A stretch of DNA of 53,413 bases, from the NCBI GenBank assembly GCA_903885605.1, contig CAISJD010000076.1:1-53413 (forward strand). The letters run 5' to 3'. Numbering within the stretch: position 1 is the stretch's first letter; each line of letters starts with the position of its first letter. Made by a program: the position numbers and the translations under genes. Source of the stretch: an uncultured Chthonomonas sp. GTDB taxonomy: Bacteria; Armatimonadota; Chthonomonadetes; Chthonomonadales; CAJBBX01. Shown here piece by piece: positions 1-53,413 of the stretch. Under the pieces are notes generated by a model. That model was not told the DNA's origin. It saw nothing but the letters and a program-made list of their open reading frames with translations, and did not search any database.

Positions 1-438
1 CTGGCCGCGCTCTGGCTCGCCGTGCGGCATCCCGCGCCGCCCGTCGTGGCCACACGCCCGGCGCCGAAGCCGCCACGCGCGGCCGCGGTCGTCAGGCCCG
101 CCCCCGTCATCACCGATCCCGCTGCGGCCGGCCCGGTGGTGCGCGTCGCCCGAACCGACGCGCGCCGCCCGTCGCCACGCCGACATCGGGCCACGGAGCC
201 CGCCGTGCGTCCTCACAGCGCCGCCCGACCGTCGTGGAAATCGGAGGTTGTCCCCGTCTATGAGGCAGGGATGATCACACCGGCGGTGGTGGCGGAGCGG
301 GACGACGAGACCGGGCAGGTGCAGTTCCATCCCGCGCTGATGAACATACCCATTGAGACGGACAGGCATGGCCGCATGATGGGCGTCTCGGGGACGCCGT
401 CGGTGATGCCTGTGAGCTACTCGGAGGAGACGAGATGA
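1..438 (+). CDS. C-terminal part of a membrane protein (possible anti-sigma factor), 5' truncated
   Basis: The reading frame is open at the first base and runs 146 codons to a TGA at 436-438, so the true start lies outside the window. It begins with a hydrophobic run (LAALWLAV), probably the end of a membrane helix. This is followed by about 70 residues rich in Ala, Pro and Arg, which looks like a periplasmic disordered linker, and then a short folded-looking tail. The stop overlaps the start of the next gene (ATGA), so the two are translationally coupled. A single-helix anti-sigma factor upstream of an exported STN-domain protein would fit, but no anti-sigma zinc finger is visible here and that name is a guess. 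The internal GTG at 22 is not a convincing start. Confidence 0.6.
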   Translation: MAALWLAVRHPAPPVVATRPAPKPPRAAAVVRPAPVITDPAAAGPVVRVARTDARRPSPRRHRATEPAVRPHSAARPSWKSEVVPVYEAGMITPAVVAERDDETGQVQFHPALMNIPIETDRHGRMMGVSGTPSVMPVSYSEETR

Positions 439-1241
439 GACTACAACACGCGATGATCGGCGCCGTCCTGCTGGGATGCGTGGCTCCTGCCATGGCGCAG
501 GCCGGGGCCACCGTGACGCAGAACGACGCCGGAGCCGTTGAGGTACGCATCCAGGAGATGGCCGGGCAGGCCGCCGCCGATGCCCAGGGGTCGCTGGAGA
601 AGGCGATGCAGCTCTTCGTGACCGCCTCGTCGTCCGGCGAAGGCCTGCCGGAGACGCGCATCACGATCAGCTTCGACAACTCCCCGGCCCGCGACGCCCT
701 GCGGAAGGTCTGCGAGGCGGCCAAGGTAGAGTGCGTCGTGGGCGAGTCGGTGCCCAAGGAGGCTCGGGTCCCCAGGATGTCCTTCACCGACTGCCCCGCC
801 GACGTGGTGATCCACGCGGTGGCTCGCGCGGCCGGCTCTTCGTGGAGCGTCGCCAAGACCGTCATCAACGGCAAGTCGTCGACGAAGCTCACCTTCCGCA
901 AGGGCTTCAGCCACAGCTCCGTGCCGATGGTCTCCCTGGGTTCCGAACTGGGAGAGCTAGGCGGCGGGATCGCCCGTGTCGAGGGCATGCCGTGGAGGGT
1001 ATTCGCCGGAACCGAACAGAAGCTCTCCATCGACTGCCCCTCGTGCGGCAAGAAGGTGACGGTCATGCAGAAGCGGCAGGAGGCCACCTGCGCCAAGTGC
1101 GGCATGGCCATGGAGGCGGACTGGAAGGTCTGTCCGCGTGACGGCACGAAGCGGGCCGACGCCGCCTCGGGACCGAAGTTCTGCCCCTACTGCGGCAAAG
1201 GCCTTCCCCACCGCCACGAGCGCGACGACGTCAGGCTGTAG
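435..1241 (+). CDS. Exported protein with STN (secretin/TonB short N-terminal)-like domain and C-terminal zinc ribbons
   Basis: This 268-residue protein starts with a clear signal peptide (hydrophobic core at residues 6-20, AMA cleavage site near 21). Residues about 75-155 (ITISFDNSPARDALRKVCEAAKV, shown here as ITISFDN...LRKVCEA) have the pattern of the STN domain found at the N-terminus of secretins and TonB-dependent receptors. The last 75 residues hold CPSC...CAKC and CPRD...CPYC pairs, consistent with two zinc ribbons. Zinc ribbons are normally cytoplasmic, so their presence on a secreted protein is unusual. The start is coupled to the preceding stop by ATGA. A strong hairpin (1252-1279) follows the stop. 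Partner and function are unknown; a cell-envelope scaffold or sensor is possible. Confidence 0.75.
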   Translation: MRLQHAMIGAVLLGCVAPAMAQAGATVTQNDAGAVEVRIQEMAGQAAADAQGSLEKAMQLFVTASSSGEGLPETRITISFDNSPARDALRKVCEAAKVECVVGESVPKEARVPRMSFTDCPADVVIHAVARAAGSSWSVAKTVINGKSSTKLTFRKGFSHSSVPMVSLGSELGELGGGIARVEGMPWRVFAGTEQKLSIDCPSCGKKVTVMQKRQEATCAKCGMAMEADWKVCPRDGTKRADAASGPKFCPYCGKGLPHRHERDDVRL

Positions 1242-1251
1242 GCCCGCTCGG

Positions 1252-1279
1252 CCCCGGCGCCCACCCCCCGGCGCCGGGG
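1252..1279 (+). terminator. GC-rich hairpin after the STN/zinc-ribbon gene
   Basis: A perfect 10-bp inverted repeat (CCCCGGCGCC / GGCGCCGGGG) with an 8-nt loop lies 10 bp after the stop. No U-tract follows, so it is a candidate terminator or mRNA-stabilising hairpin rather than a textbook intrinsic terminator. Confidence 0.45.
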
Positions 1280-1363
1280 TCCAGCGCGGCGTGACGGCGT
1301 TACGGGCCGTTTGGGTGCAGAATATGGGCGCGACTTTGCCCCAGCCTGCCCACGGAGGGATCC

Positions 1364-4300
1364 ATGCCTGTACGCCTCGCGCTCTGCCTGCTCCTCTTCA
1401 CCGCGGCCGTCGCCGCACCTGCCCAGGATGCGCGCCTGGAGCCGCTCCTGACCGGCCTCGGTTGGCGCGCCATCGGGCCCGCCACAGTGGGGGGCCGCAT
1501 CAACGACGTGGCGGTCGTTGAGGGCGATCCCAGCATCGCTTACGTAGCCTCGGCCTCCGGCGGGCTCTGGAAGACCACCAACGCAGGGACCACCTTCAAG
1601 CCCGTCGGCGATACGCTGCCCACGCTCTCCGTCGGCGCGGTGGCCGTGGCCCCCAGCGACCCGAACGTGGTCTGGGTCGGCACCGGCGAGGCGAACAACC
1701 GGCAGAGCTCCTGCTGGGGCGCCGGCGTCTTCCGATCCACTGACGGCGGCGAGACATGGACGGCGTTGGGCCTCGAAGCCACGCACCACATCCAGCGCAT
1801 TATCGTGCATCCCACCGACGCCGGCACGGCCTACGTGGCCGCGGTCGGCAAGCTCTGGGGCCCGAACCCCGAGCGCGGGCTCTACCGCACCACCGACGCG
1901 GGCAAGACCTGGGCGCTCGTCCTTGCTGTGGATGCCGACACAGGCTGCACCGAAGTGGCCATGGATCCCTCCAATCCGAGCACGCTCTACGCGGCGATGT
2001 ACCAGCGGCGACGGGCCGCGTTCGGGTTCACCGGGGCGGGACCGGGCAGCGGCCTCTACAAGACGACGGACGCCGGGGCCACATGGACCAGGCTGGAGGC
2101 GGGCCTCCCCAGGGGCCCGCTGGGCCGCATCGGACTGGCCGTGAGCCGCAAGTCGCCGCAGACCGTCTACGCCACGGTGGAGGCCAACGCGGGCGGCGTC
2201 TATCGATCCGATGACGGCGGAGCCAACTGGAGCCGCGCGTCCGAGACCAACCCTCGGCCCATGTACTTCAGCCAGATCCGGATCGACCCGAACGACACCG
2301 AGAAGGTCTGGCTCGCCGGCGTCTCCTTCGCGAGCTCCAGCGACGGCGGCAAGACCTGGCGGAGCGAGTCGAGCGCCCGCATCCATGCCGACATCCACGC
2401 CATCTGGATCGACCCGCGCGACTCGCGCCACCTGCTGGTCGGCAGCGACGGCGGCATCCAGTGGAGCCACGACGGCGGCAAGACGTATGACATGATCGCC
2501 ACCCTGCCCCTCTCGCAGTTCTACGGGCTGGGGTTCGACTACTCCAAGCCCTACCGCGTGGCCGGCGGGCTGCAGGACAACGGCTCCTGGATCGGCCCGA
2601 GCAGCTCGCGCAATACGGCCGGCATCGGCAACGCCGACTGGAAGAACCTGAACGGAGGCGACGGCTTCCAGGCGGCCATCGACCCCGAGGACCCATCCAT
2701 CGTCTACGTCGAGTCCCAGAACGGCAACGTCGTCCGGGTGAACCCCTTCACTGGAGAGAGCCGCTCCGTACGCCCCCGCGCCGAGGGCGGCGAGACGCTG
2801 CGGTTCGACTGGAACACGCCCATCGCCCTCTCGCCGCACAACCCCAAGCGGCTCACCATCGGCGGCAACCGGCTCTTCATCAGCGACGACCGCGGCGCCT
2901 CGTGGCGGCGGACCGACGACCTGACCACGAAGCCGGACCTCAAGAGAATGCCCATCATGGGCCAGACCTACGGCGCTCAGGGCTACCCGTTCCAGGACAT
3001 CCCATCGGACTACGGCCAGATCGTAACGCTCACCGAGTCGCCCTGCGAGCGCGGCGTCCTCTACGTGGGCACCGATGACGGCAACCTACAGGTCTCCCGC
3101 GATGACGGGAAGAGCTGGGCGAACGTCGCCTCCCGCGTGCCGGGCCTACGCGCCGGCGCCTATGTGAGCAAGCTGCACGCCTCGCCCCACGCACGGGGCC
3201 GCGTCTACGCCGCGTTCGACAACCACCGCGCCGGCGACTTCACGGCCTACGCCTACGTCAGCGACGACTACGGCGCCACGTGGCGCACCATCGGCGCGGG
3301 CCTCACGCCGGAGACCACGGTGAACGTGATCCGCGACCATCCGCGCAACCCCGACGTGCTCTTCATGGGCACCGAGCGAGGCGCGTGGGTCTCCATCGAC
3401 CGCGGAGCACGCTGGACCCGCTTCCCCGCCCCGCTGCCCGCGCTCCGCGTGGACGACCTGCAGGTCCACCCGCGTGAGAACGACCTGATCCTGGCCACCC
3501 ACGCCCGGGGAATGTGGATACTGGACGACATCGGCGCCATCGAGCACGCCGCCGCCGCCGCCGCCGCGCCGATCTTCAAGCTCATCCCGCCGAAGCCGGC
3601 CGTCAGCTACCGGATGTCGTTCAGCCAGTTCGGCGCGGGCAACCGGACCTTCGCCGGGCCCAACGCGCCGGCGCCGGGGATCATCCGCTATACCCTGAGC
3701 AAGGCCTACGACGGCAAGGGCCCCGAGGAGATGCGCATCACCACGCGCAAGGGCGAGCTGGTCCGCAAGATGACGCTGCTCCCCACCGAGGTGGGCCTAA
3801 ACCGCGTGACCTGGGACCTGCGCTGGGCGGCCGCGTCGGTCACCGGCGCCGCCCGGCCCGCCGCACCGGCCCCTGCAGCCGCGCCGGCGGCCCGATCCTC
3901 GGCCACAACCCGTCCGCCGTCGGCAGGCCGGACGCCCGCCCGCCGCCGCGCCGCCGCCCCCGCCCGCACCTTCGGTTCGCCGCGCGGCCCCCGCGTCCTG
4001 CCGGGTACGTACCTCGTGCACCTGCGTCTCGGGGCCGACGAGCAGACCGCCGAGATCACCGTCGAGGACGACCCGCTGGTGACCATCAGCCGGGGTGACC
4101 GGAGGCGCCACTTCCAGACGCTGCGATCGCTCTCCCAGGCCGCGGCGCAGGCGTCGCACGCATCGGCGGTAAGCCAGTCGCTGGCGACGCCGCTGAAGGC
4201 CCTGCAGGGGTCCGACGCCTACAAGGCCGCCCCGGCGGACCTGCGCAAGGCGGTGGAGGCCTTCGCCGCCGAGCTCGCCGCGATGACGGCCGACCTCCGC

Positions 4301-4606
4301 GACCCGGCGCCCGCCGAGGCCCCCAAGCCCTCCGAGAGCGGCGCGCCCGCCGGCCCGGCGCCCGCGGCCCAGGGCCCCACCGTCGTCAGCCGCATATCGC
4401 AGCTTGCGAACGCGCTGGACGCCATCACCGAGGCGCCCGAGCGGTCGTACCTGGCAACCGCCGCCACGCTGGCCAAGCGCGCGGAGGGCCTCTTCCGAGC
4501 CGCCATGCGCCTGAGCGGAGCCGAACTCGACCGCCTGAACAAGGCGCTGACAGCCGCCAAGCTACCGGCGCTACAGCCCGCGCAGGACGACTTCGGGGCG
4601 GCCTAG
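1364..4606 (+). CDS. Large exported BNR/sortilin-type beta-propeller protein (glycosyl hydrolase-like)
   Basis: This 1080-residue protein has an N-terminal signal peptide ending near AQDA. A long series of Asp-box/BNR repeats follows (S-x-D-x-G-x-T-W variants such as STDGGETW, TTDAGKTW, SDDGGANW, SRDDGKSW, SDDYGATW) across roughly residues 40-700. These form one or two beta-propellers of the VPS10/sortilin or Ycf48 type. Annotation pipelines often call such proteins glycosyl hydrolase, but no sialidase catalytic set is evident. After about residue 720 comes a poly-Ala stretch, a beta-rich domain, an Ala/Pro/Arg-rich linker (about 830-885) and a helical C-terminal region. The start is supported by GGAGGGA seven bases upstream. 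A role in extracellular polymer binding or processing is inferred only. Confidence 0.85.
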   Translation: MPVRLALCLLLFTAAVAAPAQDARLEPLLTGLGWRAIGPATVGGRINDVAVVEGDPSIAYVASASGGLWKTTNAGTTFKPVGDTLPTLSVGAVAVAPSDPNVVWVGTGEANNRQSSCWGAGVFRSTDGGETWTALGLEATHHIQRIIVHPTDAGTAYVAAVGKLWGPNPERGLYRTTDAGKTWALVLAVDADTGCTEVAMDPSNPSTLYAAMYQRRRAAFGFTGAGPGSGLYKTTDAGATWTRLEAGLPRGPLGRIGLAVSRKSPQTVYATVEANAGGVYRSDDGGANWSRASETNPRPMYFSQIRIDPNDTEKVWLAGVSFASSSDGGKTWRSESSARIHADIHAIWIDPRDSRHLLVGSDGGIQWSHDGGKTYDMIATLPLSQFYGLGFDYSKPYRVAGGLQDNGSWIGPSSSRNTAGIGNADWKNLNGGDGFQAAIDPEDPSIVYVESQNGNVVRVNPFTGESRSVRPRAEGGETLRFDWNTPIALSPHNPKRLTIGGNRLFISDDRGASWRRTDDLTTKPDLKRMPIMGQTYGAQGYPFQDIPSDYGQIVTLTESPCERGVLYVGTDDGNLQVSRDDGKSWANVASRVPGLRAGAYVSKLHASPHARGRVYAAFDNHRAGDFTAYAYVSDDYGATWRTIGAGLTPETTVNVIRDHPRNPDVLFMGTERGAWVSIDRGARWTRFPAPLPALRVDDLQVHPRENDLILATHARGMWILDDIGAIEHAAAAAAAPIFKLIPPKPAVSYRMSFSQFGAGNRTFAGPNAPAPGIIRYTLSKAYDGKGPEEMRITTRKGELVRKMTLLPTEVGLNRVTWDLRWAAASVTGAARPAAPAPAAAPAARSSATTRPPSAGRTPARRRAAAPARTFGSPRGPRVLPGTYLVHLRLGADEQTAEITVEDDPLVTISRGDRRRHFQTLRSLSQAAAQASHASAVSQSLATPLKALQGSDAYKAAPADLRKAVEAFAAELAAMTADLRDPAPAEAPKPSESGAPAGPAPAAQGPTVVSRISQLANALDAITEAPERSYLATAATLAKRAEGLFRAAMRLSGAELDRLNKALTAAKLPALQPAQDDFGAA

Positions 4607-4679
4607 GCGATGGAGCCGGCGGTCCGGCGCCGGCTGGGAATGGAACTTGGTCACCCGGTCGGACGCGCAGCAGGGGGCT

Positions 4680-4720
4680 CAAGAGGGACACTTTCCTATG
4701 GCAAAGAACTGTCCCTCTTG
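4680..4720. repeat. REP-like palindromic repeat, copy 1
   Basis: Perfect 11-bp arms (CAAGAGGGACA / TGTCCCTCTTG) enclose a 19-nt centre containing TTTCCTATGGCA. Copy 2 starts 54 bp downstream in the same orientation with the same centre. This layout resembles repetitive extragenic palindromes mobilised by RAYT-type Y1 transposases (inference). Confidence 0.8.
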
Positions 4721-4733
4721 ACGGGCGAGGGTT

Positions 4734-4774
4734 CAAGGGGGACAGTTTCCTAAGGCAGAGAAGTGTCCCTCTTG
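4734..4774. repeat. REP-like palindromic repeat, copy 2
   Basis: Arms CAAGGGGGACA / TGTCCCTCTTG pair over 11 bp with one G-T wobble around a 19-nt centre (TTTCCTAAGGCA) nearly identical to copy 1. The two copies are separated by 13 bp. Confidence 0.8.
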
Positions 4775-4863
4775 AGCAGAACGTGACCCCTGGGCTGGGA
4801 TGGAGCGCCGCACAGCCCCAGCCGCTGGTTGAGTAGGTCCGCGCCGCGCCGCCCTTGACGTCA

Positions 4864-4890
4864 TCCTGAGGCGGCCCCATCGCCGAAGGA
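4864..4890. repeat. Small hairpin of the TCATCCTGAG/GAAGGA dispersed-repeat type
   Basis: TCCT-GA-GGCG / CGCC-GA-AGGA forms two 4-bp stems separated by a tandem GA/GA mismatch, with a 7-nt loop. The flanking words TCATCCTGAG and CGAAGGACC are typical of an intergenic repeat that I recall from many bacterial genomes; copy number in this genome cannot be seen from the window. Confidence 0.55.
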
Positions 4891-5089
4891 CCCCCCGTAA
4901 GCCGCCCTCCGCACTGCCGCCTGGAGCGACGCCGCCCGCCCCACGGCTTGACCCCATTGACCCCGTTGGCGGCGTTGAGGACGGCTGTGTGCGGCGGCGG
5001 TGTGCGCCGGATCGTGGCCGACGGTCCGTTAGCCCTTCCTGCGTGGTCTGAAGCAGGAGCCTGCGGGCTGCGCGGCGTATCTTGGACCC

Positions 5090-7234
5090 ATGAAACACTT
5101 ACTCACTGCGGCCCTTGCCGCGGCGGCGTTACAGACCACGGGGAGCCTTACCATGGATGATCCGCTCCAGAGCAGAGAGCGCACCTGCTTCCAGACAGGG
5201 GGCGCCTACACCGACGAGGCCAACCTCCGCTCCGACGTGGCCATCTGCTACGGCATCGACCCGGGACTTCCGGCTCGGATCGCCACGTGGCGCGAGCGGG
5301 GATACCGCATCCACGTGATGACCGGCGTCTCCTGGGGGCAGTACCAGGACTACCTCTACGGCCGCTTCGACGGCGAGAACCACGAGGACCAGGCGCAGAC
5401 CGACCGCGCGGGCAACAAGATCAGCCACGGCGGCGATGTCTACTACATGTGCCCCGGCGAGACCTACGGCGAGTTCCTCTGCGTGGGCGTCAAGCGGGCG
5501 CTGGAGGCCGGCGCCGAGGCGATCCACCTGGAGGAGCCCGAGTTCTGGGTGCGCGGCGGCTACTCCGAGGGCTTCAAGCGCGAGTGGCAGGCCTACTACA
5601 AGGAGCCCTGGCAGGCGCCTCACAGCAGCCCGGACGCCCAATGGCGGGCATCCAAGCTGAAGTACACCCTCTACCGGCGGGCCCTGCAGCAGGTCTTCAG
5701 CTTCATCCAGGACTGGAGCAAGGAGCACGGCAAGCGCGTGCGCTGCTACGTGCCCACGCACAGCCTCATCAACTACGCGCACTGGCGCATCGTCAGCCCC
5801 GAGAGCAGCCTGGCTCGGCTGGAGGGGTGCGACGGCTACATCGCGCAGGTCTGGACCGGCACGGCTCGCACGGCGACGATGTACCGGGGCAGGCGCAAGG
5901 AGCGCACCTTCGAGGCCGCGTTCCTCGAGTATGGGGCCATGCAGAACCTGGTCCGCGCCACCAACCGCACGGTCTGGTACCTGAACGACCCCGTGGAGGA
6001 TAACCCCGGCTACGACTGGGCCGACTACAAGGTGAACTGGGAATCGACGCTCACCGCCTCGCTCCTGCAGCCCGACGTGTGGCAATACGAGGTGGCGCCC
6101 TGGCCCGAGCGCGTCTTCAGCGGCAAGTACCCCAGCAAGACCGACCGCAACGTCCGCGAGGCGATCCCGGCGGGCTATGCCACCGAGCTGCAGACCGTCT
6201 TCTCGGCGCTGAACGACATGGCGCAGAAGCGCAACCGCTGGGAGTGCGGCACTCAGGGCATCGGCGTGACCGTGAGCGACACGCTCATGTTCCAGCGCGG
6301 CGAGCCCAAGCCCAGCGACCAGCACCTGTCGAACTTCTACGGCCTGGCCATGCCGCTGGTGAAGCGCGGTATCCCGGCCGAGCCGATCCAGATTGAGAAC
6401 GTGACGATCCCCGGCTGCCTGGACCGCTTGCGGCTCATGGTCCTCAGCTACCACGGCCAGAAGCCCATGGCGCCCGAGGTCCACCCGGCCATCGCCGACT
6501 GGGTCCGCAAGGGCGGAGCGCTGGTGGTCTGGGACGACGACAGCGACGCCTTCAACGCCGTGCGCGAGTGGTGGAACTCCGACGGCAAGGCCTACGCCAC
6601 GCCGAGGCTCCACCTCTTCGAGGCGCTGGGCCTGCCGGCCGACGCCGCCGAGGGAGCGCACAGGGTCGGCAAGGGCGTGGTGGTCTACCGCGCCGCCAAC
6701 CCGTCGGCTCCGGCCTACGCCGCAACGGGCGACGCCGATGTGGTCGCCGCCGTGCGGAAGGCCGCGTCGGCCGTGCGGCTCCGCTGGCGCGAGACGAACC
6801 ACCTCGTGCTGCGTCGCGGTCCCTACGTCGTGGCGGCGGGCCTCGACGAGACGATCGAGGGCGCCCCCCGCACGCTGGAGGGCCGCCTGGTCGACCTCTT
6901 CGACCCGCAGCTCGCCATGCGCCGAAAGGTGACGCTGAAGCCCGGCTCCCGCCACCTGCTCTACGACCTCGACGCCTCCGCCGGGACCGGCCTCAAGCTC
7001 GTGGCGGCCGGGTGCAAGGCCCTGCCGGAGAAGGTGGGCCTGAAGGGCGGCAGCTGGCTCGTGGAGGGCATTGTGAAGACCAACGGCATCATCCTGCTCC
7101 GCTGCCCCAGCCAGCCGGCCTCCGTGGCGCTGGGCTCGGACGCGGCCGAGTGGCGGTATGACGCCAGGGAGCGGCTCCTCTGGGTCACGTTCGCCAACAC
7201 GGCGCGGCCCCGCAGGCTGCAGGTCGAGCTGTAG
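5090..7234 (+). CDS. Predicted exported TIM-barrel protein with GATase1-like domain, family not recognised
   Basis: The 714-residue product begins MKHLLTAALAAAALQ, a signal peptide-like segment, followed by a TIM-barrel-like region with segments such as YRIHVMTGVSW, AEAIHLEEPEFW and VRCYVPTHS. The EEPEFW acid pair at the end of a predicted strand could be catalytic by analogy with retaining glycosidases. The middle (about 370-520) resembles the beta-galactosidase trimerisation/glutamine-amidotransferase-like fold (LMVLSYHGQKP, GGALVVWDDD). The last 150 residues look like a beta-sandwich. ATG 5090 has a weak ribosome site. ATG 5153 has a better GGGAG seven bases upstream but would remove the signal peptide, so 5090 is kept with reservation. 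I do not recognise a named family; a glycoside hydrolase-like role is inferred. Confidence 0.75.
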   Translation: MKHLLTAALAAAALQTTGSLTMDDPLQSRERTCFQTGGAYTDEANLRSDVAICYGIDPGLPARIATWRERGYRIHVMTGVSWGQYQDYLYGRFDGENHEDQAQTDRAGNKISHGGDVYYMCPGETYGEFLCVGVKRALEAGAEAIHLEEPEFWVRGGYSEGFKREWQAYYKEPWQAPHSSPDAQWRASKLKYTLYRRALQQVFSFIQDWSKEHGKRVRCYVPTHSLINYAHWRIVSPESSLARLEGCDGYIAQVWTGTARTATMYRGRRKERTFEAAFLEYGAMQNLVRATNRTVWYLNDPVEDNPGYDWADYKVNWESTLTASLLQPDVWQYEVAPWPERVFSGKYPSKTDRNVREAIPAGYATELQTVFSALNDMAQKRNRWECGTQGIGVTVSDTLMFQRGEPKPSDQHLSNFYGLAMPLVKRGIPAEPIQIENVTIPGCLDRLRLMVLSYHGQKPMAPEVHPAIADWVRKGGALVVWDDDSDAFNAVREWWNSDGKAYATPRLHLFEALGLPADAAEGAHRVGKGVVVYRAANPSAPAYAATGDADVVAAVRKAASAVRLRWRETNHLVLRRGPYVVAAGLDETIEGAPRTLEGRLVDLFDPQLAMRRKVTLKPGSRHLLYDLDASAGTGLKLVAAGCKALPEKVGLKGGSWLVEGIVKTNGIILLRCPSQPASVALGSDAAEWRYDARERLLWVTFANTARPRRLQVEL

Positions 7235-7245
7235 CGCGCGCCCGC

Positions 7246-10200
7246 ATGATCCCACGGCGCCTCGCAAGCTGTAGGCCGATCAGGACGGCGGCGTGCCTGG
7301 CCGCGATTGCGCCGCTGCTGCTGCTCGGCGGCATGAGCCGTCGGCAGGCTCCGGCGCGCCTCCCGGCCACCGGGCAGGCCGACTTCAGCATGACCGCGTG
7401 GGTCCGCACCACGCAGGGCGGGGTCATCGTCTCGCGCTCGGCGCAGTCCGGCCCGTGGGCGTGCGGCGGCAAGGCCTGGTTCGTGCGGAACGGCGTGCTG
7501 GGATTCGACACGGGCTGCGTCGCCGTCGTGTCGGGCCGCACGCCGGTGGCCGACGGGCAGTGGCATCGGGTGGGCGTGGCCTATTCGCAGGCCGCCTCCA
7601 CGGCCACGTTCTTCGTCGACGGTCAAGTCGATGCCCAGGCCCCGCTGGGGAGCAACGCCGACGTGGAGGGCGACATCCTGCGGCTGGGCGCCGCCGCACC
7701 GGGGTTGGCAGGGCCCAACGGCTTCGTCGGCGACCTCGACGAAGTGGCCCTCTACTCCCGCGCCCTGAGCCCGGAGGAGATGGCCGGCGCCGACCTGCCG
7801 AAGCCGGACGCCCTCTGGCCGCTGGATGGATCGGGAGCGGAGGCATCCGGCAAGCGAGCCCTGCTGGTGCGGGGCGGCAGCTTCGTGGCCGGGATGCGCG
7901 GCCGGGCGCTGCGCTGCGACGGCGCCACCGAGGCGGCCGATATCGACCCGCTGGTCGAGGCCCGGGCCCGGTTTGGGCTGGTGAACCTCGGCGCCGCGCG
8001 GCTGGCCGTGGCGGATATGCGGAAGGAGTTCGGAACGCGCCTGCCCGGCGGCGCGGCCATGGAGGCTGAACTGGCCGCAGCCGAGCAGAGCGCCCGGAGC
8101 GTGGCGGCCCGCCTCGCGAAGGGCGACGCCGACCTCCTGCCCGAGATCGACCGGCTCCTGGCGCTGCAGCGGTCGGCCCTGCTCGCCAACCCCCTGCTCG
8201 ACGGCGACAAGCTCCTGCTCGTTCGGCGCAGCGGCGGCAACCTGGGCCTGGTTCAGAACTGGGAGAGCAACTCGTCGCTGCCCCGCTCGGGCTTCGACAA
8301 CGAGATCTGCCTCCTCACCGGCCTGCGCGGCGAACCGAAGCTCACCACGCTCTACCGGCCCGACGGCGGGCGCTTCGTGGGAGACCTGGACCTCCACTGG
8401 GACGCCCGGCGGCTCCTCTTCTCCATGCCCGGCGAGGACGGCCGCTGGCAGGTGCACGAGCTGCCGCTGGACGGCTCCGCGCCGCATGCCCTGAGGCTCA
8501 TCGACCAGCCGCAGGTCGACAACTACGACGCATGCTACCTGCCCGACGGCGACGTGCTCTTCACCTCCACGGCGCCCTTCGTGGGCGTTCCCTGCGTCAC
8601 CGGCGCATCGCACGTCTCCAACCTCTACCGCACCGAGAAGGGCGGCATCCGGCGCCTGACGTTCGAGCAGGATCACGACTGGTGCCCCACCGTCATGGCC
8701 GACGGCCGCATCCTCTACCTGCGGTGGGAGTATAGCGATATCCCCCACTTCGCGTCGCGCATCCTCTTCACCATGAACCCGGACGGCACCCAGCAGTCCG
8801 CCCACTACGGAAGCAACTCCTACTGGCCCAACGCGCTCTTCTACGCCCGGCCCATCCCCGGCAGCGCGACGCAGTTCGCCGCCATCGTCGGCGGGCACCA
8901 CGACGTGCCGCGCATGGGCGAGCTGACCCTCTTCGACACCGCGCTGGGCCGGCACGAGGCCGCGGGAGCAGTGCAGCGCATCCCCGGCCGAGGCAAGAAG
9001 GTCGAGCCCATCCTGCGCGATGAGCTGGTGGCTCCGAGCTGGCCCAAGTTCCTCCATCCCTGGCCGCTCAGCGCCAAGTACTACATCGTGGCCGCCAAGC
9101 CCACGCCCTCCTCGCTCTGGGGCATCTACCTGGCCGATGTCTTCGACAACCTGACGCTCATCGCCGAGGTCCCCGGCGGCGCGCTTCTGGAGCCGATCCC
9201 CGTGGAGCCGCGCCCAATGCCGCCGGCCATCCCCGCGCGGACCCGCCCCGGCGCCGCCGACGCCGATGTGAGCATCACCGACATCTATCGCGGCCCCGGC
9301 CTGGTCGGCGTGCCCCGAGGGACCGTGAAGCAGCTGCGGCTCTTCACCTACCAGTTCGCCTACCACGGCATGGGCGGGCAGATCAACCGCGTGGGGCTCG
9401 ACGGGCCCTGGGACGTCAAGCGCATCCTGGGCACCGTGCCCGTGGCGGCCGACGGTTCGGCGCACTTCACCGTGCCGGCCAACACGCCCATCTCCATGCA
9501 GCCGCTGGACGCCGAGGGCAAGGCCCTGCAGCTCATGCGGAGCTGGATGACCGCCATGCCCGGCGAGCGCGTCCACTGCACAGGCTGCCACGAGCCGCAG
9601 AACGCCGCCGGCATCAACCGCCCCGCCGCACGCGCCTACCGGGCCCCGGACAAGATCCGCCCCTGGTACGGCCCGGCACGGGGCTTCAGCTTCCGGCGCG
9701 AGGTGCAGCCGGTGCTCGACCGTTACTGCGTGAGTTGCCACGGCGGCCGCCCCGGAGCTTCGGCGCCCAATCTGGCCGATGCGCCGGATGTCGGCGCGCC
9801 GGGCTCCGATGCGGGCTACCGCGACGGCTCGCACTTCCCGCCCTCCTACCTGGCCCTGCGCTCCTACGTGCGCGGCCATACCATCGAGAGCGACCTCCAC
9901 ACGCTCACGCCCGGCGAGTTCCACGCCGACACCACGCGGCTCGTTCGGATGCTCGAGGGCGGCCACGCCGGCGTCCGCCTCAGCCGCGAGGCGTGGGACC
10001 GGATCATCACCTGGATCGACCTGAACACGCCCGCCCACGGCAGCTGGCGCGAGATCGTGGGCGACGCCAAGGTGAACGCCCAGCGCGCCCTGCGGCGGCG
10101 CATGGACGCCCTCTACGCAGGCGTTGACGCCGACCCCGAGGCCGACGCCGACCTGCCGCCGGCAAAGCTGGGCAAGGGCGGCACAGCGGTCGCACCGTCG

Positions 10201-11028
10201 GCGCCCGCCGTCGCTAGTACGCCACTGAAGCGGCCCGCGGCCATGACCGCGCGCCCGGTGCGCGTCTCGCCCTGGCCGGGACTGACGCTGGAGATGGTGC
10301 GCCTGACGCCCGCGGGAGGCCGCGGAGGGTTCCTGATCGGCGCATGTGAGATCACCAACGCCCAGTTCGCCGCCTTCAACCCGCGCCACGACAGCCGCCT
10401 GGAGACCGGCGACTTCCTCCAGTTCGCCGAGCGCGAGCGGGGATACCCGGTGAACGGACCCACGCAGCCGGTCTGCCGGGTCTCCTGGAGCGAGGCGCAG
10501 GCCTTCTGCCGCCGCCTCAGCGCCCGTACGGGACGCAGGTGGAGCCTGCCCACATCGGCGCAATGGGAGCAGGCGTGCCGGGCGGGCGGGACCTCCGCCA
10601 TGAGCTGGGGGCCGTGCGACGCCGACTTCGGCGCATGGGCCAACCTGGCCGACGCCTGCCTGCGGGCGGTGGACACCTTCGGCTGGGGCCTCCCCTCCGG
10701 CGCGATCTCGCCCTACCGCAAGGCGGTGGAGCGCGTGAACGACAGCCATCGCGTGACGGCGCCCGTGCGGTCCTACCGGCCCAACGCCTGGGGCCTCTAC
10801 GACATGCAGGGCAACGTGGCCGAGTGGCTGCAGGATGCACTGCCCGGCTCCGGCGGGAGGCGGCTTGCGGCCGGCGGCTCCTGGGCCGACCTGCCCGACG
10901 AGGCCCGGATCGGCTCGTACCGACGCCACCCCGCGTGGCAGCGCGTCTTCGACGTGGGCTTCCGCGTCGTCTGCGAACCCCCCCCGGCGACCGCCCGAGG
11001 CGGCGCACACAGGAGCGACACCCGATGA
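7246..11028 (+). CDS. LamG / HzsA-like / dihaem cytochrome c / FGE-sulfatase domain fusion protein
   Basis: This 1260-residue exported protein carries a signal peptide or anchor at about 12-30. A LamG/concanavalin-like domain follows (about 40-190: FSMTAWVRT, DGQWHRVGVAYS, GFVGDLDEVALYSRAL). A long beta-propeller region (about 330-760) resembles the hydrazine synthase alpha-subunit middle domain family. Two c-type haem sites follow, CTGCH at 778-782 and CVSCH at 828-832. The C-terminus (about 1005-1250) is a formylglycine-generating-enzyme-like (FGE-sulfatase/SUMF1) domain with EITNAQFAAF, PVCRVSW, WSLPTSAQWEQACRAG and GNVAEW. Hydrazine synthesis is not implied: the HzsA-like fold is widespread in planctomycete-type proteins. 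The stop overlaps the next start (ATGATGA). Confidence 0.85.
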   Translation: MIPRRLASCRPIRTAACLAAIAPLLLLGGMSRRQAPARLPATGQADFSMTAWVRTTQGGVIVSRSAQSGPWACGGKAWFVRNGVLGFDTGCVAVVSGRTPVADGQWHRVGVAYSQAASTATFFVDGQVDAQAPLGSNADVEGDILRLGAAAPGLAGPNGFVGDLDEVALYSRALSPEEMAGADLPKPDALWPLDGSGAEASGKRALLVRGGSFVAGMRGRALRCDGATEAADIDPLVEARARFGLVNLGAARLAVADMRKEFGTRLPGGAAMEAELAAAEQSARSVAARLAKGDADLLPEIDRLLALQRSALLANPLLDGDKLLLVRRSGGNLGLVQNWESNSSLPRSGFDNEICLLTGLRGEPKLTTLYRPDGGRFVGDLDLHWDARRLLFSMPGEDGRWQVHELPLDGSAPHALRLIDQPQVDNYDACYLPDGDVLFTSTAPFVGVPCVTGASHVSNLYRTEKGGIRRLTFEQDHDWCPTVMADGRILYLRWEYSDIPHFASRILFTMNPDGTQQSAHYGSNSYWPNALFYARPIPGSATQFAAIVGGHHDVPRMGELTLFDTALGRHEAAGAVQRIPGRGKKVEPILRDELVAPSWPKFLHPWPLSAKYYIVAAKPTPSSLWGIYLADVFDNLTLIAEVPGGALLEPIPVEPRPMPPAIPARTRPGAADADVSITDIYRGPGLVGVPRGTVKQLRLFTYQFAYHGMGGQINRVGLDGPWDVKRILGTVPVAADGSAHFTVPANTPISMQPLDAEGKALQLMRSWMTAMPGERVHCTGCHEPQNAAGINRPAARAYRAPDKIRPWYGPARGFSFRREVQPVLDRYCVSCHGGRPGASAPNLADAPDVGAPGSDAGYRDGSHFPPSYLALRSYVRGHTIESDLHTLTPGEFHADTTRLVRMLEGGHAGVRLSREAWDRIITWIDLNTPAHGSWREIVGDAKVNAQRALRRRMDALYAGVDADPEADADLPPAKLGKGGTAVAPSAPAVASTPLKRPAAMTARPVRVSPWPGLTLEMVRLTPAGGRGGFLIGACEITNAQFAAFNPRHDSRLETGDFLQFAERERGYPVNGPTQPVCRVSWSEAQAFCRRLSARTGRRWSLPTSAQWEQACRAGGTSAMSWGPCDADFGAWANLADACLRAVDTFGWGLPSGAISPYRKAVERVNDSHRVTAPVRSYRPNAWGLYDMQGNVAEWLQDALPGSGGRRLAAGGSWADLPDEARIGSYRRHPAWQRVFDVGFRVVCEPPPATARGGAHRSDTR

Positions 11029-12035
11029 TGACATCCCGAGAGCGGGTACTGCGTACGCTGGAGCTTCGGTCGCCGGACAGGGCGCCGAGGCAGCTCTGGG
11101 CGCTGCCCTGGGCTGTGGACCACCACTCCGACGCGCTGGACGCCCTGCGCCGCGACTTCCCCGACGACATCAGCGGCGTCTCGGGCCACTGGAGCGAGAT
11201 GCCCGCCACATCCGGCAACCCCTACGAGATCGGCACCTACGTCGACGACTGGGGCAGCGTCTTCACGAACATCCAGAAGGGCGTCATCGGTGAGGTGAAA
11301 GACCCCCTCATCGCCGACTGGCATACCGACGTGCCCAAGGTCCACATCCCCACCGAGTGGCTCACCGTAGACCGCGAGGCCGTGAACCGCGACTGCGCCG
11401 CCACCACAGCCTTCACTATGGCCGGTGCCTGCCCCAGGCCCTTCGAGCAGCTCCAGTTCCTGCGAGGCACCGAGAACCTCTACATCGACCTGATGGAGCA
11501 GCCCGCCGAGATGGTGGGCTTCCTTGCCTCCATGCACAGCTACTACTGCGAACTGCTGGAGGCCTGGGCCGCCACGGACGTGGACGCCCTCATGATGATG
11601 GACGACTGGGGCACCCAGCGCACGCTGCTGCTGAGCCCGAAGCTCTGGAGGGCAGTCTTCAAGCCGCTCTACCGCGACTACATCGAGATCGCGCACCGCG
11701 CCGGCAAGAAGATGTTCATGCACTCCGACGGGCACATCCTCTCGGTGATCCCGGACCTGATCGAGCTGGGCCTCGACGCCGTGAACTCGCAGATCTTCTG
11801 CATGGGCATCCAGGAGCTGGCGCCCTACGCGGGCCAGATCACCTTCTGGGGCGAGGTCGACCGCCAGCACCTGCTCCCCTCGGCCACCACGCAGGAGATC
11901 GACGCGGCTGTCCGCAGCGTCCACGCAACCCTCTGGCGCAACGGCGGCTGCATCGCGCAGTGCGAGTTCGGAGCAGGCGCCCGCCCGGAGAACGTGCGGC
12001 AGGTCTTCGAGACCTGGGACCAGGTGACGGCCTGA
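11025..12035 (+). CDS. Uroporphyrinogen decarboxylase-family protein (MtaA/corrinoid methyltransferase type)
   Basis: The 336-residue protein opens MMTSRERVLRTLELRSPDRAPRQLW, here seen as TSRERVLRTLE...SPDRAP, the N-terminus characteristic of UroD-family methyltransferases rather than haem-pathway HemE. Family blocks include MMMDDWGTQRTLLLSP, KKMFMHSDGHI, GLDAVN and FWGEVDRQHLLP. Members act in the cytoplasm on methyl-corrinoid or related C1 substrates, or on unknown small molecules. The start is fixed by AGGAG at 11011-11015 and by the overlap with the preceding stop; the second ATG (11028) is also possible. The same frame stays open far upstream inside the previous gene, but that is an antiframe artefact. 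No corrinoid protein is encoded nearby, so the substrate is unknown. Confidence 0.85.
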   Translation: MMTSRERVLRTLELRSPDRAPRQLWALPWAVDHHSDALDALRRDFPDDISGVSGHWSEMPATSGNPYEIGTYVDDWGSVFTNIQKGVIGEVKDPLIADWHTDVPKVHIPTEWLTVDREAVNRDCAATTAFTMAGACPRPFEQLQFLRGTENLYIDLMEQPAEMVGFLASMHSYYCELLEAWAATDVDALMMMDDWGTQRTLLLSPKLWRAVFKPLYRDYIEIAHRAGKKMFMHSDGHILSVIPDLIELGLDAVNSQIFCMGIQELAPYAGQITFWGEVDRQHLLPSATTQEIDAAVRSVHATLWRNGGCIAQCEFGAGARPENVRQVFETWDQVTA

Positions 12036-12050
12036 GGCCACGCCCTCTGC

Positions 12051-12109
12051 CGCGTTGGCCGCGTTGACGATGGGGCCCTTGTAGGGGCGGGTTTCAAACC
12101 CGCCCCTAC
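12051..12109. repeat. Composite repeat block A (microsatellite plus 31-bp palindrome)
   Basis: The block starts with the CGCGTTGGCC microrepeat and a GACGATGGGG spacer and ends in a near-perfect palindrome (12080-12110). The palindrome has 15-bp arms TGTAGGGGCGGGTTT / AAACCCGCCCCTACA around one base. The same block recurs at 12234-12291. The palindrome could also terminate the UroD gene, which stops 45 bp upstream. Confidence 0.8.
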
Positions 12110-12146
12110 AGGCGGCGGTCAGGTCTGCTGCCCGATCGCGTTTGCG

Positions 12147-12260
12147 GCGTTGGCCGCGTTGGCCGCGTTGGCCGCGTTGGCCGCGTTGACGATGGGGCCG
12201 CGTTGGCCGCGTTGGCCGCGTTGACGATGGGGCCGCGTTGGCCGCGTTGACGATGGGGCC
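12147..12260. repeat. 9-bp tandem array GCGTTGGCC with interspersed GACGATGGGG units
   Basis: Units of GCGTTGGCC occur as runs of four, two and one, each run closed by GCGTTGACGATGGGGCC. This gives a higher-order pattern of shrinking length. It is non-coding and lies between two convergent genes. Confidence 0.85.
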
Positions 12261-12291
12261 CTGCAGGGGCGGGTTTGAAACCCGCCCCTAC
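12234..12291. repeat. Composite repeat block B
   Basis: This is a direct repeat of block A with one base deleted and a few changes; it ends in a palindrome with 12-bp perfect arms (AGGGGCGGGTTT / AAACCCGCCCCT, 12265-12289). It lies 22 bp beyond the stop of the convergent thioredoxin gene and may also end that transcript. Confidence 0.8.
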
Positions 12292-12313
12292 GCCGCCATC
12301 ATCCCGTCACATC

Positions 12314-13405
12314 TCAGCGCTTCCACTCCTTCAACTTGGCCTCAAGCTCTTTGGCCATCTCCGGCGGGTAGGAGGCGCCGGGCTTCTTCAGGAGGGCTAC
12401 GGCCTGGGTCTGGGTGCTGATGGCCTGGGCCTTGTTACCGGACTTGAAGTAGGCGACCGCCAGCGTGTCGAGGATCATCGGGTCGCCGTTCTTGCTCACC
12501 TGGGCCGCGCGCTTGGCGATGGAGAGGGCCAGCGGGTAGTTGCGGGTCTTCAGGGGGCTCTGCTCGTCGACCATGGGCCAGGCCAACTGGTTCAGCATCT
12601 GCGCGTCGCCGCTGAAGAGGCCCGTGCTGAGCTGCTTCGCGAAGGCGTACATGGCCTTCTCGTCGGAGCGCATGAGCACCATGAACTTGGTCATGCTCAG
12701 GTTCTGCTTCATGTCCGGGTTCTCGGCGATGATCTTGTCGATGGCGACGACGGCGCCTTTGTAGTCCTGCTTGTTCAGGGCGGCCATCATGGGGGCCATC
12801 ACCTGGCTCTGCTTGCGCTCGGCGGCTTCGCGCTTCTCACGCTCGGCGGCGGCGGCCGTGGGGTTGAACGTGCCCGCGAGGACCTGGTCGAGCACCTTGT
12901 CGAGGCCGTCCATGGGGTGGCCGATCCAGGCGATCTTGCCCGTGCCGTCCACCACGAAGGCCGACGGGATGCCGTTCTGGCCGGCGGCGGTCATCCAGGT
13001 CTTGGCCATGGTCTTCTCGGGGCCGTCGACGGCCACGTTGTAGTCCATCTTGTCGCCCATCTCTTTGACGAACTGGTCGACCTTCTCCATGTAGGCCGTG
13101 TCCGCATCGTTGGCCTGGCGCTCCCAGACGCTGACGCCGACGAAGGTGACCTTGCCCGCCAGCTTCTTGGCCATCTCGGTCAGGTGCGGGATCGTCGTCT
13201 TGCAGGGGCCGCACCAGGTGGCCCAGAACTCGACGACGTAGGTCTTCCCCGCGGCAAACGACGAGACCTCGGAGCCCTTCACCCACTTGGCCACCTTGAT
13301 GGCCGGGGCCGGGTCGAGCACCTTCAGTGCAGGCGTCTGAGCCGACGCTGCGACCCCTCCGACAACCACTGCAGCCGCCAGGGCCGCAAGCGTACGCACT
13401 CGCAT
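12314..13405 (-). CDS. Exported TlpA/ResA-like thioredoxin protein with helical repeat C-terminus
   Basis: The 363-residue product has a signal peptide (residues 1-22, ASA cleavage) and a thioredoxin fold with the redox motif W-C65-G-P-C68 in VEFWATWCGPCKTT, followed by GIPSAFVVDGTGKIAWIGHP, which contains the cis-Pro. This matches TlpA/AhpC-TSA-type periplasmic thiol-disulfide reductases. Residues about 200-363 are Ala/Lys/Gln-rich helices resembling TPR-type repeats (LALSIAKRAAQ, MILDTLAVAYFKSGN), an arrangement common in planctomycete and armatimonad proteins. The start is set by AAGGAG six bases upstream of ATG. It is divergent from glycerate kinase and probably monocistronic. Confidence 0.9.
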   Translation of the reverse strand: MRVRTLAALAAAVVVGGVAASAQTPALKVLDPAPAIKVAKWVKGSEVSSFAAGKTYVVEFWATWCGPCKTTIPHLTEMAKKLAGKVTFVGVSVWERQANDADTAYMEKVDQFVKEMGDKMDYNVAVDGPEKTMAKTWMTAAGQNGIPSAFVVDGTGKIAWIGHPMDGLDKVLDQVLAGTFNPTAAAAEREKREAAERKQSQVMAPMMAALNKQDYKGAVVAIDKIIAENPDMKQNLSMTKFMVLMRSDEKAMYAFAKQLSTGLFSGDAQMLNQLAWPMVDEQSPLKTRNYPLALSIAKRAAQVSKNGDPMILDTLAVAYFKSGNKAQAISTQTQAVALLKKPGASYPPEMAKELEAKLKEWKR

Positions 13406-13520
13406 CGTATTCTCCTTGGATCGGTCCGCACTACCGGGCGCGGAGCCCATTGCGTTATACTCCACGCGGCGGCACGGCGTGCCCACGGGCGCGCAGACGG
13501 GGCCGGACCGGGGGAGCCCA

Positions 13521-14843
13521 TTGCAGATTCTAGGCGGCGCAACCAGCCCCGCGGCCCAACTGGCCCGGGCGATCACCGCTCGCACGCTGGACGAGGTCCA
13601 GGGCGAGCGCCTCACCGGGCGATCTATCGGGCTGGAGGGCGCCCTGCTTCGGCTGGGTCCGCACGCCACCTCGCTCAACGAGATCGGCTGCATCCGCGCC
13701 GTGGCGATCGGCAAGGCGGCCGTGGGAATGGCGCGGGCTGTCGGCGAAGCGCTGGGCGGCCGTCTCGACCTGGGCCTCGCGGTGACGAAGCTCGGCGCGG
13801 GCGAGGCCGTGGAGGGCTTCACGGTGCTGGAGGCCGCGCACCCCACGCCCGACGCGACGTCGCTGTCGGCAGGCATCGCCGTGGCCGATGCCGTGGCCGG
13901 CTCACGCCCCGGCGACCTGACGCTCTGCCTCCTCTCCGGCGGCGCCTCGGCCCTCGCCGAACTGCCCGCCGAGGGAATGAGCCTGGAGGAGCTGTCGCAC
14001 CTCACCACGGCGCTCCTGCGAAGCGGCGCGCCCATCGGAGAGCTCAACGCCGTGCGCGGCTGCCTCTCGCGCCTGAAGTGCGGCGGCCTGGCGCGCCTCG
14101 CCGCTCCAGCGCAGGTGGTCTGCCTGGTCCTCTCGGACGTCCTCGGCAATCCGCTGGAGGTCATAGGCTCCGGGCCCTGCGTCGACGCCGCGCCGGACCG
14201 CCGGGCCGCCCGCGACGTCCTCCACAAGCGGGGCCTGTGGGACGCCTGTCCACCATCGGTGCGAGCGTGCCTGGAGCAGGCGCCGGGCGCCGCATCCGCC
14301 CCGGTCGAGGCCCGCCACGTCATCGTCGGCGACATCGACACGGCGATACGGGCCGCATCGGAGGCTGCGCGAGGCCTGGGGCTACGGCCGCTCGTCGTAA
14401 CAAACCGCCTCCAGGGCCCGGCCGACGAGGCGGGCAGGCTCCTTGGCGCGCTGGCGCTGGAGCTGCGCGACGCGGCAAGCGGCGGCGGCCACGACTGCCT
14501 GATCCTGGGCGGCGAGACCACGGTGACCGTGCGCGGATCGGGCCTCGGTGGCCGGTGCCAGGTCGCAGCCGCCGTTGCGGCCCAGGCGCTGCGCGGCACG
14601 GAGGGAATTTCGGTGCTGGCGGCGGGCACCGACGGTACCGATGGACCCACCGACGCGGCGGGTGGCCTCATCGACGGCCGGACCGCCCTGCTCGCCGAGG
14701 AACAGGGCCTCGACCTCGAGCGGTACCTGTCCGAGAGCGACAGCTACCACTGGCTTCAGGGCGCGGGCGGCCTAATCCGGACCGGGCCCACGCACAGCAA
14801 CGTCAACGACCTCCACCTCGTGGTGGCCACCCGGAGGCGTTGA
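13521..14843 (+). CDS. Glycerate 2-kinase (GckA/MOFRL type)
   Basis: This 440-residue cytoplasmic kinase phosphorylates D-glycerate to 2-phosphoglycerate, feeding serine, glyoxylate or sugar-acid breakdown into glycolysis. It has the DUF4147 N-terminal half (AVAIGKAAVGMARAVGE; LCLLSGGASALAELP; LSDVLGNPLEVIGSGPC) and the MOFRL C-terminal half (LILGGETTVTV; VLAAGTDGTDGPTDAAGG; THSNVNDL). I chose TTG at 13521 because GGGGGA lies five bases upstream and the family N-terminal helix follows at once. The frame remains open upstream to 13416, but that stretch overlaps the divergent promoter region and looks non-coding. No other glycerate-pathway gene is adjacent. Confidence 0.88.
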   Translation: MQILGGATSPAAQLARAITARTLDEVQGERLTGRSIGLEGALLRLGPHATSLNEIGCIRAVAIGKAAVGMARAVGEALGGRLDLGLAVTKLGAGEAVEGFTVLEAAHPTPDATSLSAGIAVADAVAGSRPGDLTLCLLSGGASALAELPAEGMSLEELSHLTTALLRSGAPIGELNAVRGCLSRLKCGGLARLAAPAQVVCLVLSDVLGNPLEVIGSGPCVDAAPDRRAARDVLHKRGLWDACPPSVRACLEQAPGAASAPVEARHVIVGDIDTAIRAASEAARGLGLRPLVVTNRLQGPADEAGRLLGALALELRDAASGGGHDCLILGGETTVTVRGSGLGGRCQVAAAVAAQALRGTEGISVLAAGTDGTDGPTDAAGGLIDGRTALLAEEQGLDLERYLSESDSYHWLQGAGGLIRTGPTHSNVNDLHLVVATRRR

Positions 14844-14892
14844 GCGGTAAGCTACACCCATCGGCGGCGCCTGCCGCACCCAGAGGAAACCC

Positions 14893-15903
14893 ATGAGCGA
14901 AACACGGCCGGACCCCGGCATCATCTTCAGCCTCTCCACCGCCTACTGGGCCTCCGCCTGCCTGCTGGGCGCCAACGAGCTGGGCCTCTTCGGGGCGCTA
15001 GCCGCCGGGCCGGCCACATCGGGCGAGGCCGCGCAGAGGGTCGGCGCCGACGCGCGGGCCTGCGAGATGCTGCTGGACGCCCTGGCCGGCCATGGGTTGC
15101 TCGCCAAGTCCGACGGCCGCTACGCGCTGACGCCCGCCTCACGGGCCTACCTCGCACCGGGGTCGCCGGCATACCTCGGCAGCGCGCTGAAGTGGAGCCA
15201 GGACCAGTACGGCGCCTTCGGCCGCCTGGCCGAGACCGTCCGCACGGGCCGCCCCGCCGTAGCGCCCGAGCTCCACCTGGGAGCCGATGAGGAGCAGACG
15301 CGCGCCTTCGTGCTGGGAATGCACGAGCGGGCGCTGGGCGTGGCCCGCGGGGTGGTCCCCTTCATCCACCTCGGCGGCGCAACGGAGCTGCTGGACGTGG
15401 GCGGCGGGCCGGGCACCTACTCGGCGCTGCTGGCCCAGGCCGACCCCGCGCTGCGCAGCACCGTTCTGGACCTGCCGGCGGTCGTCGCCATCGCTGCGGA
15501 GGTGATCGCGGCGGTGGGGCTGCACGACCGAGTGGGGGTGCGGGGCGGCGACGCCACCTCGGGCGAGTACGGCGAAGCGGCCTACGACGCGGTGCTCTTT
15601 TCCGGCGTGCTGCACCAGATGGCGCCCGCCACCATCGCCCGCATGTTCGCCGGCGCCTTCCGCGCGCTGCGCCCCGGCGGCCGGGTCATCGTCTCGGACA
15701 TGATGCTGGGCGACGACAAGACTGAGCCCGCCTTCTCCACGCTCTTCTCGGTGCTGATGCTGCTCACCAGCGCCGAGGGCGCCGTCTTCGCCGAGGGCGA
15801 GTGCGCGGCGTGGCTGGCCGAAGCGGGGCTCACCGACGTGGCCGTGCGCCGGTTGCCCCCGCCCCTGCCCTACAGCGTGGTATCGGCCCGCAAGCCGGGC
15901 TAA
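14893..15903 (+). CDS. SAM-dependent O-methyltransferase with winged-helix dimerisation domain
   Basis: The 336-residue protein has the two-domain layout of the hydroxyindole/caffeate-type O-methyltransferases (Methyltransf_2). The N-terminal winged helix (about 10-90: ELGLFGALAAGPATSGEAAQ, MLLDALAGHGLL) supports dimerisation and substrate binding. The Rossmann domain shows motif I LLDVGGGPGTYS (residues about 165-176), DLPAVV, FSGVLHQM and LRPGGRVIVSDMML. AGAGGAAA nine bases upstream supports the ATG. The stop TAA overlaps the stop of convergent argJ (shared CTAA at 15900-15903). Substrate is unknown; no biosynthetic cluster surrounds it. Confidence 0.85.
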   Translation: MSETRPDPGIIFSLSTAYWASACLLGANELGLFGALAAGPATSGEAAQRVGADARACEMLLDALAGHGLLAKSDGRYALTPASRAYLAPGSPAYLGSALKWSQDQYGAFGRLAETVRTGRPAVAPELHLGADEEQTRAFVLGMHERALGVARGVVPFIHLGGATELLDVGGGPGTYSALLAQADPALRSTVLDLPAVVAIAAEVIAAVGLHDRVGVRGGDATSGEYGEAAYDAVLFSGVLHQMAPATIARMFAGAFRALRPGGRVIVSDMMLGDDKTEPAFSTLFSVLMLLTSAEGAVFAEGECAAWLAEAGLTDVAVRRLPPPLPYSVVSARKPG

Positions 15904-17123
15904 GTGTGGTACTCGGCGTTGATCTTGACGTAGTCGTAGGAGAAGTCGCAGGTCCAGAAGGTGGCCTGCTCGCCGCCTGAGCGCAGGTCGACGACGAGGC
16001 GCACCTCGCTCTCGGCCAGCGTCTCGCGGGCGGCGGCGGTGTCGAACGAGGCGCCCGCGCCGTCCACGTAGACCGGGATGCCGCCGATCGCCACGCGCAG
16101 GCGCTCGGGGTCGAAGGCCACGCCGCACTTGCCGGCGGCGGCCAGGATGCGTCCCCAGTTCGGGTCATTGCCGTAGAGCGCCGTCTTCACCAGCGGCGAG
16201 TCGGCGATGCTCCGGGCGATGGTCTCCGCGTCCCGCTCGGTCCGCGCGCCCTTCACCACGACCTCCACCAGCTTCGTGGCGCCCTCGCCGTCGCGGGCCA
16301 GCTCGCGGGCCAGGTACCGGCAGACGCGCTCAAGGCCCTGGCAGAAGTCGTCGAAGGCCGGCCCCTCCGCCGCGATCTCAACGCCCGAGGCGCCGCCCGC
16401 CAGCGCGGCCACGGTGTCGTTGGTGCTGGTGTCGCTATCCACGGTGACGCGGTTGAAGGTACGCGCCACGGCCGCCGACAGCGCCTCCTGCAGCAGGCCC
16501 GCGGGCAGGGCGGCGTCGGTGGTGATGAAGCAGAGCATGGTGGCCATGTTCGGAGCGATCATGCCCGAGCCCTTGCATGAGCCTCCGATGCGCAGTTCGC
16601 CCTCCCAGGCGTCGCTCTGCATCTGGACCGCGATGGTCTTCGGGCGCAGGTCGGTGGTCATCATGGCGCGGGCCACGGTCATGTCCACCCCGCCCTCGCG
16701 GTCGAGCAGGTCGGCGGCGCGGGGGATGCCCTCCTCCAGCTTCTCCATGGGCATGGCGTGGCCGATGACGCCCGTGGAGGCCACGAAGACCTCGTCGGTG
16801 CTGATCCGCAGGCTGGCGGCGGCGAGCTCGGCCATGCGCAGCGCGTCGGCGTCTCCGCGCGGTCCGTTGCATGCATTGGCGTTACCCGCGTTGCAGACGA
16901 CGGCCCGGGCGCTCCCGTGGGCTGCCACGCGCTTGCTGTGCCGCACACTGGCGGCCTGGACCACGTTGGTCGTGAAGACCGCCGCGGCCGAGGCGGGCGT
17001 CTCGCTGAAGATAAGCGCCAGGTCGTCGCCTTGCGTCTTCAGCCCGCAACGCACTCCGGCCGCCACGAAGCCCAGGGGGAACGTGACCCCCAGATCGGCG
17101 TGCTGCTTCCATTGGGTGAGCAT
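15900..17123 (-). CDS. argJ: Bifunctional ornithine acetyltransferase / N-acetylglutamate synthase
   Basis: ArgJ recycles acetyl groups in arginine synthesis by moving acetyl from N-acetylornithine to glutamate; many members also acetylate glutamate from acetyl-CoA. The precursor cleaves itself before a conserved Thr, here Thr195 in KGSGMIAPNMATML, giving alpha and beta chains. Other family blocks are NAGNANACNG (78-87), VFVASTGVIG, VTVDSDTSTND and ALYGNDPNWGRILAAAG. Length 407 fits the family. ATG 17123 is preferred because GGAG lies nine bases upstream; ATG 17138 (five codons longer) has no ribosome site. It stands alone here, without other arg genes, convergent with the methyltransferase. 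Confidence 0.95.
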   Translation of the reverse strand: MLTQWKQHADLGVTFPLGFVAAGVRCGLKTQGDDLALIFSETPASAAAVFTTNVVQAASVRHSKRVAAHGSARAVVCNAGNANACNGPRGDADALRMAELAAASLRISTDEVFVASTGVIGHAMPMEKLEEGIPRAADLLDREGGVDMTVARAMMTTDLRPKTIAVQMQSDAWEGELRIGGSCKGSGMIAPNMATMLCFITTDAALPAGLLQEALSAAVARTFNRVTVDSDTSTNDTVAALAGGASGVEIAAEGPAFDDFCQGLERVCRYLARELARDGEGATKLVEVVVKGARTERDAETIARSIADSPLVKTALYGNDPNWGRILAAAGKCGVAFDPERLRVAIGGIPVYVDGAGASFDTAAARETLAESEVRLVVDLRSGGEQATFWTCDFSYDYVKINAEYHT

Positions 17124-17274
17124 GAGCGTCTTCTCCATGCAGCGGCCCGATATGGGGCCACCAGGGCGTCCAGGATACCGTCTGCATATGATAGCCCACG
17201 GGCGCGGGACCCCCGCCCCGATCCATGCCGGAGGTATACTCGGCTTCAACGCGGCGCTGCCGCATGACCACGCC

Positions 17275-18060
17275 ATGACCCACGCAACCAGAGCCGGCCT
17301 GAGCATACTGGCGCTCCTCGTGCCGCTGTCGCCTGCGCGCGGCCAGTCGTCACCCGAGGAGCAGTTCCGGCGCGCCAACGAGCGCATCAGCCGGGGCGGC
17401 ACGGCTACGTCCGCCCGTGCCCCGGTCCGCTCCGAGGCCTTCCTGGGCCGCCTGGGCGTCATCACCCAGACCACCAACATCCACGTCACGCGCTCGTCGG
17501 CATCGGCCGTCCTGGCCCGCGTGGAGGCCGGCACCTACGTCTGCCTCCGGAGCCAGTCGCCGCGCTGGTACGGCCTGCTCATGGCGGACCGGACGCTGGG
17601 CTGGACCCAGAAGGCGCGCGTACGGATGCTGGACTTCAACGTGGTCGGCTCGGCGGGCCGCGCGGCGCCCTCCATGGGCGGCTCCGAGGGCCTCTCAGGC
17701 GGGCAGCGAACGGTCATCGAGGTGGCGTATAGCTTCCTCGGTATTCCGTATAAGTGGGGTGGGACCACCGGCGCGGGCATCGACTGCTCGGCCTTCGTCC
17801 AGAAGTGCTTTGCGTCGGCCGGCGTCCGGCTACCGCGCACCGCGGCGGAGCAGTCGCGCTACGGCTCCCCGGTGCCGGTGGAGCTGCTGCAGACGGCAGA
17901 CCGGCTCTACTTCGCGAGCAGCAACGGGCGCATTTCGCATACCGGCATCTACCTCGGCAACGGGTACTTCATCCACTCCTCCACCAACCGGCGGGGGGTG
18001 GCGATCAGCGCCCTGAACGAGGCGCCCTACGCGAAGATGTACGCCGGGGCGCGCAGGTAG
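17275..18060 (+). CDS. Exported NlpC/P60 cysteine peptidase with SH3-like domain
   Basis: This 261-residue protein has a signal peptide (cleavage near ARG-QS, residue 23) and an SH3b-like domain (about 58-118: GVITQTTNIHVTRS, AGTYVCLRSQSPRWYG). The C-terminal NlpC/P60 domain (about 145-261) shows the catalytic Cys171 in GIDCSAFVQ, His222 in RISHTGIYLG and third polar residue His234 in YFIHSS. Such enzymes cut gamma-D-Glu/diaminopimelate stem-peptide bonds in the periplasm. There is no clear ribosome site before ATG 17275; a TATACT box lies at about 17235. It is transcribed divergently from argJ and 64 bp ahead of the redox operon. Confidence 0.88.
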   Translation: MTHATRAGLSILALLVPLSPARGQSSPEEQFRRANERISRGGTATSARAPVRSEAFLGRLGVITQTTNIHVTRSSASAVLARVEAGTYVCLRSQSPRWYGLLMADRTLGWTQKARVRMLDFNVVGSAGRAAPSMGGSEGLSGGQRTVIEVAYSFLGIPYKWGGTTGAGIDCSAFVQKCFASAGVRLPRTAAEQSRYGSPVPVELLQTADRLYFASSNGRISHTGIYLGNGYFIHSSTNRRGVAISALNEAPYAKMYAGARR

Positions 18061-18124
18061 GCCCCGACGCCTTCGCTGAGGCGGCGACCGATGACGGCGC
18101 AGGTCAGGAGAGACGCACCCCACG

Positions 18125-19540
18125 ATGCGTAACAAGCTCATCGAGATCGGCATACCCTCCGCCGTAGGCGTCATCTGCGCGACCCTCCTCGGCGTCCTGG
18201 TCTACGGCTACGTGCGCCCCGGCGGCTTCTCCGAGCGGCCGCTGGGTATGGACCAGTTCCGCGTCGCCGTGGCTCCCGGCGGACAGGGCGCGTCGGCCCC
18301 CGGCGCTCCCGCCGGCGTCAGCTTCTCCAACGCCAAGGCCGCCGTGGCCGTCCTGCCCGGCGCCTGGCCCGGCTTCCGAGGCCCCCTGCGCGACGGCGTC
18401 AGCGCCGATGCGACGCCCCTGGCGCCCGGCTTCGGTCCCGCGGGCCCGCCCGTCCTCTGGTCCGCAACGCTGGGCGAGGGCTACGCCGGTCCGGTGGTGC
18501 TGAACAGCCGCGTCTACCTGATCGACTACGACCAGGGAGCCCAGAGCGACGCCATCCGATGCTTCTCGCTGGCCGACGGCTCGGAGCTATGGCGCCGCAG
18601 CTACCCTGAGGTCGTGAAGCGCAACCACGGCATGTCGCGCACCGTGCCCTTCGTCAACGACAAGCTCGTGGTGACGCTGGGGCCCAAGTGCCGGCTCACC
18701 TGCTGCGACGCCGCCACCGGAGAGATGAAGTGGCAGCACGACCTCGTGTCCGAGTACGGCGTGACGGTGCCGGAGTGGTACGCCGGCCAGTGCCCGCTCG
18801 TGGTGGACGGAATGGTCGTGATCGGTACAGGCGGCTCCGCGCTGGTCGTGGCCTTCGACGCGGCCACGGGCAAGGAGAAGTGGCGCTCGCCCAACCCCGG
18901 CAACTGGGCCATGACGCACTCGTCCATCATGCCCATGACCGTGAACGGGGTGAAGACGCTGGTCTACGCCGGGAGCGGCGGCGTGGCGGCCGTCGCGGCG
19001 GCGGGCGGGAAGATCCTCTGGAGCACCGACGAGTGGGTCATCAACACCGCCACGGTGCCGACGCCCATCGTCGCGCCCGGCAACCGGCTCTTCCTCTGCG
19101 GCGGCTACGACTCCGGCGCCATGATGCTGCAGGTCGACGGCTCGGCGGCGGGCATGTCCGTGAAGACGCTCTGGCGCGTGAAGGCCTCGGTCTTCAGCTC
19201 CGACCAGCAGACGCCGATCCTCTACAAGGATCACCTCTACGGCGTCATCACCGGCGGGCAGATGGTCTGCCTCAAGCTGGACGGGACGCCCGCCTGGTCC
19301 TCCGGTCCCATGAACCGCTACGGCCTCGGCCCCTACATGATCGCCCGCGGGATGCTCTACATCCTCGACGACAAGGGCACGCTGACCGTGGCTGATGCGT
19401 CGCCGGCGGGCTTCAAGAAACGCTCCGAAGCGCGCATCCTGGAGGGCCCCGACGCCTGGGGTCCGCTGGCCCTGGCGGGCGGACGCCTGCTGGCCCGCGA
19501 CCTGACGCGCATGGTCTGCCTCGACGTGGCGGCGCACTGA
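18125..19540 (+). CDS. Membrane-anchored PQQ-type beta-propeller protein (first gene of redox operon)
   Basis: The 471-residue product has one N-terminal membrane helix (about residues 6-30) without an obvious cleavage site. An eight-bladed PQQ/BamB-like propeller facing the periplasm follows. Diagnostic blocks are WPGFRGPLRDGVS, VYLIDYD...DAIRCFSLADGSELWRRSYP, CCDAATGEMKWQHDL and VAFDAATGKEKWRSP. The WPxFRGPxxxG motif is the family hallmark in planctomycete-type proteins. Whether it binds PQQ cannot be told; most relatives are structural propellers rather than dehydrogenases. AGGAG lies 14 bases before ATG, a long spacing. It begins a run of eight overlapping or nearly abutting genes. Confidence 0.88.
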   Translation: MRNKLIEIGIPSAVGVICATLLGVLVYGYVRPGGFSERPLGMDQFRVAVAPGGQGASAPGAPAGVSFSNAKAAVAVLPGAWPGFRGPLRDGVSADATPLAPGFGPAGPPVLWSATLGEGYAGPVVLNSRVYLIDYDQGAQSDAIRCFSLADGSELWRRSYPEVVKRNHGMSRTVPFVNDKLVVTLGPKCRLTCCDAATGEMKWQHDLVSEYGVTVPEWYAGQCPLVVDGMVVIGTGGSALVVAFDAATGKEKWRSPNPGNWAMTHSSIMPMTVNGVKTLVYAGSGGVAAVAAAGGKILWSTDEWVINTATVPTPIVAPGNRLFLCGGYDSGAMMLQVDGSAAGMSVKTLWRVKASVFSSDQQTPILYKDHLYGVITGGQMVCLKLDGTPAWSSGPMNRYGLGPYMIARGMLYILDDKGTLTVADASPAGFKKRSEARILEGPDAWGPLALAGGRLLARDLTRMVCLDVAAH

Positions 19541-19541
19541 C

Positions 19542-20477
19542 GTGGACCGTATCTCGCGCCGGGCGCTCCTGGCCGCTGCCGCGGTAGCCGGGCTGGCGGG
19601 ATGCCGCGAGCGTTCGCCGCGCGTGGAGGTCCGCGACGCCGACGAGGCCGACACGCCCATCGACCCCGCGCTGGTGAAGTACCGGTCGACCGCGGTGATC
19701 GAGACCGGCATGGCGGCTACCTCGGGCATCGCCGTGTCCGCCAACGACGCGATCCTCGTGGCCGGCGACGCCGAGGTGCGCTCATACGCGCCGGACGGCA
19801 AGCGGCAGGGCTCCATCGCGGTGGCGCCGCGGCCCACCTGCCTGGCCGTAGGCCCCGACGGCGCGGTCTATGTGGCCTACGCCGACCGGGTGCGCGTCTA
19901 CGGCGGCGACGGGGCGCTCCGGTCCGAGTGGCCGTCGCTGGGCGAGAGGGCCGAACTGACGGGCCTATCCGTCAGCAGGGACGACGTGCTCCTCGCCGAC
20001 GCGGGAGGCCGACGCATCCTCCGCTGCGACCACGCTGGACGCGAACTCGCGACGCTCTGCGCCAAGGGCGGCGGCTACCCCGGCCTCCTGTTGCCCAGCG
20101 CGTACCTGTCGGTCAGGCACTTTGCGGGCGGCTTCTGCGTCAATAACGCTGGGCTTCACCGGATCGAGCGCCACGCAGCTGACGGCAAGCTGACGGCCTC
20201 CTTCGGAGCCGAGGGGCTAGAGGTCGAGCGCTTCTGCGGATGCTGCAATCCCACCGACTTCGCGCTGCTGCCGGGCGGATCGGTGGTCACGGTGGAGAAG
20301 GGGCTGGTCCGGATCAAGGAGTACCGCTCCGACGGCAAGCTGGCCTGCGTGGTGGCGACGCCCGCCGAGTTCGTGGACGGCACAGCCGGGGTCGCGCTGG
20401 CCGTCGACGGTCATCGCCGCGTGCTCGCGCTGGACCCGAAGAAGAAGGTGGTACGCATCTATGAACGCAAAGCATAG
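19542..20477 (+). CDS. NHL-repeat lipoprotein with RR leader
   Basis: A 311-residue protein starting at GTG 19542, one base after the preceding TGA. The leader SRRALLAAAAVAGLAGC combines a twin-arginine-like pair with a lipobox (LAGC, Cys21), so a lipidated periplasmic protein is predicted. The body is an NHL/six-bladed propeller (SGIAVSANDAILVAGDAEVRSY, TCLAVGPDGAVYVAYADRVRVY, LTGLSVSRDDVLLADAGGRRI). A CGCCNPTDF motif near residue 230 has three cysteines and is a candidate metal or disulfide site. Its 3' end overlaps the next gene by 17 bp. Confidence 0.85.
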   Translation: MDRISRRALLAAAAVAGLAGCRERSPRVEVRDADEADTPIDPALVKYRSTAVIETGMAATSGIAVSANDAILVAGDAEVRSYAPDGKRQGSIAVAPRPTCLAVGPDGAVYVAYADRVRVYGGDGALRSEWPSLGERAELTGLSVSRDDVLLADAGGRRILRCDHAGRELATLCAKGGGYPGLLLPSAYLSVRHFAGGFCVNNAGLHRIERHAADGKLTASFGAEGLEVERFCGCCNPTDFALLPGGSVVTVEKGLVRIKEYRSDGKLACVVATPAEFVDGTAGVALAVDGHRRVLALDPKKKVVRIYERKA

Positions 20478-20679
20478 CGAAAAGCCGCGTCCCGCGCGGC
20501 GCGAGGCGCTCCGCACGGTGGCCCGCGGCCTGCTCGCGGCGGGCGGCGCCCTCTACCTGACGCGCCTGGCCTACGCCCGCGGCTGGTGCTCAACGGTCGG
20601 CGCCTGCGCCTCGTGCCCGGGCGCTTCGGCCTGCCCAAGCGCCGGTATCCTTCCGCAGAACGGCACCGATGGCCGGTAA
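20461..20679 (+). CDS. Four-cysteine mini-protein with RR leader
   Basis: A 72-residue product overlapping its neighbours by 17 and 11 bp, which argues that it is genuinely translated. It has an Arg-Arg pair and one hydrophobic segment (about 19-38), followed by a tail with C43-x5-C49-x2-C52-x5-C58. The four cysteines could bind one Fe-S cluster or zinc, or form two disulfides. No named family is recognised. Its position between the NHL lipoprotein and the Tat-type polyferredoxin suggests a small electron carrier or assembly factor at the outer face of the membrane (inference). Confidence 0.65.
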   Translation: MNAKHSEKPRPARREALRTVARGLLAAGGALYLTRLAYARGWCSTVGACASCPGASACPSAGILPQNGTDGR

Positions 20680-21268
20680 GCTGCTCCCCATGGCCGACGA
20701 CGCGCCCGAGCAGCCGCAGGGCGGCCGGACCAGGCGCGACTTCCTGCTCGCGGGCGTCCGCACTGGCTCCGTGGTGGCCGCGGGTGGCCTGTTGACGATC
20801 CTGGCGAAGGCTCCCGCCGCCGCGGGCACGGTCTGGCAGATCGATCCCGACAAATGCACCCAGTGCGGCCTCTGCGCCACCAACTGCGTGCTGCAGCCCT
20901 CGGCGGTTAAGTGCGTCCACACCTACGCCATGTGCGGCTACTGCAAGCTCTGTTTCGGGCTCCTCAAGGACAAGCGCACCGGCAACACGCTCTCGGTCGA
21001 GAACAGCCGCTGCCCCACCGATGCCATCAAGCGCGTCTTCGTTGAGGACCCCTACTACGAAATGCACATCGAGGAGAACCTCTGCATCGGCTGCGGCATC
21101 TGCGTGAAGGGCTGCACCCGGTTCGGCAACGGCTCCATGTACCTGCAAATCCGCCACGACCGATGCGTCAACTGCAATGAGTGCGGCATCGCCCGGGCCT
21201 GCCCCGCCGGCGCCATCTCGCGGGTCAGCGTGAAGACGCCCTACAAGCTCAAGACGAGGCACGCTTGA
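20669..21268 (+). CDS. Tat-exported polyferredoxin with four 4Fe-4S-type Cys sets
   Basis: The 199-residue protein has a twin-arginine leader (TRRDF at 21-25, then a hydrophobic stretch to about 52). Cys sets are C63-x2-C-x2-C-x3-C73; C82...C89-x2-C92-x2-C95 with C115; C139-x2-C-x2-C-x3-C149; and C166-x2-C-x2-C-x5-C178. The pattern resembles NapG/MauM-type periplasmic ferredoxins, which pair with NapH-like membrane proteins in quinol-linked electron transfer. The next gene encodes exactly such a partner. Start ATG 20669 overlaps the previous gene; ATG 20690 would also preserve the Tat motif. Confidence 0.88.
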   Translation: MAGKLLPMADDAPEQPQGGRTRRDFLLAGVRTGSVVAAGGLLTILAKAPAAAGTVWQIDPDKCTQCGLCATNCVLQPSAVKCVHTYAMCGYCKLCFGLLKDKRTGNTLSVENSRCPTDAIKRVFVEDPYYEMHIEENLCIGCGICVKGCTRFGNGSMYLQIRHDRCVNCNECGIARACPAGAISRVSVKTPYKLKTRHA

Positions 21269-22620
21269 TGCCCCTGCCCACCCCCGGCCCATGGGACCGC
21301 GACAGGCGCCGCACGCTGGCGCTCGCCGCCCTTGCCGCCGTGGCGGGCGCCGCGCCCGCGGCCCACGCCCAGGAGCAGAAGAAGCAGCCGCCGCCCGAGT
21401 TCTCCGAGGGCTACACGCCCCCCATGCCCTCGCAGCCGCAGCCGCGCATGCCGTGGCTCACCACGCTGGACGTGGCCCTGCTGGCCGCCGCGCTGGGCCT
21501 CGCAGCCTGGATCGGCCTCCACCGCCGGTCGCGCCGCGAGATGCGGCTCCTGGGCCTCTTCAGCGTGCTCTACTTCGGCTTCATCCGGCAGGGATGCCTC
21601 TGCCCGGTGGGGAGCATCCAGAACGTGGCCCTGGCCGCGCTGGGATCAGGCTACGCGCTCCCCTTCGCCGCCGGCGCCCTCTTCCTGCTGCCTCTGCTGG
21701 CCGCCCTCTTCTTCGGGCGCGTCTTCTGCGGCGCTGTCTGCCCGCTGGGCGCCGTCCAGGACCTCGCGCTGCTCTGGCCCAGGCGCGTCCCGGCATGGCT
21801 CGACAACGCCCTGGGCGTGCTTCCCTACGCCGTGCTGGGCATCGGTGTGCTGTACGCCGCCGCCGGGACGGCGTTCGTGGTCTGCCAGTTCGACCCATTC
21901 GTCGGCTTCTTCCGATTCAGCGGCGGCTGGTTGGCCATCTCGCTTGGCGCAGGCCTGCTCATGCTCGGAACCGTCGTAGGCCGCCCCTACTGCCGCTGGC
22001 TCTGCCCCTACAGCGTGCTGCTCCGCTGGACCGCCGCGCTCACGCGATGGGGTGTTCGCATCACGCCCAAGGACTGCATCCAGTGCCACCGCTGCGCCGA
22101 CGCCTGCCCCTTCGGCGCCATCAGCCCCGCCACGCTGGAGGCTCCCGCCGAGCCCCGCGCCGTGGCCCGTCGGAGGCTGGGCCGCGTGCTGGCCGTTGCG
22201 CCGCTCATCGTGGTTGCTGGAGCCCTCCTCGGTCGGCTCGGCGCACCCGCCGTGGCCCGGTACGACCGCGTCGTCTCGCTCGCCGAGCGCGTCTACCAGG
22301 AGGAAACCGGCCGCGTGAAGGGCCAGACGAACGCCTCCGAGGCCTTCCGCAAGCAGGCGACCCCCACCGGCGAGCTCTACCGCCAGGCCCTCGTCAAGCG
22401 GCGCTGGTACGGCGGCGCCACCACGCTCTTCGGCGCCTGGTGCGGCATCGTCGTGGCGGGTAAGCTCATCTTCCTGACGCTCCGGCGACGCCGCCCGGAC
22501 TACGAAGCCGACCAGGCCGCCTGCCTCTCCTGTGCGCGATGCTACACCTCGTGCCCCATCGAACAAGAGAGGCTCACGGGCCTCCGGTCGCCCCTGCGAG
22601 ACGCACCCGAGCAACCATGA
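21268..22620 (+). CDS. NapH/NosR-like polytopic membrane 4Fe-4S protein
   Basis: This 450-residue membrane protein has about six to seven helices. Three cysteine-proline motifs of the NapH/NosR/RdxA class are present: C110-x-C112-P, C154-x3-C158-P and C242-x3-C246-P. It also has one complete ferredoxin set C270-x2-C-x2-C-x3-C280-P and a separate C-terminal set C419-x2-C-x2-C-x3-C429-P. NapH-type proteins carry electrons between quinol or cytoplasmic donors and periplasmic ferredoxins. A cleaved or uncleaved leader precedes the first helix (AAHA, residue about 34). The start shares one base with the previous TGA (TGATG), and the end overlaps the next start (ATGA). Confidence 0.88.
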   Translation: MPLPTPGPWDRDRRRTLALAALAAVAGAAPAAHAQEQKKQPPPEFSEGYTPPMPSQPQPRMPWLTTLDVALLAAALGLAAWIGLHRRSRREMRLLGLFSVLYFGFIRQGCLCPVGSIQNVALAALGSGYALPFAAGALFLLPLLAALFFGRVFCGAVCPLGAVQDLALLWPRRVPAWLDNALGVLPYAVLGIGVLYAAAGTAFVVCQFDPFVGFFRFSGGWLAISLGAGLLMLGTVVGRPYCRWLCPYSVLLRWTAALTRWGVRITPKDCIQCHRCADACPFGAISPATLEAPAEPRAVARRRLGRVLAVAPLIVVAGALLGRLGAPAVARYDRVVSLAERVYQEETGRVKGQTNASEAFRKQATPTGELYRQALVKRRWYGGATTLFGAWCGIVVAGKLIFLTLRRRRPDYEADQAACLSCARCYTSCPIEQERLTGLRSPLRDAPEQP

Positions 22621-24578
22621 ACCAGAACAGCGAACCAGCAACCGGCTCCACCAGCCTCTACCGCAGCGCCAAGCGGTCCGCCACGGTCTGCGCCCTCTTC
22701 GGCCTGATCGTCTTCGGGCTGCTCGTGGCCAACACCGTGGCGAACCGGACCTCCGACCTCGTCACGCCGGCCCGCCTCCACGCCATGGAGCTTGAGCTGA
22801 ACCGGAACCCCAAGGACGAGGCCCTGAAGAAGCGCATCCGCAGGCTCGACCTGCAGGTGCGCCGCTCCTTCTTCCGAGGCCAGGCCTTCGCCGGGCTGGG
22901 CTTCCTCCTGCTTGCCGGCGCGGCCGTGGGCTTCTTCGCCTTCTCCGAGTTGGCCGCCCGGCAGGTGCGGAAGCTACCCGCGCCCAATCCCGAAGCCGCC
23001 AGGGAGATCGAGGCCTCGCTACCCGGCGGCCGGCGGGCCGTGGCGGTGCTGGGCGCCCTACTGGGCGGGACGCTGATGACGATGGCGGTGCTGTCGCGCC
23101 ACGACGCCGCCGCCGAGTACGCGCGGCTGGCGCTGCGTAAGCCCTTCATCCGTCAGGCGGAGGCGGCCGGCCCTGCCGGCGGACTGGGTCCGCTAGGCAG
23201 GGCAGGCGCCCTCCCGCTAGCCGGCGCCCCCGGCGTTGCGGGTGCGGGACAGCCGCTGGGCGTCGCAACGCCTCAGGGCGGCACGCTGCTTCAGCCCATC
23301 GTGGCCGCGCCGGGAGGCGGCGCCGTCACCCCCGTGCCTCCCGCCGCAGGCCCGAGCCTCCTGAAAAACCCGCCCGTGACCATCACCGGCGTGGCGCCCG
23401 GCGGGACAGCCACCTGGCCCCGGTTCCGCGGTCCCAACGGCGACGGCACGGCGGGCCCGGGCGACTACCCCACCGAGTGGAACGCGACCAACGGCGCGAA
23501 CACGCTCTGGAAGCAGCCCCTGGCGCTTCCCGGCTGGAACTCGCCCATCGTGGTCGACGGCAAGGTCCTGCTATCCGGCGCCAACGCCGCCAAGCGCACC
23601 GTCTCCTGCTTCGACGCCGCTACCGGCAAGCCCCTCTGGCAGGCCGACGTGCCCCCCTCGCGACCCGGCGAGGAGGTAAAGGTCATGGACGACACGGGCT
23701 ACGCGCCCTCCACCATGGCCACGGATGGCACGCGGCTCTACGCCGTCTTCGTCAACGGAGACGTCGTGGCCCTGGACCTCCAGGGCAAGCAGCTCTGGCT
23801 TCATCCGTTGGGCATGCCCGAGAACCACTACGGCCATGGCGCCTCGCTGACAACCTACGGCACAGGCGTGATCGTCCAGTTTGACCAGGGCAGTTCCGCC
23901 ACCGACAACAAGTCGGAATTGCTCGCCCTGGACGGTACGTCGGGCAAGGTGGTCTGGCGCATCAAGCGGCCCAGCCCCGGCACCTGGAGCACACCCATCG
24001 TGGTGAAGGCGGGCAATCGCGACCTCATCGTCTGCAGCGGCAACCCGCTGCTCATGGCCTACGACGCGGCCTCCGGCGCCGAGGTCTGGCGAGCCGAGGT
24101 GGTCGGCGGCGAGATCGCTCCCACGCCCACCTTCGGCGAGGGCTTCATCTTCGTGGCCAACCAGGGCGGTAACCTGGCCGCCGTGCGCCCCGACGGCGTG
24201 GGCAACGTCACCAAGACCGCGGTGGCCTGGCTGGCCGCCGACGGGCTGCCGGACATCGTGAGCCCGCTCTACGCCAACGGCCTCATCTTCCTCTGCACCA
24301 CCGAGGGCCTCGTCACCTGCGTCGACGCCAAGACCGGCAAGAAGGTCTGGGACCACGACTTCGAGGTGATGATGCGCGCCTCGCCCACGCTCGTCGGCGG
24401 CGCCTTCTGGCTCTTCGACGTCAAGGGCGCGGCGTACCTGGTCGAGGCCGGGCGCAGCTTCAAGCAGGTGAGCCATGCCGTGGTGGGAGAGGAAGTCAAC
24501 GCCTCTCCGGCCGCCGTGGAGGGCCGGTTCTACGTGCGCTCCAAGTCGCACCTCTACTGCTTCGGCAAGAAGCCATGA
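22617..24578 (+). CDS. Two-helix membrane-anchored PQQ-type beta-propeller protein
   Basis: A 653-residue protein. The N-terminal 165 residues hold three hydrophobic segments (about 22-42, 95-116 and 142-160) flanking a charged helical hairpin. A Gly/Ala/Pro-rich linker runs to about 260, and a full PQQ/BamB-like propeller follows (WPRFRGPNGDGTAG; VSCFDAATGKPLWQADVP; LLALDGTSGKVVWRIKRP; LVTCVDAKTGKKVWDHDF). It is the second such propeller in the operon, so the complex may have paired extracytoplasmic propellers. Start and stop both overlap neighbours by ATGA. Cofactor and substrate are unknown. Confidence 0.88.
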   Translation: MNQNSEPATGSTSLYRSAKRSATVCALFGLIVFGLLVANTVANRTSDLVTPARLHAMELELNRNPKDEALKKRIRRLDLQVRRSFFRGQAFAGLGFLLLAGAAVGFFAFSELAARQVRKLPAPNPEAAREIEASLPGGRRAVAVLGALLGGTLMTMAVLSRHDAAAEYARLALRKPFIRQAEAAGPAGGLGPLGRAGALPLAGAPGVAGAGQPLGVATPQGGTLLQPIVAAPGGGAVTPVPPAAGPSLLKNPPVTITGVAPGGTATWPRFRGPNGDGTAGPGDYPTEWNATNGANTLWKQPLALPGWNSPIVVDGKVLLSGANAAKRTVSCFDAATGKPLWQADVPPSRPGEEVKVMDDTGYAPSTMATDGTRLYAVFVNGDVVALDLQGKQLWLHPLGMPENHYGHGASLTTYGTGVIVQFDQGSSATDNKSELLALDGTSGKVVWRIKRPSPGTWSTPIVVKAGNRDLIVCSGNPLLMAYDAASGAEVWRAEVVGGEIAPTPTFGEGFIFVANQGGNLAAVRPDGVGNVTKTAVAWLAADGLPDIVSPLYANGLIFLCTTEGLVTCVDAKTGKKVWDHDFEVMMRASPTLVGGAFWLFDVKGAAYLVEAGRSFKQVSHAVVGEEVNASPAAVEGRFYVRSKSHLYCFGKKP

Positions 24579-27004
24579 TCGCGCTCTTCCCGTCGCGCCG
24601 GACGCAGGCCCCGCCGCCGGCTGAGGAGCTCCTGCCCGATCCCGGCGCCTTCGTCGAGGTCGTGGTCGCCGACACGGGCCGCGAGCCGCAGGCGCTGATC
24701 CCGATCCTGCAGGCCGTGCAGCGCCGCTTCCGCTACCTGCCGCCCGAGGCTCTGCACCGCGTGGCCGAGCTCACCCGCTCCAGCCCCGCCGACATCATGG
24801 GCGTCGCCACCTTCTACTCCCAGTTCCGCACCACGCCCGTGGGCCGGCACATGGTGAGCGTCTGCCACGGAACCGCCTGCCACGTCAAGGGCTCCATGCT
24901 CATCGACGACGCCCTCCGACGCCACCTCCAGCTCGGCATCGGCGACGACACCGACCGGGCCCGGGAGTTCACGCTGCAGAAGGTCGCCTGCGTGGGCTGC
25001 TGCACGCTGGCGCCCGTCATCCAGATCGACGGCGTCACCTACGGCAACCTGAAGCCCGAGACGGCGCCCAAGGCCCTGCGCGACTTCCTGGAGACGGCGG
25101 GACGCTCGGACGAGACCGGGGCGGCGCCCATCGCCGACGGCCGCCAGGCGGGCGAGATCCGCATCACCATCGACAGCTGCTGCATCGCCGGCGGGGCGCT
25201 GCAGGTCCACGACGCCCTGGTTCAGGCCGCGCGCCTGAGCCGGGCACCCGTGGCCGTCAAGCCCGTCACCTGCGGAGGCATGTGCCACCAGATACCTCTC
25301 GTGGAGGTCGCCGCCGGTCGGCGAGAGCCCGCCACCTACGCCAAGGTGACCCCGCAGGAGGCCGAGCAGATCGTCCGCCGCCACTTCCCCGGCAGCGGAT
25401 TCGGGGCTCGTCTGCGGGCCGCAGCAGCGGGCGTCATGGACCGCCTGGTGGAGGTCGGCGCGGGCGACGCCCTGCAGCGCCACTCACTGGACGTGCGCGA
25501 CAAGCCCGTCTGCGCCTTCCTGGGCCCACAGCGTCGCATCGCCACCGAGCAGACCGGCTCGCAGGACCCCATGAGCCTCGAGGAGTACCGCGCGGCCGGC
25601 GGCTATGAGGGGCTGCGACGCGCAATCACGGAGATGACCCCCGAGGGCATCGTCGACACGATGACCCGCTCGGGCCTCCGGGGCCGGGGCGGCGCAGGCT
25701 TCCCCACGGGCATCAAGTGGGGCAAAGTGCGCCAGACGCAAGCCGCCACGAAGTACGTGGTGGTGAACGGCGACGAAGGCGACCCCGGCGCCTTCATGGA
25801 CAGGATGCTGCTGGAGTCCTTCCCCTACCGCGTGCTGGAGGGCCTCACCATCGCGGCCCGCGCCGTGGGCGCCGAGGAGGGCTACCTCTATATCCGCGCC
25901 GAGTACCCGCACGCCGTGACGCGCATCCGCGAAGCCATCCGCCGGTGCGAGGCTGCCGGCCTGCTGGGCAACGACATCCTGGGCTCGGGCGCGCGCCTGT
26001 CGCTCACGGTGATGGAAGGCGCCGGCGCCTTCGTCTGCGGCGAGGAGACGGCTCTCATCGCCTCCATCGAGGGCCGCCGGGGAATGCCGACGCTCAGGCC
26101 GCCGTACCCTGCTGAGTCGGGCCTCTGGGGAATGCCCACGTTGATCAACAACGTAGAGACCTACGCCATGGTCCCCTGGATCGTGCGACACGGCTGGGAG
26201 GCCTTCGCCGGGCTGGGCACCGAGAAGAGCCGGGGCACGAAGGTCTTCGCGCTGGCCGGCAAGGTCCGCCGCGGCGGCCTGATCGAGGTGCCCATGGGCG
26301 TCACGATCCGGCAGGTCGTCGATGAGATCGGCGGCGGCGTCTCCGACGGAGGCATCTTCAAGGCGGTCCAGATGGGCGGCCCCTCCGGCGGCTGCATCCC
26401 CGCCGCCATGGCCGATACGCCCGTGGACTACGACGCCCTCCAGGCGGCCGGAGCCATCATGGGCTCCGGCGGCATGGTGGTGCTGGACGACCGCACCTGC
26501 ATGGTCGACATCGCCCGCTACTTCCTGGAGTTCACCCAGCACGAGTCCTGCGGCAAGTGCACCTTCTGCCGCCTGGGCACGCGGCGGATGCTCGACATCC
26601 TGGAGCGGCTCTGCCGGGGCGAAGGTCGCAAGGGCGACATCGAGAAGCTGGAGGAGCTATCCGGCATGGTGAAGGCCGGCAGCATCTGCGGCCTCGGGCA
26701 GACGGCGCCGAACCCGGTCCTCAGCACCCTGCGCTACTTCCGCGAGGAGTATGAGGCCCACGTCCAGGGCCGCTGCCCGGCCGAGGTCTGCCGGCCGCTG
26801 GTCCACTACACCATCAACCAGAAGTGCATCGGCTGCACCAAGTGCGCCCAGGACTGCCCCGTGGACGCCATCGCCGTCACGCCCTTCGAGGTCCACGCCA
26901 TAGACGACGCGCTCTGCACGCGCTGCGACGCCTGCCGCCGGGTCTGCCCGGTGGAGGCCGTGGAGCTCAGCACCGGGCGGGAGAAGAGCCATGCCGCACA
27001 TTGA
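24575..27004 (+). CDS. Fused NuoE + HydB/NuoF-like NADH:acceptor flavoprotein with C-terminal 2[4Fe-4S]
   Basis: An 809-residue fusion. Residues about 25-175 are NuoE/HydC-like thioredoxin-fold [2Fe-2S] (C97-x4-C102 and C139-x3-C143). About 193-270 is a second thioredoxin-like [2Fe-2S] domain (C202 or C203, C233, C237). About 340-720 is the NuoF core with the FMN/NADH loop GRGGAGFPTGIKW (371-383), NGDEGDPGAF, an SLBB-like part, and the N3-type cluster C659-x2-C-x2-C665 with C705. The end is an 8Fe ferredoxin (C751...C761, C781...C791). This order is that of HydB fused to HydC from electron-bifurcating [FeFe] hydrogenases and related Bfu complexes, not of complex I. No hydrogenase gene follows. 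Confidence 0.92.
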   Translation: MIALFPSRRTQAPPPAEELLPDPGAFVEVVVADTGREPQALIPILQAVQRRFRYLPPEALHRVAELTRSSPADIMGVATFYSQFRTTPVGRHMVSVCHGTACHVKGSMLIDDALRRHLQLGIGDDTDRAREFTLQKVACVGCCTLAPVIQIDGVTYGNLKPETAPKALRDFLETAGRSDETGAAPIADGRQAGEIRITIDSCCIAGGALQVHDALVQAARLSRAPVAVKPVTCGGMCHQIPLVEVAAGRREPATYAKVTPQEAEQIVRRHFPGSGFGARLRAAAAGVMDRLVEVGAGDALQRHSLDVRDKPVCAFLGPQRRIATEQTGSQDPMSLEEYRAAGGYEGLRRAITEMTPEGIVDTMTRSGLRGRGGAGFPTGIKWGKVRQTQAATKYVVVNGDEGDPGAFMDRMLLESFPYRVLEGLTIAARAVGAEEGYLYIRAEYPHAVTRIREAIRRCEAAGLLGNDILGSGARLSLTVMEGAGAFVCGEETALIASIEGRRGMPTLRPPYPAESGLWGMPTLINNVETYAMVPWIVRHGWEAFAGLGTEKSRGTKVFALAGKVRRGGLIEVPMGVTIRQVVDEIGGGVSDGGIFKAVQMGGPSGGCIPAAMADTPVDYDALQAAGAIMGSGGMVVLDDRTCMVDIARYFLEFTQHESCGKCTFCRLGTRRMLDILERLCRGEGRKGDIEKLEELSGMVKAGSICGLGQTAPNPVLSTLRYFREEYEAHVQGRCPAEVCRPLVHYTINQKCIGCTKCAQDCPVDAIAVTPFEVHAIDDALCTRCDACRRVCPVEAVELSTGREKSHAAH

Positions 27005-28568
27005 CATCGACGGCCGCCCGACGCCGTTCGCCGAAGGCCAGACGATCCTGGAAGCGGCGAGGGCCGCCGGGATCGACATTCCCACGCTCTGCTACCTGCC
27101 CGGCAGGCCGGCGCACGCCTCGTGCCTGCTCTGCATCGTCCGCGTCGGCGCATCGCCGCGAATGCTCCCCTCCTGCGCCACGCAGGCCGTGGACGGGATG
27201 CAGGTGACCAACGACGCGCCGGACGTGCGCGACGCCCGCCGCACGGCCATCGAGCTGATCCTCAGCGACCACCTGGGCGACTGCCTGGGTCCATGCCAGG
27301 GCGTCTGCCCGGCGCACATGGACATCCCGGACATGATGCGCCATGTCTCCGCCGGTCGGTTCGAGCAGGCCATCGTCACCGTAAAGGAGACGATCGCGCT
27401 CCCGGCCATCCTCGGCCGCATCTGCCCGGAGATCTGTGAGAAGGGCTGCCGGCGCTCCTCCAGCGACGGCGCACTGGCCGTCTGCAAGACCAAGCGCTTC
27501 GTGGCGGACCGCGACCTGGCCACCGGCGCGCCCTACAGGCCCGAACTGCCCCCGGACAGCGGGCGGTCCGTGGGGATCGTCGGCGCGGGCCCGGCCGGAT
27601 GCGCCGCCGCCTACTACCTGCGCCGCCGCGGCCACGCCTGCACCATCTATGACGACCACGAGAAGCCCGGCGGCATGATGCGCTACGCCATCCCCCGCGA
27701 CATCCTGCCCGAGGAGGTCCTCGACGCCGAGATCGGCGTGATCCTGGGCATGGGCGCGGTATTCCGGGGCGGCGTCATGCTGGGCCGCGACGCGAGCATC
27801 GACGACCTCCTGGCTCGCCATGACGCCGTCCTGCTGGCCGCGGGCGACGCCGGCCAGGTGGCCCCGTCGGCGCTGGAGGGGCTCAAGCGAGGAACCCAAG
27901 GGCTACAGGTGGACCGCCATACGATGATGACCTCGCGGCCGGGCGTCTTCGGAGCCGGTGGCGTGCTGATCGCCACGCGCCACGCCGTGCGGTCCGTCGC
28001 CGACGGCCGCGCCGCCGCCGAGTCGATCCACCAGTTCCTCGGCGGCTCGCCGGCCCACGCGCCGGACAAGGCCTACAGCGTCCACATCGGCAAGCTCGAC
28101 GCGGATCAGATGGTCCCGTACCTGCAGCTCGGCTCGCGGATGGGCAGGACCGCCCCCGCCGGCGGAGCCGCGCAGGGCTTCAGCGAGGCCGAGGTGCGGG
28201 CGGAGGCGGCGCGCTGCCTCCATTGCGACTGCCGCAAGGCGAGTTCGTGCCAACTCCGCACCGTGGCGCACCAGTACGGCGCAAGCCAGCAGCGCTTCAA
28301 GGGCGACCGGCGCGAGTTCCGGGTGGACCTGAGCCACCCCGCCGTGGTCTTCGAGCCCGGCAAGTGCATCGCCTGCGGCATCTGCGTGCGGATCGCCGCC
28401 GAAGGCCGAGACAAGCTGGGCATGGGGTTCAGCGGGCGCGGCTTCGACGTGCGCGCCGCGGTGCCATTCGACGGTATGCTAGGTGACGGCCTGCAGGAGA
28501 CAGCCCTGGCCTGTGCGGATGCCTGCCCGACAGGCGCCCTGGCCAGAACGACGGGGAGCGACATATGA
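26991..28568 (+). CDS. [2Fe-2S]/4Fe-4S GltD-like FAD protein lacking the NAD(P)-binding domain
   Basis: A 525-residue protein. The N-terminus is a plant/NuoG-type [2Fe-2S] domain (C34, C45, C48, C62), followed by the GltD-type Fe-S helical domain (C98-x3-C-x3-C106 and C145-x3-C-x3-C153). The FAD site is VGIVGAGPAGCAAAYYL (194-210) with the EKPGGMMRYAIP block. In GltD, about 150 residues with a second GxGxxA fold separate the DAVLLAxGA strand from the final FAD-binding GD-type motif. Here the two (279-287 and 315-324) are under 30 residues apart, so the NADPH domain is missing. The C-terminus has further Cys sets (C409-C420; C459, C462, C465 with C508/C512). It overlaps the NuoE-HydB fusion by 14 bp and is its likely partner. 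Confidence 0.88.
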   Translation: MPHIDIDGRPTPFAEGQTILEAARAAGIDIPTLCYLPGRPAHASCLLCIVRVGASPRMLPSCATQAVDGMQVTNDAPDVRDARRTAIELILSDHLGDCLGPCQGVCPAHMDIPDMMRHVSAGRFEQAIVTVKETIALPAILGRICPEICEKGCRRSSSDGALAVCKTKRFVADRDLATGAPYRPELPPDSGRSVGIVGAGPAGCAAAYYLRRRGHACTIYDDHEKPGGMMRYAIPRDILPEEVLDAEIGVILGMGAVFRGGVMLGRDASIDDLLARHDAVLLAAGDAGQVAPSALEGLKRGTQGLQVDRHTMMTSRPGVFGAGGVLIATRHAVRSVADGRAAAESIHQFLGGSPAHAPDKAYSVHIGKLDADQMVPYLQLGSRMGRTAPAGGAAQGFSEAEVRAEAARCLHCDCRKASSCQLRTVAHQYGASQQRFKGDRREFRVDLSHPAVVFEPGKCIACGICVRIAAEGRDKLGMGFSGRGFDVRAAVPFDGMLGDGLQETALACADACPTGALARTTGSDI

Positions 28569-29482
28569 GATGTTGGCGATGTGGAACCCAGATGCGGCAG
28601 GTTGCGCCCGACGTGGCCGAAGGAACAGACGGGCAGCCCGTACCCGATCCTGGCTGGGTCTGCGATCAATGCGAGGGGCAGAATGAGCGCCAGGGAGAAG
28701 TCTGCCCGACCTGCAGCAAGCCCGCCATCCGCGACCCCCGGTACAAGACGCGGTCGGAGTGCGCCAAGCAGCGTTGCAGCGGGTGTCGCGCCTATGTGCT
28801 GACGCCTCCCGACACCGCCGAGTCGACGGAGCCGCGCATCCTGGCGACCTTCGCCGACCCTGCGCGCCGGTCGTGGGATTGGGGCTGCACGGACTGCATC
28901 ACCTGCGCCGCCTGCGGCGAGCCGCTGGGCCTGGCCGAGGTAGCCTGCGTGCGCCGGTACACCAACGAGGCCATGGGGAGCAGCGCCTGGCTGACCCGCT
29001 TCGGCACCGGCTGGTTCTCCTACTTCCACCGCGATTGCATCCGCTGCATCGAGTGCGGCGAGAAGCTGACGCTGGACCCCTGCATGCCCATCGTCATCAA
29101 GAGCGTCGGCGAGGGCGGCCACACCACGGTCGCGCACAAGTCCTGTATGCGCCAGTCGGCCGGAGGCGGCCCGTCTGACGGAACGGGTAGCCGCTCGCAC
29201 CGGAGGCACCGCCGCGGGTCGTCCTCGCGCGCCGGTAACCGCAGCGATGGCCGCTCGGCCGCAGCCGTACCCGATGCCGCAGCCGCGCCCGATGAGACGG
29301 CCGGTAGCTCCTCCAGCAGCCGGCGAAGCCATCGGCGCCATTCGCACAGCAAGGGCGCCGGCGCGTCGGTCTGGGGCAATGAGGGGCACAAGCCGGGCTT
29401 CTGCGCCCGGTGCGGCTACCCGCTGGGCCTTCTGGACAAGCTACTTGGACGCAAGGTGCATCGCATCTGCGACTACAGGTAG
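28565..29482 (+). CDS. Multi-zinc-ribbon/LIM-like protein with Ser/Arg/His-rich linker
   Basis: The 305-residue protein is cytoplasmic by appearance (no leader). It carries many CxxC pairs: CWRC, CDQC, CPTC, CSGC, CTDC-x2-CAAC, CIRCIEC and CARC. The CxxCxxC spacing with an intervening His resembles LIM or double zinc-ribbon modules. A low-complexity linker (about residues 195-270) is rich in Ser, Arg and His, and a last CARCGYPLGLLD ribbon ends the protein. It overlaps the redox operon by ATGA and lies 10 bp before the ABC gene, so it belongs to the same transcription unit. It may help metallocentre assembly, but this is speculation. Confidence 0.72.
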   Translation: MRCWRCGTQMRQVAPDVAEGTDGQPVPDPGWVCDQCEGQNERQGEVCPTCSKPAIRDPRYKTRSECAKQRCSGCRAYVLTPPDTAESTEPRILATFADPARRSWDWGCTDCITCAACGEPLGLAEVACVRRYTNEAMGSSAWLTRFGTGWFSYFHRDCIRCIECGEKLTLDPCMPIVIKSVGEGGHTTVAHKSCMRQSAGGGPSDGTGSRSHRRHRRGSSSRAGNRSDGRSAAAVPDAAAAPDETAGSSSSSRRSHRRHSHSKGAGASVWGNEGHKPGFCARCGYPLGLLDKLLGRKVHRICDYR

Positions 29483-29492
29483 GTACGCCGAC

Positions 29493-30170
29493 ATGCCCGA
29501 CCTGAGCATTGAGGGCCTGCGCCGCATCCTTGGAGGCAAGGCGGTCCTGGACGGGCTGGACCTGCGTCTTCCGGAGCGGGCCGGCGTTGCGGTCGTGGGA
29601 CCGTCAGGCTCCGGGAAGAGCACGCTACTCAACCTGATCGGGGCGCTCGATGAGGCCGACGGCGGCGCCATCCGCTTGGGCGACATCGCCGTGACCGACC
29701 TCGACGGCGAGGCCGCGGAGCGCTACCGCGCCAAGTCGGTGGGCTTCGTGTTTCAGGAGCACCACCTGCTGAAGCACCTGACGGCCCTGGAGAACGTCCT
29801 CCTTCCCAGCCTGGCCGCCGCCTGCGCCGGTTCGGACCGCGCCGCGGCGCGCGAACGCGCAACGCGGCTCCTCTCCGATGTGGGCCTGGCCGACAAGGCA
29901 GGCGCCCATCCTGCCACACTCTCCGGCGGCGAGCGGCAGCGCGTGGCCGTGGCCCGGGCGCTGCTCAACAGCCCATCGCTCCTCCTTTGCGACGAGCCGA
30001 CGGGCAATCTGGACCGCGACACCGGAGACCGGGTGATGGACCTGCTCCTGCGGACCGCCGCCGGATGCGGGGCATCCATCCTGCTGGTTACCCACAACAT
30101 GGAGCATGCGCGGCGGGCGGATCGCGTCTACGAGATGCGCGGCGGCCGACTGGCCGACGTCGGGCTGTGA
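29493..30170 (+). CDS. LolD/MacB-type ABC transporter ATP-binding protein
   Basis: A 225-residue ATPase with Walker A GPSGSGKST, Q-loop VFQEHHLL, signature LSGGERQRVAVARALL, Walker B LLLCDEPTGNLD and H-loop THN. The TGNLD extension is typical of the LolD/MacB/FtsE subfamily, which powers mechanotransmission rather than substrate translocation through the membrane. ATG 29493 is chosen because the family N-terminus starts there, with AGGTAGG upstream; the frame stays open into the previous gene. The permease follows 6 bp downstream. Confidence 0.93.
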   Translation: MPDLSIEGLRRILGGKAVLDGLDLRLPERAGVAVVGPSGSGKSTLLNLIGALDEADGGAIRLGDIAVTDLDGEAAERYRAKSVGFVFQEHHLLKHLTALENVLLPSLAAACAGSDRAAARERATRLLSDVGLADKAGAHPATLSGGERQRVAVARALLNSPSLLLCDEPTGNLDRDTGDRVMDLLLRTAAGCGASILLVTHNMEHARRADRVYEMRGGRLADVGL

Positions 30171-30176
30171 CGTAGC

Positions 30177-33100
30177 ATGGCGGGCCGAGCCCACCTCGTG
30201 CTCCGCGGCCTCCGGGGCTATCGCGCCTCGCACCTGGCCGCCCTGGGCGCCGGCGCCATCGCCGCCGCCGTGGTCTGCGGGGGCCTCACCATCGGCCACT
30301 CCGTGCGGCAGAGCCTGCTGGAGCGGGGCCAAGCGCGACTCGGCCGCATCTCCGGGCTCATCGCCACCGACCGCACCTTCTCCGCCAGATGGCCTGACGA
30401 TATTACGGGCTTCACCTTGGACTGGCTGACCGCCCCGCTCATGGTCACCGCCGGAGCCGCCCGGTCTGAGGCCACCGATGCCCTGGCGCCCAACGTGAGC
30501 ATCCTCGGCATCGATCAGCGTTTCGGCGCCGCGTACGGTGCGGCAGGTGCGGCCCTGCGCGCCCTCGAGCCCGGCAAGGCCTGTATCAGCCGGGACCTGG
30601 CCACCGACCTCCGGCTCCACGTCGGCGATGGGCTGCTGGTCTATGCCGGCAGGGCGGCCGGCGTCGCCGCCGATAGCCTCTACTTCGACCGGAGGACCGA
30701 GAAGGCACACCGCTCGTTGCGCGTCGAGGTCCAGGCCATCCTGCCCGCCGCCGGGCCGGGCGGCTTCGACATACGCGGTGCGGCCATGCGGCCCCGCAAC
30801 GCCTTCGTCCGGCTGGATGAGCTTCAAGACGCCCTCGACCAGAAGGGAGCCGCCAACGCCGCGGCCTTCTTTACCGAACCGGAGGACGCCGCCGTCAAGC
30901 AGGCCTCCCTCCGCCGCCTGGCGGAGTGGACGGCCGCCTCGACCGACCTGGGCTTCACGGTGACCCCTCCCGACGCCACGGGCTCGACGGCGGTGCAGTC
31001 TGCCGGATATGTGCTGCCCGCGCCTCTGGGGGCCGCCGCCGAGCGCTCCCTGGCCGCCCGAGGCGTCGTGAGCGCCCGCTCGTCGGTCTACCTGGCCGAC
31101 AGCCTCGGCGTACCGGGCCGCAGGGCCCTGCGCTACGCCGTGGTCGCCGCCCAGGAGGGCGCCTGGGGCCTCCAGTTGCGTTCGGCGGCCGGCTCAGTAA
31201 CGCCCCGGCCGGGCGAGGTCGTCCTCAGCGCATGGGCGGCTGAGGAGATGGCCGCGAGACCCGGCGACCTGGTGACCATGGCCACACTGGCGCCCAGGCC
31301 CGACGGCGACTACGCCACGCTCCGCAGGCAACTGCGCGTCTGCGGCATCGCCGACCCCTCCGGCGATGGGGCCAACCCGACGCTGGCTCCGCTCCTGCCC
31401 GGCGTCACCGATGCCGCGTCCATCCGCGACTGGGACCCGCCCTTCCCGGTGGACCTGACGCAGGTCACCGACCGCGACGAGGCCTACTGGAAGCGCTGGA
31501 AGGCGGCGCCAAAGGCGTTCCTCCAGGCCGACGACATGAAGGCGCTCTGGCGCGACGCCCAGCCCACGGCGCCCGACGACTGGGTGACCAGCCTCCGCTG
31601 CAAGGCGAGCGGCGCCGGCGGACCGGAACGGATCGAGGCTGCCCTCAAGGCTGTGGGGCTCGACGCCGCGGGCGTCACCGTCCGCGACCTCGCCGCCGAG
31701 GCCGCCGCCGCCAGCCGGGGCAGTTCGGACTTTTCGGGCCTCTTCATCGGCCTCGGCCTCTTCATCATCGCCGCAGGCCTGGCGCTGGCGGCGGGCGTGC
31801 AGCGGCTGCAGGCCGTCGCCCGCGGCCCGGACATGGGTCTGATGATGGCCCTGGGCGTGCCGCGGCGCACGGCCGCAAACCTGATCCTCGCCGAGTTGGC
31901 CGTCGTCTCCGCCCTGGGCTCCATCGCCGGCGCGGGACTGGGCATCGCCTACGCGGCGGGTGTGCTGGCGTTGCTGGCCGACCGGTGGCAGGTGATCGTG
32001 GGCTCGGCCCCTGTATCGCTCCACGTGAGCGCTCCGCTGCTGGTCGCCGGTGCGCTGGGAAGCCTGCTGGCGGCCCTGGTGGCCCCCTGGAGGGCCGCAC
32101 GGAGGCTCCAGCGGGAGACGCCGCTGGTTCTGCTTCGCCGGGCGCACAGCGAGGCTGAGACGGGCGCCGGGCGCCGCAAGCCCTCGCAGCCGGCCCAGAC
32201 CGTAGCCGCCCTGGCCATGGCCGGCCTGCGTGCGCGGCGCGGTCAGGCTGCATTGGGCGTGGGCCTCGCCGCAGCCAGTTCGCTGGTCCTTGCGGCGGTG
32301 GCCGCCAACGGCGTCGATGCCCGGGCGACCGATGCGTCTGACCGGCGGTCCGGCACGGGCGGGTACCGCCTCATGGTCCAAACCGCCATCCCCATCGCGG
32401 TGGATTTCGGCACAACAGCGGGCCGCGCCAAGCTCGGGTTCAGCCCCGAGGGCGAAGCGGCCCTGGCCGGAGCCGTGGTGATGCGCCTGCCCGTGAGCCC
32501 CGGCGACGACCCGAGCTGCCTGAACCCCGCCAGGCCCCTGGCCCCGCGCGTGGCGGGCATTCCGGACGCGATGGTCGCCCGCGGCGGCTTCCGCGTGACC
32601 GGCGTGCCTGCGGGCAACCCATGGACTGCCCTGACCCGTCCCTCCGACGGCGCCGTGCCGGCCTTCGGCGACGCCGACACGGTGCAGTGGATCCTCCACT
32701 CCGGACAGGGCAAGCGGTTCGTGCGCCCAGCAGCGGGCGCGGGTGACCTGACGCTGCGGTTCGACGGCCTGCTCCAGGCATCGGTCTTCTCAGGCTTCCT
32801 GCTCGTCTCGGAGGCCAGGTTCCGAAAGGCGTGGCCGGCCATCACGGCGCCGTCGCTCTTCCTCATCGACCTCCCGGCCGACAGGGCCGACGCCGCCGCC
32901 GACGCGATCCGCGAGACGCTGGGCGAGTTCGGCGTCACCGTCAAGCCCACGGTCCAGGCCCTGCAGGATGTGGCCGGGGTGCGCAACGCCTACCTGAGCG
33001 CGTTCCTCGCGCTGGGCGGGCTCGGGCTGGCGCTGGGAGGGTTGGGACTGGCCGCGGCCGTGGCGCGCGCGGCGGCGGAGCGGCGCAGTGAGCTGGCCCT

Positions 33101-33368
33101 CCTCACGGCGTGCGGCTTCGGACGGCCGCAGATCGCCTCGCTGCTGCTCTGGGAGCATCTGGCCCCCGCGGCTGCGGGCTTCGTGCTCGGGGTCGTCCTC
33201 GCTTCGCCCATGGTCATCGGGCCGGCGGTGGCGGGATCCTCGGCCGTCGATTGGCGCGGCCTTGCGGCGGCGCTGGTCTCCGTGGCAACTGCGGGCGCCG
33301 CCTCGTGCGTTGTCGCGGCCCTGTCGCTGGCGCGGCGCAGCTCAATCCGCGCGCTCCGGTCGGAGTAG
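30177..33368 (+). CDS. FtsX-domain ABC transporter permease (MacB/LolCE-like), long form
   Basis: At 1063 residues this permease is about twice the usual LolE length. It has an N-terminal helix (about 20-42), a large extracytoplasmic region to about 515, a first block of three helices (about 520-660: GLFIGLGLFIIAAGLALAAG; AELAVVSALGSIAGAGLGIAY; LLVAGALGSLLAALVAPW) and further helices near 690-715. A second extracytoplasmic domain follows, then a final FtsX block of three helices (about 940-1055, with RRSELALLTACGFGRPQIASLLL). This duplicated FtsX layout is seen in the large DUF-type permeases. With the ATPase 6 bp upstream it probably moves lipoproteins or works on the outer envelope. Confidence 0.88.
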   Translation: MAGRAHLVLRGLRGYRASHLAALGAGAIAAAVVCGGLTIGHSVRQSLLERGQARLGRISGLIATDRTFSARWPDDITGFTLDWLTAPLMVTAGAARSEATDALAPNVSILGIDQRFGAAYGAAGAALRALEPGKACISRDLATDLRLHVGDGLLVYAGRAAGVAADSLYFDRRTEKAHRSLRVEVQAILPAAGPGGFDIRGAAMRPRNAFVRLDELQDALDQKGAANAAAFFTEPEDAAVKQASLRRLAEWTAASTDLGFTVTPPDATGSTAVQSAGYVLPAPLGAAAERSLAARGVVSARSSVYLADSLGVPGRRALRYAVVAAQEGAWGLQLRSAAGSVTPRPGEVVLSAWAAEEMAARPGDLVTMATLAPRPDGDYATLRRQLRVCGIADPSGDGANPTLAPLLPGVTDAASIRDWDPPFPVDLTQVTDRDEAYWKRWKAAPKAFLQADDMKALWRDAQPTAPDDWVTSLRCKASGAGGPERIEAALKAVGLDAAGVTVRDLAAEAAAASRGSSDFSGLFIGLGLFIIAAGLALAAGVQRLQAVARGPDMGLMMALGVPRRTAANLILAELAVVSALGSIAGAGLGIAYAAGVLALLADRWQVIVGSAPVSLHVSAPLLVAGALGSLLAALVAPWRAARRLQRETPLVLLRRAHSEAETGAGRRKPSQPAQTVAALAMAGLRARRGQAALGVGLAAASSLVLAAVAANGVDARATDASDRRSGTGGYRLMVQTAIPIAVDFGTTAGRAKLGFSPEGEAALAGAVVMRLPVSPGDDPSCLNPARPLAPRVAGIPDAMVARGGFRVTGVPAGNPWTALTRPSDGAVPAFGDADTVQWILHSGQGKRFVRPAAGAGDLTLRFDGLLQASVFSGFLLVSEARFRKAWPAITAPSLFLIDLPADRADAAADAIRETLGEFGVTVKPTVQALQDVAGVRNAYLSAFLALGGLGLALGGLGLAAAVARAAAERRSELALLTACGFGRPQIASLLLWEHLAPAAAGFVLGVVLASPMVIGPAVAGSSAVDWRGLAAALVSVATAGAASCVVAALSLARRSSIRALRSE

Positions 33369-33379
33369 CCGACCGCCCG

Positions 33380-35218
33380 TCAGCGGTAACGGCTGGCCTG
33401 CGCCTCAAAGAGGACCGCGTAGGCGCCGTTCCGAGCCAGCAACTCGTCGTGGGAGCCCTCCTCCACCACGGCTCCGTCCTCCAGCACGACGATGTGGTCG
33501 GCCATGCGCACTGTGGAGAAGCGGTGGCTGACGATCAGCGCCGCGCGGCCGTCCAGCATGGCGCGGAAGCTCTCGTGGAACGCCGCCTCGGCCAGCGGGT
33601 CCATGGCGCTGGTGGGCTCGTCCAGCACCGTCAGGTCGGCCTGCCGCACGATGGCCCGGGCGAGGGCCACGCGCTGCCACTGGCCGCCGCTCAGCTCGGC
33701 GCCGTCGTCCAGTGCCCGGCCCAGGTGGGTGTCGTAGCGCTCGGCCAGCCCCTCGGCGATGCCGTCCAGCCCGGCGAGCCGCCCGGCCTCAAGGATGCGA
33801 GGGTCATCGGCTCGCAGGTCGATGCATCCCATGCGGATGTTCTCGCGCAAGGTCGCCTGGTAGCGCGTGGGCTCCTGCACCACCACGGCCAGGCGGCGGC
33901 GCAGGGCGTCGGGGTCCATCGCCCGCAGGTCCACCCCGTCCATCGTCACAGCGCCCTCATCGGGATCGTAGAGGCGGGCGAGCAGCTTCACCACGGTGCT
34001 CTTCCCCGCCCCGTTGGCGCCCACCAGCGCGACGACCTTGCCGGCGGGCAGCCGCAGCGTCAGGTCACGCAGGACGGGCGCCTCGAAGCCCGGATATCGG
34101 AAGGTCACGCCTCGCAGCTCCATGCCCTGGGCCATCGGTTGCGGCGGCTCTACGGGCCTCTCAGGCGCCCGCACGGTGGGCTCCATTGCGAGGAACTCGA
34201 AGACGTTCCGCAGGAAGAGGCTGTCGCCGTAGAGGCCTCCGATGCCGGCGAGCAGGCTCTGGAGGAATGCCTGCCCGCGCTGGAACGCCTGGTAGAAGAG
34301 GACGAGGTCGCCCAGCGATATCTCGCCGCTGACGGCGCGGCGCGCCACGACGGCGAAGGCGCCCAGCATGACCGCCGCCCCCGCGACCTGGGCCAGCGTC
34401 TCGCCCGTGGCCCGAGCGCGGACGATGGCCAGCTTCTCGCCCTTCAGGGTTCGGCGCGCCTCCATCCACCAGGCCGCCGCCGCGGGCCCGAGGCCGTTGA
34501 GCCGCAACTCCTTGGCATGCACCTCTCCGCAGAGCAGCCAATTCCAGTACGAAGCCCTCCGCTCGAGCTTGGTTCGGCCGCGCGCCCACCGGTAGAGGCG
34601 CTTGGAGTACGCAGCGCGCAAGGCCATGCCGGGGACGGCCACCACGATGATGACGACGCCGACCGCCCAGTGGAACGCCAGCACCATGCCGGCGATGCCG
34701 ACCAGCGAGACCGAGTTCTGCAGCACCTGGGCGACGCCGTTCACGATGCCCAGAGGCCGGAACGGAGCCTCGGACTGCGCGCGACGCAGCGCATCGTTTG
34801 CGTCGCTGTTCTCGTAGAATGCCAGGTCCATGCGGATCGACTGCCGGTTCATGGCGTCCAGCATGGCATCGCTGACGGCGATGCCCTGCGCCTCGGAGGC
34901 CAGGGCCGAGAGCGCCGAAGCCGCGGCCGATGCGGCAAGCACACCTCCCCAGGCAAGCAGCAGGGGCGCCAGACGCGCCATGGCCGCGTCCTTGTCCGGC
35001 TGGGCGATGCCCTGGGTCACGGCATCGACGACGAGCTTCAGGAGCCATAGCGCCGCCAGGGGCAGCACGCCCTGGGCCAGCGTGAGGCCGGCGGTGCAGA
35101 TCGCCAGCGCCGGTGAGCTCCGCCACACGAGCCCCATGGCCCGCACGATCCCGGCGGCGCGCTCCCTGATCGTGGCGGACGGCCCCTCCGCGGGCGGCAT
35201 CGGGCGTGCGTCAGCCAC
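33380..35218 (-). CDS. ABC exporter, fused membrane and ATPase domains
   Basis: A 612-residue half-transporter. The transmembrane domain spans about 30-330. The nucleotide-binding domain has Walker A GANGAGKST, signature LSGGQWQRVALARA, Walker B LTVLDEPTSAMDP and the H-loop SHRFS. The start is GTG 35218, overlapping the upstream gene's TGA by 8 bp, so translation is coupled to the nucleotidyltransferase-like gene (35211-36482). An ATG at 35200 would also serve. Its 3' end is convergent with, and 11 bp from, the FtsX permease. Substrate is unknown; coupling to a PF14907-type protein is reminiscent of peptide-export operons. Confidence 0.9.
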   Translation of the reverse strand: MADARPMPPAEGPSATIRERAAGIVRAMGLVWRSSPALAICTAGLTLAQGVLPLAALWLLKLVVDAVTQGIAQPDKDAAMARLAPLLLAWGGVLAASAAASALSALASEAQGIAVSDAMLDAMNRQSIRMDLAFYENSDANDALRRAQSEAPFRPLGIVNGVAQVLQNSVSLVGIAGMVLAFHWAVGVVIIVVAVPGMALRAAYSKRLYRWARGRTKLERRASYWNWLLCGEVHAKELRLNGLGPAAAAWWMEARRTLKGEKLAIVRARATGETLAQVAGAAVMLGAFAVVARRAVSGEISLGDLVLFYQAFQRGQAFLQSLLAGIGGLYGDSLFLRNVFEFLAMEPTVRAPERPVEPPQPMAQGMELRGVTFRYPGFEAPVLRDLTLRLPAGKVVALVGANGAGKSTVVKLLARLYDPDEGAVTMDGVDLRAMDPDALRRRLAVVVQEPTRYQATLRENIRMGCIDLRADDPRILEAGRLAGLDGIAEGLAERYDTHLGRALDDGAELSGGQWQRVALARAIVRQADLTVLDEPTSAMDPLAEAAFHESFRAMLDGRAALIVSHRFSTVRMADHIVVLEDGAVVEEGSHDELLARNGAYAVLFEAQASRYR

Positions 35219-36482
35219 CGGCCAACCAGTTCATGAGCCCCTCCACCCGGGCCTGCCGGGCCTGCAGCCTGAGCGTGCGGCGGTCGCGCAGGGCGAGCCG
35301 CGCCAGGTCGCCGCCGTGCCGCCGCACCACATCACGCCAGCGCCGTGCGTAGCCGGCCGCCCCCTGCCCCGGATAGAGGCGATCCATGGTGGCCCGATCC
35401 GGGAAGAGCGCGGAGGCCGCTCGGCGCACCCCGGCATGGCCGGCCACAGACGCCGCCTGCGGGCTCACCCGCGGGGCCGTCTGCGGCTGCCCGGCCCGGC
35501 CCAGAAGCAGTCCGACGGCCAGGGCCAACCGAACGCGGGCCTCCTCGGCCGGTAGCGACGGCGCCAGGCCGGCGAGCGACGCCTCCGGCACGGGCGTTCC
35601 GAGCAGATCACGGCAGAGCGCAACCGCCAGCCACGTCTGCCGGGAGCCGCGCCAGGAGCGCGCCTCGGAGGCCACACGCTGCCAGTCGAGCCCAACTCCT
35701 GCGCCGCGAACCATGGCGTCGATATCGCAGAGGCCGCGGAGCGTGGCCACGTTGCCGTCCTCATAGGGGTGGATCGCAGTGTGGATGATGGTCTGCTCCG
35801 GGCACATCAGGCGCATGTGCAGCCCGCCGGGACGCCCGTCGACGGCGGCACCGAGGATCTCCTGCGTGGACGGCCTGAACGGGCCATGGATGCGGACCAG
35901 CCTCCAGTGGAGCTCCAGCACCAGCCGCGGATCGGCAGCCTTGTAGACGATCTCGTTGTCCAGCTCCAGCCGCCCATGGATCGGCCTGTGCGGCTGCCAG
36001 CCGCACTCCAGCATGGCCTCGTGGCAGGCCTCCACGCTCTCCTGCGCGACGATCAGGTCCACGTCAGTCATCGACCGGGCGCCGGGGTCACCGTAGACGT
36101 CCCAGGCCATCCTGAAGCCCTTCAGCGCCACCGGGTCGGCGCCGCACCGGCGCAGCCGGGGCAGGACCCGGCCAAGCAGGTGGGCCCTGGCAAGGTTCGC
36201 AGCGGCGTTCGTCGCGTGGGCGGCGCGCAGCGCCGCCGCGGCATCGGCGGGCGCACGGGACAGGTCGCCCGAGCGAGCAGTCCGAGCATACAGCAGGCCG
36301 GCCACTCCGTGCCGGCGCGCTTGCGCTACCGTGGATCGCCACGCCTCAACGTCGGAGGCTTCGGCAGGCAACGCCTGCCGCGCCAGCGCCGCCAGCAGGA
36401 GGCGGTGCCGGAGGCGCTCCGACAGGGCCTCCTCGTCGTCAAACTCCCCGGCTAAGCCGCCAGGGTCGCGGTCACTCAGCAT
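35211..36482 (-). CDS. Nucleotidyltransferase-like protein (NTP_transf_5, PF14907 type)
   Basis: The 423-residue protein shows the family signature VALKGFRMAW (LKG at 120-122), then GDPGARSMTDVDLIV with the metal-binding-type Asp140/Asp142 pair, LVLELHWRL and a helical C-terminus. Such proteins often sit in RiPP (especially lasso and PqqD-associated) loci, where their function is undefined. A second member is at 49045-50271 in the RiPP locus of this window. Start: ATG 36482 is taken; an in-frame GTG at 36512 would add ten residues and cross the inverted repeat at 36489-36506. Neither has a clear ribosome site. It forms an operon with the downstream ABC exporter. Confidence 0.82.
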   Translation of the reverse strand: MLSDRDPGGLAGEFDDEEALSERLRHRLLLAALARQALPAEASDVEAWRSTVAQARRHGVAGLLYARTARSGDLSRAPADAAAALRAAHATNAAANLARAHLLGRVLPRLRRCGADPVALKGFRMAWDVYGDPGARSMTDVDLIVAQESVEACHEAMLECGWQPHRPIHGRLELDNEIVYKAADPRLVLELHWRLVRIHGPFRPSTQEILGAAVDGRPGGLHMRLMCPEQTIIHTAIHPYEDGNVATLRGLCDIDAMVRGAGVGLDWQRVASEARSWRGSRQTWLAVALCRDLLGTPVPEASLAGLAPSLPAEEARVRLALAVGLLLGRAGQPQTAPRVSPQAASVAGHAGVRRAASALFPDRATMDRLYPGQGAAGYARRWRDVVRRHGGDLARLALRDRRTLRLQARQARVEGLMNWLAGG

Positions 36483-36488
36483 GGCTAT

Positions 36489-36506
36489 CAGTATGCACCC
36501 ATACTG
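36489..36506. promoter_or_regulatory. Inverted repeat in the divergent promoter region upstream of phoU
   Basis: CAGTATG-CACC-CATACTG gives perfect 7-bp arms around four bases. It lies between the divergently transcribed nucleotidyltransferase-like gene and phoU, at a plausible operator position for a dimeric repressor. No regulator gene is adjacent. Confidence 0.4.
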
Positions 36507-36562
36507 GTGCACCGGCGAACGCGGGTATCCTACCGACTATCCGCGGCCCATGGGAGGTCAGA

Positions 36563-37240
36563 ATGACGAACACGCGAACCCGGTTTGAGAGCGGCTTGCA
36601 GCAGCTACGCGACAGGATCCTCGACATGGGGCTCCGTGCCGACAGCATGCTCGCCGACGCGATCCGCGCCGCCGTGGAGCAGGATGCCGACCTCGCCACG
36701 CAGGTCGTCCGAAGCGACCGCGAGGTCGACCGCGCCGACATCGACATAGAGACGGACTGCATGCTGCTCATCGCCCTGGAGGCTCCGGTCGCCAAGGACA
36801 TGCGGCTGATCGGCTCGTCGATGAAGATCATCAGCGATCTGGAGCGCATCGCAGACTACGCCGTCGATATCGCCAAGATCGGCCGGCGCCTGGCCCGCGA
36901 GATGCGCTACCAGCCCCTCGTCGACCTCGCCAAGCTGGGCGGTCGTGCGCGAGCCATGCTGCAGGAGGCCCTGAAGGCCTTCGTCAACGGCGACGTGGCT
37001 CTGGCGGCTCGGGTCGTGGAGATGGACAACGAAGTGGACGCGCTCTTCCATGAGCAGCGAGACTACCTTCTGGAGCTTCTGGACCGCGAGACGGGCCACG
37101 GTTACGCGGGCGGCAATCTTCTGCTGGCTGTCAAGTACCTGGAGCGCATCGGCGACCACGCCACCAACATCGCCGAGCGGATCGCCTATATCGAGACGGG
37201 CAACGCCGCCGGGACTGCCGAGCCGCGCACCGGCGAATAG
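36563..37240 (+). CDS. phoU: PhoU-family phosphate regulator
   Basis: A 225-residue cytoplasmic protein of two PhoU three-helix bundles, with metal-binding-type acidic motifs DREVDRADIDIE (about 53-64) and DNEVDALFHEQ (about 154-164), and the helical blocks MRLIGSSMKIISDLERIADYAVDIA and LLLAVKYLERIGDHATNIAERI abbreviated here to DLERIADYA and YLERIGDHATNIAE. PhoU damps the PhoR/PhoB response and modulates Pst phosphate uptake. No pst or phoBR genes are in the window, so it may act with genes elsewhere. GGAGG four bases before ATG supports the start. Confidence 0.95.
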   Translation: MTNTRTRFESGLQQLRDRILDMGLRADSMLADAIRAAVEQDADLATQVVRSDREVDRADIDIETDCMLLIALEAPVAKDMRLIGSSMKIISDLERIADYAVDIAKIGRRLAREMRYQPLVDLAKLGGRARAMLQEALKAFVNGDVALAARVVEMDNEVDALFHEQRDYLLELLDRETGHGYAGGNLLLAVKYLERIGDHATNIAERIAYIETGNAAGTAEPRTGE

Positions 37241-37249
37241 AGGAGCCCG

Positions 37250-39037
37250 TCAGCCCAGCGGAGCCGCCTCCGCTGCGGCGCTGTCGGCGTTCGCCTCGTC
37301 GTCGGCGAACTGCAGCCCATGGAGCCGCGCGTAGAGCCCCTTCCCTTGCAGCAGGTCGTGGTGGGTGCCGCACTCCACGACGCGGCCGGACTCCAGCACG
37401 ACGATGCGGTCGGCTCGGCGCACGGTGGCCAGCCGATGGGCGATGACGAAGCAGGTACGCCCACGCATCAGCCTGCCCATGGCCTCTTGCACCAGCCGCT
37501 CCGACTCGGAATCCTGCGCGGAGGTGGCCTCGTCGAGGATCAGCACCCTCGGGTCGCGCAGGATGGCCCGGGCGATGGCGAGCCGCTGCTTCTGCCCAAC
37601 CGATAGGCGCGTCCCGCGCTCCCCCACCTCGGTCTCGTACCCCTGCGGCATGGCCATGATGAACTCGTGCGCGTTGGCGGCTCGGGCAGCCTCCTCGACA
37701 TCGGCTTCGGTTGCGCCGGACTTGCCGAAGGCGATGTTCGCGCGGACCGTGGTGGCGAAGAGGAAGGGCTCCTGCGGCACCACCGCGATGAGCTCCCGCA
37801 AGGCCCATGGCGGCACATCACGCACATCCACCCCGTCGATCAGCAGCGCCCCCTCGGTGACGTCGTAGAGGCGCGGCAGAAGCGAGACAAGCGTGGTCTT
37901 GCCGGAACCGCTGGGCCCCACCAGCGCCGCCACCTCGCCCGCCGTGACGGCAAGCGAGACATCATGAAGGACCTCGGGCTCTGCAACATCATAGCGAAAG
38001 CCCACGCCGCGGAACTCCACTCCCGACGCGCAGGGCGGCGCCAGGCGGGGACGGTCTGGCTGAGGCTCGGAGGGCGCATCGAGGAACTCGAACACACGGT
38101 CCGCTGCGCCGATCGCCGCCGCCACCTGCGAGAAGAGGTTCACGAAGGAGCTGGCCGGCCCGAACAGCATTTCGAGCACGTTCAGCGTCATCACCACGTT
38201 GCCCGCTGTGATCTCGCCGCGAATCGCCATGCGGGCGCCGACGACCATGGTCAGCATCATGCCGACCGTGGCGATGATGCCGGTGACCGAGCCGTTCGCG
38301 GCCCCGAGCGCGGCCATGCGGACGCGAGCCCCGATGAGCCGGTGCACGGAGGCCATGAAGCGCTCGCCCTCGTCCCCGGCCCGGCCGAAGGCGCGCACCT
38401 CGCGCGCTCCGCTGACGCTCTCCTGCAGGACATTCTGCACGCGCTCGGTCTCGTCGCGCGTCTGCCGGCCCGCGGTGCGCAATGCCGGTCCGAAGCGGCT
38501 CAGCGCCACGGCGAAGAGAATGGGGACCGGCAGGCCGATGGCCGCCAGCTTCGGGCTCTGCACTACCATGATGGCTGCGGCCGCAGTCGCCGTCAGCAGG
38601 TTGGTGAGGATGTCGACCAGTGTCGATGAATAGAGGCCCTGCAGCGCATCGACGTCGCTCTGGACTACGGACATGACGCCGCCCGTGCGACGGCGGTCTA
38701 ACGCCGCCATGGGGAGCCTGTGCACATGGTCGAATAGGTCTCGGCGCATGTCGGCCGCAGCCCGCTCGCCCGCCAGCGCGAAGAGCCACGACCTGCCGAT
38801 CGCGGCGAGCGAACCCAGCACCGAAGTGCCCAGCGCCACCATCGTCAACAGGTTGAGCCAGTGCAGCCGTTGCTCCGCCGTGCCGTGCTGCGGCCACATC
38901 ACCTTGTCGATTAAGTACTTGGTGAAGAACGGCCAGACGAAGCCTGAGGCGGTGACGATCAGTGCGAAGGCCAGCGCGGCCAACTGAAGCGCCCAATGGG
39001 CGGCCATGTAGCGCAGGGCTCGGCGCAGTGTCAGCAT
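37250..39037 (-). CDS. MsbA/BmrA-like ABC exporter, fused membrane and ATPase domains
   Basis: The 595-residue half-transporter has six predicted helices in the first 320 residues. The ATPase shows Walker A GPSGSGKTT, Q-loop VVPQEPFLF, a variant signature LSVGQKQRLAIARA (V replaces the usual G), Walker B VLILDEATSAQDSESE and H-loop AHRLATV. The family exports lipids, drugs or peptides as a homodimer or heterodimer. Its 3' end is convergent with phoU (9 bp apart), and its start faces the NTF2-like gene across 173 bp. It could pair with the 33380-35218 exporter, since the two differ in signature quality, but each looks complete enough for a homodimer. Confidence 0.92.
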   Translation of the reverse strand: MLTLRRALRYMAAHWALQLAALAFALIVTASGFVWPFFTKYLIDKVMWPQHGTAEQRLHWLNLLTMVALGTSVLGSLAAIGRSWLFALAGERAAADMRRDLFDHVHRLPMAALDRRRTGGVMSVVQSDVDALQGLYSSTLVDILTNLLTATAAAAIMVVQSPKLAAIGLPVPILFAVALSRFGPALRTAGRQTRDETERVQNVLQESVSGAREVRAFGRAGDEGERFMASVHRLIGARVRMAALGAANGSVTGIIATVGMMLTMVVGARMAIRGEITAGNVVMTLNVLEMLFGPASSFVNLFSQVAAAIGAADRVFEFLDAPSEPQPDRPRLAPPCASGVEFRGVGFRYDVAEPEVLHDVSLAVTAGEVAALVGPSGSGKTTLVSLLPRLYDVTEGALLIDGVDVRDVPPWALRELIAVVPQEPFLFATTVRANIAFGKSGATEADVEEAARAANAHEFIMAMPQGYETEVGERGTRLSVGQKQRLAIARAILRDPRVLILDEATSAQDSESERLVQEAMGRLMRGRTCFVIAHRLATVRRADRIVVLESGRVVECGTHHDLLQGKGLYARLHGLQFADDEANADSAAAEAAPLG

Positions 39038-39210
39038 GGGTCTGGGCGATGGCTCCCTTCGATGGCGCTACGGCGGCGCGCCGATCTCAGCGTCATGTAG
39101 AGTACCCCGACGGCGCGGGCAGAGCCGTGACGGGCCGGTTGGCAGTAGAATGGTGCTCGGTGCGGTCACCCTCGCCGGAGGCCTGCGCCCCACAACTGAC
39201 GGAGGAAACA

Positions 39211-39750
39211 ATGCGAAGTCACCCAGCGCCCATCCTTGCCGCCTGCGTAGCCGCCCTGGCCATGGCTACGCCCTGCACCGCGGAGAAGGCCCCGCGCAAA
39301 GAGCTGGAGGCCGGATACGCGGCCATGGCTCAGGCGCTGAAGAAGCGCGATATGGACGCCTTCATGAAGCACATGACGCCCGATTACCTGGTGCAGGGCA
39401 AGGGCAAGTCGAAGGACGCCAAGACGTTCAAGGCTGAAATGGCCCTGCAGCTACTCATGGTGAAGACCATCACCGCCGCCTCGATGAAGGTCACCGGGCT
39501 GAAGGACGGCAAGGAGGGCGCGAAGGCCTCGGTCACCATGTCGGTAGCAGGGGTACTGGCCACCGATCCGAAGCAGCCGCACACACTCAAGAACGTCTCG
39601 AAGCATACGGATACCTGGGTGAAGACGCCCGAAGGTTGGCGGATCAAGAAGACGGAGCCCGCAGGCTCGCAGCTCTACATCGACGGCAAGCCCTTCGACC
39701 CGAGCAACCCGCCCAAGCCCGCCGGAGGCAAACCGAGCGCAGGCCAGTAG
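39211..39750 (+). CDS. Exported NTF2/SnoaL-like (DUF4440-type) protein
   Basis: A 179-residue protein with a signal peptide (ends near CTAEK, residue about 25). The NTF2-like cone fold follows (about 32-150: YAAMAQALKKRDMDAFMKHMTPDYL; TWVKTPEGWRIKKTE), with a Pro/Gly/Lys tail. Members of this fold bind small molecules or serve as structural dimers; no catalytic set is evident. The start is fixed by GGAGG five bases upstream. It is convergent with typA, separated by a strong hairpin at 39773-39808. Confidence 0.8.
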   Translation: MRSHPAPILAACVAALAMATPCTAEKAPRKELEAGYAAMAQALKKRDMDAFMKHMTPDYLVQGKGKSKDAKTFKAEMALQLLMVKTITAASMKVTGLKDGKEGAKASVTMSVAGVLATDPKQPHTLKNVSKHTDTWVKTPEGWRIKKTEPAGSQLYIDGKPFDPSNPPKPAGGKPSAGQ

Positions 39751-39772
39751 GCGGACGCCTACCCGGACATGC

Positions 39773-39808
39773 CGACGGCCGGCGGAGTGACGTCCCCGCC
39801 GACCGTCG
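39773..39808. terminator. Bidirectional hairpin between convergent genes
   Basis: Arms CGACGG-C-CGGCGG and CCGCCG-A-CCGTCG pair over 13 positions with one mismatch around a 10-nt loop. It sits between two convergent stops, a typical place for a shared terminator; no U-tract is seen on either strand. Confidence 0.5.
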
Positions 39809-39839
39809 CCGCGTGTCGCAGGCCCCGACGGCGAGCGAT

Positions 39840-41702
<1,863 letters not shown>

Positions 41703-41763
41703 GGGCACCTCTCGTTTGATAGCTACTAAGGATACCCGCACGCCGGGCAACGCGGGGCGGCGC

Positions 41764-41780
41764 CTCGTCCGACGGACGAG
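41764..41780. repeat. Short palindrome upstream of typA
   Basis: CTCGTCC-GAC-GGACGAG has 7-bp arms and a 3-nt loop, followed by TTT on the plus strand. It lies 62 bp upstream of the typA start and could be an operator or a weak terminator. Confidence 0.35.
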
Positions 41781-41811
41781 TTTGGCCGTACACCCTCCGA
41801 ACGCCGCCGCC

Positions 41812-41866
41812 TACGCGAAACGCCGGGGTCCCGCCATGCGTGGCGAGAACCCCGGTGCTTCGCGTA
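41812..41866 (-). terminator. Nested 55-bp palindrome after the first PilX-like gene
   Basis: Outer arms TACGCGAA/TTCGCGTA (8 bp), middle arms CCGGGGT/ACCCCGG (7 bp) and inner arms CGCCA/TGGCG (5 bp) are nested in one imperfect palindrome. It starts 37 bp after the stop of the minus-strand gene 41903-43237 and is the best candidate terminator for it. Confidence 0.5.
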
Positions 41867-41902
41867 CCATTGGGAAACGTCGGAACGCTTGACGCGAGCG
41901 GA

Positions 41903-43237
41903 CTACTCAGCCCAGAACTGCCGGCGATAGTAGCCGTTGCCCTTGGGGTGGAAGTGCTCGTTGCCCACCGTGAAGACGCAGTTGTTCTTCCCGGTGATGC
42001 TGGCCGCCACGAGCGACCCGGTGAACGCGCCGTTGTTCTTGACCTCTACGGAGCCAATCGGAACGTTATTCATCAGGTCATAGGCGTAGATACCGACATC
42101 GAACGAGAAGTTGTTAACGCCGGTGATGGCGGTGGTGGTCGCGAACGCGATGTGCACGGGGTTGGTGCCGATCAAGTCCGGGCGGGTCACCATGGCGCTC
42201 AGGTTCTGTCCGCCGTCCCAAGAGCCGGGGCCACCGACGGGCCCGAACCAGACATTGATGGGTCCGTTCGCGTTGTCGAAACGAACCGAAGCGCCGTTGC
42301 CGAACTCGGCGTTGGTCAGGTAGTAGTTTGACCCACCGGACTTGCTCGGGAAGACCGCGAGCCCTCTGTTCTTCAAAGACAGCGTCGTGGCGTCGCTGCC
42401 CGCAACTCCGTCCCTCACGATATCCGAGTTGTCGTTGTAGGCCGCTTGCATCAGGTCCGCGAGCCCGTTGGTGCGCACCTTGAGGGCCAGCTGGCTGACG
42501 GTCGGCCAAACGACGTCGCCGCCCACCTTCTGATTGGTAGTGTCGGGATCGTAGACGCAGCCGCTACCGGTCGTCAGGGTTGCGCCGGCGCCGTTCAGGC
42601 TCACCAGATGGTCATTGGTATCGGTTACCAAGCAGTTATTGCCCAGTGTAATCGATCCATTTGACCCGAAGGCCCCATCGATGACCGAGTTGTTCACCAG
42701 GTTCACGCTTGTGATACCGTAGATGGCGTACTTGCCTGAAGGGAAGATATCCGTCTCACCGTCAAGGTCTGACGGCGCCTGTTTGATCGCTGTCCTGACG
42801 GTCACCTGCCTGATGATACCGTTCGAGACACCGAAGGATGCGATGGTGGCCGTGGAGCCAACCTTACCGACCGTGCCCGCGCAGTACCCGTCGCTTGAGC
42901 CGGCGGGGTAGGCCATCACCGAGTAGGTACCGTCACGAAGGCCCGCCTTGAGCTCAGCCAGGGTCGGGGCCTGGGCGCCGAATGAGAGCGCGGGCGGGAC
43001 AACGGAACTGGCAGACGCGCCGAACGTGAGGCGGCTGAGGTATGCATTGGCGCCCGCCTCCGCAAGCTGCAGGGCCCGCTCGTAGTGGAGCTCGGCCGAC
43101 GATGTCTTGAGCTCACTGACGGTCTGAAGGCAAGCCGATGACACGATCATGGTTAAGCACGCCGAAAGCGCCACGGCCGCCACTAGAGCCGCCCCGCGCC
43201 TCCGTCGGACACCACGAAACCGTCCACTGATCGCCAT
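41903..43237 (-). CDS. PilX-N-type pseudopilin with beta-solenoid body (paralogue 1)
   Basis: A 444-residue protein with a basic N-terminus (RRRRG), one hydrophobic helix (about 15-38) and the PilX-N pattern ELHYERALQLAEAGANAYLSRL, as found in type IV pilus or type II secretion minor pilins. The C-terminal two thirds are Asn/Gly-rich with repeating short strands (YAIYGITSVNLVNNSVIDGAFGSNG, here YAIYGI...NNSVIDG; LGNN; LTTGSG), typical of a right- or left-handed beta-solenoid. The protein ends YYRRQFWAE. The paralogue at 43836-45155 shares architecture, many blocks and the WAE end. GAGGGG lies upstream of ATG 43237. No pilus assembly genes are nearby. Confidence 0.82.
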   Translation of the reverse strand: MAISGRFRGVRRRRGAALVAAVALSACLTMIVSSACLQTVSELKTSSAELHYERALQLAEAGANAYLSRLTFGASASSVVPPALSFGAQAPTLAELKAGLRDGTYSVMAYPAGSSDGYCAGTVGKVGSTATIASFGVSNGIIRQVTVRTAIKQAPSDLDGETDIFPSGKYAIYGITSVNLVNNSVIDGAFGSNGSITLGNNCLVTDTNDHLVSLNGAGATLTTGSGCVYDPDTTNQKVGGDVVWPTVSQLALKVRTNGLADLMQAAYNDNSDIVRDGVAGSDATTLSLKNRGLAVFPSKSGGSNYYLTNAEFGNGASVRFDNANGPINVWFGPVGGPGSWDGGQNLSAMVTRPDLIGTNPVHIAFATTTAITGVNNFSFDVGIYAYDLMNNVPIGSVEVKNNGAFTGSLVAASITGKNNCVFTVGNEHFHPKGNGYYRRQFWAE

Positions 43238-43835
43238 GTGTCGGTACCCCTCGCCCTGGTCGCTCCACGACGCCGCCAGTAGCCACTTGATGTGACCATG
43301 TCGCAGACGGGAAGCGCGCAATGCCCATGCGCCACAGGCGCAACGACCATGCCTCCGTGCGGACTGGAACGCTCCTGAGAGTCTACGATCACGCGGCCAA
43401 AGATAACAGGCGCTTTTGTACCTTGGGGTGGCAAGCACAAGCGCCCACGCGCCTGACCGGCGGAGGAAGAGAGCACGAGGTCGGGAGGGATCACCTTCCG
43501 GACTGGTTAGGGGGTCGGGACCACATAGCTACGGCCGCCGAAACGGCAACGCAAGGCGGGCCATGACATTACGAGGATGTCCCGAGGCGGACTGATACGG
43601 CTCCATCGCCCCCCGATGCGAACTTCACCGCGACACGCACGGCGATCACGCGATTGGAGGGGTCCGGGCGCCGGTTCCATCAATGGGGCCGCCACTGTCA
43701 CTCGCGCGTTGCGTGCCGCTTGCAGATAGGTCCGGCGAGGACTGGAGCCGGCAATGGATCTGCCACCGGCTCTCGGTTCACCGAGGCGTTCAGTGGATCG
43801 CGTGCCGACGCGGAGTTGAAGCCATACGCCTGGTG
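43238..43835. other. 598-bp gene-free leader/intergenic region between PilX-like paralogues
   Basis: No convincing gene is seen. On the minus strand it forms the upstream region of paralogue 1. Two overlapping inverted repeats (CAGGCGC/GCGCCTG at 43407-43413 and 43449-43455; GGCGCTT/AAGCGCC at 43409-43415 and 43439-43445) define a hairpin about 170-220 nt before the start codon. A TTATCT word next to it and a GG-N10-GC element (43340-43353) are only weak promoter candidates. I see no recognisable riboswitch consensus. Confidence 0.6.
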
Positions 43836-45155
43836 TCACTCCGCCCAGAGGCTAACCCGGTAGACGCCTGTGCTATCCGGCGTAAAGTGCGGCACTGTGA
43901 ACTCGGCATTATTCTTCAGCACGACTGAATTGGCTACAATGGAGCCAGTGAACCCAATATTGTTATCGACTTCAACAAAACCTGTCTCCGTACCTGTCCC
44001 GGTCTCGTTGTAGCAGTAGATGCCGAGGTCGCCGGAGACGTTGTTCTTGCCGGTCATGCCGCCCGCCGTACCGATGTACACGCGGCAGTACCGATCCAGG
44101 TCCCCCGTGACCGTCTGCGTGATCGTCACACCGTTCTTGGTCGTCCACCCCCCTGCGGCTCCGCTGGGTCCGAACCAGATCGTGATCGGGCCGGCTGTGT
44201 TGTCTAGATTGACCGAGCCCATGTTCACGAAACTGAGCTCCTCCAGATAGTAATTGGCGCCGCCCGACTTTCCGTAGAACGTCACGCTCTCGCCGTTGCG
44301 AAGGGTCAGTTCCGGCCCATAGGTCCCCGCCACACCGTTGACCTTGATCATGGTGTTGTCATTATGGTGTTCCAGATAGGCAAGACCGCCTGGTGCGGTC
44401 GCGCCGAAGCTCGGATAGAGGCGCAGAGCCACGGCGCTGACCGTCGGCCACAGCAGCGGATCGGTGAACGGCTGTCGGGTGTATGTGTTGCCCAGACCTG
44501 CGACTACCGTGGCGGCGGGACCGTTCAGCTCAAGGCCATTGGTGATCGTGTTGTTGTTCTGCATCAGCACCAGACCGTTGGTGCCCACTTTCCCGTTGAC
44601 TATGAGGTTGTTCTGGATCGTAAGCGCAGACACAGCGTAGATGGCGTAGTCGCCGGGGAACGTCAGTGCCGTCTCGCCGTCGATGCTCGCAGGCGCTCTG
44701 GCGATGGTGGCTGTCAGGCGCGCGCTTCGCACCACCCCGTTCGACCACCCGTAGGCCACAATCGTGCATCTGGCGCCAGGCCTGCCCAGCGTGCCGGCGA
44801 AGTAGCCCTGCTGCGAGCCCGACGGCACTCGGATCAGTTGGTACAGGCCGTTTCGTACGCCCTCGGCGAACTGAGAGCAGGTGGGGGCGATGCCGTCCAT
44901 GTACTGGTAGAGCGGAGGCAAGCCGGCATAGTCGGCGGCGCCGAAAGTAAGTCGGCTCATGTAGGCGTTCGCGCCGGCCTCAGCGAGCATCAGCGCCCGC
45001 TCGTAGTCGCGCTCCGTCTTGGACAACCCCAACTGCGTCACGACCTGCAGCCCTGCGACGCTGATGAGCATGCAGAGGCAGAGGCTCATCGCCACGGCCA
45101 CCGCGAGGGCCATTCCCCGACACCGACGCACGCTACGAGCCCGGTTCTGTCTCAC
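43836..45155 (-). CDS. PilX-N-type pseudopilin with beta-solenoid body (paralogue 2)
   Basis: A 439-residue protein beginning at GTG 45155 with GGGAGG seven bases upstream. It has a basic N-terminus, a hydrophobic helix with the GMALAVAVAMSLCLCMLI core, and the PilX-N block DYERALMLAEAGANAYMSRLTFGA, near-identical in part to paralogue 1 (AEAGANAY-SRLTFGA). The body repeats the YAIYAVSALTIQNN / NNNTITNG / GPITIWFGPSG pattern and ends YRVSLWAE. An inner-membrane or pilus-tip adhesin-type role is possible. The two genes are tandem, same strand, 600 bp apart, and look like a diverged duplication. Confidence 0.82.
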   Translation of the reverse strand: MRQNRARSVRRCRGMALAVAVAMSLCLCMLISVAGLQVVTQLGLSKTERDYERALMLAEAGANAYMSRLTFGAADYAGLPPLYQYMDGIAPTCSQFAEGVRNGLYQLIRVPSGSQQGYFAGTLGRPGARCTIVAYGWSNGVVRSARLTATIARAPASIDGETALTFPGDYAIYAVSALTIQNNLIVNGKVGTNGLVLMQNNNTITNGLELNGPAATVVAGLGNTYTRQPFTDPLLWPTVSAVALRLYPSFGATAPGGLAYLEHHNDNTMIKVNGVAGTYGPELTLRNGESVTFYGKSGGANYYLEELSFVNMGSVNLDNTAGPITIWFGPSGAAGGWTTKNGVTITQTVTGDLDRYCRVYIGTAGGMTGKNNVSGDLGIYCYNETGTGTETGFVEVDNNIGFTGSIVANSVVLKNNAEFTVPHFTPDSTGVYRVSLWAE

Positions 45156-45343
45156 GACCGACCCTCCCGGCAGGAGCCACTACGCGGCGACCAACGTCTG
45201 CGCGCCACTCCTACTGCAGTCTCGAGAGGGCCGGTTGCGGCCGCGTGATACAAGACCCGGGGCGCGGCCACGGCGGAAGCGCCTCGACAGGAAGAACCCA
45301 GGATCCGTCGGGGCCGGCCGCGACAGATCCTGATGTCCTGCCG

Positions 45344-46627
45344 TTACCCGGCGAAATAGCCCAGTAGCGTCGCCTCCGCCGTCCAGAGCTCCTCAAAGAG
45401 GTCACGGATCTGGTCCAGGGACAGCGTGGCGCGTGTCAACGGGTCCATGGCGCAGGCATGGAATGCCGCCTCTTTGTCCTTGTCCAGGAAGGCACGCACG
45501 GCGAGCTCCTGCACAGCCACGTTCGAGGCGTTCAGGTGCGCCAGTTGCGCCGGGAGCGGCCCCGGGCAAGTGGCGTGGACCCCGGCGCCGTCCACCAGGC
45601 ACGGGACCTCAACGCAACAGCCGTCGGGCAAGTTCGGGATAAGGCCCGTGTTCATGACGTTGCCGTTGAACTCATACGGCCCGCCGGAGACGACGGCCTC
45701 GATGATGCGGCTGGCATACTCGTTGCTGGGCGTCAGGGCCGGGATCTCCACCTCGTCGGGCGCCTCCAGCCACTGCCTGTCACCCCCGCCCGTGTCGGCC
45801 ACGACCCGCTCGCTGAGCTGGTAGTGGGCCATCAGGTCGGCGTTGCGGCGGAAGTAGGGGTGGTACTCCGAGCAGTGTGTGCTGCTCTCGGTGACGAAGT
45901 AGCCGAAGTGCCGGAACATCTCGAACCGGATGCGGTCCCTGGCCACCGTGTCCGGGTCGTCCAGCTTGGCACGGAGGGCCGGGTAGAGGTCCTCGCCGTT
46001 GCGCGTCAACTTCAGGAACCACGCCTGATGGTTGATGCCCGCCACATGGTAGCGCACCTCGTCGCAGGGCACGCCGAGGTAGCGGCTCAGCTCGCCGGCC
46101 GTGCCCTGCACGCTGTGGCAGAGCCCCACGTTGCGTATGGAACTGGCGGCCGAGTGCGCCCAGGTAAGCATGCACATGGGGTTGGTGTAGTTCAGCATGA
46201 GGGCGCGCGGGCAGAGATCCTCCATGTCGCGGCAGACGCCCACCTGGATCGGCGCCGTGCGAAGGAATCGAAACACGCCGCCGACGCCGATCGTATCTGC
46301 GATACTCTGGCTCAGGCCATAGCGGTTTGGGATATTCGTCTCGACGTTGGCCGGGAAGCCGTGGTAAGCGGGTCCGCCGGCAGAGATGCTGGTGATAACG
46401 AAGTCCGCGCCGGCCAGCGCGGCCCGGCGATCAAGGTGCCCCTCAACGGTGGCCGGCAGGCCGTGCGTCTCGATCACGCGCTCCACATACCGCTTGGCGT
46501 TGGTTAGCTTGCGCTCGTCAATATCGCACAAGGCGATGCAGGCGGCGCGCAGGCTGGGCTGCGAGAGGATGTCCCTGGAAAGCGTGGCGCCGAAGCCGCT
46601 GCCCGCCCCGATGATCGCGATTCGCAT
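45344..46627 (-). CDS. Glycoside hydrolase family 4 (alpha-galactosidase/alpha-glucosidase type)
   Basis: The 427-residue cytoplasmic enzyme belongs to GH4, which uses NAD+ and a divalent metal to cleave glycosides by a redox-elimination mechanism. Visible are the NAD loop IGAGSGFGATL (residues 6-16), LNYTNPMCM, the metal-ligand region GLCHSVQG with Cys-His, AGINHQAWFL and SEYHPYFRR. The GINHQAW and CHS blocks point to the MelA/AglA-type alpha-galactosidases or alpha-glucuronidases, but the sugar cannot be fixed. ATG 46627 starts exactly at the Rossmann strand, as expected. No sugar transporter is adjacent. It is divergent from the RiPP locus. Confidence 0.92.
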   Translation of the reverse strand: MRIAIIGAGSGFGATLSRDILSQPSLRAACIALCDIDERKLTNAKRYVERVIETHGLPATVEGHLDRRAALAGADFVITSISAGGPAYHGFPANVETNIPNRYGLSQSIADTIGVGGVFRFLRTAPIQVGVCRDMEDLCPRALMLNYTNPMCMLTWAHSAASSIRNVGLCHSVQGTAGELSRYLGVPCDEVRYHVAGINHQAWFLKLTRNGEDLYPALRAKLDDPDTVARDRIRFEMFRHFGYFVTESSTHCSEYHPYFRRNADLMAHYQLSERVVADTGGGDRQWLEAPDEVEIPALTPSNEYASRIIEAVVSGGPYEFNGNVMNTGLIPNLPDGCCVEVPCLVDGAGVHATCPGPLPAQLAHLNASNVAVQELAVRAFLDKDKEAAFHACAMDPLTRATLSLDQIRDLFEELWTAEATLLGYFAG

Positions 46628-46824
46628 CGTATACCCCCGGTCGTGTGATGCCGGCAGATTACCAGAGCAGACCAACCGGAGACCAGGTCCGCCTCCAAGT
46701 GACGCATCCGACGACCGATTTGCGGCCCATTCCAGCGAACGGGAACGCTTCGCCCCTGCGTGTCGTCTGAAGGGGTAGCGTTGCGCAGTCCATGCAACTC
46801 AGAGCCGCTGCTTGACGAGTGGCC

Positions 46825-46853
46825 TTGACGTAGCCGGGGTGGAACGCTATAAT
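46825..46853 (+). promoter_or_regulatory. Sigma-70-type promoter of the RiPP precursor
   Basis: TTGACG at 46825-46830 and a perfect TATAAT at 46848-46853 are separated by exactly 17 bp. This is the best consensus promoter in the window. Transcription would begin near 46860, leaving a leader of about 95 nt before the precursor ATG. Confidence 0.75.
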
Positions 46854-46876
46854 GACGGCTAGGTATACGTCATCCG

Positions 46877-46930
46877 GCGCTCATGCACGCCGTCCGCCGT
46901 GTGGCGGGGCGTGGACGCGACCGTGAGCGC
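46877..46930 (+). promoter_or_regulatory. Structured 5' leader of the RiPP transcript
   Basis: An outer stem GCGCTCATG (46877-46885) pairs with CGTGAGCGC (46922-46930) over nine positions with one U-G wobble. It encloses an inner hairpin CACGC/GCGTG plus CCGCC/GGCGG (46886-46913). The ribosome site begins 10 nt downstream, so the structure could stabilise the mRNA or control translation. Confidence 0.5.
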
Positions 46931-46955
46931 TCGCACTTCAGGGGGAATCTTGAAC

Positions 46956-47102
46956 ATGAATGCACAGACCACCCAGACGAAGCTTCCTTACGAGAAGCCG
47001 TCGGCAACGCTGCTTGAGCTCAAGCCCGAAGAGCGCCTGATGGCCTGCGGCAAGCTCAAAGGTGAGCCCGGCAGCTGCGGCTTCACTCCGAAGCTCAGCT
47101 GA
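46956..47102 (+). CDS. Putative RiPP precursor peptide, 48 residues, two core-region cysteines
   Basis: The peptide has a leader-like half with P11-Y12-E-K14-P15 and LLELKPEERL, followed by a compact C-terminal half with Cys31 and Cys41 (ACGKLKGEPGS, CGFTPKLS). A Y-x-K/x-P motif is typical of leaders read by PqqD-like recognition domains. ATG 46956 has GGGGGA nine bases upstream; a frame extension to 46899 lacks a ribosome site and would start inside the leader hairpin. It is the first gene after a strong promoter and is followed by PqqD, radical SAM, peptidase and nucleotidyltransferase-like genes. The modification (for example a sactionine or other thioether, or a C-C crosslink) cannot be deduced. 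Confidence 0.78.
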   Translation: MNAQTTQTKLPYEKPSATLLELKPEERLMACGKLKGEPGSCGFTPKLS

Positions 47103-47124
47103 TTACCACAAACTAATCGATCCG

Positions 47125-47160
47125 CAACCGCGTGCGCCACAGTCGTGGGGTGCGCGGTTG
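47125..47160 (+). terminator. Hairpin between precursor and maturation genes (attenuator candidate)
   Basis: CAACCGCG/CGCGGTTG (8 bp) with an inner CCAC/GTGG pair forms a stem-loop 22 bp after the precursor stop and just before the PqqD start. Only a short U-rich run (TTGTTAT) follows, so partial read-through is expected, which would give more precursor than enzyme. Confidence 0.55.
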
Positions 47161-47174
47161 TTATCGCATACCTT

Positions 47175-47456
47175 ATGATCCGCAAAGACGGTTTCGTAGT
47201 TCGCGACGTCGGCGGCTCCGCGGTCATCGTGCCGACCGGGGCGCGCGTCCTTGACCTGAACGGCCTGGTCGTCCTCAACGACTCAGGCCGGCTGGTTTGG
47301 GATGCCCTCTCCGCTGAACGCTCTGAGGACGAACTCGTTCAGTGCCTGACAGACAGGTACGATGTCTCGCCGGACCAGGCCCGCGCTGACGTCAGGGAAC
47401 TGCTGGAGCGGTTCGCGGCTCTGGGAATCATCCAATATGCAGGGCAGCCGATCTGA
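47175..47456 (+). CDS. PqqD-family RiPP recognition protein
   Basis: A 93-residue PqqD/RRE-type winged helix: three beta strands at the N-terminus (FVVRDVGGSAVIVP, RVLDLN), then VVLNDSGRLVWDAL and SEDELVQCLTDRYDVSPDQARADVRELLERFAALGII shortened here to VSPDQARADVRELLERF. The family binds precursor leaders and delivers them to the radical SAM enzyme. ATG 47175 fits the family start but has no ribosome site. A GTG at 47145 in the same frame lies inside the hairpin. The 3' end overlaps the radical SAM gene by 20 bp. Confidence 0.9.
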   Translation: MIRKDGFVVRDVGGSAVIVPTGARVLDLNGLVVLNDSGRLVWDALSAERSEDELVQCLTDRYDVSPDQARADVRELLERFAALGIIQYAGQPI

Positions 47457-48528
47457 CTGTGCCGTCGTCGAGCGCTCGATGCTGGAGCGCGCCACCGCAA
47501 ACCGTCAACCCGTCTCAGGCACCTTCGAGCTAACAGCCCGCTGCAACCTCGCATGCGGCATGTGCTACATCCGCAAACCGGCGAACGACCGCTACGAGCG
47601 CTCCCACGAACTCTCCGCGGCGCAGTGGGTCGATGTTACCCAGCAAGCCGTGGCCGCCGGCATGGTCTTCCTCACCCTGACCGGCGGCGAGATCCTGATC
47701 CGCAAGGACTTCTTCGACCTCTACGAGCCCATGACGCAGATGGGCCTCGTCATCACGCTCTTCACGAACGCGACCGCGATCACGCCTGCGGTGGCGAAGC
47801 GCCTGGCGCAAAGCCCGCCGTCGCGCGTCGAGATCTCGCTGTATGGCGCCTCCGAGGCCGCCTATGAGCGCGTCACCGGCACGTCCAACGCCTACGACAA
47901 GTGCCTGCGCGGCATCCGGCTACTGGCGGAAGCGGGCGTCAACGTCGTCGTGAAGTCGACGCTGACGAAGTACAACGCGCACGAGCTGGACCTGATGAAG
48001 CGAATGGCGGCCGAGTGGGGCGTCCCCTTCTTCGCGGCTTCGCTGCTGACGCAGAGGCGCGACGACGACCTATCGCAGATCCAGGACTTCCGCCGCCAGG
48101 CACGGGAGGCCATCGACCTGGAGGAGGCCGACGCCGCCACCTCGGCCGAGATCCGCGCCGCTCTCGCGGCCCCTCCGCCCGCGGCGGACGCCGACCCGTT
48201 CTACTGCTCGGCGGGCAAGTCCTCGTTCACCATCGGCCCCTTCGGCCAGATGAGCGCCTGCATCGACCTGCCGCTCCCGGGCGCGCCAGTGGCCGAGATC
48301 GGGTTTGCCGAGGCCTGGAGGCGTGTCGGCGAGTTCGTGGGCTCCGTGCCTGTGAACACCTCCTGCTCCTCCTGCGCCCTACGCAGCATATGCCCCAGCT
48401 GCCCGGCATGGTCCTACGGAGAGAACCGTACGCTGAACCAGCCCGTGAAGTACCTCTGCGACCTGGCCGCCGAGCGGAAGCGCAGGTTCGGCCGGGCCGA
48501 GCCGGACGTCCAGGCTGCCGGCGGGTAG
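47437..48528 (+). CDS. Radical SAM/SPASM peptide-modifying enzyme
   Basis: The 363-residue enzyme has the radical SAM cluster motif C36-x3-C40-x2-C43 in TARCNLACGMCYIR, followed by TLTGGEILIRKDF (the GGE SAM-binding motif). A C-terminal SPASM-type cysteine region runs YCSAGKSSFTIGPFG, CIDL, CSSCALRSICPSCPAWS and the final C in KYLCDLA. SPASM enzymes such as PqqE, AlbA and the ranthipeptide synthases use extra 4Fe-4S clusters to build C-C or thioether links in peptides. ATG 47437 overlaps pqqD by 20 bp; ATG 47479 is an alternative that keeps all motifs. It acts in the cytoplasm, most likely on the 48-residue precursor. Confidence 0.92.
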   Translation: MQGSRSDCAVVERSMLERATANRQPVSGTFELTARCNLACGMCYIRKPANDRYERSHELSAAQWVDVTQQAVAAGMVFLTLTGGEILIRKDFFDLYEPMTQMGLVITLFTNATAITPAVAKRLAQSPPSRVEISLYGASEAAYERVTGTSNAYDKCLRGIRLLAEAGVNVVVKSTLTKYNAHELDLMKRMAAEWGVPFFAASLLTQRRDDDLSQIQDFRRQAREAIDLEEADAATSAEIRAALAAPPPAADADPFYCSAGKSSFTIGPFGQMSACIDLPLPGAPVAEIGFAEAWRRVGEFVGSVPVNTSCSSCALRSICPSCPAWSYGENRTLNQPVKYLCDLAAERKRRFGRAEPDVQAAGG

Positions 48529-48535
48529 GCCTTCA

Positions 48536-49048
48536 GTGACGGCCCACGAACCCAGGGCGACCCGCGAGGTCTCCACACGCCACCTTGCGCCTCTGCTGGA
48601 GGAGGCGCTGCATGCCGGCCGCACGGTCCGCATGACGGTCACGGGCGGAAGCATGGTTCCATTCATCGGTCACGGCGAGACGGTCGAGCTGATCCCGCCG
48701 GCGGCGCATCGCCTGTCGGCGGGCGACGTCGTCCTTGCTCGCATGCCGGCCTCTGACCTCGTCCTGCACCGCGTCGCCCGCATCGCCGGCCACAGCCTGT
48801 TCCTGCAGGGCGACGCCCAGTCCGTCGCCGTTGGTCCCATCAGCCGCGACGCCGTGCTGGCGGTGGCGTCAGGCGTTTTCCGGGGCAATCGGCGCGTGGC
48901 TCTGGACGCGGGCCCCATGCGCGTGGCGGGCCTTGTCTGGATGCGCGGCGCACCGATCCGTCCATTCGCCATCCGGGCGGTACGGTCGGGCAAGGCCCTG
49001 ATCGGCCTGCATCGACGACGGCCGCCTGCCGGCGCGCCGGCAGCGTGA
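48536..49048 (+). CDS. Soluble S26/S24-like Ser-His peptidase, probable leader peptidase
   Basis: A 170-residue protein starting at GTG 48536, 7 bp after the radical SAM stop. It has the signal-peptidase Ser motif VTGGSMVPFI (Ser39), the GDVV strand (63-66) and LVLHRVARIAG (His78) where bacterial type I signal peptidases carry the Lys base. Ser-His pairs occur in the SipW/Sec11/archaeal branch. There is no membrane helix, unlike true signal peptidases, which suggests a cytoplasmic or peripheral peptidase that could trim the modified peptide. Such S26-like proteins recur in PqqD-associated RiPP loci. The end overlaps the next gene by 4 bp. Confidence 0.8.
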   Translation: MTAHEPRATREVSTRHLAPLLEEALHAGRTVRMTVTGGSMVPFIGHGETVELIPPAAHRLSAGDVVLARMPASDLVLHRVARIAGHSLFLQGDAQSVAVGPISRDAVLAVASGVFRGNRRVALDAGPMRVAGLVWMRGAPIRPFAIRAVRSGKALIGLHRRRPPAGAPAA

Positions 49049-50271
49049 CCACCTCCGTCGCACCCGCCACTCGCACGGACATGGCCGACGCCGCGGCTGC
49101 CGTCTGCGCCTGGCTATGGCGCGGCGGCGTCTGGGATAGCTCGGCGCTCCAGTGCGATCACGACTGGCATGAGTTGGCCGACCTCCTGGACGACCACGCC
49201 CTCGCGCCCCTTCTCCACCTTGCCGCGCCGTATGCGCGCCCCAACCCACTCCCGCCCGCTATGGTTGAGCCCCTGGGACGCGCCTATCTGGGAGCCCTTG
49301 CCCGTAGCCGGCGGCTCGTGGGACAAGCGGCCAAGATCGCCGCAGCAGCAGGCCAGGCCGGCATCGACCTGGTGGTGCTCAAGGGCGTTGCGGCCCTGCT
49401 CTGGCTCTATGACGACCCGGGCATCCGAGTGGTCAGCGATCTGGACCTGATGATCCGCCCCGAGCGCCTGCGCGATATGCACTCCATGATGCTGGGCCTC
49501 GGCTACGAGATGAACTCCCACACCTCGTTGGCCGACGCCGAAGCGGGCGCTAACGGGTATGCGGTGAACTACACACGCGCCGACTGCGCCGATGTGGACG
49601 TCCACGTGCAGCTACCCGGCCGGGCCGGCCGCTGTGCGGATTCGCGAGCCGTGTGGGAAGACGCGCCGCCCGCGCCCGGCGGCCTGGCGGCCCTCCGGCT
49701 CAACGCGCGCCACTCCCTGCTCACCTCGGCATCGCACTTTGCCATGCACACGCGGGAGCTACCGCCAGCCAGCCTGAAGGACCTCGTTGATATCGGCCTT
49801 CTCGTCGGCCGTCATCTGCCGCCCGGCGAACTCGCCCGGGCCGTGGCGGAGGCCGAAGCCTGGGGCGTTGCTGACGACCTGCGCCTGGTGGATGAGGCCG
49901 TGTGGACCGTGTTCGGTCTTTCCGTGCTACCCGACGCGCCCGTCGCGCATACCGTGCGGGACCGCTCGTCCTACGTCTTCAGCCGCCGCGACCACAGGTC
50001 ACCGGCCCTGCAGGCCGAAGCGGTGCCCGATATCTACTGGAAGCGGCTCAGCGGCATCGGCAAGGTAGGAGGTTTGGCCGCAAGAGTCGAATACCTCTGG
50101 AGGCTGGCGTTTCCCGCCGCGCCCAACATGCGCCGACGGTACGGTCGGGCGCCGGGGCAATCGCTTGCCTGGCCCTACGTCCACCACTTAGGACGCATCG
50201 TGGCCCGGCTTGCTGCGGGTCTGGCCGCCCGGGCATTGTCACGGGCCCGGCCGAGGCGCAAAGCGCCGTAA
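49045..50271 (+). CDS. Nucleotidyltransferase-like protein (PF14907 type) of the RiPP locus
   Basis: This 408-residue protein starts at GTG 49045 within GTGA, overlapping the peptidase stop. The family blocks are LVVLKGVAALLWLY (LKG 112-114), GIRVVSDLDLMI (Asp132/Asp134), CADVDVHVQLPG and helical HFAMHTRELPPASLKDLVDIGLL. It is a diverged paralogue of 35211-36482. PF14907 members accompany many RiPP loci, but their reaction is not established; nucleotidyl transfer to the peptide or a partner is plausible. It is the last gene clearly belonging to the locus. Confidence 0.85.
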   Translation: MTTSVAPATRTDMADAAAAVCAWLWRGGVWDSSALQCDHDWHELADLLDDHALAPLLHLAAPYARPNPLPPAMVEPLGRAYLGALARSRRLVGQAAKIAAAAGQAGIDLVVLKGVAALLWLYDDPGIRVVSDLDLMIRPERLRDMHSMMLGLGYEMNSHTSLADAEAGANGYAVNYTRADCADVDVHVQLPGRAGRCADSRAVWEDAPPAPGGLAALRLNARHSLLTSASHFAMHTRELPPASLKDLVDIGLLVGRHLPPGELARAVAEAEAWGVADDLRLVDEAVWTVFGLSVLPDAPVAHTVRDRSSYVFSRRDHRSPALQAEAVPDIYWKRLSGIGKVGGLAARVEYLWRLAFPAAPNMRRRYGRAPGQSLAWPYVHHLGRIVARLAAGLAARALSRARPRRKAP

Positions 50272-50288
50272 CGAACAGAGGAGGGCTC

Positions 50289-52064
50289 ATGATGGCACCC
50301 TTGCAGATGCTGGCGCCGGCGTTGCTCCTGCTGGCGCTCTGCGCGACGGCCGCTGCCGCACCGAACGCCCCAGACCAGAACCCCGGTAGCCCCTGGCCGG
50401 CGACGGACGCACTGGGCCGCGACGTGCCCACCGCCCCCGAGAGCCGCGAAGTGCGGCCCGGCAAGTACGTCGGCATCTTCTACTTCCTCTGGCACGATAA
50501 CGTCGGCGGGAAGAGCCCGCATGAGGACGGCCCGTATGACATCGCCCGGATCCTGGACAAGGAGCCCGGCGCGCTGAGCAACCCAAAGTCGCCCTACTGG
50601 GGCCCCATCGGGATGTACCACTACTGGGGCAAGCCCGTGGCCGGCTACTACCAGAGCGACGACGAATGGGTCCTGCGCCGCCATGCGCACCAACTGGCCG
50701 AGGCAGGGGTCGACACGCTGATCTTCGACACCACCAACGCGGCGACCTACAAGCCCGTCTACATGAAACTCTGCGAGGTCTTCATGCAGGTGCAGCGCGA
50801 AGGCGGCCGAACGCCGAAGATCTGCTTCATGGTGAACACGCAGGCGGGCAAGACGGCACGCACCATCTATGAGGACCTCTACAAGCCCGGGGCGTACAAG
50901 GAGCTCTGGTTCCAGTGGCGCGGCAAGCCGCTGCTGCTCTGCGACCCAGCCGACGCCGACCCGGAGCTGCGCGCCTTCTTCACGCTCCGCCGAGCCCACT
51001 GGCCCTTCGAGATGCGCAACACCAAGGAGGCGTGGCACTGGGAGGCTACCTACCCGCAACCGTACGGCTTCGCGGAGGACCCCGGCAAAGCGGAGCAGGT
51101 CAACGTCTCCGTGGCCCAGAACCTGCGGGCAACGGACGGCCAGGTGACCAACATGAGCAACGGCGATGCGCGCGGCCGCAGCTTCCACGAGGGCAAGATG
51201 GACCGATCTCCCGGCTCCGTGAACCTGGGGCTCAACTTCCAGGAGCAGTGGAAGCGAGCGTTCGAGCTGGATCCGCCCTTCGTGATGATCACGGGATGGA
51301 ACGAGTGGATCGCCGGGCGTTGGGGCTCGCTGGACGGGCCGCTGGTCTTCGTCGACCAGTTCGACCAGCAGTACAGCCGCGACATTGAGCCGGCCGACTG
51401 CGGCCACCATGACAACTACTATTACCAGATGGCTGCCAACATCCGCCGATGGAAGGGCGCGGCGCCGCTTCCCACGGCGAGCGGCCCCAAGTCGATCAGG
51501 ATCGGTGCATCCTTCGATCAGTGGTCGGGCGTGCGGCCCCTCTTTTCCAGCCCGGAAGGTGACACCAGGCCCCGGGACCATGCGGGAGCCGGAGGCACAC
51601 ACTACCGAAGCGCGACCGGACGCAACGACATCATCGAGGCGCGCGTGGCCCGCGACAAGACCAACGTCTACTTCCTGGCTCGCACGGCAGACCCGCTGAC
51701 GCCGCGGACGGATCCCAACTGGATGTGGCTACTCCTTCGCACAGGCGGCTCCGGTCCCGCGTGGGAGGGCTACCAGTACATCATCAACCGGACCATCGAC
51801 GCCGACGGCAGCACTTGGCTCGAACGGTGCAAGGGCGGCTGGAACTGGGAGAAGGTGGCCAAGCTGAAGCTCCACGTCTCGGACGACCGGCTGCAGGTCG
51901 CCGTGCCGCGGAAAAGCCTGAACCTGCGGCCGGGGATCACGGCCCTGACGCTCGATTTCAAGTGGATCGACAACGCGCAGAAGCCCGGCGACATCCTCGA
52001 CACGTACGTGAGTGGGGATGCGGCGCCGTTGGGCCGGTTCCGGTACCGCTACGCAGCGCCGTAG
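50289..52064 (+). CDS. Exported GH71/GH99-like glycosidase with C-terminal CBM9-type domain
   Basis: A 591-residue protein with signal peptide MMAPLQMLAPALLLLALCA (cleavage near AAA-AP). The (beta/alpha)8 region (about 55-410) has VGIFYFLWHD, HYWGKPVAGYYQSDDEWVLRRHAHQLAEAGVDTLIFD (seen as GYYQSDDEWVLRRH...GVDTLIFD) and FVMITGWNEWIAGRW. These are features of the GH71/GH99-like/DUF5010 clan of endo-acting glycosidases. The C-terminal 150 residues (about 430-591) fit a CBM9-like sandwich. GAGGAGGG seven bases before ATG 50289 gives a strong ribosome site. Only 17 bp separates it from the RiPP genes, so read-through is possible, but a functional link is unproven. Confidence 0.85.
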   Translation: MMAPLQMLAPALLLLALCATAAAAPNAPDQNPGSPWPATDALGRDVPTAPESREVRPGKYVGIFYFLWHDNVGGKSPHEDGPYDIARILDKEPGALSNPKSPYWGPIGMYHYWGKPVAGYYQSDDEWVLRRHAHQLAEAGVDTLIFDTTNAATYKPVYMKLCEVFMQVQREGGRTPKICFMVNTQAGKTARTIYEDLYKPGAYKELWFQWRGKPLLLCDPADADPELRAFFTLRRAHWPFEMRNTKEAWHWEATYPQPYGFAEDPGKAEQVNVSVAQNLRATDGQVTNMSNGDARGRSFHEGKMDRSPGSVNLGLNFQEQWKRAFELDPPFVMITGWNEWIAGRWGSLDGPLVFVDQFDQQYSRDIEPADCGHHDNYYYQMAANIRRWKGAAPLPTASGPKSIRIGASFDQWSGVRPLFSSPEGDTRPRDHAGAGGTHYRSATGRNDIIEARVARDKTNVYFLARTADPLTPRTDPNWMWLLLRTGGSGPAWEGYQYIINRTIDADGSTWLERCKGGWNWEKVAKLKLHVSDDRLQVAVPRKSLNLRPGITALTLDFKWIDNAQKPGDILDTYVSGDAAPLGRFRYRYAAP

Positions 52065-52136
52065 GCCGTTGGCCGAGGCTCACCGAGAGCCGCCCCGGCC
52101 GAAGACGTTTCAACTCAACGATGAATGGAATGCGCA

Positions 52137-53249
52137 ATGAGCAAAGGTGTCTTCTACTATACCGATGAGTTTCAGGCCTACGATATGGGTCCACAGCACC
52201 CGCTGAAGCCGGCACGCTTGCGCCGAACGCACGACCTGCTTGCGGCCTACGGTGCGCTGGCCCATGTGGAAGTCGAGGCGCCCAGGCCATGCCCGATCGA
52301 CGACCTGATGCCGACCCACAGCGCCGAGTTCATCGAGACCGTGGACCGCCTCAGCGCGGGCGAGCACGTCCCGTTCCCCTTCCGCTACGGATTCGGCCAG
52401 GGCGACAACCCCGTCTTCCCGGAGATGTACGAGGCCTCCCTGCTCTATACCGGCGCCTCGCTCCAAGCCGCCGAGGACCTGGTCAGCGGTCGGGCGCGGG
52501 CGGCCATGAACATCTCGGGCGGACTGCACCACGCCCACCGTGACCGGGCCGCGGGCTTCTGCGTCTTCAACGACTGCGCCGTGGCGATCCACCGGCTGCT
52601 CCGCCGCTTCAGCCGGGTCGCCTACCTCGATATCGACGTGCACCACGGCGATGGCGTGCAGGAGGCGTTCTACGACGACCCGCGCGTCCTCACCGTCTCC
52701 ATCCACGAGACCGGTACGACCCTCTTCCCCGGCACCGGGTTCCCGCGTGAGATCGGCGTCTCAGACGGCATCGGGTACAGCGTGAACCTGCCCATGTACC
52801 CCTACACCGATGACGACATCTGGCTCTCCACCTGGCGGCAGGGCGGACTGCCTGTGATGCGATCCTTCAACCCGGACGCGGTGGTCATCGACGTGGGTAC
52901 CGACCCGCACTACCTGGACCCGCTGGCACGCATATGCCTCACCGCGCAGGGCTGGACGGAGGCCGTCCACGACGTCATGGGCCTCAACGTGCCGGTCCTG
53001 GCGCTGGGCGGCGGCGGGTACAACCCGACAACGGTGCCGCGAATGTGGGCGTTGGTCTTCTCGGAGATATTCGGCGTGCCGTTGGCCAACGAGGTACCCG
53101 AGGCCTTCGCCGACCGCGACCGGATACCCACGTTGCGCGACGACGAGCCCGCCCCCATCGCGCCGCATGCGCTGGAGCAGGCTCGCGCCTATTCGGAGCA
53201 GACGCTGGCGGACCTACGGAAGATGGTCTTCGGCTACCACGGGCTGTAG
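52137..53249 (+). CDS. AcuC/histone deacetylase-family protein
   Basis: The 370-residue protein begins SKGVFYYTDEF, the AcuC-type N-terminus, and has HPLKPARL, the active-site GLHHAHRD pair, YLDIDVHHGDGVQ (Asp/His zinc ligands), DVGTDPHYLDPLARI (third Asp ligand) and LGGGGYN with the catalytic-type Tyr. Acetoin utilisation protein AcuC deacetylates and activates acetyl-CoA synthetase in Bacillus; here the target is unknown and no acetyl-CoA synthetase is adjacent. The ATG at 52125 is in frame and would add four residues; 52137 is preferred from the family start. Confidence 0.92.
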   Translation: MSKGVFYYTDEFQAYDMGPQHPLKPARLRRTHDLLAAYGALAHVEVEAPRPCPIDDLMPTHSAEFIETVDRLSAGEHVPFPFRYGFGQGDNPVFPEMYEASLLYTGASLQAAEDLVSGRARAAMNISGGLHHAHRDRAAGFCVFNDCAVAIHRLLRRFSRVAYLDIDVHHGDGVQEAFYDDPRVLTVSIHETGTTLFPGTGFPREIGVSDGIGYSVNLPMYPYTDDDIWLSTWRQGGLPVMRSFNPDAVVIDVGTDPHYLDPLARICLTAQGWTEAVHDVMGLNVPVLALGGGGYNPTTVPRMWALVFSEIFGVPLANEVPEAFADRDRIPTLRDDEPAPIAPHALEQARAYSEQTLADLRKMVFGYHGL

Positions 53250-53258
53250 CCGGGGAGG

Positions 53259-53413
53259 TCACCGAGCCGAGGCGGTCGCCTCCTCGAGGTCGCGCCAGAA
53301 ACCGGGGTACGTCTTGTTGACGCACGCTGGGTTGGCGATGGCGACGCCGGGGGCGGCCAGGCCGGCAACAGCAAAGCTCATTGCCATGCGGTGGTCGTCG
53401 TAGGTCTGGACCA
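53259..53413 (-). CDS. aroA: 3-phosphoshikimate 1-carboxyvinyltransferase, C-terminal end (truncated by window)
   Basis: The reverse strand reads about 51 codons to a TGA at 53259-53261. The residues (TYDDHRMAMSFAVAGL, then IANPACVNKTYPGFW) match the conserved DDHRMAM and CV-K-T-P-FW blocks at the end of EPSP synthase (AroA), sixth step of the shikimate pathway. The start of the gene lies outside the window. It is convergent with the deacetylase gene, 9 bp apart. Confidence 0.92.
   Translation of the reverse strand, partial: VQTYDDHRMAMSFAVAGLAAPGVAIANPACVNKTYPGFWRDLEEATASAR

Follow-up and report, generated by a model that had tools for sequence, protein, structure and literature searches.

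Radical SAM and predicted phosphopeptide enzymes encoded with a conserved two-cysteine precursor in an uncultured member of the Armatimonadota

Introduction

The window analyzed here comprises the 53,413 nucleotides of contig C76, part of an Armatimonadota genome of 5.6 Mb, and it carries what is almost certainly a RiPP locus. Five + strand genes at 46825–50271 encode a precursor peptide, a PqqD-type protein, a radical SAM enzyme, a protease, and a PF14907 protein. We consider it likely that the operon yields a peptide modified both by the radical SAM enzyme and by phosphorylation at the C-terminus, the last serine probably carrying a phosphate and perhaps also a sugar. The description that fits the locus best is that of a variant, with an added radical SAM enzyme, of the phosphopeptide systems of the paeninodin type and of the Linear Polyphosphorylated Peptides (LPPs; Popov et al., Nat Commun 2026, PMC13381572).

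Radical SAM chemistry and the phosphate chemistry of HprK/PF14907 proteins, hitherto known as separate branches of peptide tailoring, thereby meet through one leader-binding protein and one type of protease. With a precursor family (n = 23) now defined for the set of PqqD, HprK-like, and radical SAM proteins, the chemistry becomes directly testable. The results further suggest that Armatimonadota encode relatives of the phosphopeptide machinery described in Bacillota and that, in such a system, the kinase can leave its cluster.

Results

Organization of the locus

An earlier note on this DNA had described five consecutive genes on one strand behind the best promoter of the window, and both observations hold: all five lie where they had been placed (Table 1), and the sigma-70-like site in front of them is the highest-scoring of the whole window, the runners-up matching at 9 of 12 positions. 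Its hexamers are retained in one congener (L003), and the version in the other (L004) reads TTGACT-16-TATAAT. Between the promoter and the precursor gene, the untranslated region is far better conserved in these two congeners than the DNA upstream of the promoter, where identity is 46–61%; Rfam gave no match at the gathering score, this region included. The hairpin in the gap between the precursor gene and pqqD is present in the window and both congeners with the same stem, which contains a G-U/G-C exchange, and we infer that it may determine how much peptide is made relative to the enzymes.

Table 1. Features of the locus (window coordinates)
Feature	Position	Strand	Evidence
Sigma-70-like promoter TTGACG-N17-TATAAT	46825..46853	+	11/12 match
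Conserved 5' untranslated region upstream of precursor	46860..46955	+	85-91% identity to two congeners
Precursor peptide, 48 aa, MNAQTTQTKLPYEKPSATLLELKPEERLMACGKLKGEPGSCGFTPKLS	46956..47102	+	dN/dS 0.07-0.14; 23-member family
Leader recognition motif Y12-E-K-P15	46989..47000	+	Y12, P15 invariant in alignment A1
Cys31-Gly-Lys33, predicted radical SAM target region	47046..47054	+	Cys, Lys conserved at Y+19/20, Y+21
Cys41, second conserved cysteine	47076..47078	+	Second Cys in all family members
Ser48, C-terminal, predicted phosphorylation site	47097..47099	+	Terminal Ser in family
Stable RNA hairpin, precursor/pqqD gap	47119..47165	+	z -4.1 to -5.5
PqqD-family leader-binding protein (RRE)	47175..47456	+	PF05402 60.3 bits
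Radical SAM enzyme, SPASM cysteine pattern	47437..48528	+	PF04055 72.3 bits
SEC11/SipW-type signal-peptidase-like serine protease, predicted leader peptidase	48536..49048	+	Ser39, His78, Asp93 invariant
PF14907 nucleotidyltransferase (NTP_transf_5), predicted phosphoserine modifier	49045..50271	+	111 bits

The flanking genes (GH4, weakly GH99-like, and histone-deacetylase family) do not seem to belong to the operon. No exporter is encoded at 46825–53249; the window has ABC exporters at 33380–35218 and 37250–39037, and this region, 8–14 kb upstream, also holds a second PF14907 gene. Searches of plasmid and viral collections for an origin of this kind returned no match.

The precursor family

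The 48-residue peptide with a Y-x-K-P motif and cysteines at positions 31 and 41 is present as the earlier note had it and, judged by its sequence, is a real member of a precursor family. Searching the phylum Armatimonadota with a profile (A1) built from ten precursors brought the family to 23 members, all from that phylum. The window precursor is covered by neither a Pfam nor an NCBIfam model, no relative of known structure was found with the precursor profile, and the same genome contains no second member at an E value of 0.05. The motif Y12-E-K-P15 has the form [Y/W]xxP, which is what the leader-binding proteins of lasso peptides and LPPs bind (PMC13381572).

Spacing relative to the tyrosine of this motif is largely fixed. 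The first cysteine falls at Y+19 or Y+20 in 23/23 precursors and a lysine at Y+21 in 22/23, and a second cysteine follows the first in every member, separated from it by 6–15 residues. All but one of the precursors (22/23) end in serine; profile matches are mostly confined to columns before this residue, so that the terminal serine was hardly used in finding them.

Precursor homologues adjoin homologous enzymes in other genera (for example YAKPSAMFVELKPEERLMSCNKTPSDIACDDPTGLGFDAS, near relatives' enzymes). The profile search also located precursors distant from the enzyme cluster (G011:C116, G006:C28, G009:C152, G070:C186/C239, and G050:C21) and in further genera (G261, G112, G102, and G259). 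At the genus level, the precursor occurs in 9/9 genera with the radical SAM clade versus 2/147 without it (Fisher p = 4.6e-13), in a test that ignores the kinship of genera and for which the radical SAM rows come mostly from loci that seeded the profile.

Short open reading frames are common in GC-rich DNA, and the small gene might in principle be fortuitous, with the enzymes acting on another substrate. The conservation of the precursor refutes this reading, to which we assign next to no probability: the gene is under purifying selection (dN/dS of 0.07–0.14 versus the congeners L003 and L004), keeps its YxxP motif and cysteines, has 23 homologues with fixed motif spacing, and occurs together with the radical SAM enzyme at the level of genera. 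The earlier note had stated that its proposal would fall if homologous loci had no conserved small gene at this position or if the motif were not kept, and neither is the case.

A pathway for a redox cofactor such as PQQ or mycofactocin is likewise highly improbable. Mycofactocin and PqqE enzymes are among the NCBIfam models that the radical SAM enzyme matches, each time far under the cut-off. Unlike the precursors of cofactors, however, those of this family have strongly variable cores and number two or three in several genomes; their distribution is also patchy.

Maturation enzymes

The maturation set that had been read from the locus (PqqD, SPASM radical SAM enzyme, signal-peptidase-like protease, and PF14907 protein) is borne out. 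The PqqD protein scores well above the PF05402 cut-off of 23.4 bits, and its closest relatives of known structure are the lasso B1 proteins TbiB1, TfuB1, and 9x90. The radical SAM enzyme has no Pfam SPASM match, and the SPASM label rests on a pattern of seven cysteines (C257, C275, C310/313/319/322, and C341). These are conserved together with the CX3CX2C motif, except that one row of the alignment (L099) lacks several of the seven. Its profile matches the structures of SkfB and PqqE, with SkfB as the best solved match. The protease scores 19.8 bits against PF00717, under the cut-off of 23.3, but among PDB structures its profile finds SEC11 signal peptidases with an E value of 1e-6. AlphaFold, run on three-row alignments, gave pLDDT values of 37 for the protease and 40 for the radical SAM enzyme, too low for the models to be of use.

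The fixed lysine opens an alternative for the radical SAM step, namely a phosphopeptide in which the enzyme acts on Lys33, forming a Lys cross-link or a Lys-Cys link, while Cys31 and Cys41 form a disulfide. We regard this sub-variant as unlikely. In its favor, the lysine stays at Y+21 when the first cysteine shifts between Y+19 and Y+20, but the lysine may only set the register for PqqD or the protease, and no partner residue for it is pointed to.

Clusters of relatives in the phylum

Homologues of the radical SAM enzyme with about 50% identity lie in clusters in three genomes of the phylum (G006, G009, and G011), and more distant ones in G069, G070, G050, G063, and G038. The order in the first three is precursor, PqqD, radical SAM enzyme, kinase, protease, and NTP transferase, with orthologues of the PF14907 protein present in the relatives' clusters. 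The same enzyme order recurs in G069 and G070, the latter with an inserted sulfotransferase gene, and the protease is fused to a GNAT domain in G069 and G038.

An HprK-like kinase encoded in trans

The kinase gene (about 290–316 codons) lies between those for the radical SAM enzyme and the protease in G006, G009, G011, G069, G070, and G050, and its product gives weak matches to the HprK-related models TIGR04355 and TIGR04249. His146, Lys167 (within GKST), Asp185, and Asp186 are kept, and this H-K-D-D set is required in lasso kinases (PMC9266682). The kinase is found in 10/11 precursor genera (p = 6.6e-9, again with the kinship of genera ignored). The combination of an HprK-like kinase in the relatives with a conserved C-terminal serine suggests the phosphorylation chemistry of paeninodin/pseudomycoidin and the LPPs. 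A universal rule that such a kinase implies a C-terminal serine was rejected: it is true for the H-K-D-D kinases of the family, and more distant candidate precursors beside divergent kinases, with D-E or E-E instead of D-D, mostly lack the serine (L042, L102, L105, and L112, with L111 as an exception), a contrast that was noticed post hoc.

In the window, the protease gene starts 7 bases past the stop codon of the radical SAM gene, and the kinase gene is therefore absent from the operon. One orthologue is encoded on another contig of the same genome (G000:C3:9764-10648) with its catalytic His-Lys-Asp-Asp set intact. Both congeners likewise encode the kinase elsewhere, and the operon lacks it in 3/3 genomes of the genus. 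The trees of the kinase and of the radical SAM enzyme contain the same eight-genome clade, which includes the window genus (100/100 and 100/99). The C3 kinase gene overlaps a WecG/TagA glycosyltransferase gene, and a lasso locus (B1, B2, and cyclase) is located on contig C82; the C3 kinase could instead serve the lasso peptide of the genome or a glycan.

These findings bear on a rather unlikely yet simpler reading, in which the product is a plain two-thioether peptide of the sactipeptide/ranthipeptide kind, phosphorylation has been lost from the operon in this genus, and the trans kinase and PF14907 protein serve otherwise. The SPASM enzyme and the two conserved precursor cysteines, the operon lacking a kinase in the three genomes of the genus, and the separate lasso locus all fit such a product. 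Against it, the genus has retained Ser48 and PF14907, and the trans kinase groups in the clade of the in-cluster kinases with its H-K-D-D residues kept.

Discussion

For the doubly modified peptide that we favor, the observations concern which genes are present and occur together, how the precursor is conserved, and that catalytic residues are intact; the chemical steps and their order are proposals. The PqqD-type protein would bind the Y-x-K-P leader, whereupon the radical SAM/SPASM enzyme would modify the Cys31/Lys33/Cys41 region, most likely by introducing a thioether or another cross-link. The HprK-like kinase encoded elsewhere in the genome would then phosphorylate Ser48, and the PF14907 protein would add to this phosphate, much like the presumed hexose addition by PsmN in pseudomycoidin. 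Finally, the predicted Ser-His-Asp signal-peptidase-like protease would take off the leader with the assistance of PqqD; analogy with the LPPs would place the cut, at a guess, near Arg27-Leu28.

The earlier note had suggested a new RiPP class, which is too strong, because it overlooked the kinase of the relatives, the conserved terminal serine, and the LPP family, with which the types of leader-binding protein, protease, kinase, and nucleotidyltransferase are shared. A distinct class in Armatimonadota is a tentative further reading: a single peptide would be cross-linked by the radical SAM enzyme and also bear a phosphate or phosphosugar at its C-terminus, and the class would have its own precursor family (YxxP, EE, C/K, C, and terminal Ser) and could work with a kinase encoded in trans. 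Literature searches on the enzyme combination yielded work on lasso peptides and LPPs only, in which the combination was not found described together.

Lasso biosynthesis is the first point of comparison. Neither an Asn-synthetase-like cyclase nor a B2 peptidase is present among the genes scanned at 43836–53249, and a lasso product from this locus, already thought unlikely in the earlier note for want of a cyclase, was rejected on these grounds. In pseudomycoidin, PsmK phosphorylates the C-terminal serine, and the presence of a hexose on the phosphate depends on PsmN, whose annotation is that of a nucleotidyltransferase (PMC9266682). The window system resembles paeninodin and pseudomycoidin in its conserved C-terminal serine, H-K-D-D kinase, PF14907-type nucleotidyltransferase, and leader-binding protein, but its locus has a radical SAM enzyme and a signal-peptidase-like protease in place of the macrolactam cyclase and the cysteine-type leader peptidase.

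The likeness to the LPPs extends further. There, a leader-binding protein and a protease cleave the YxxP leader as a pair, mutants of the S-H-D residues (S29, H68, and D93 in LppS) are dead, and the kinase phosphorylates core Ser3 (PMC13381572). Both systems combine a YxxP leader with a separate leader-binding protein, lack a cyclase, and have an NTP transferase (LppN and the PF14907 protein), and the HprK-like kinase is common to LPP clusters and those of the relatives. The window protease is a predicted leader peptidase of the archaeal-type signal-peptidase-like kind with Ser-His-Asp residues, and its Ser and His are 39 positions apart, as in LppS. In contrast, the kinase is encoded in the LPP cluster but on another contig in the window genus, the LPP cluster includes an MsbA-like exporter that the window operon lacks, and the text of the LPP paper does not mention a radical SAM enzyme (PMC13381572), which the window has. 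The LPP precursor motif, YxxPxVLxHQxIxFETxxS, has no conserved Cys or Lys, and the window precursor fits it only at YxxP and at the Glu at Y+14. The phosphate is on core Ser3 in LPPs, whereas the C-terminal serine is predicted here, and the LPPs were reported from Bacillota rather than Armatimonadota.

The SynChlorMet cassette (NCBIfam TIGR04248–TIGR04251) likewise brings PqqD together with an HprK-related protein and radical SAM/SPASM proteins, the HprK link of ScmC being deduced from shared matches. However, it names two radical SAM proteins (ScmE and ScmF) where the window operon has one, and all matches to it fall far short of the curated scores (16.5 of 100 for PqqD, 30 of 125 for the kinase, and 74–87 of 400 for the radical SAM enzyme). 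With sactipeptides and ranthipeptides (SkfB, CteB, and PapB), the locus shares a SPASM radical SAM maturase and a Cys-containing core, but it adds phosphorylation-type enzymes and a different precursor family, and its cysteine thioether is predicted. Since defining features of LPPs and of lasso peptides were each looked for in the locus and found to be missing, we assign it to neither group; what is new is the joining of a radical SAM/SPASM enzyme to the phosphopeptide set, with a different precursor family.

Genomic context and variation of the cluster

A strong conserved hairpin without a T-tract separates the precursor gene from pqqD, and could possibly act as a partial terminator or as a transcript-processing element. 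The HprK-like kinase, encoded in trans, overlaps a glycosyltransferase gene, as it also does in genome G001, and a PMT_2 mannosyltransferase-like gene lies upstream of the pair.

A sister group of precursors (loci L042, L111, L112, and L102) carries W-x-x-P leaders (WIKPEVREVILEADTDVL...), and most of its members are missing the C-terminal Ser. In the HprK-like proteins of this group, D-E or E-E replaces the D-D of the catalytic set, and these proteins possibly use a different phospho-acceptor or are inactive kinases. The accessory tailoring genes of relatives include a sulfotransferase in one cluster and, in two further clusters, a signal-peptidase-like protease fused to GNAT acetyltransferase domains.

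Positions of features within the window and in other loci
Feature	Location	Positions	Strand	Remark
ABC exporter	window	33380-35218	-	overlaps second PF14907 gene
Second PF14907 nucleotidyltransferase	window	35211-36512	-	167.8 bits
ABC exporter, MsbA-like	window	37250-39037	-	
Hairpin	window	47119-47165		
Lasso-peptide enzyme set	L127 (G000:C82:38000-52000)	5047-7844	-	PqqD B1, PF13471 B2, Asn-synthase-like cyclase
HprK-like kinase and WecG/TagA/CpsF glycosyltransferase	L059 (G000:C3)	9764-11427		4-base overlap
Accessory tailoring gene	L039 (G070:C72)	1311-2174		
Accessory tailoring gene	L038	6956-7918		
Accessory tailoring gene	L048	8133-9239		

Comparison with related systems

The same genome encodes a lasso-peptide enzyme set, which includes neither a kinase nor a nucleotidyltransferase; a YxxP motif search of its vicinity found no precursor. 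Within the window, no precursor was seen adjoining the second PF14907 gene and the ABC exporter genes, between which lies a PhoU-like ORF. These PF14907 and exporter genes resemble the LppN/LppD parts of Linear Polyphosphorylated Peptide (LPP) loci.
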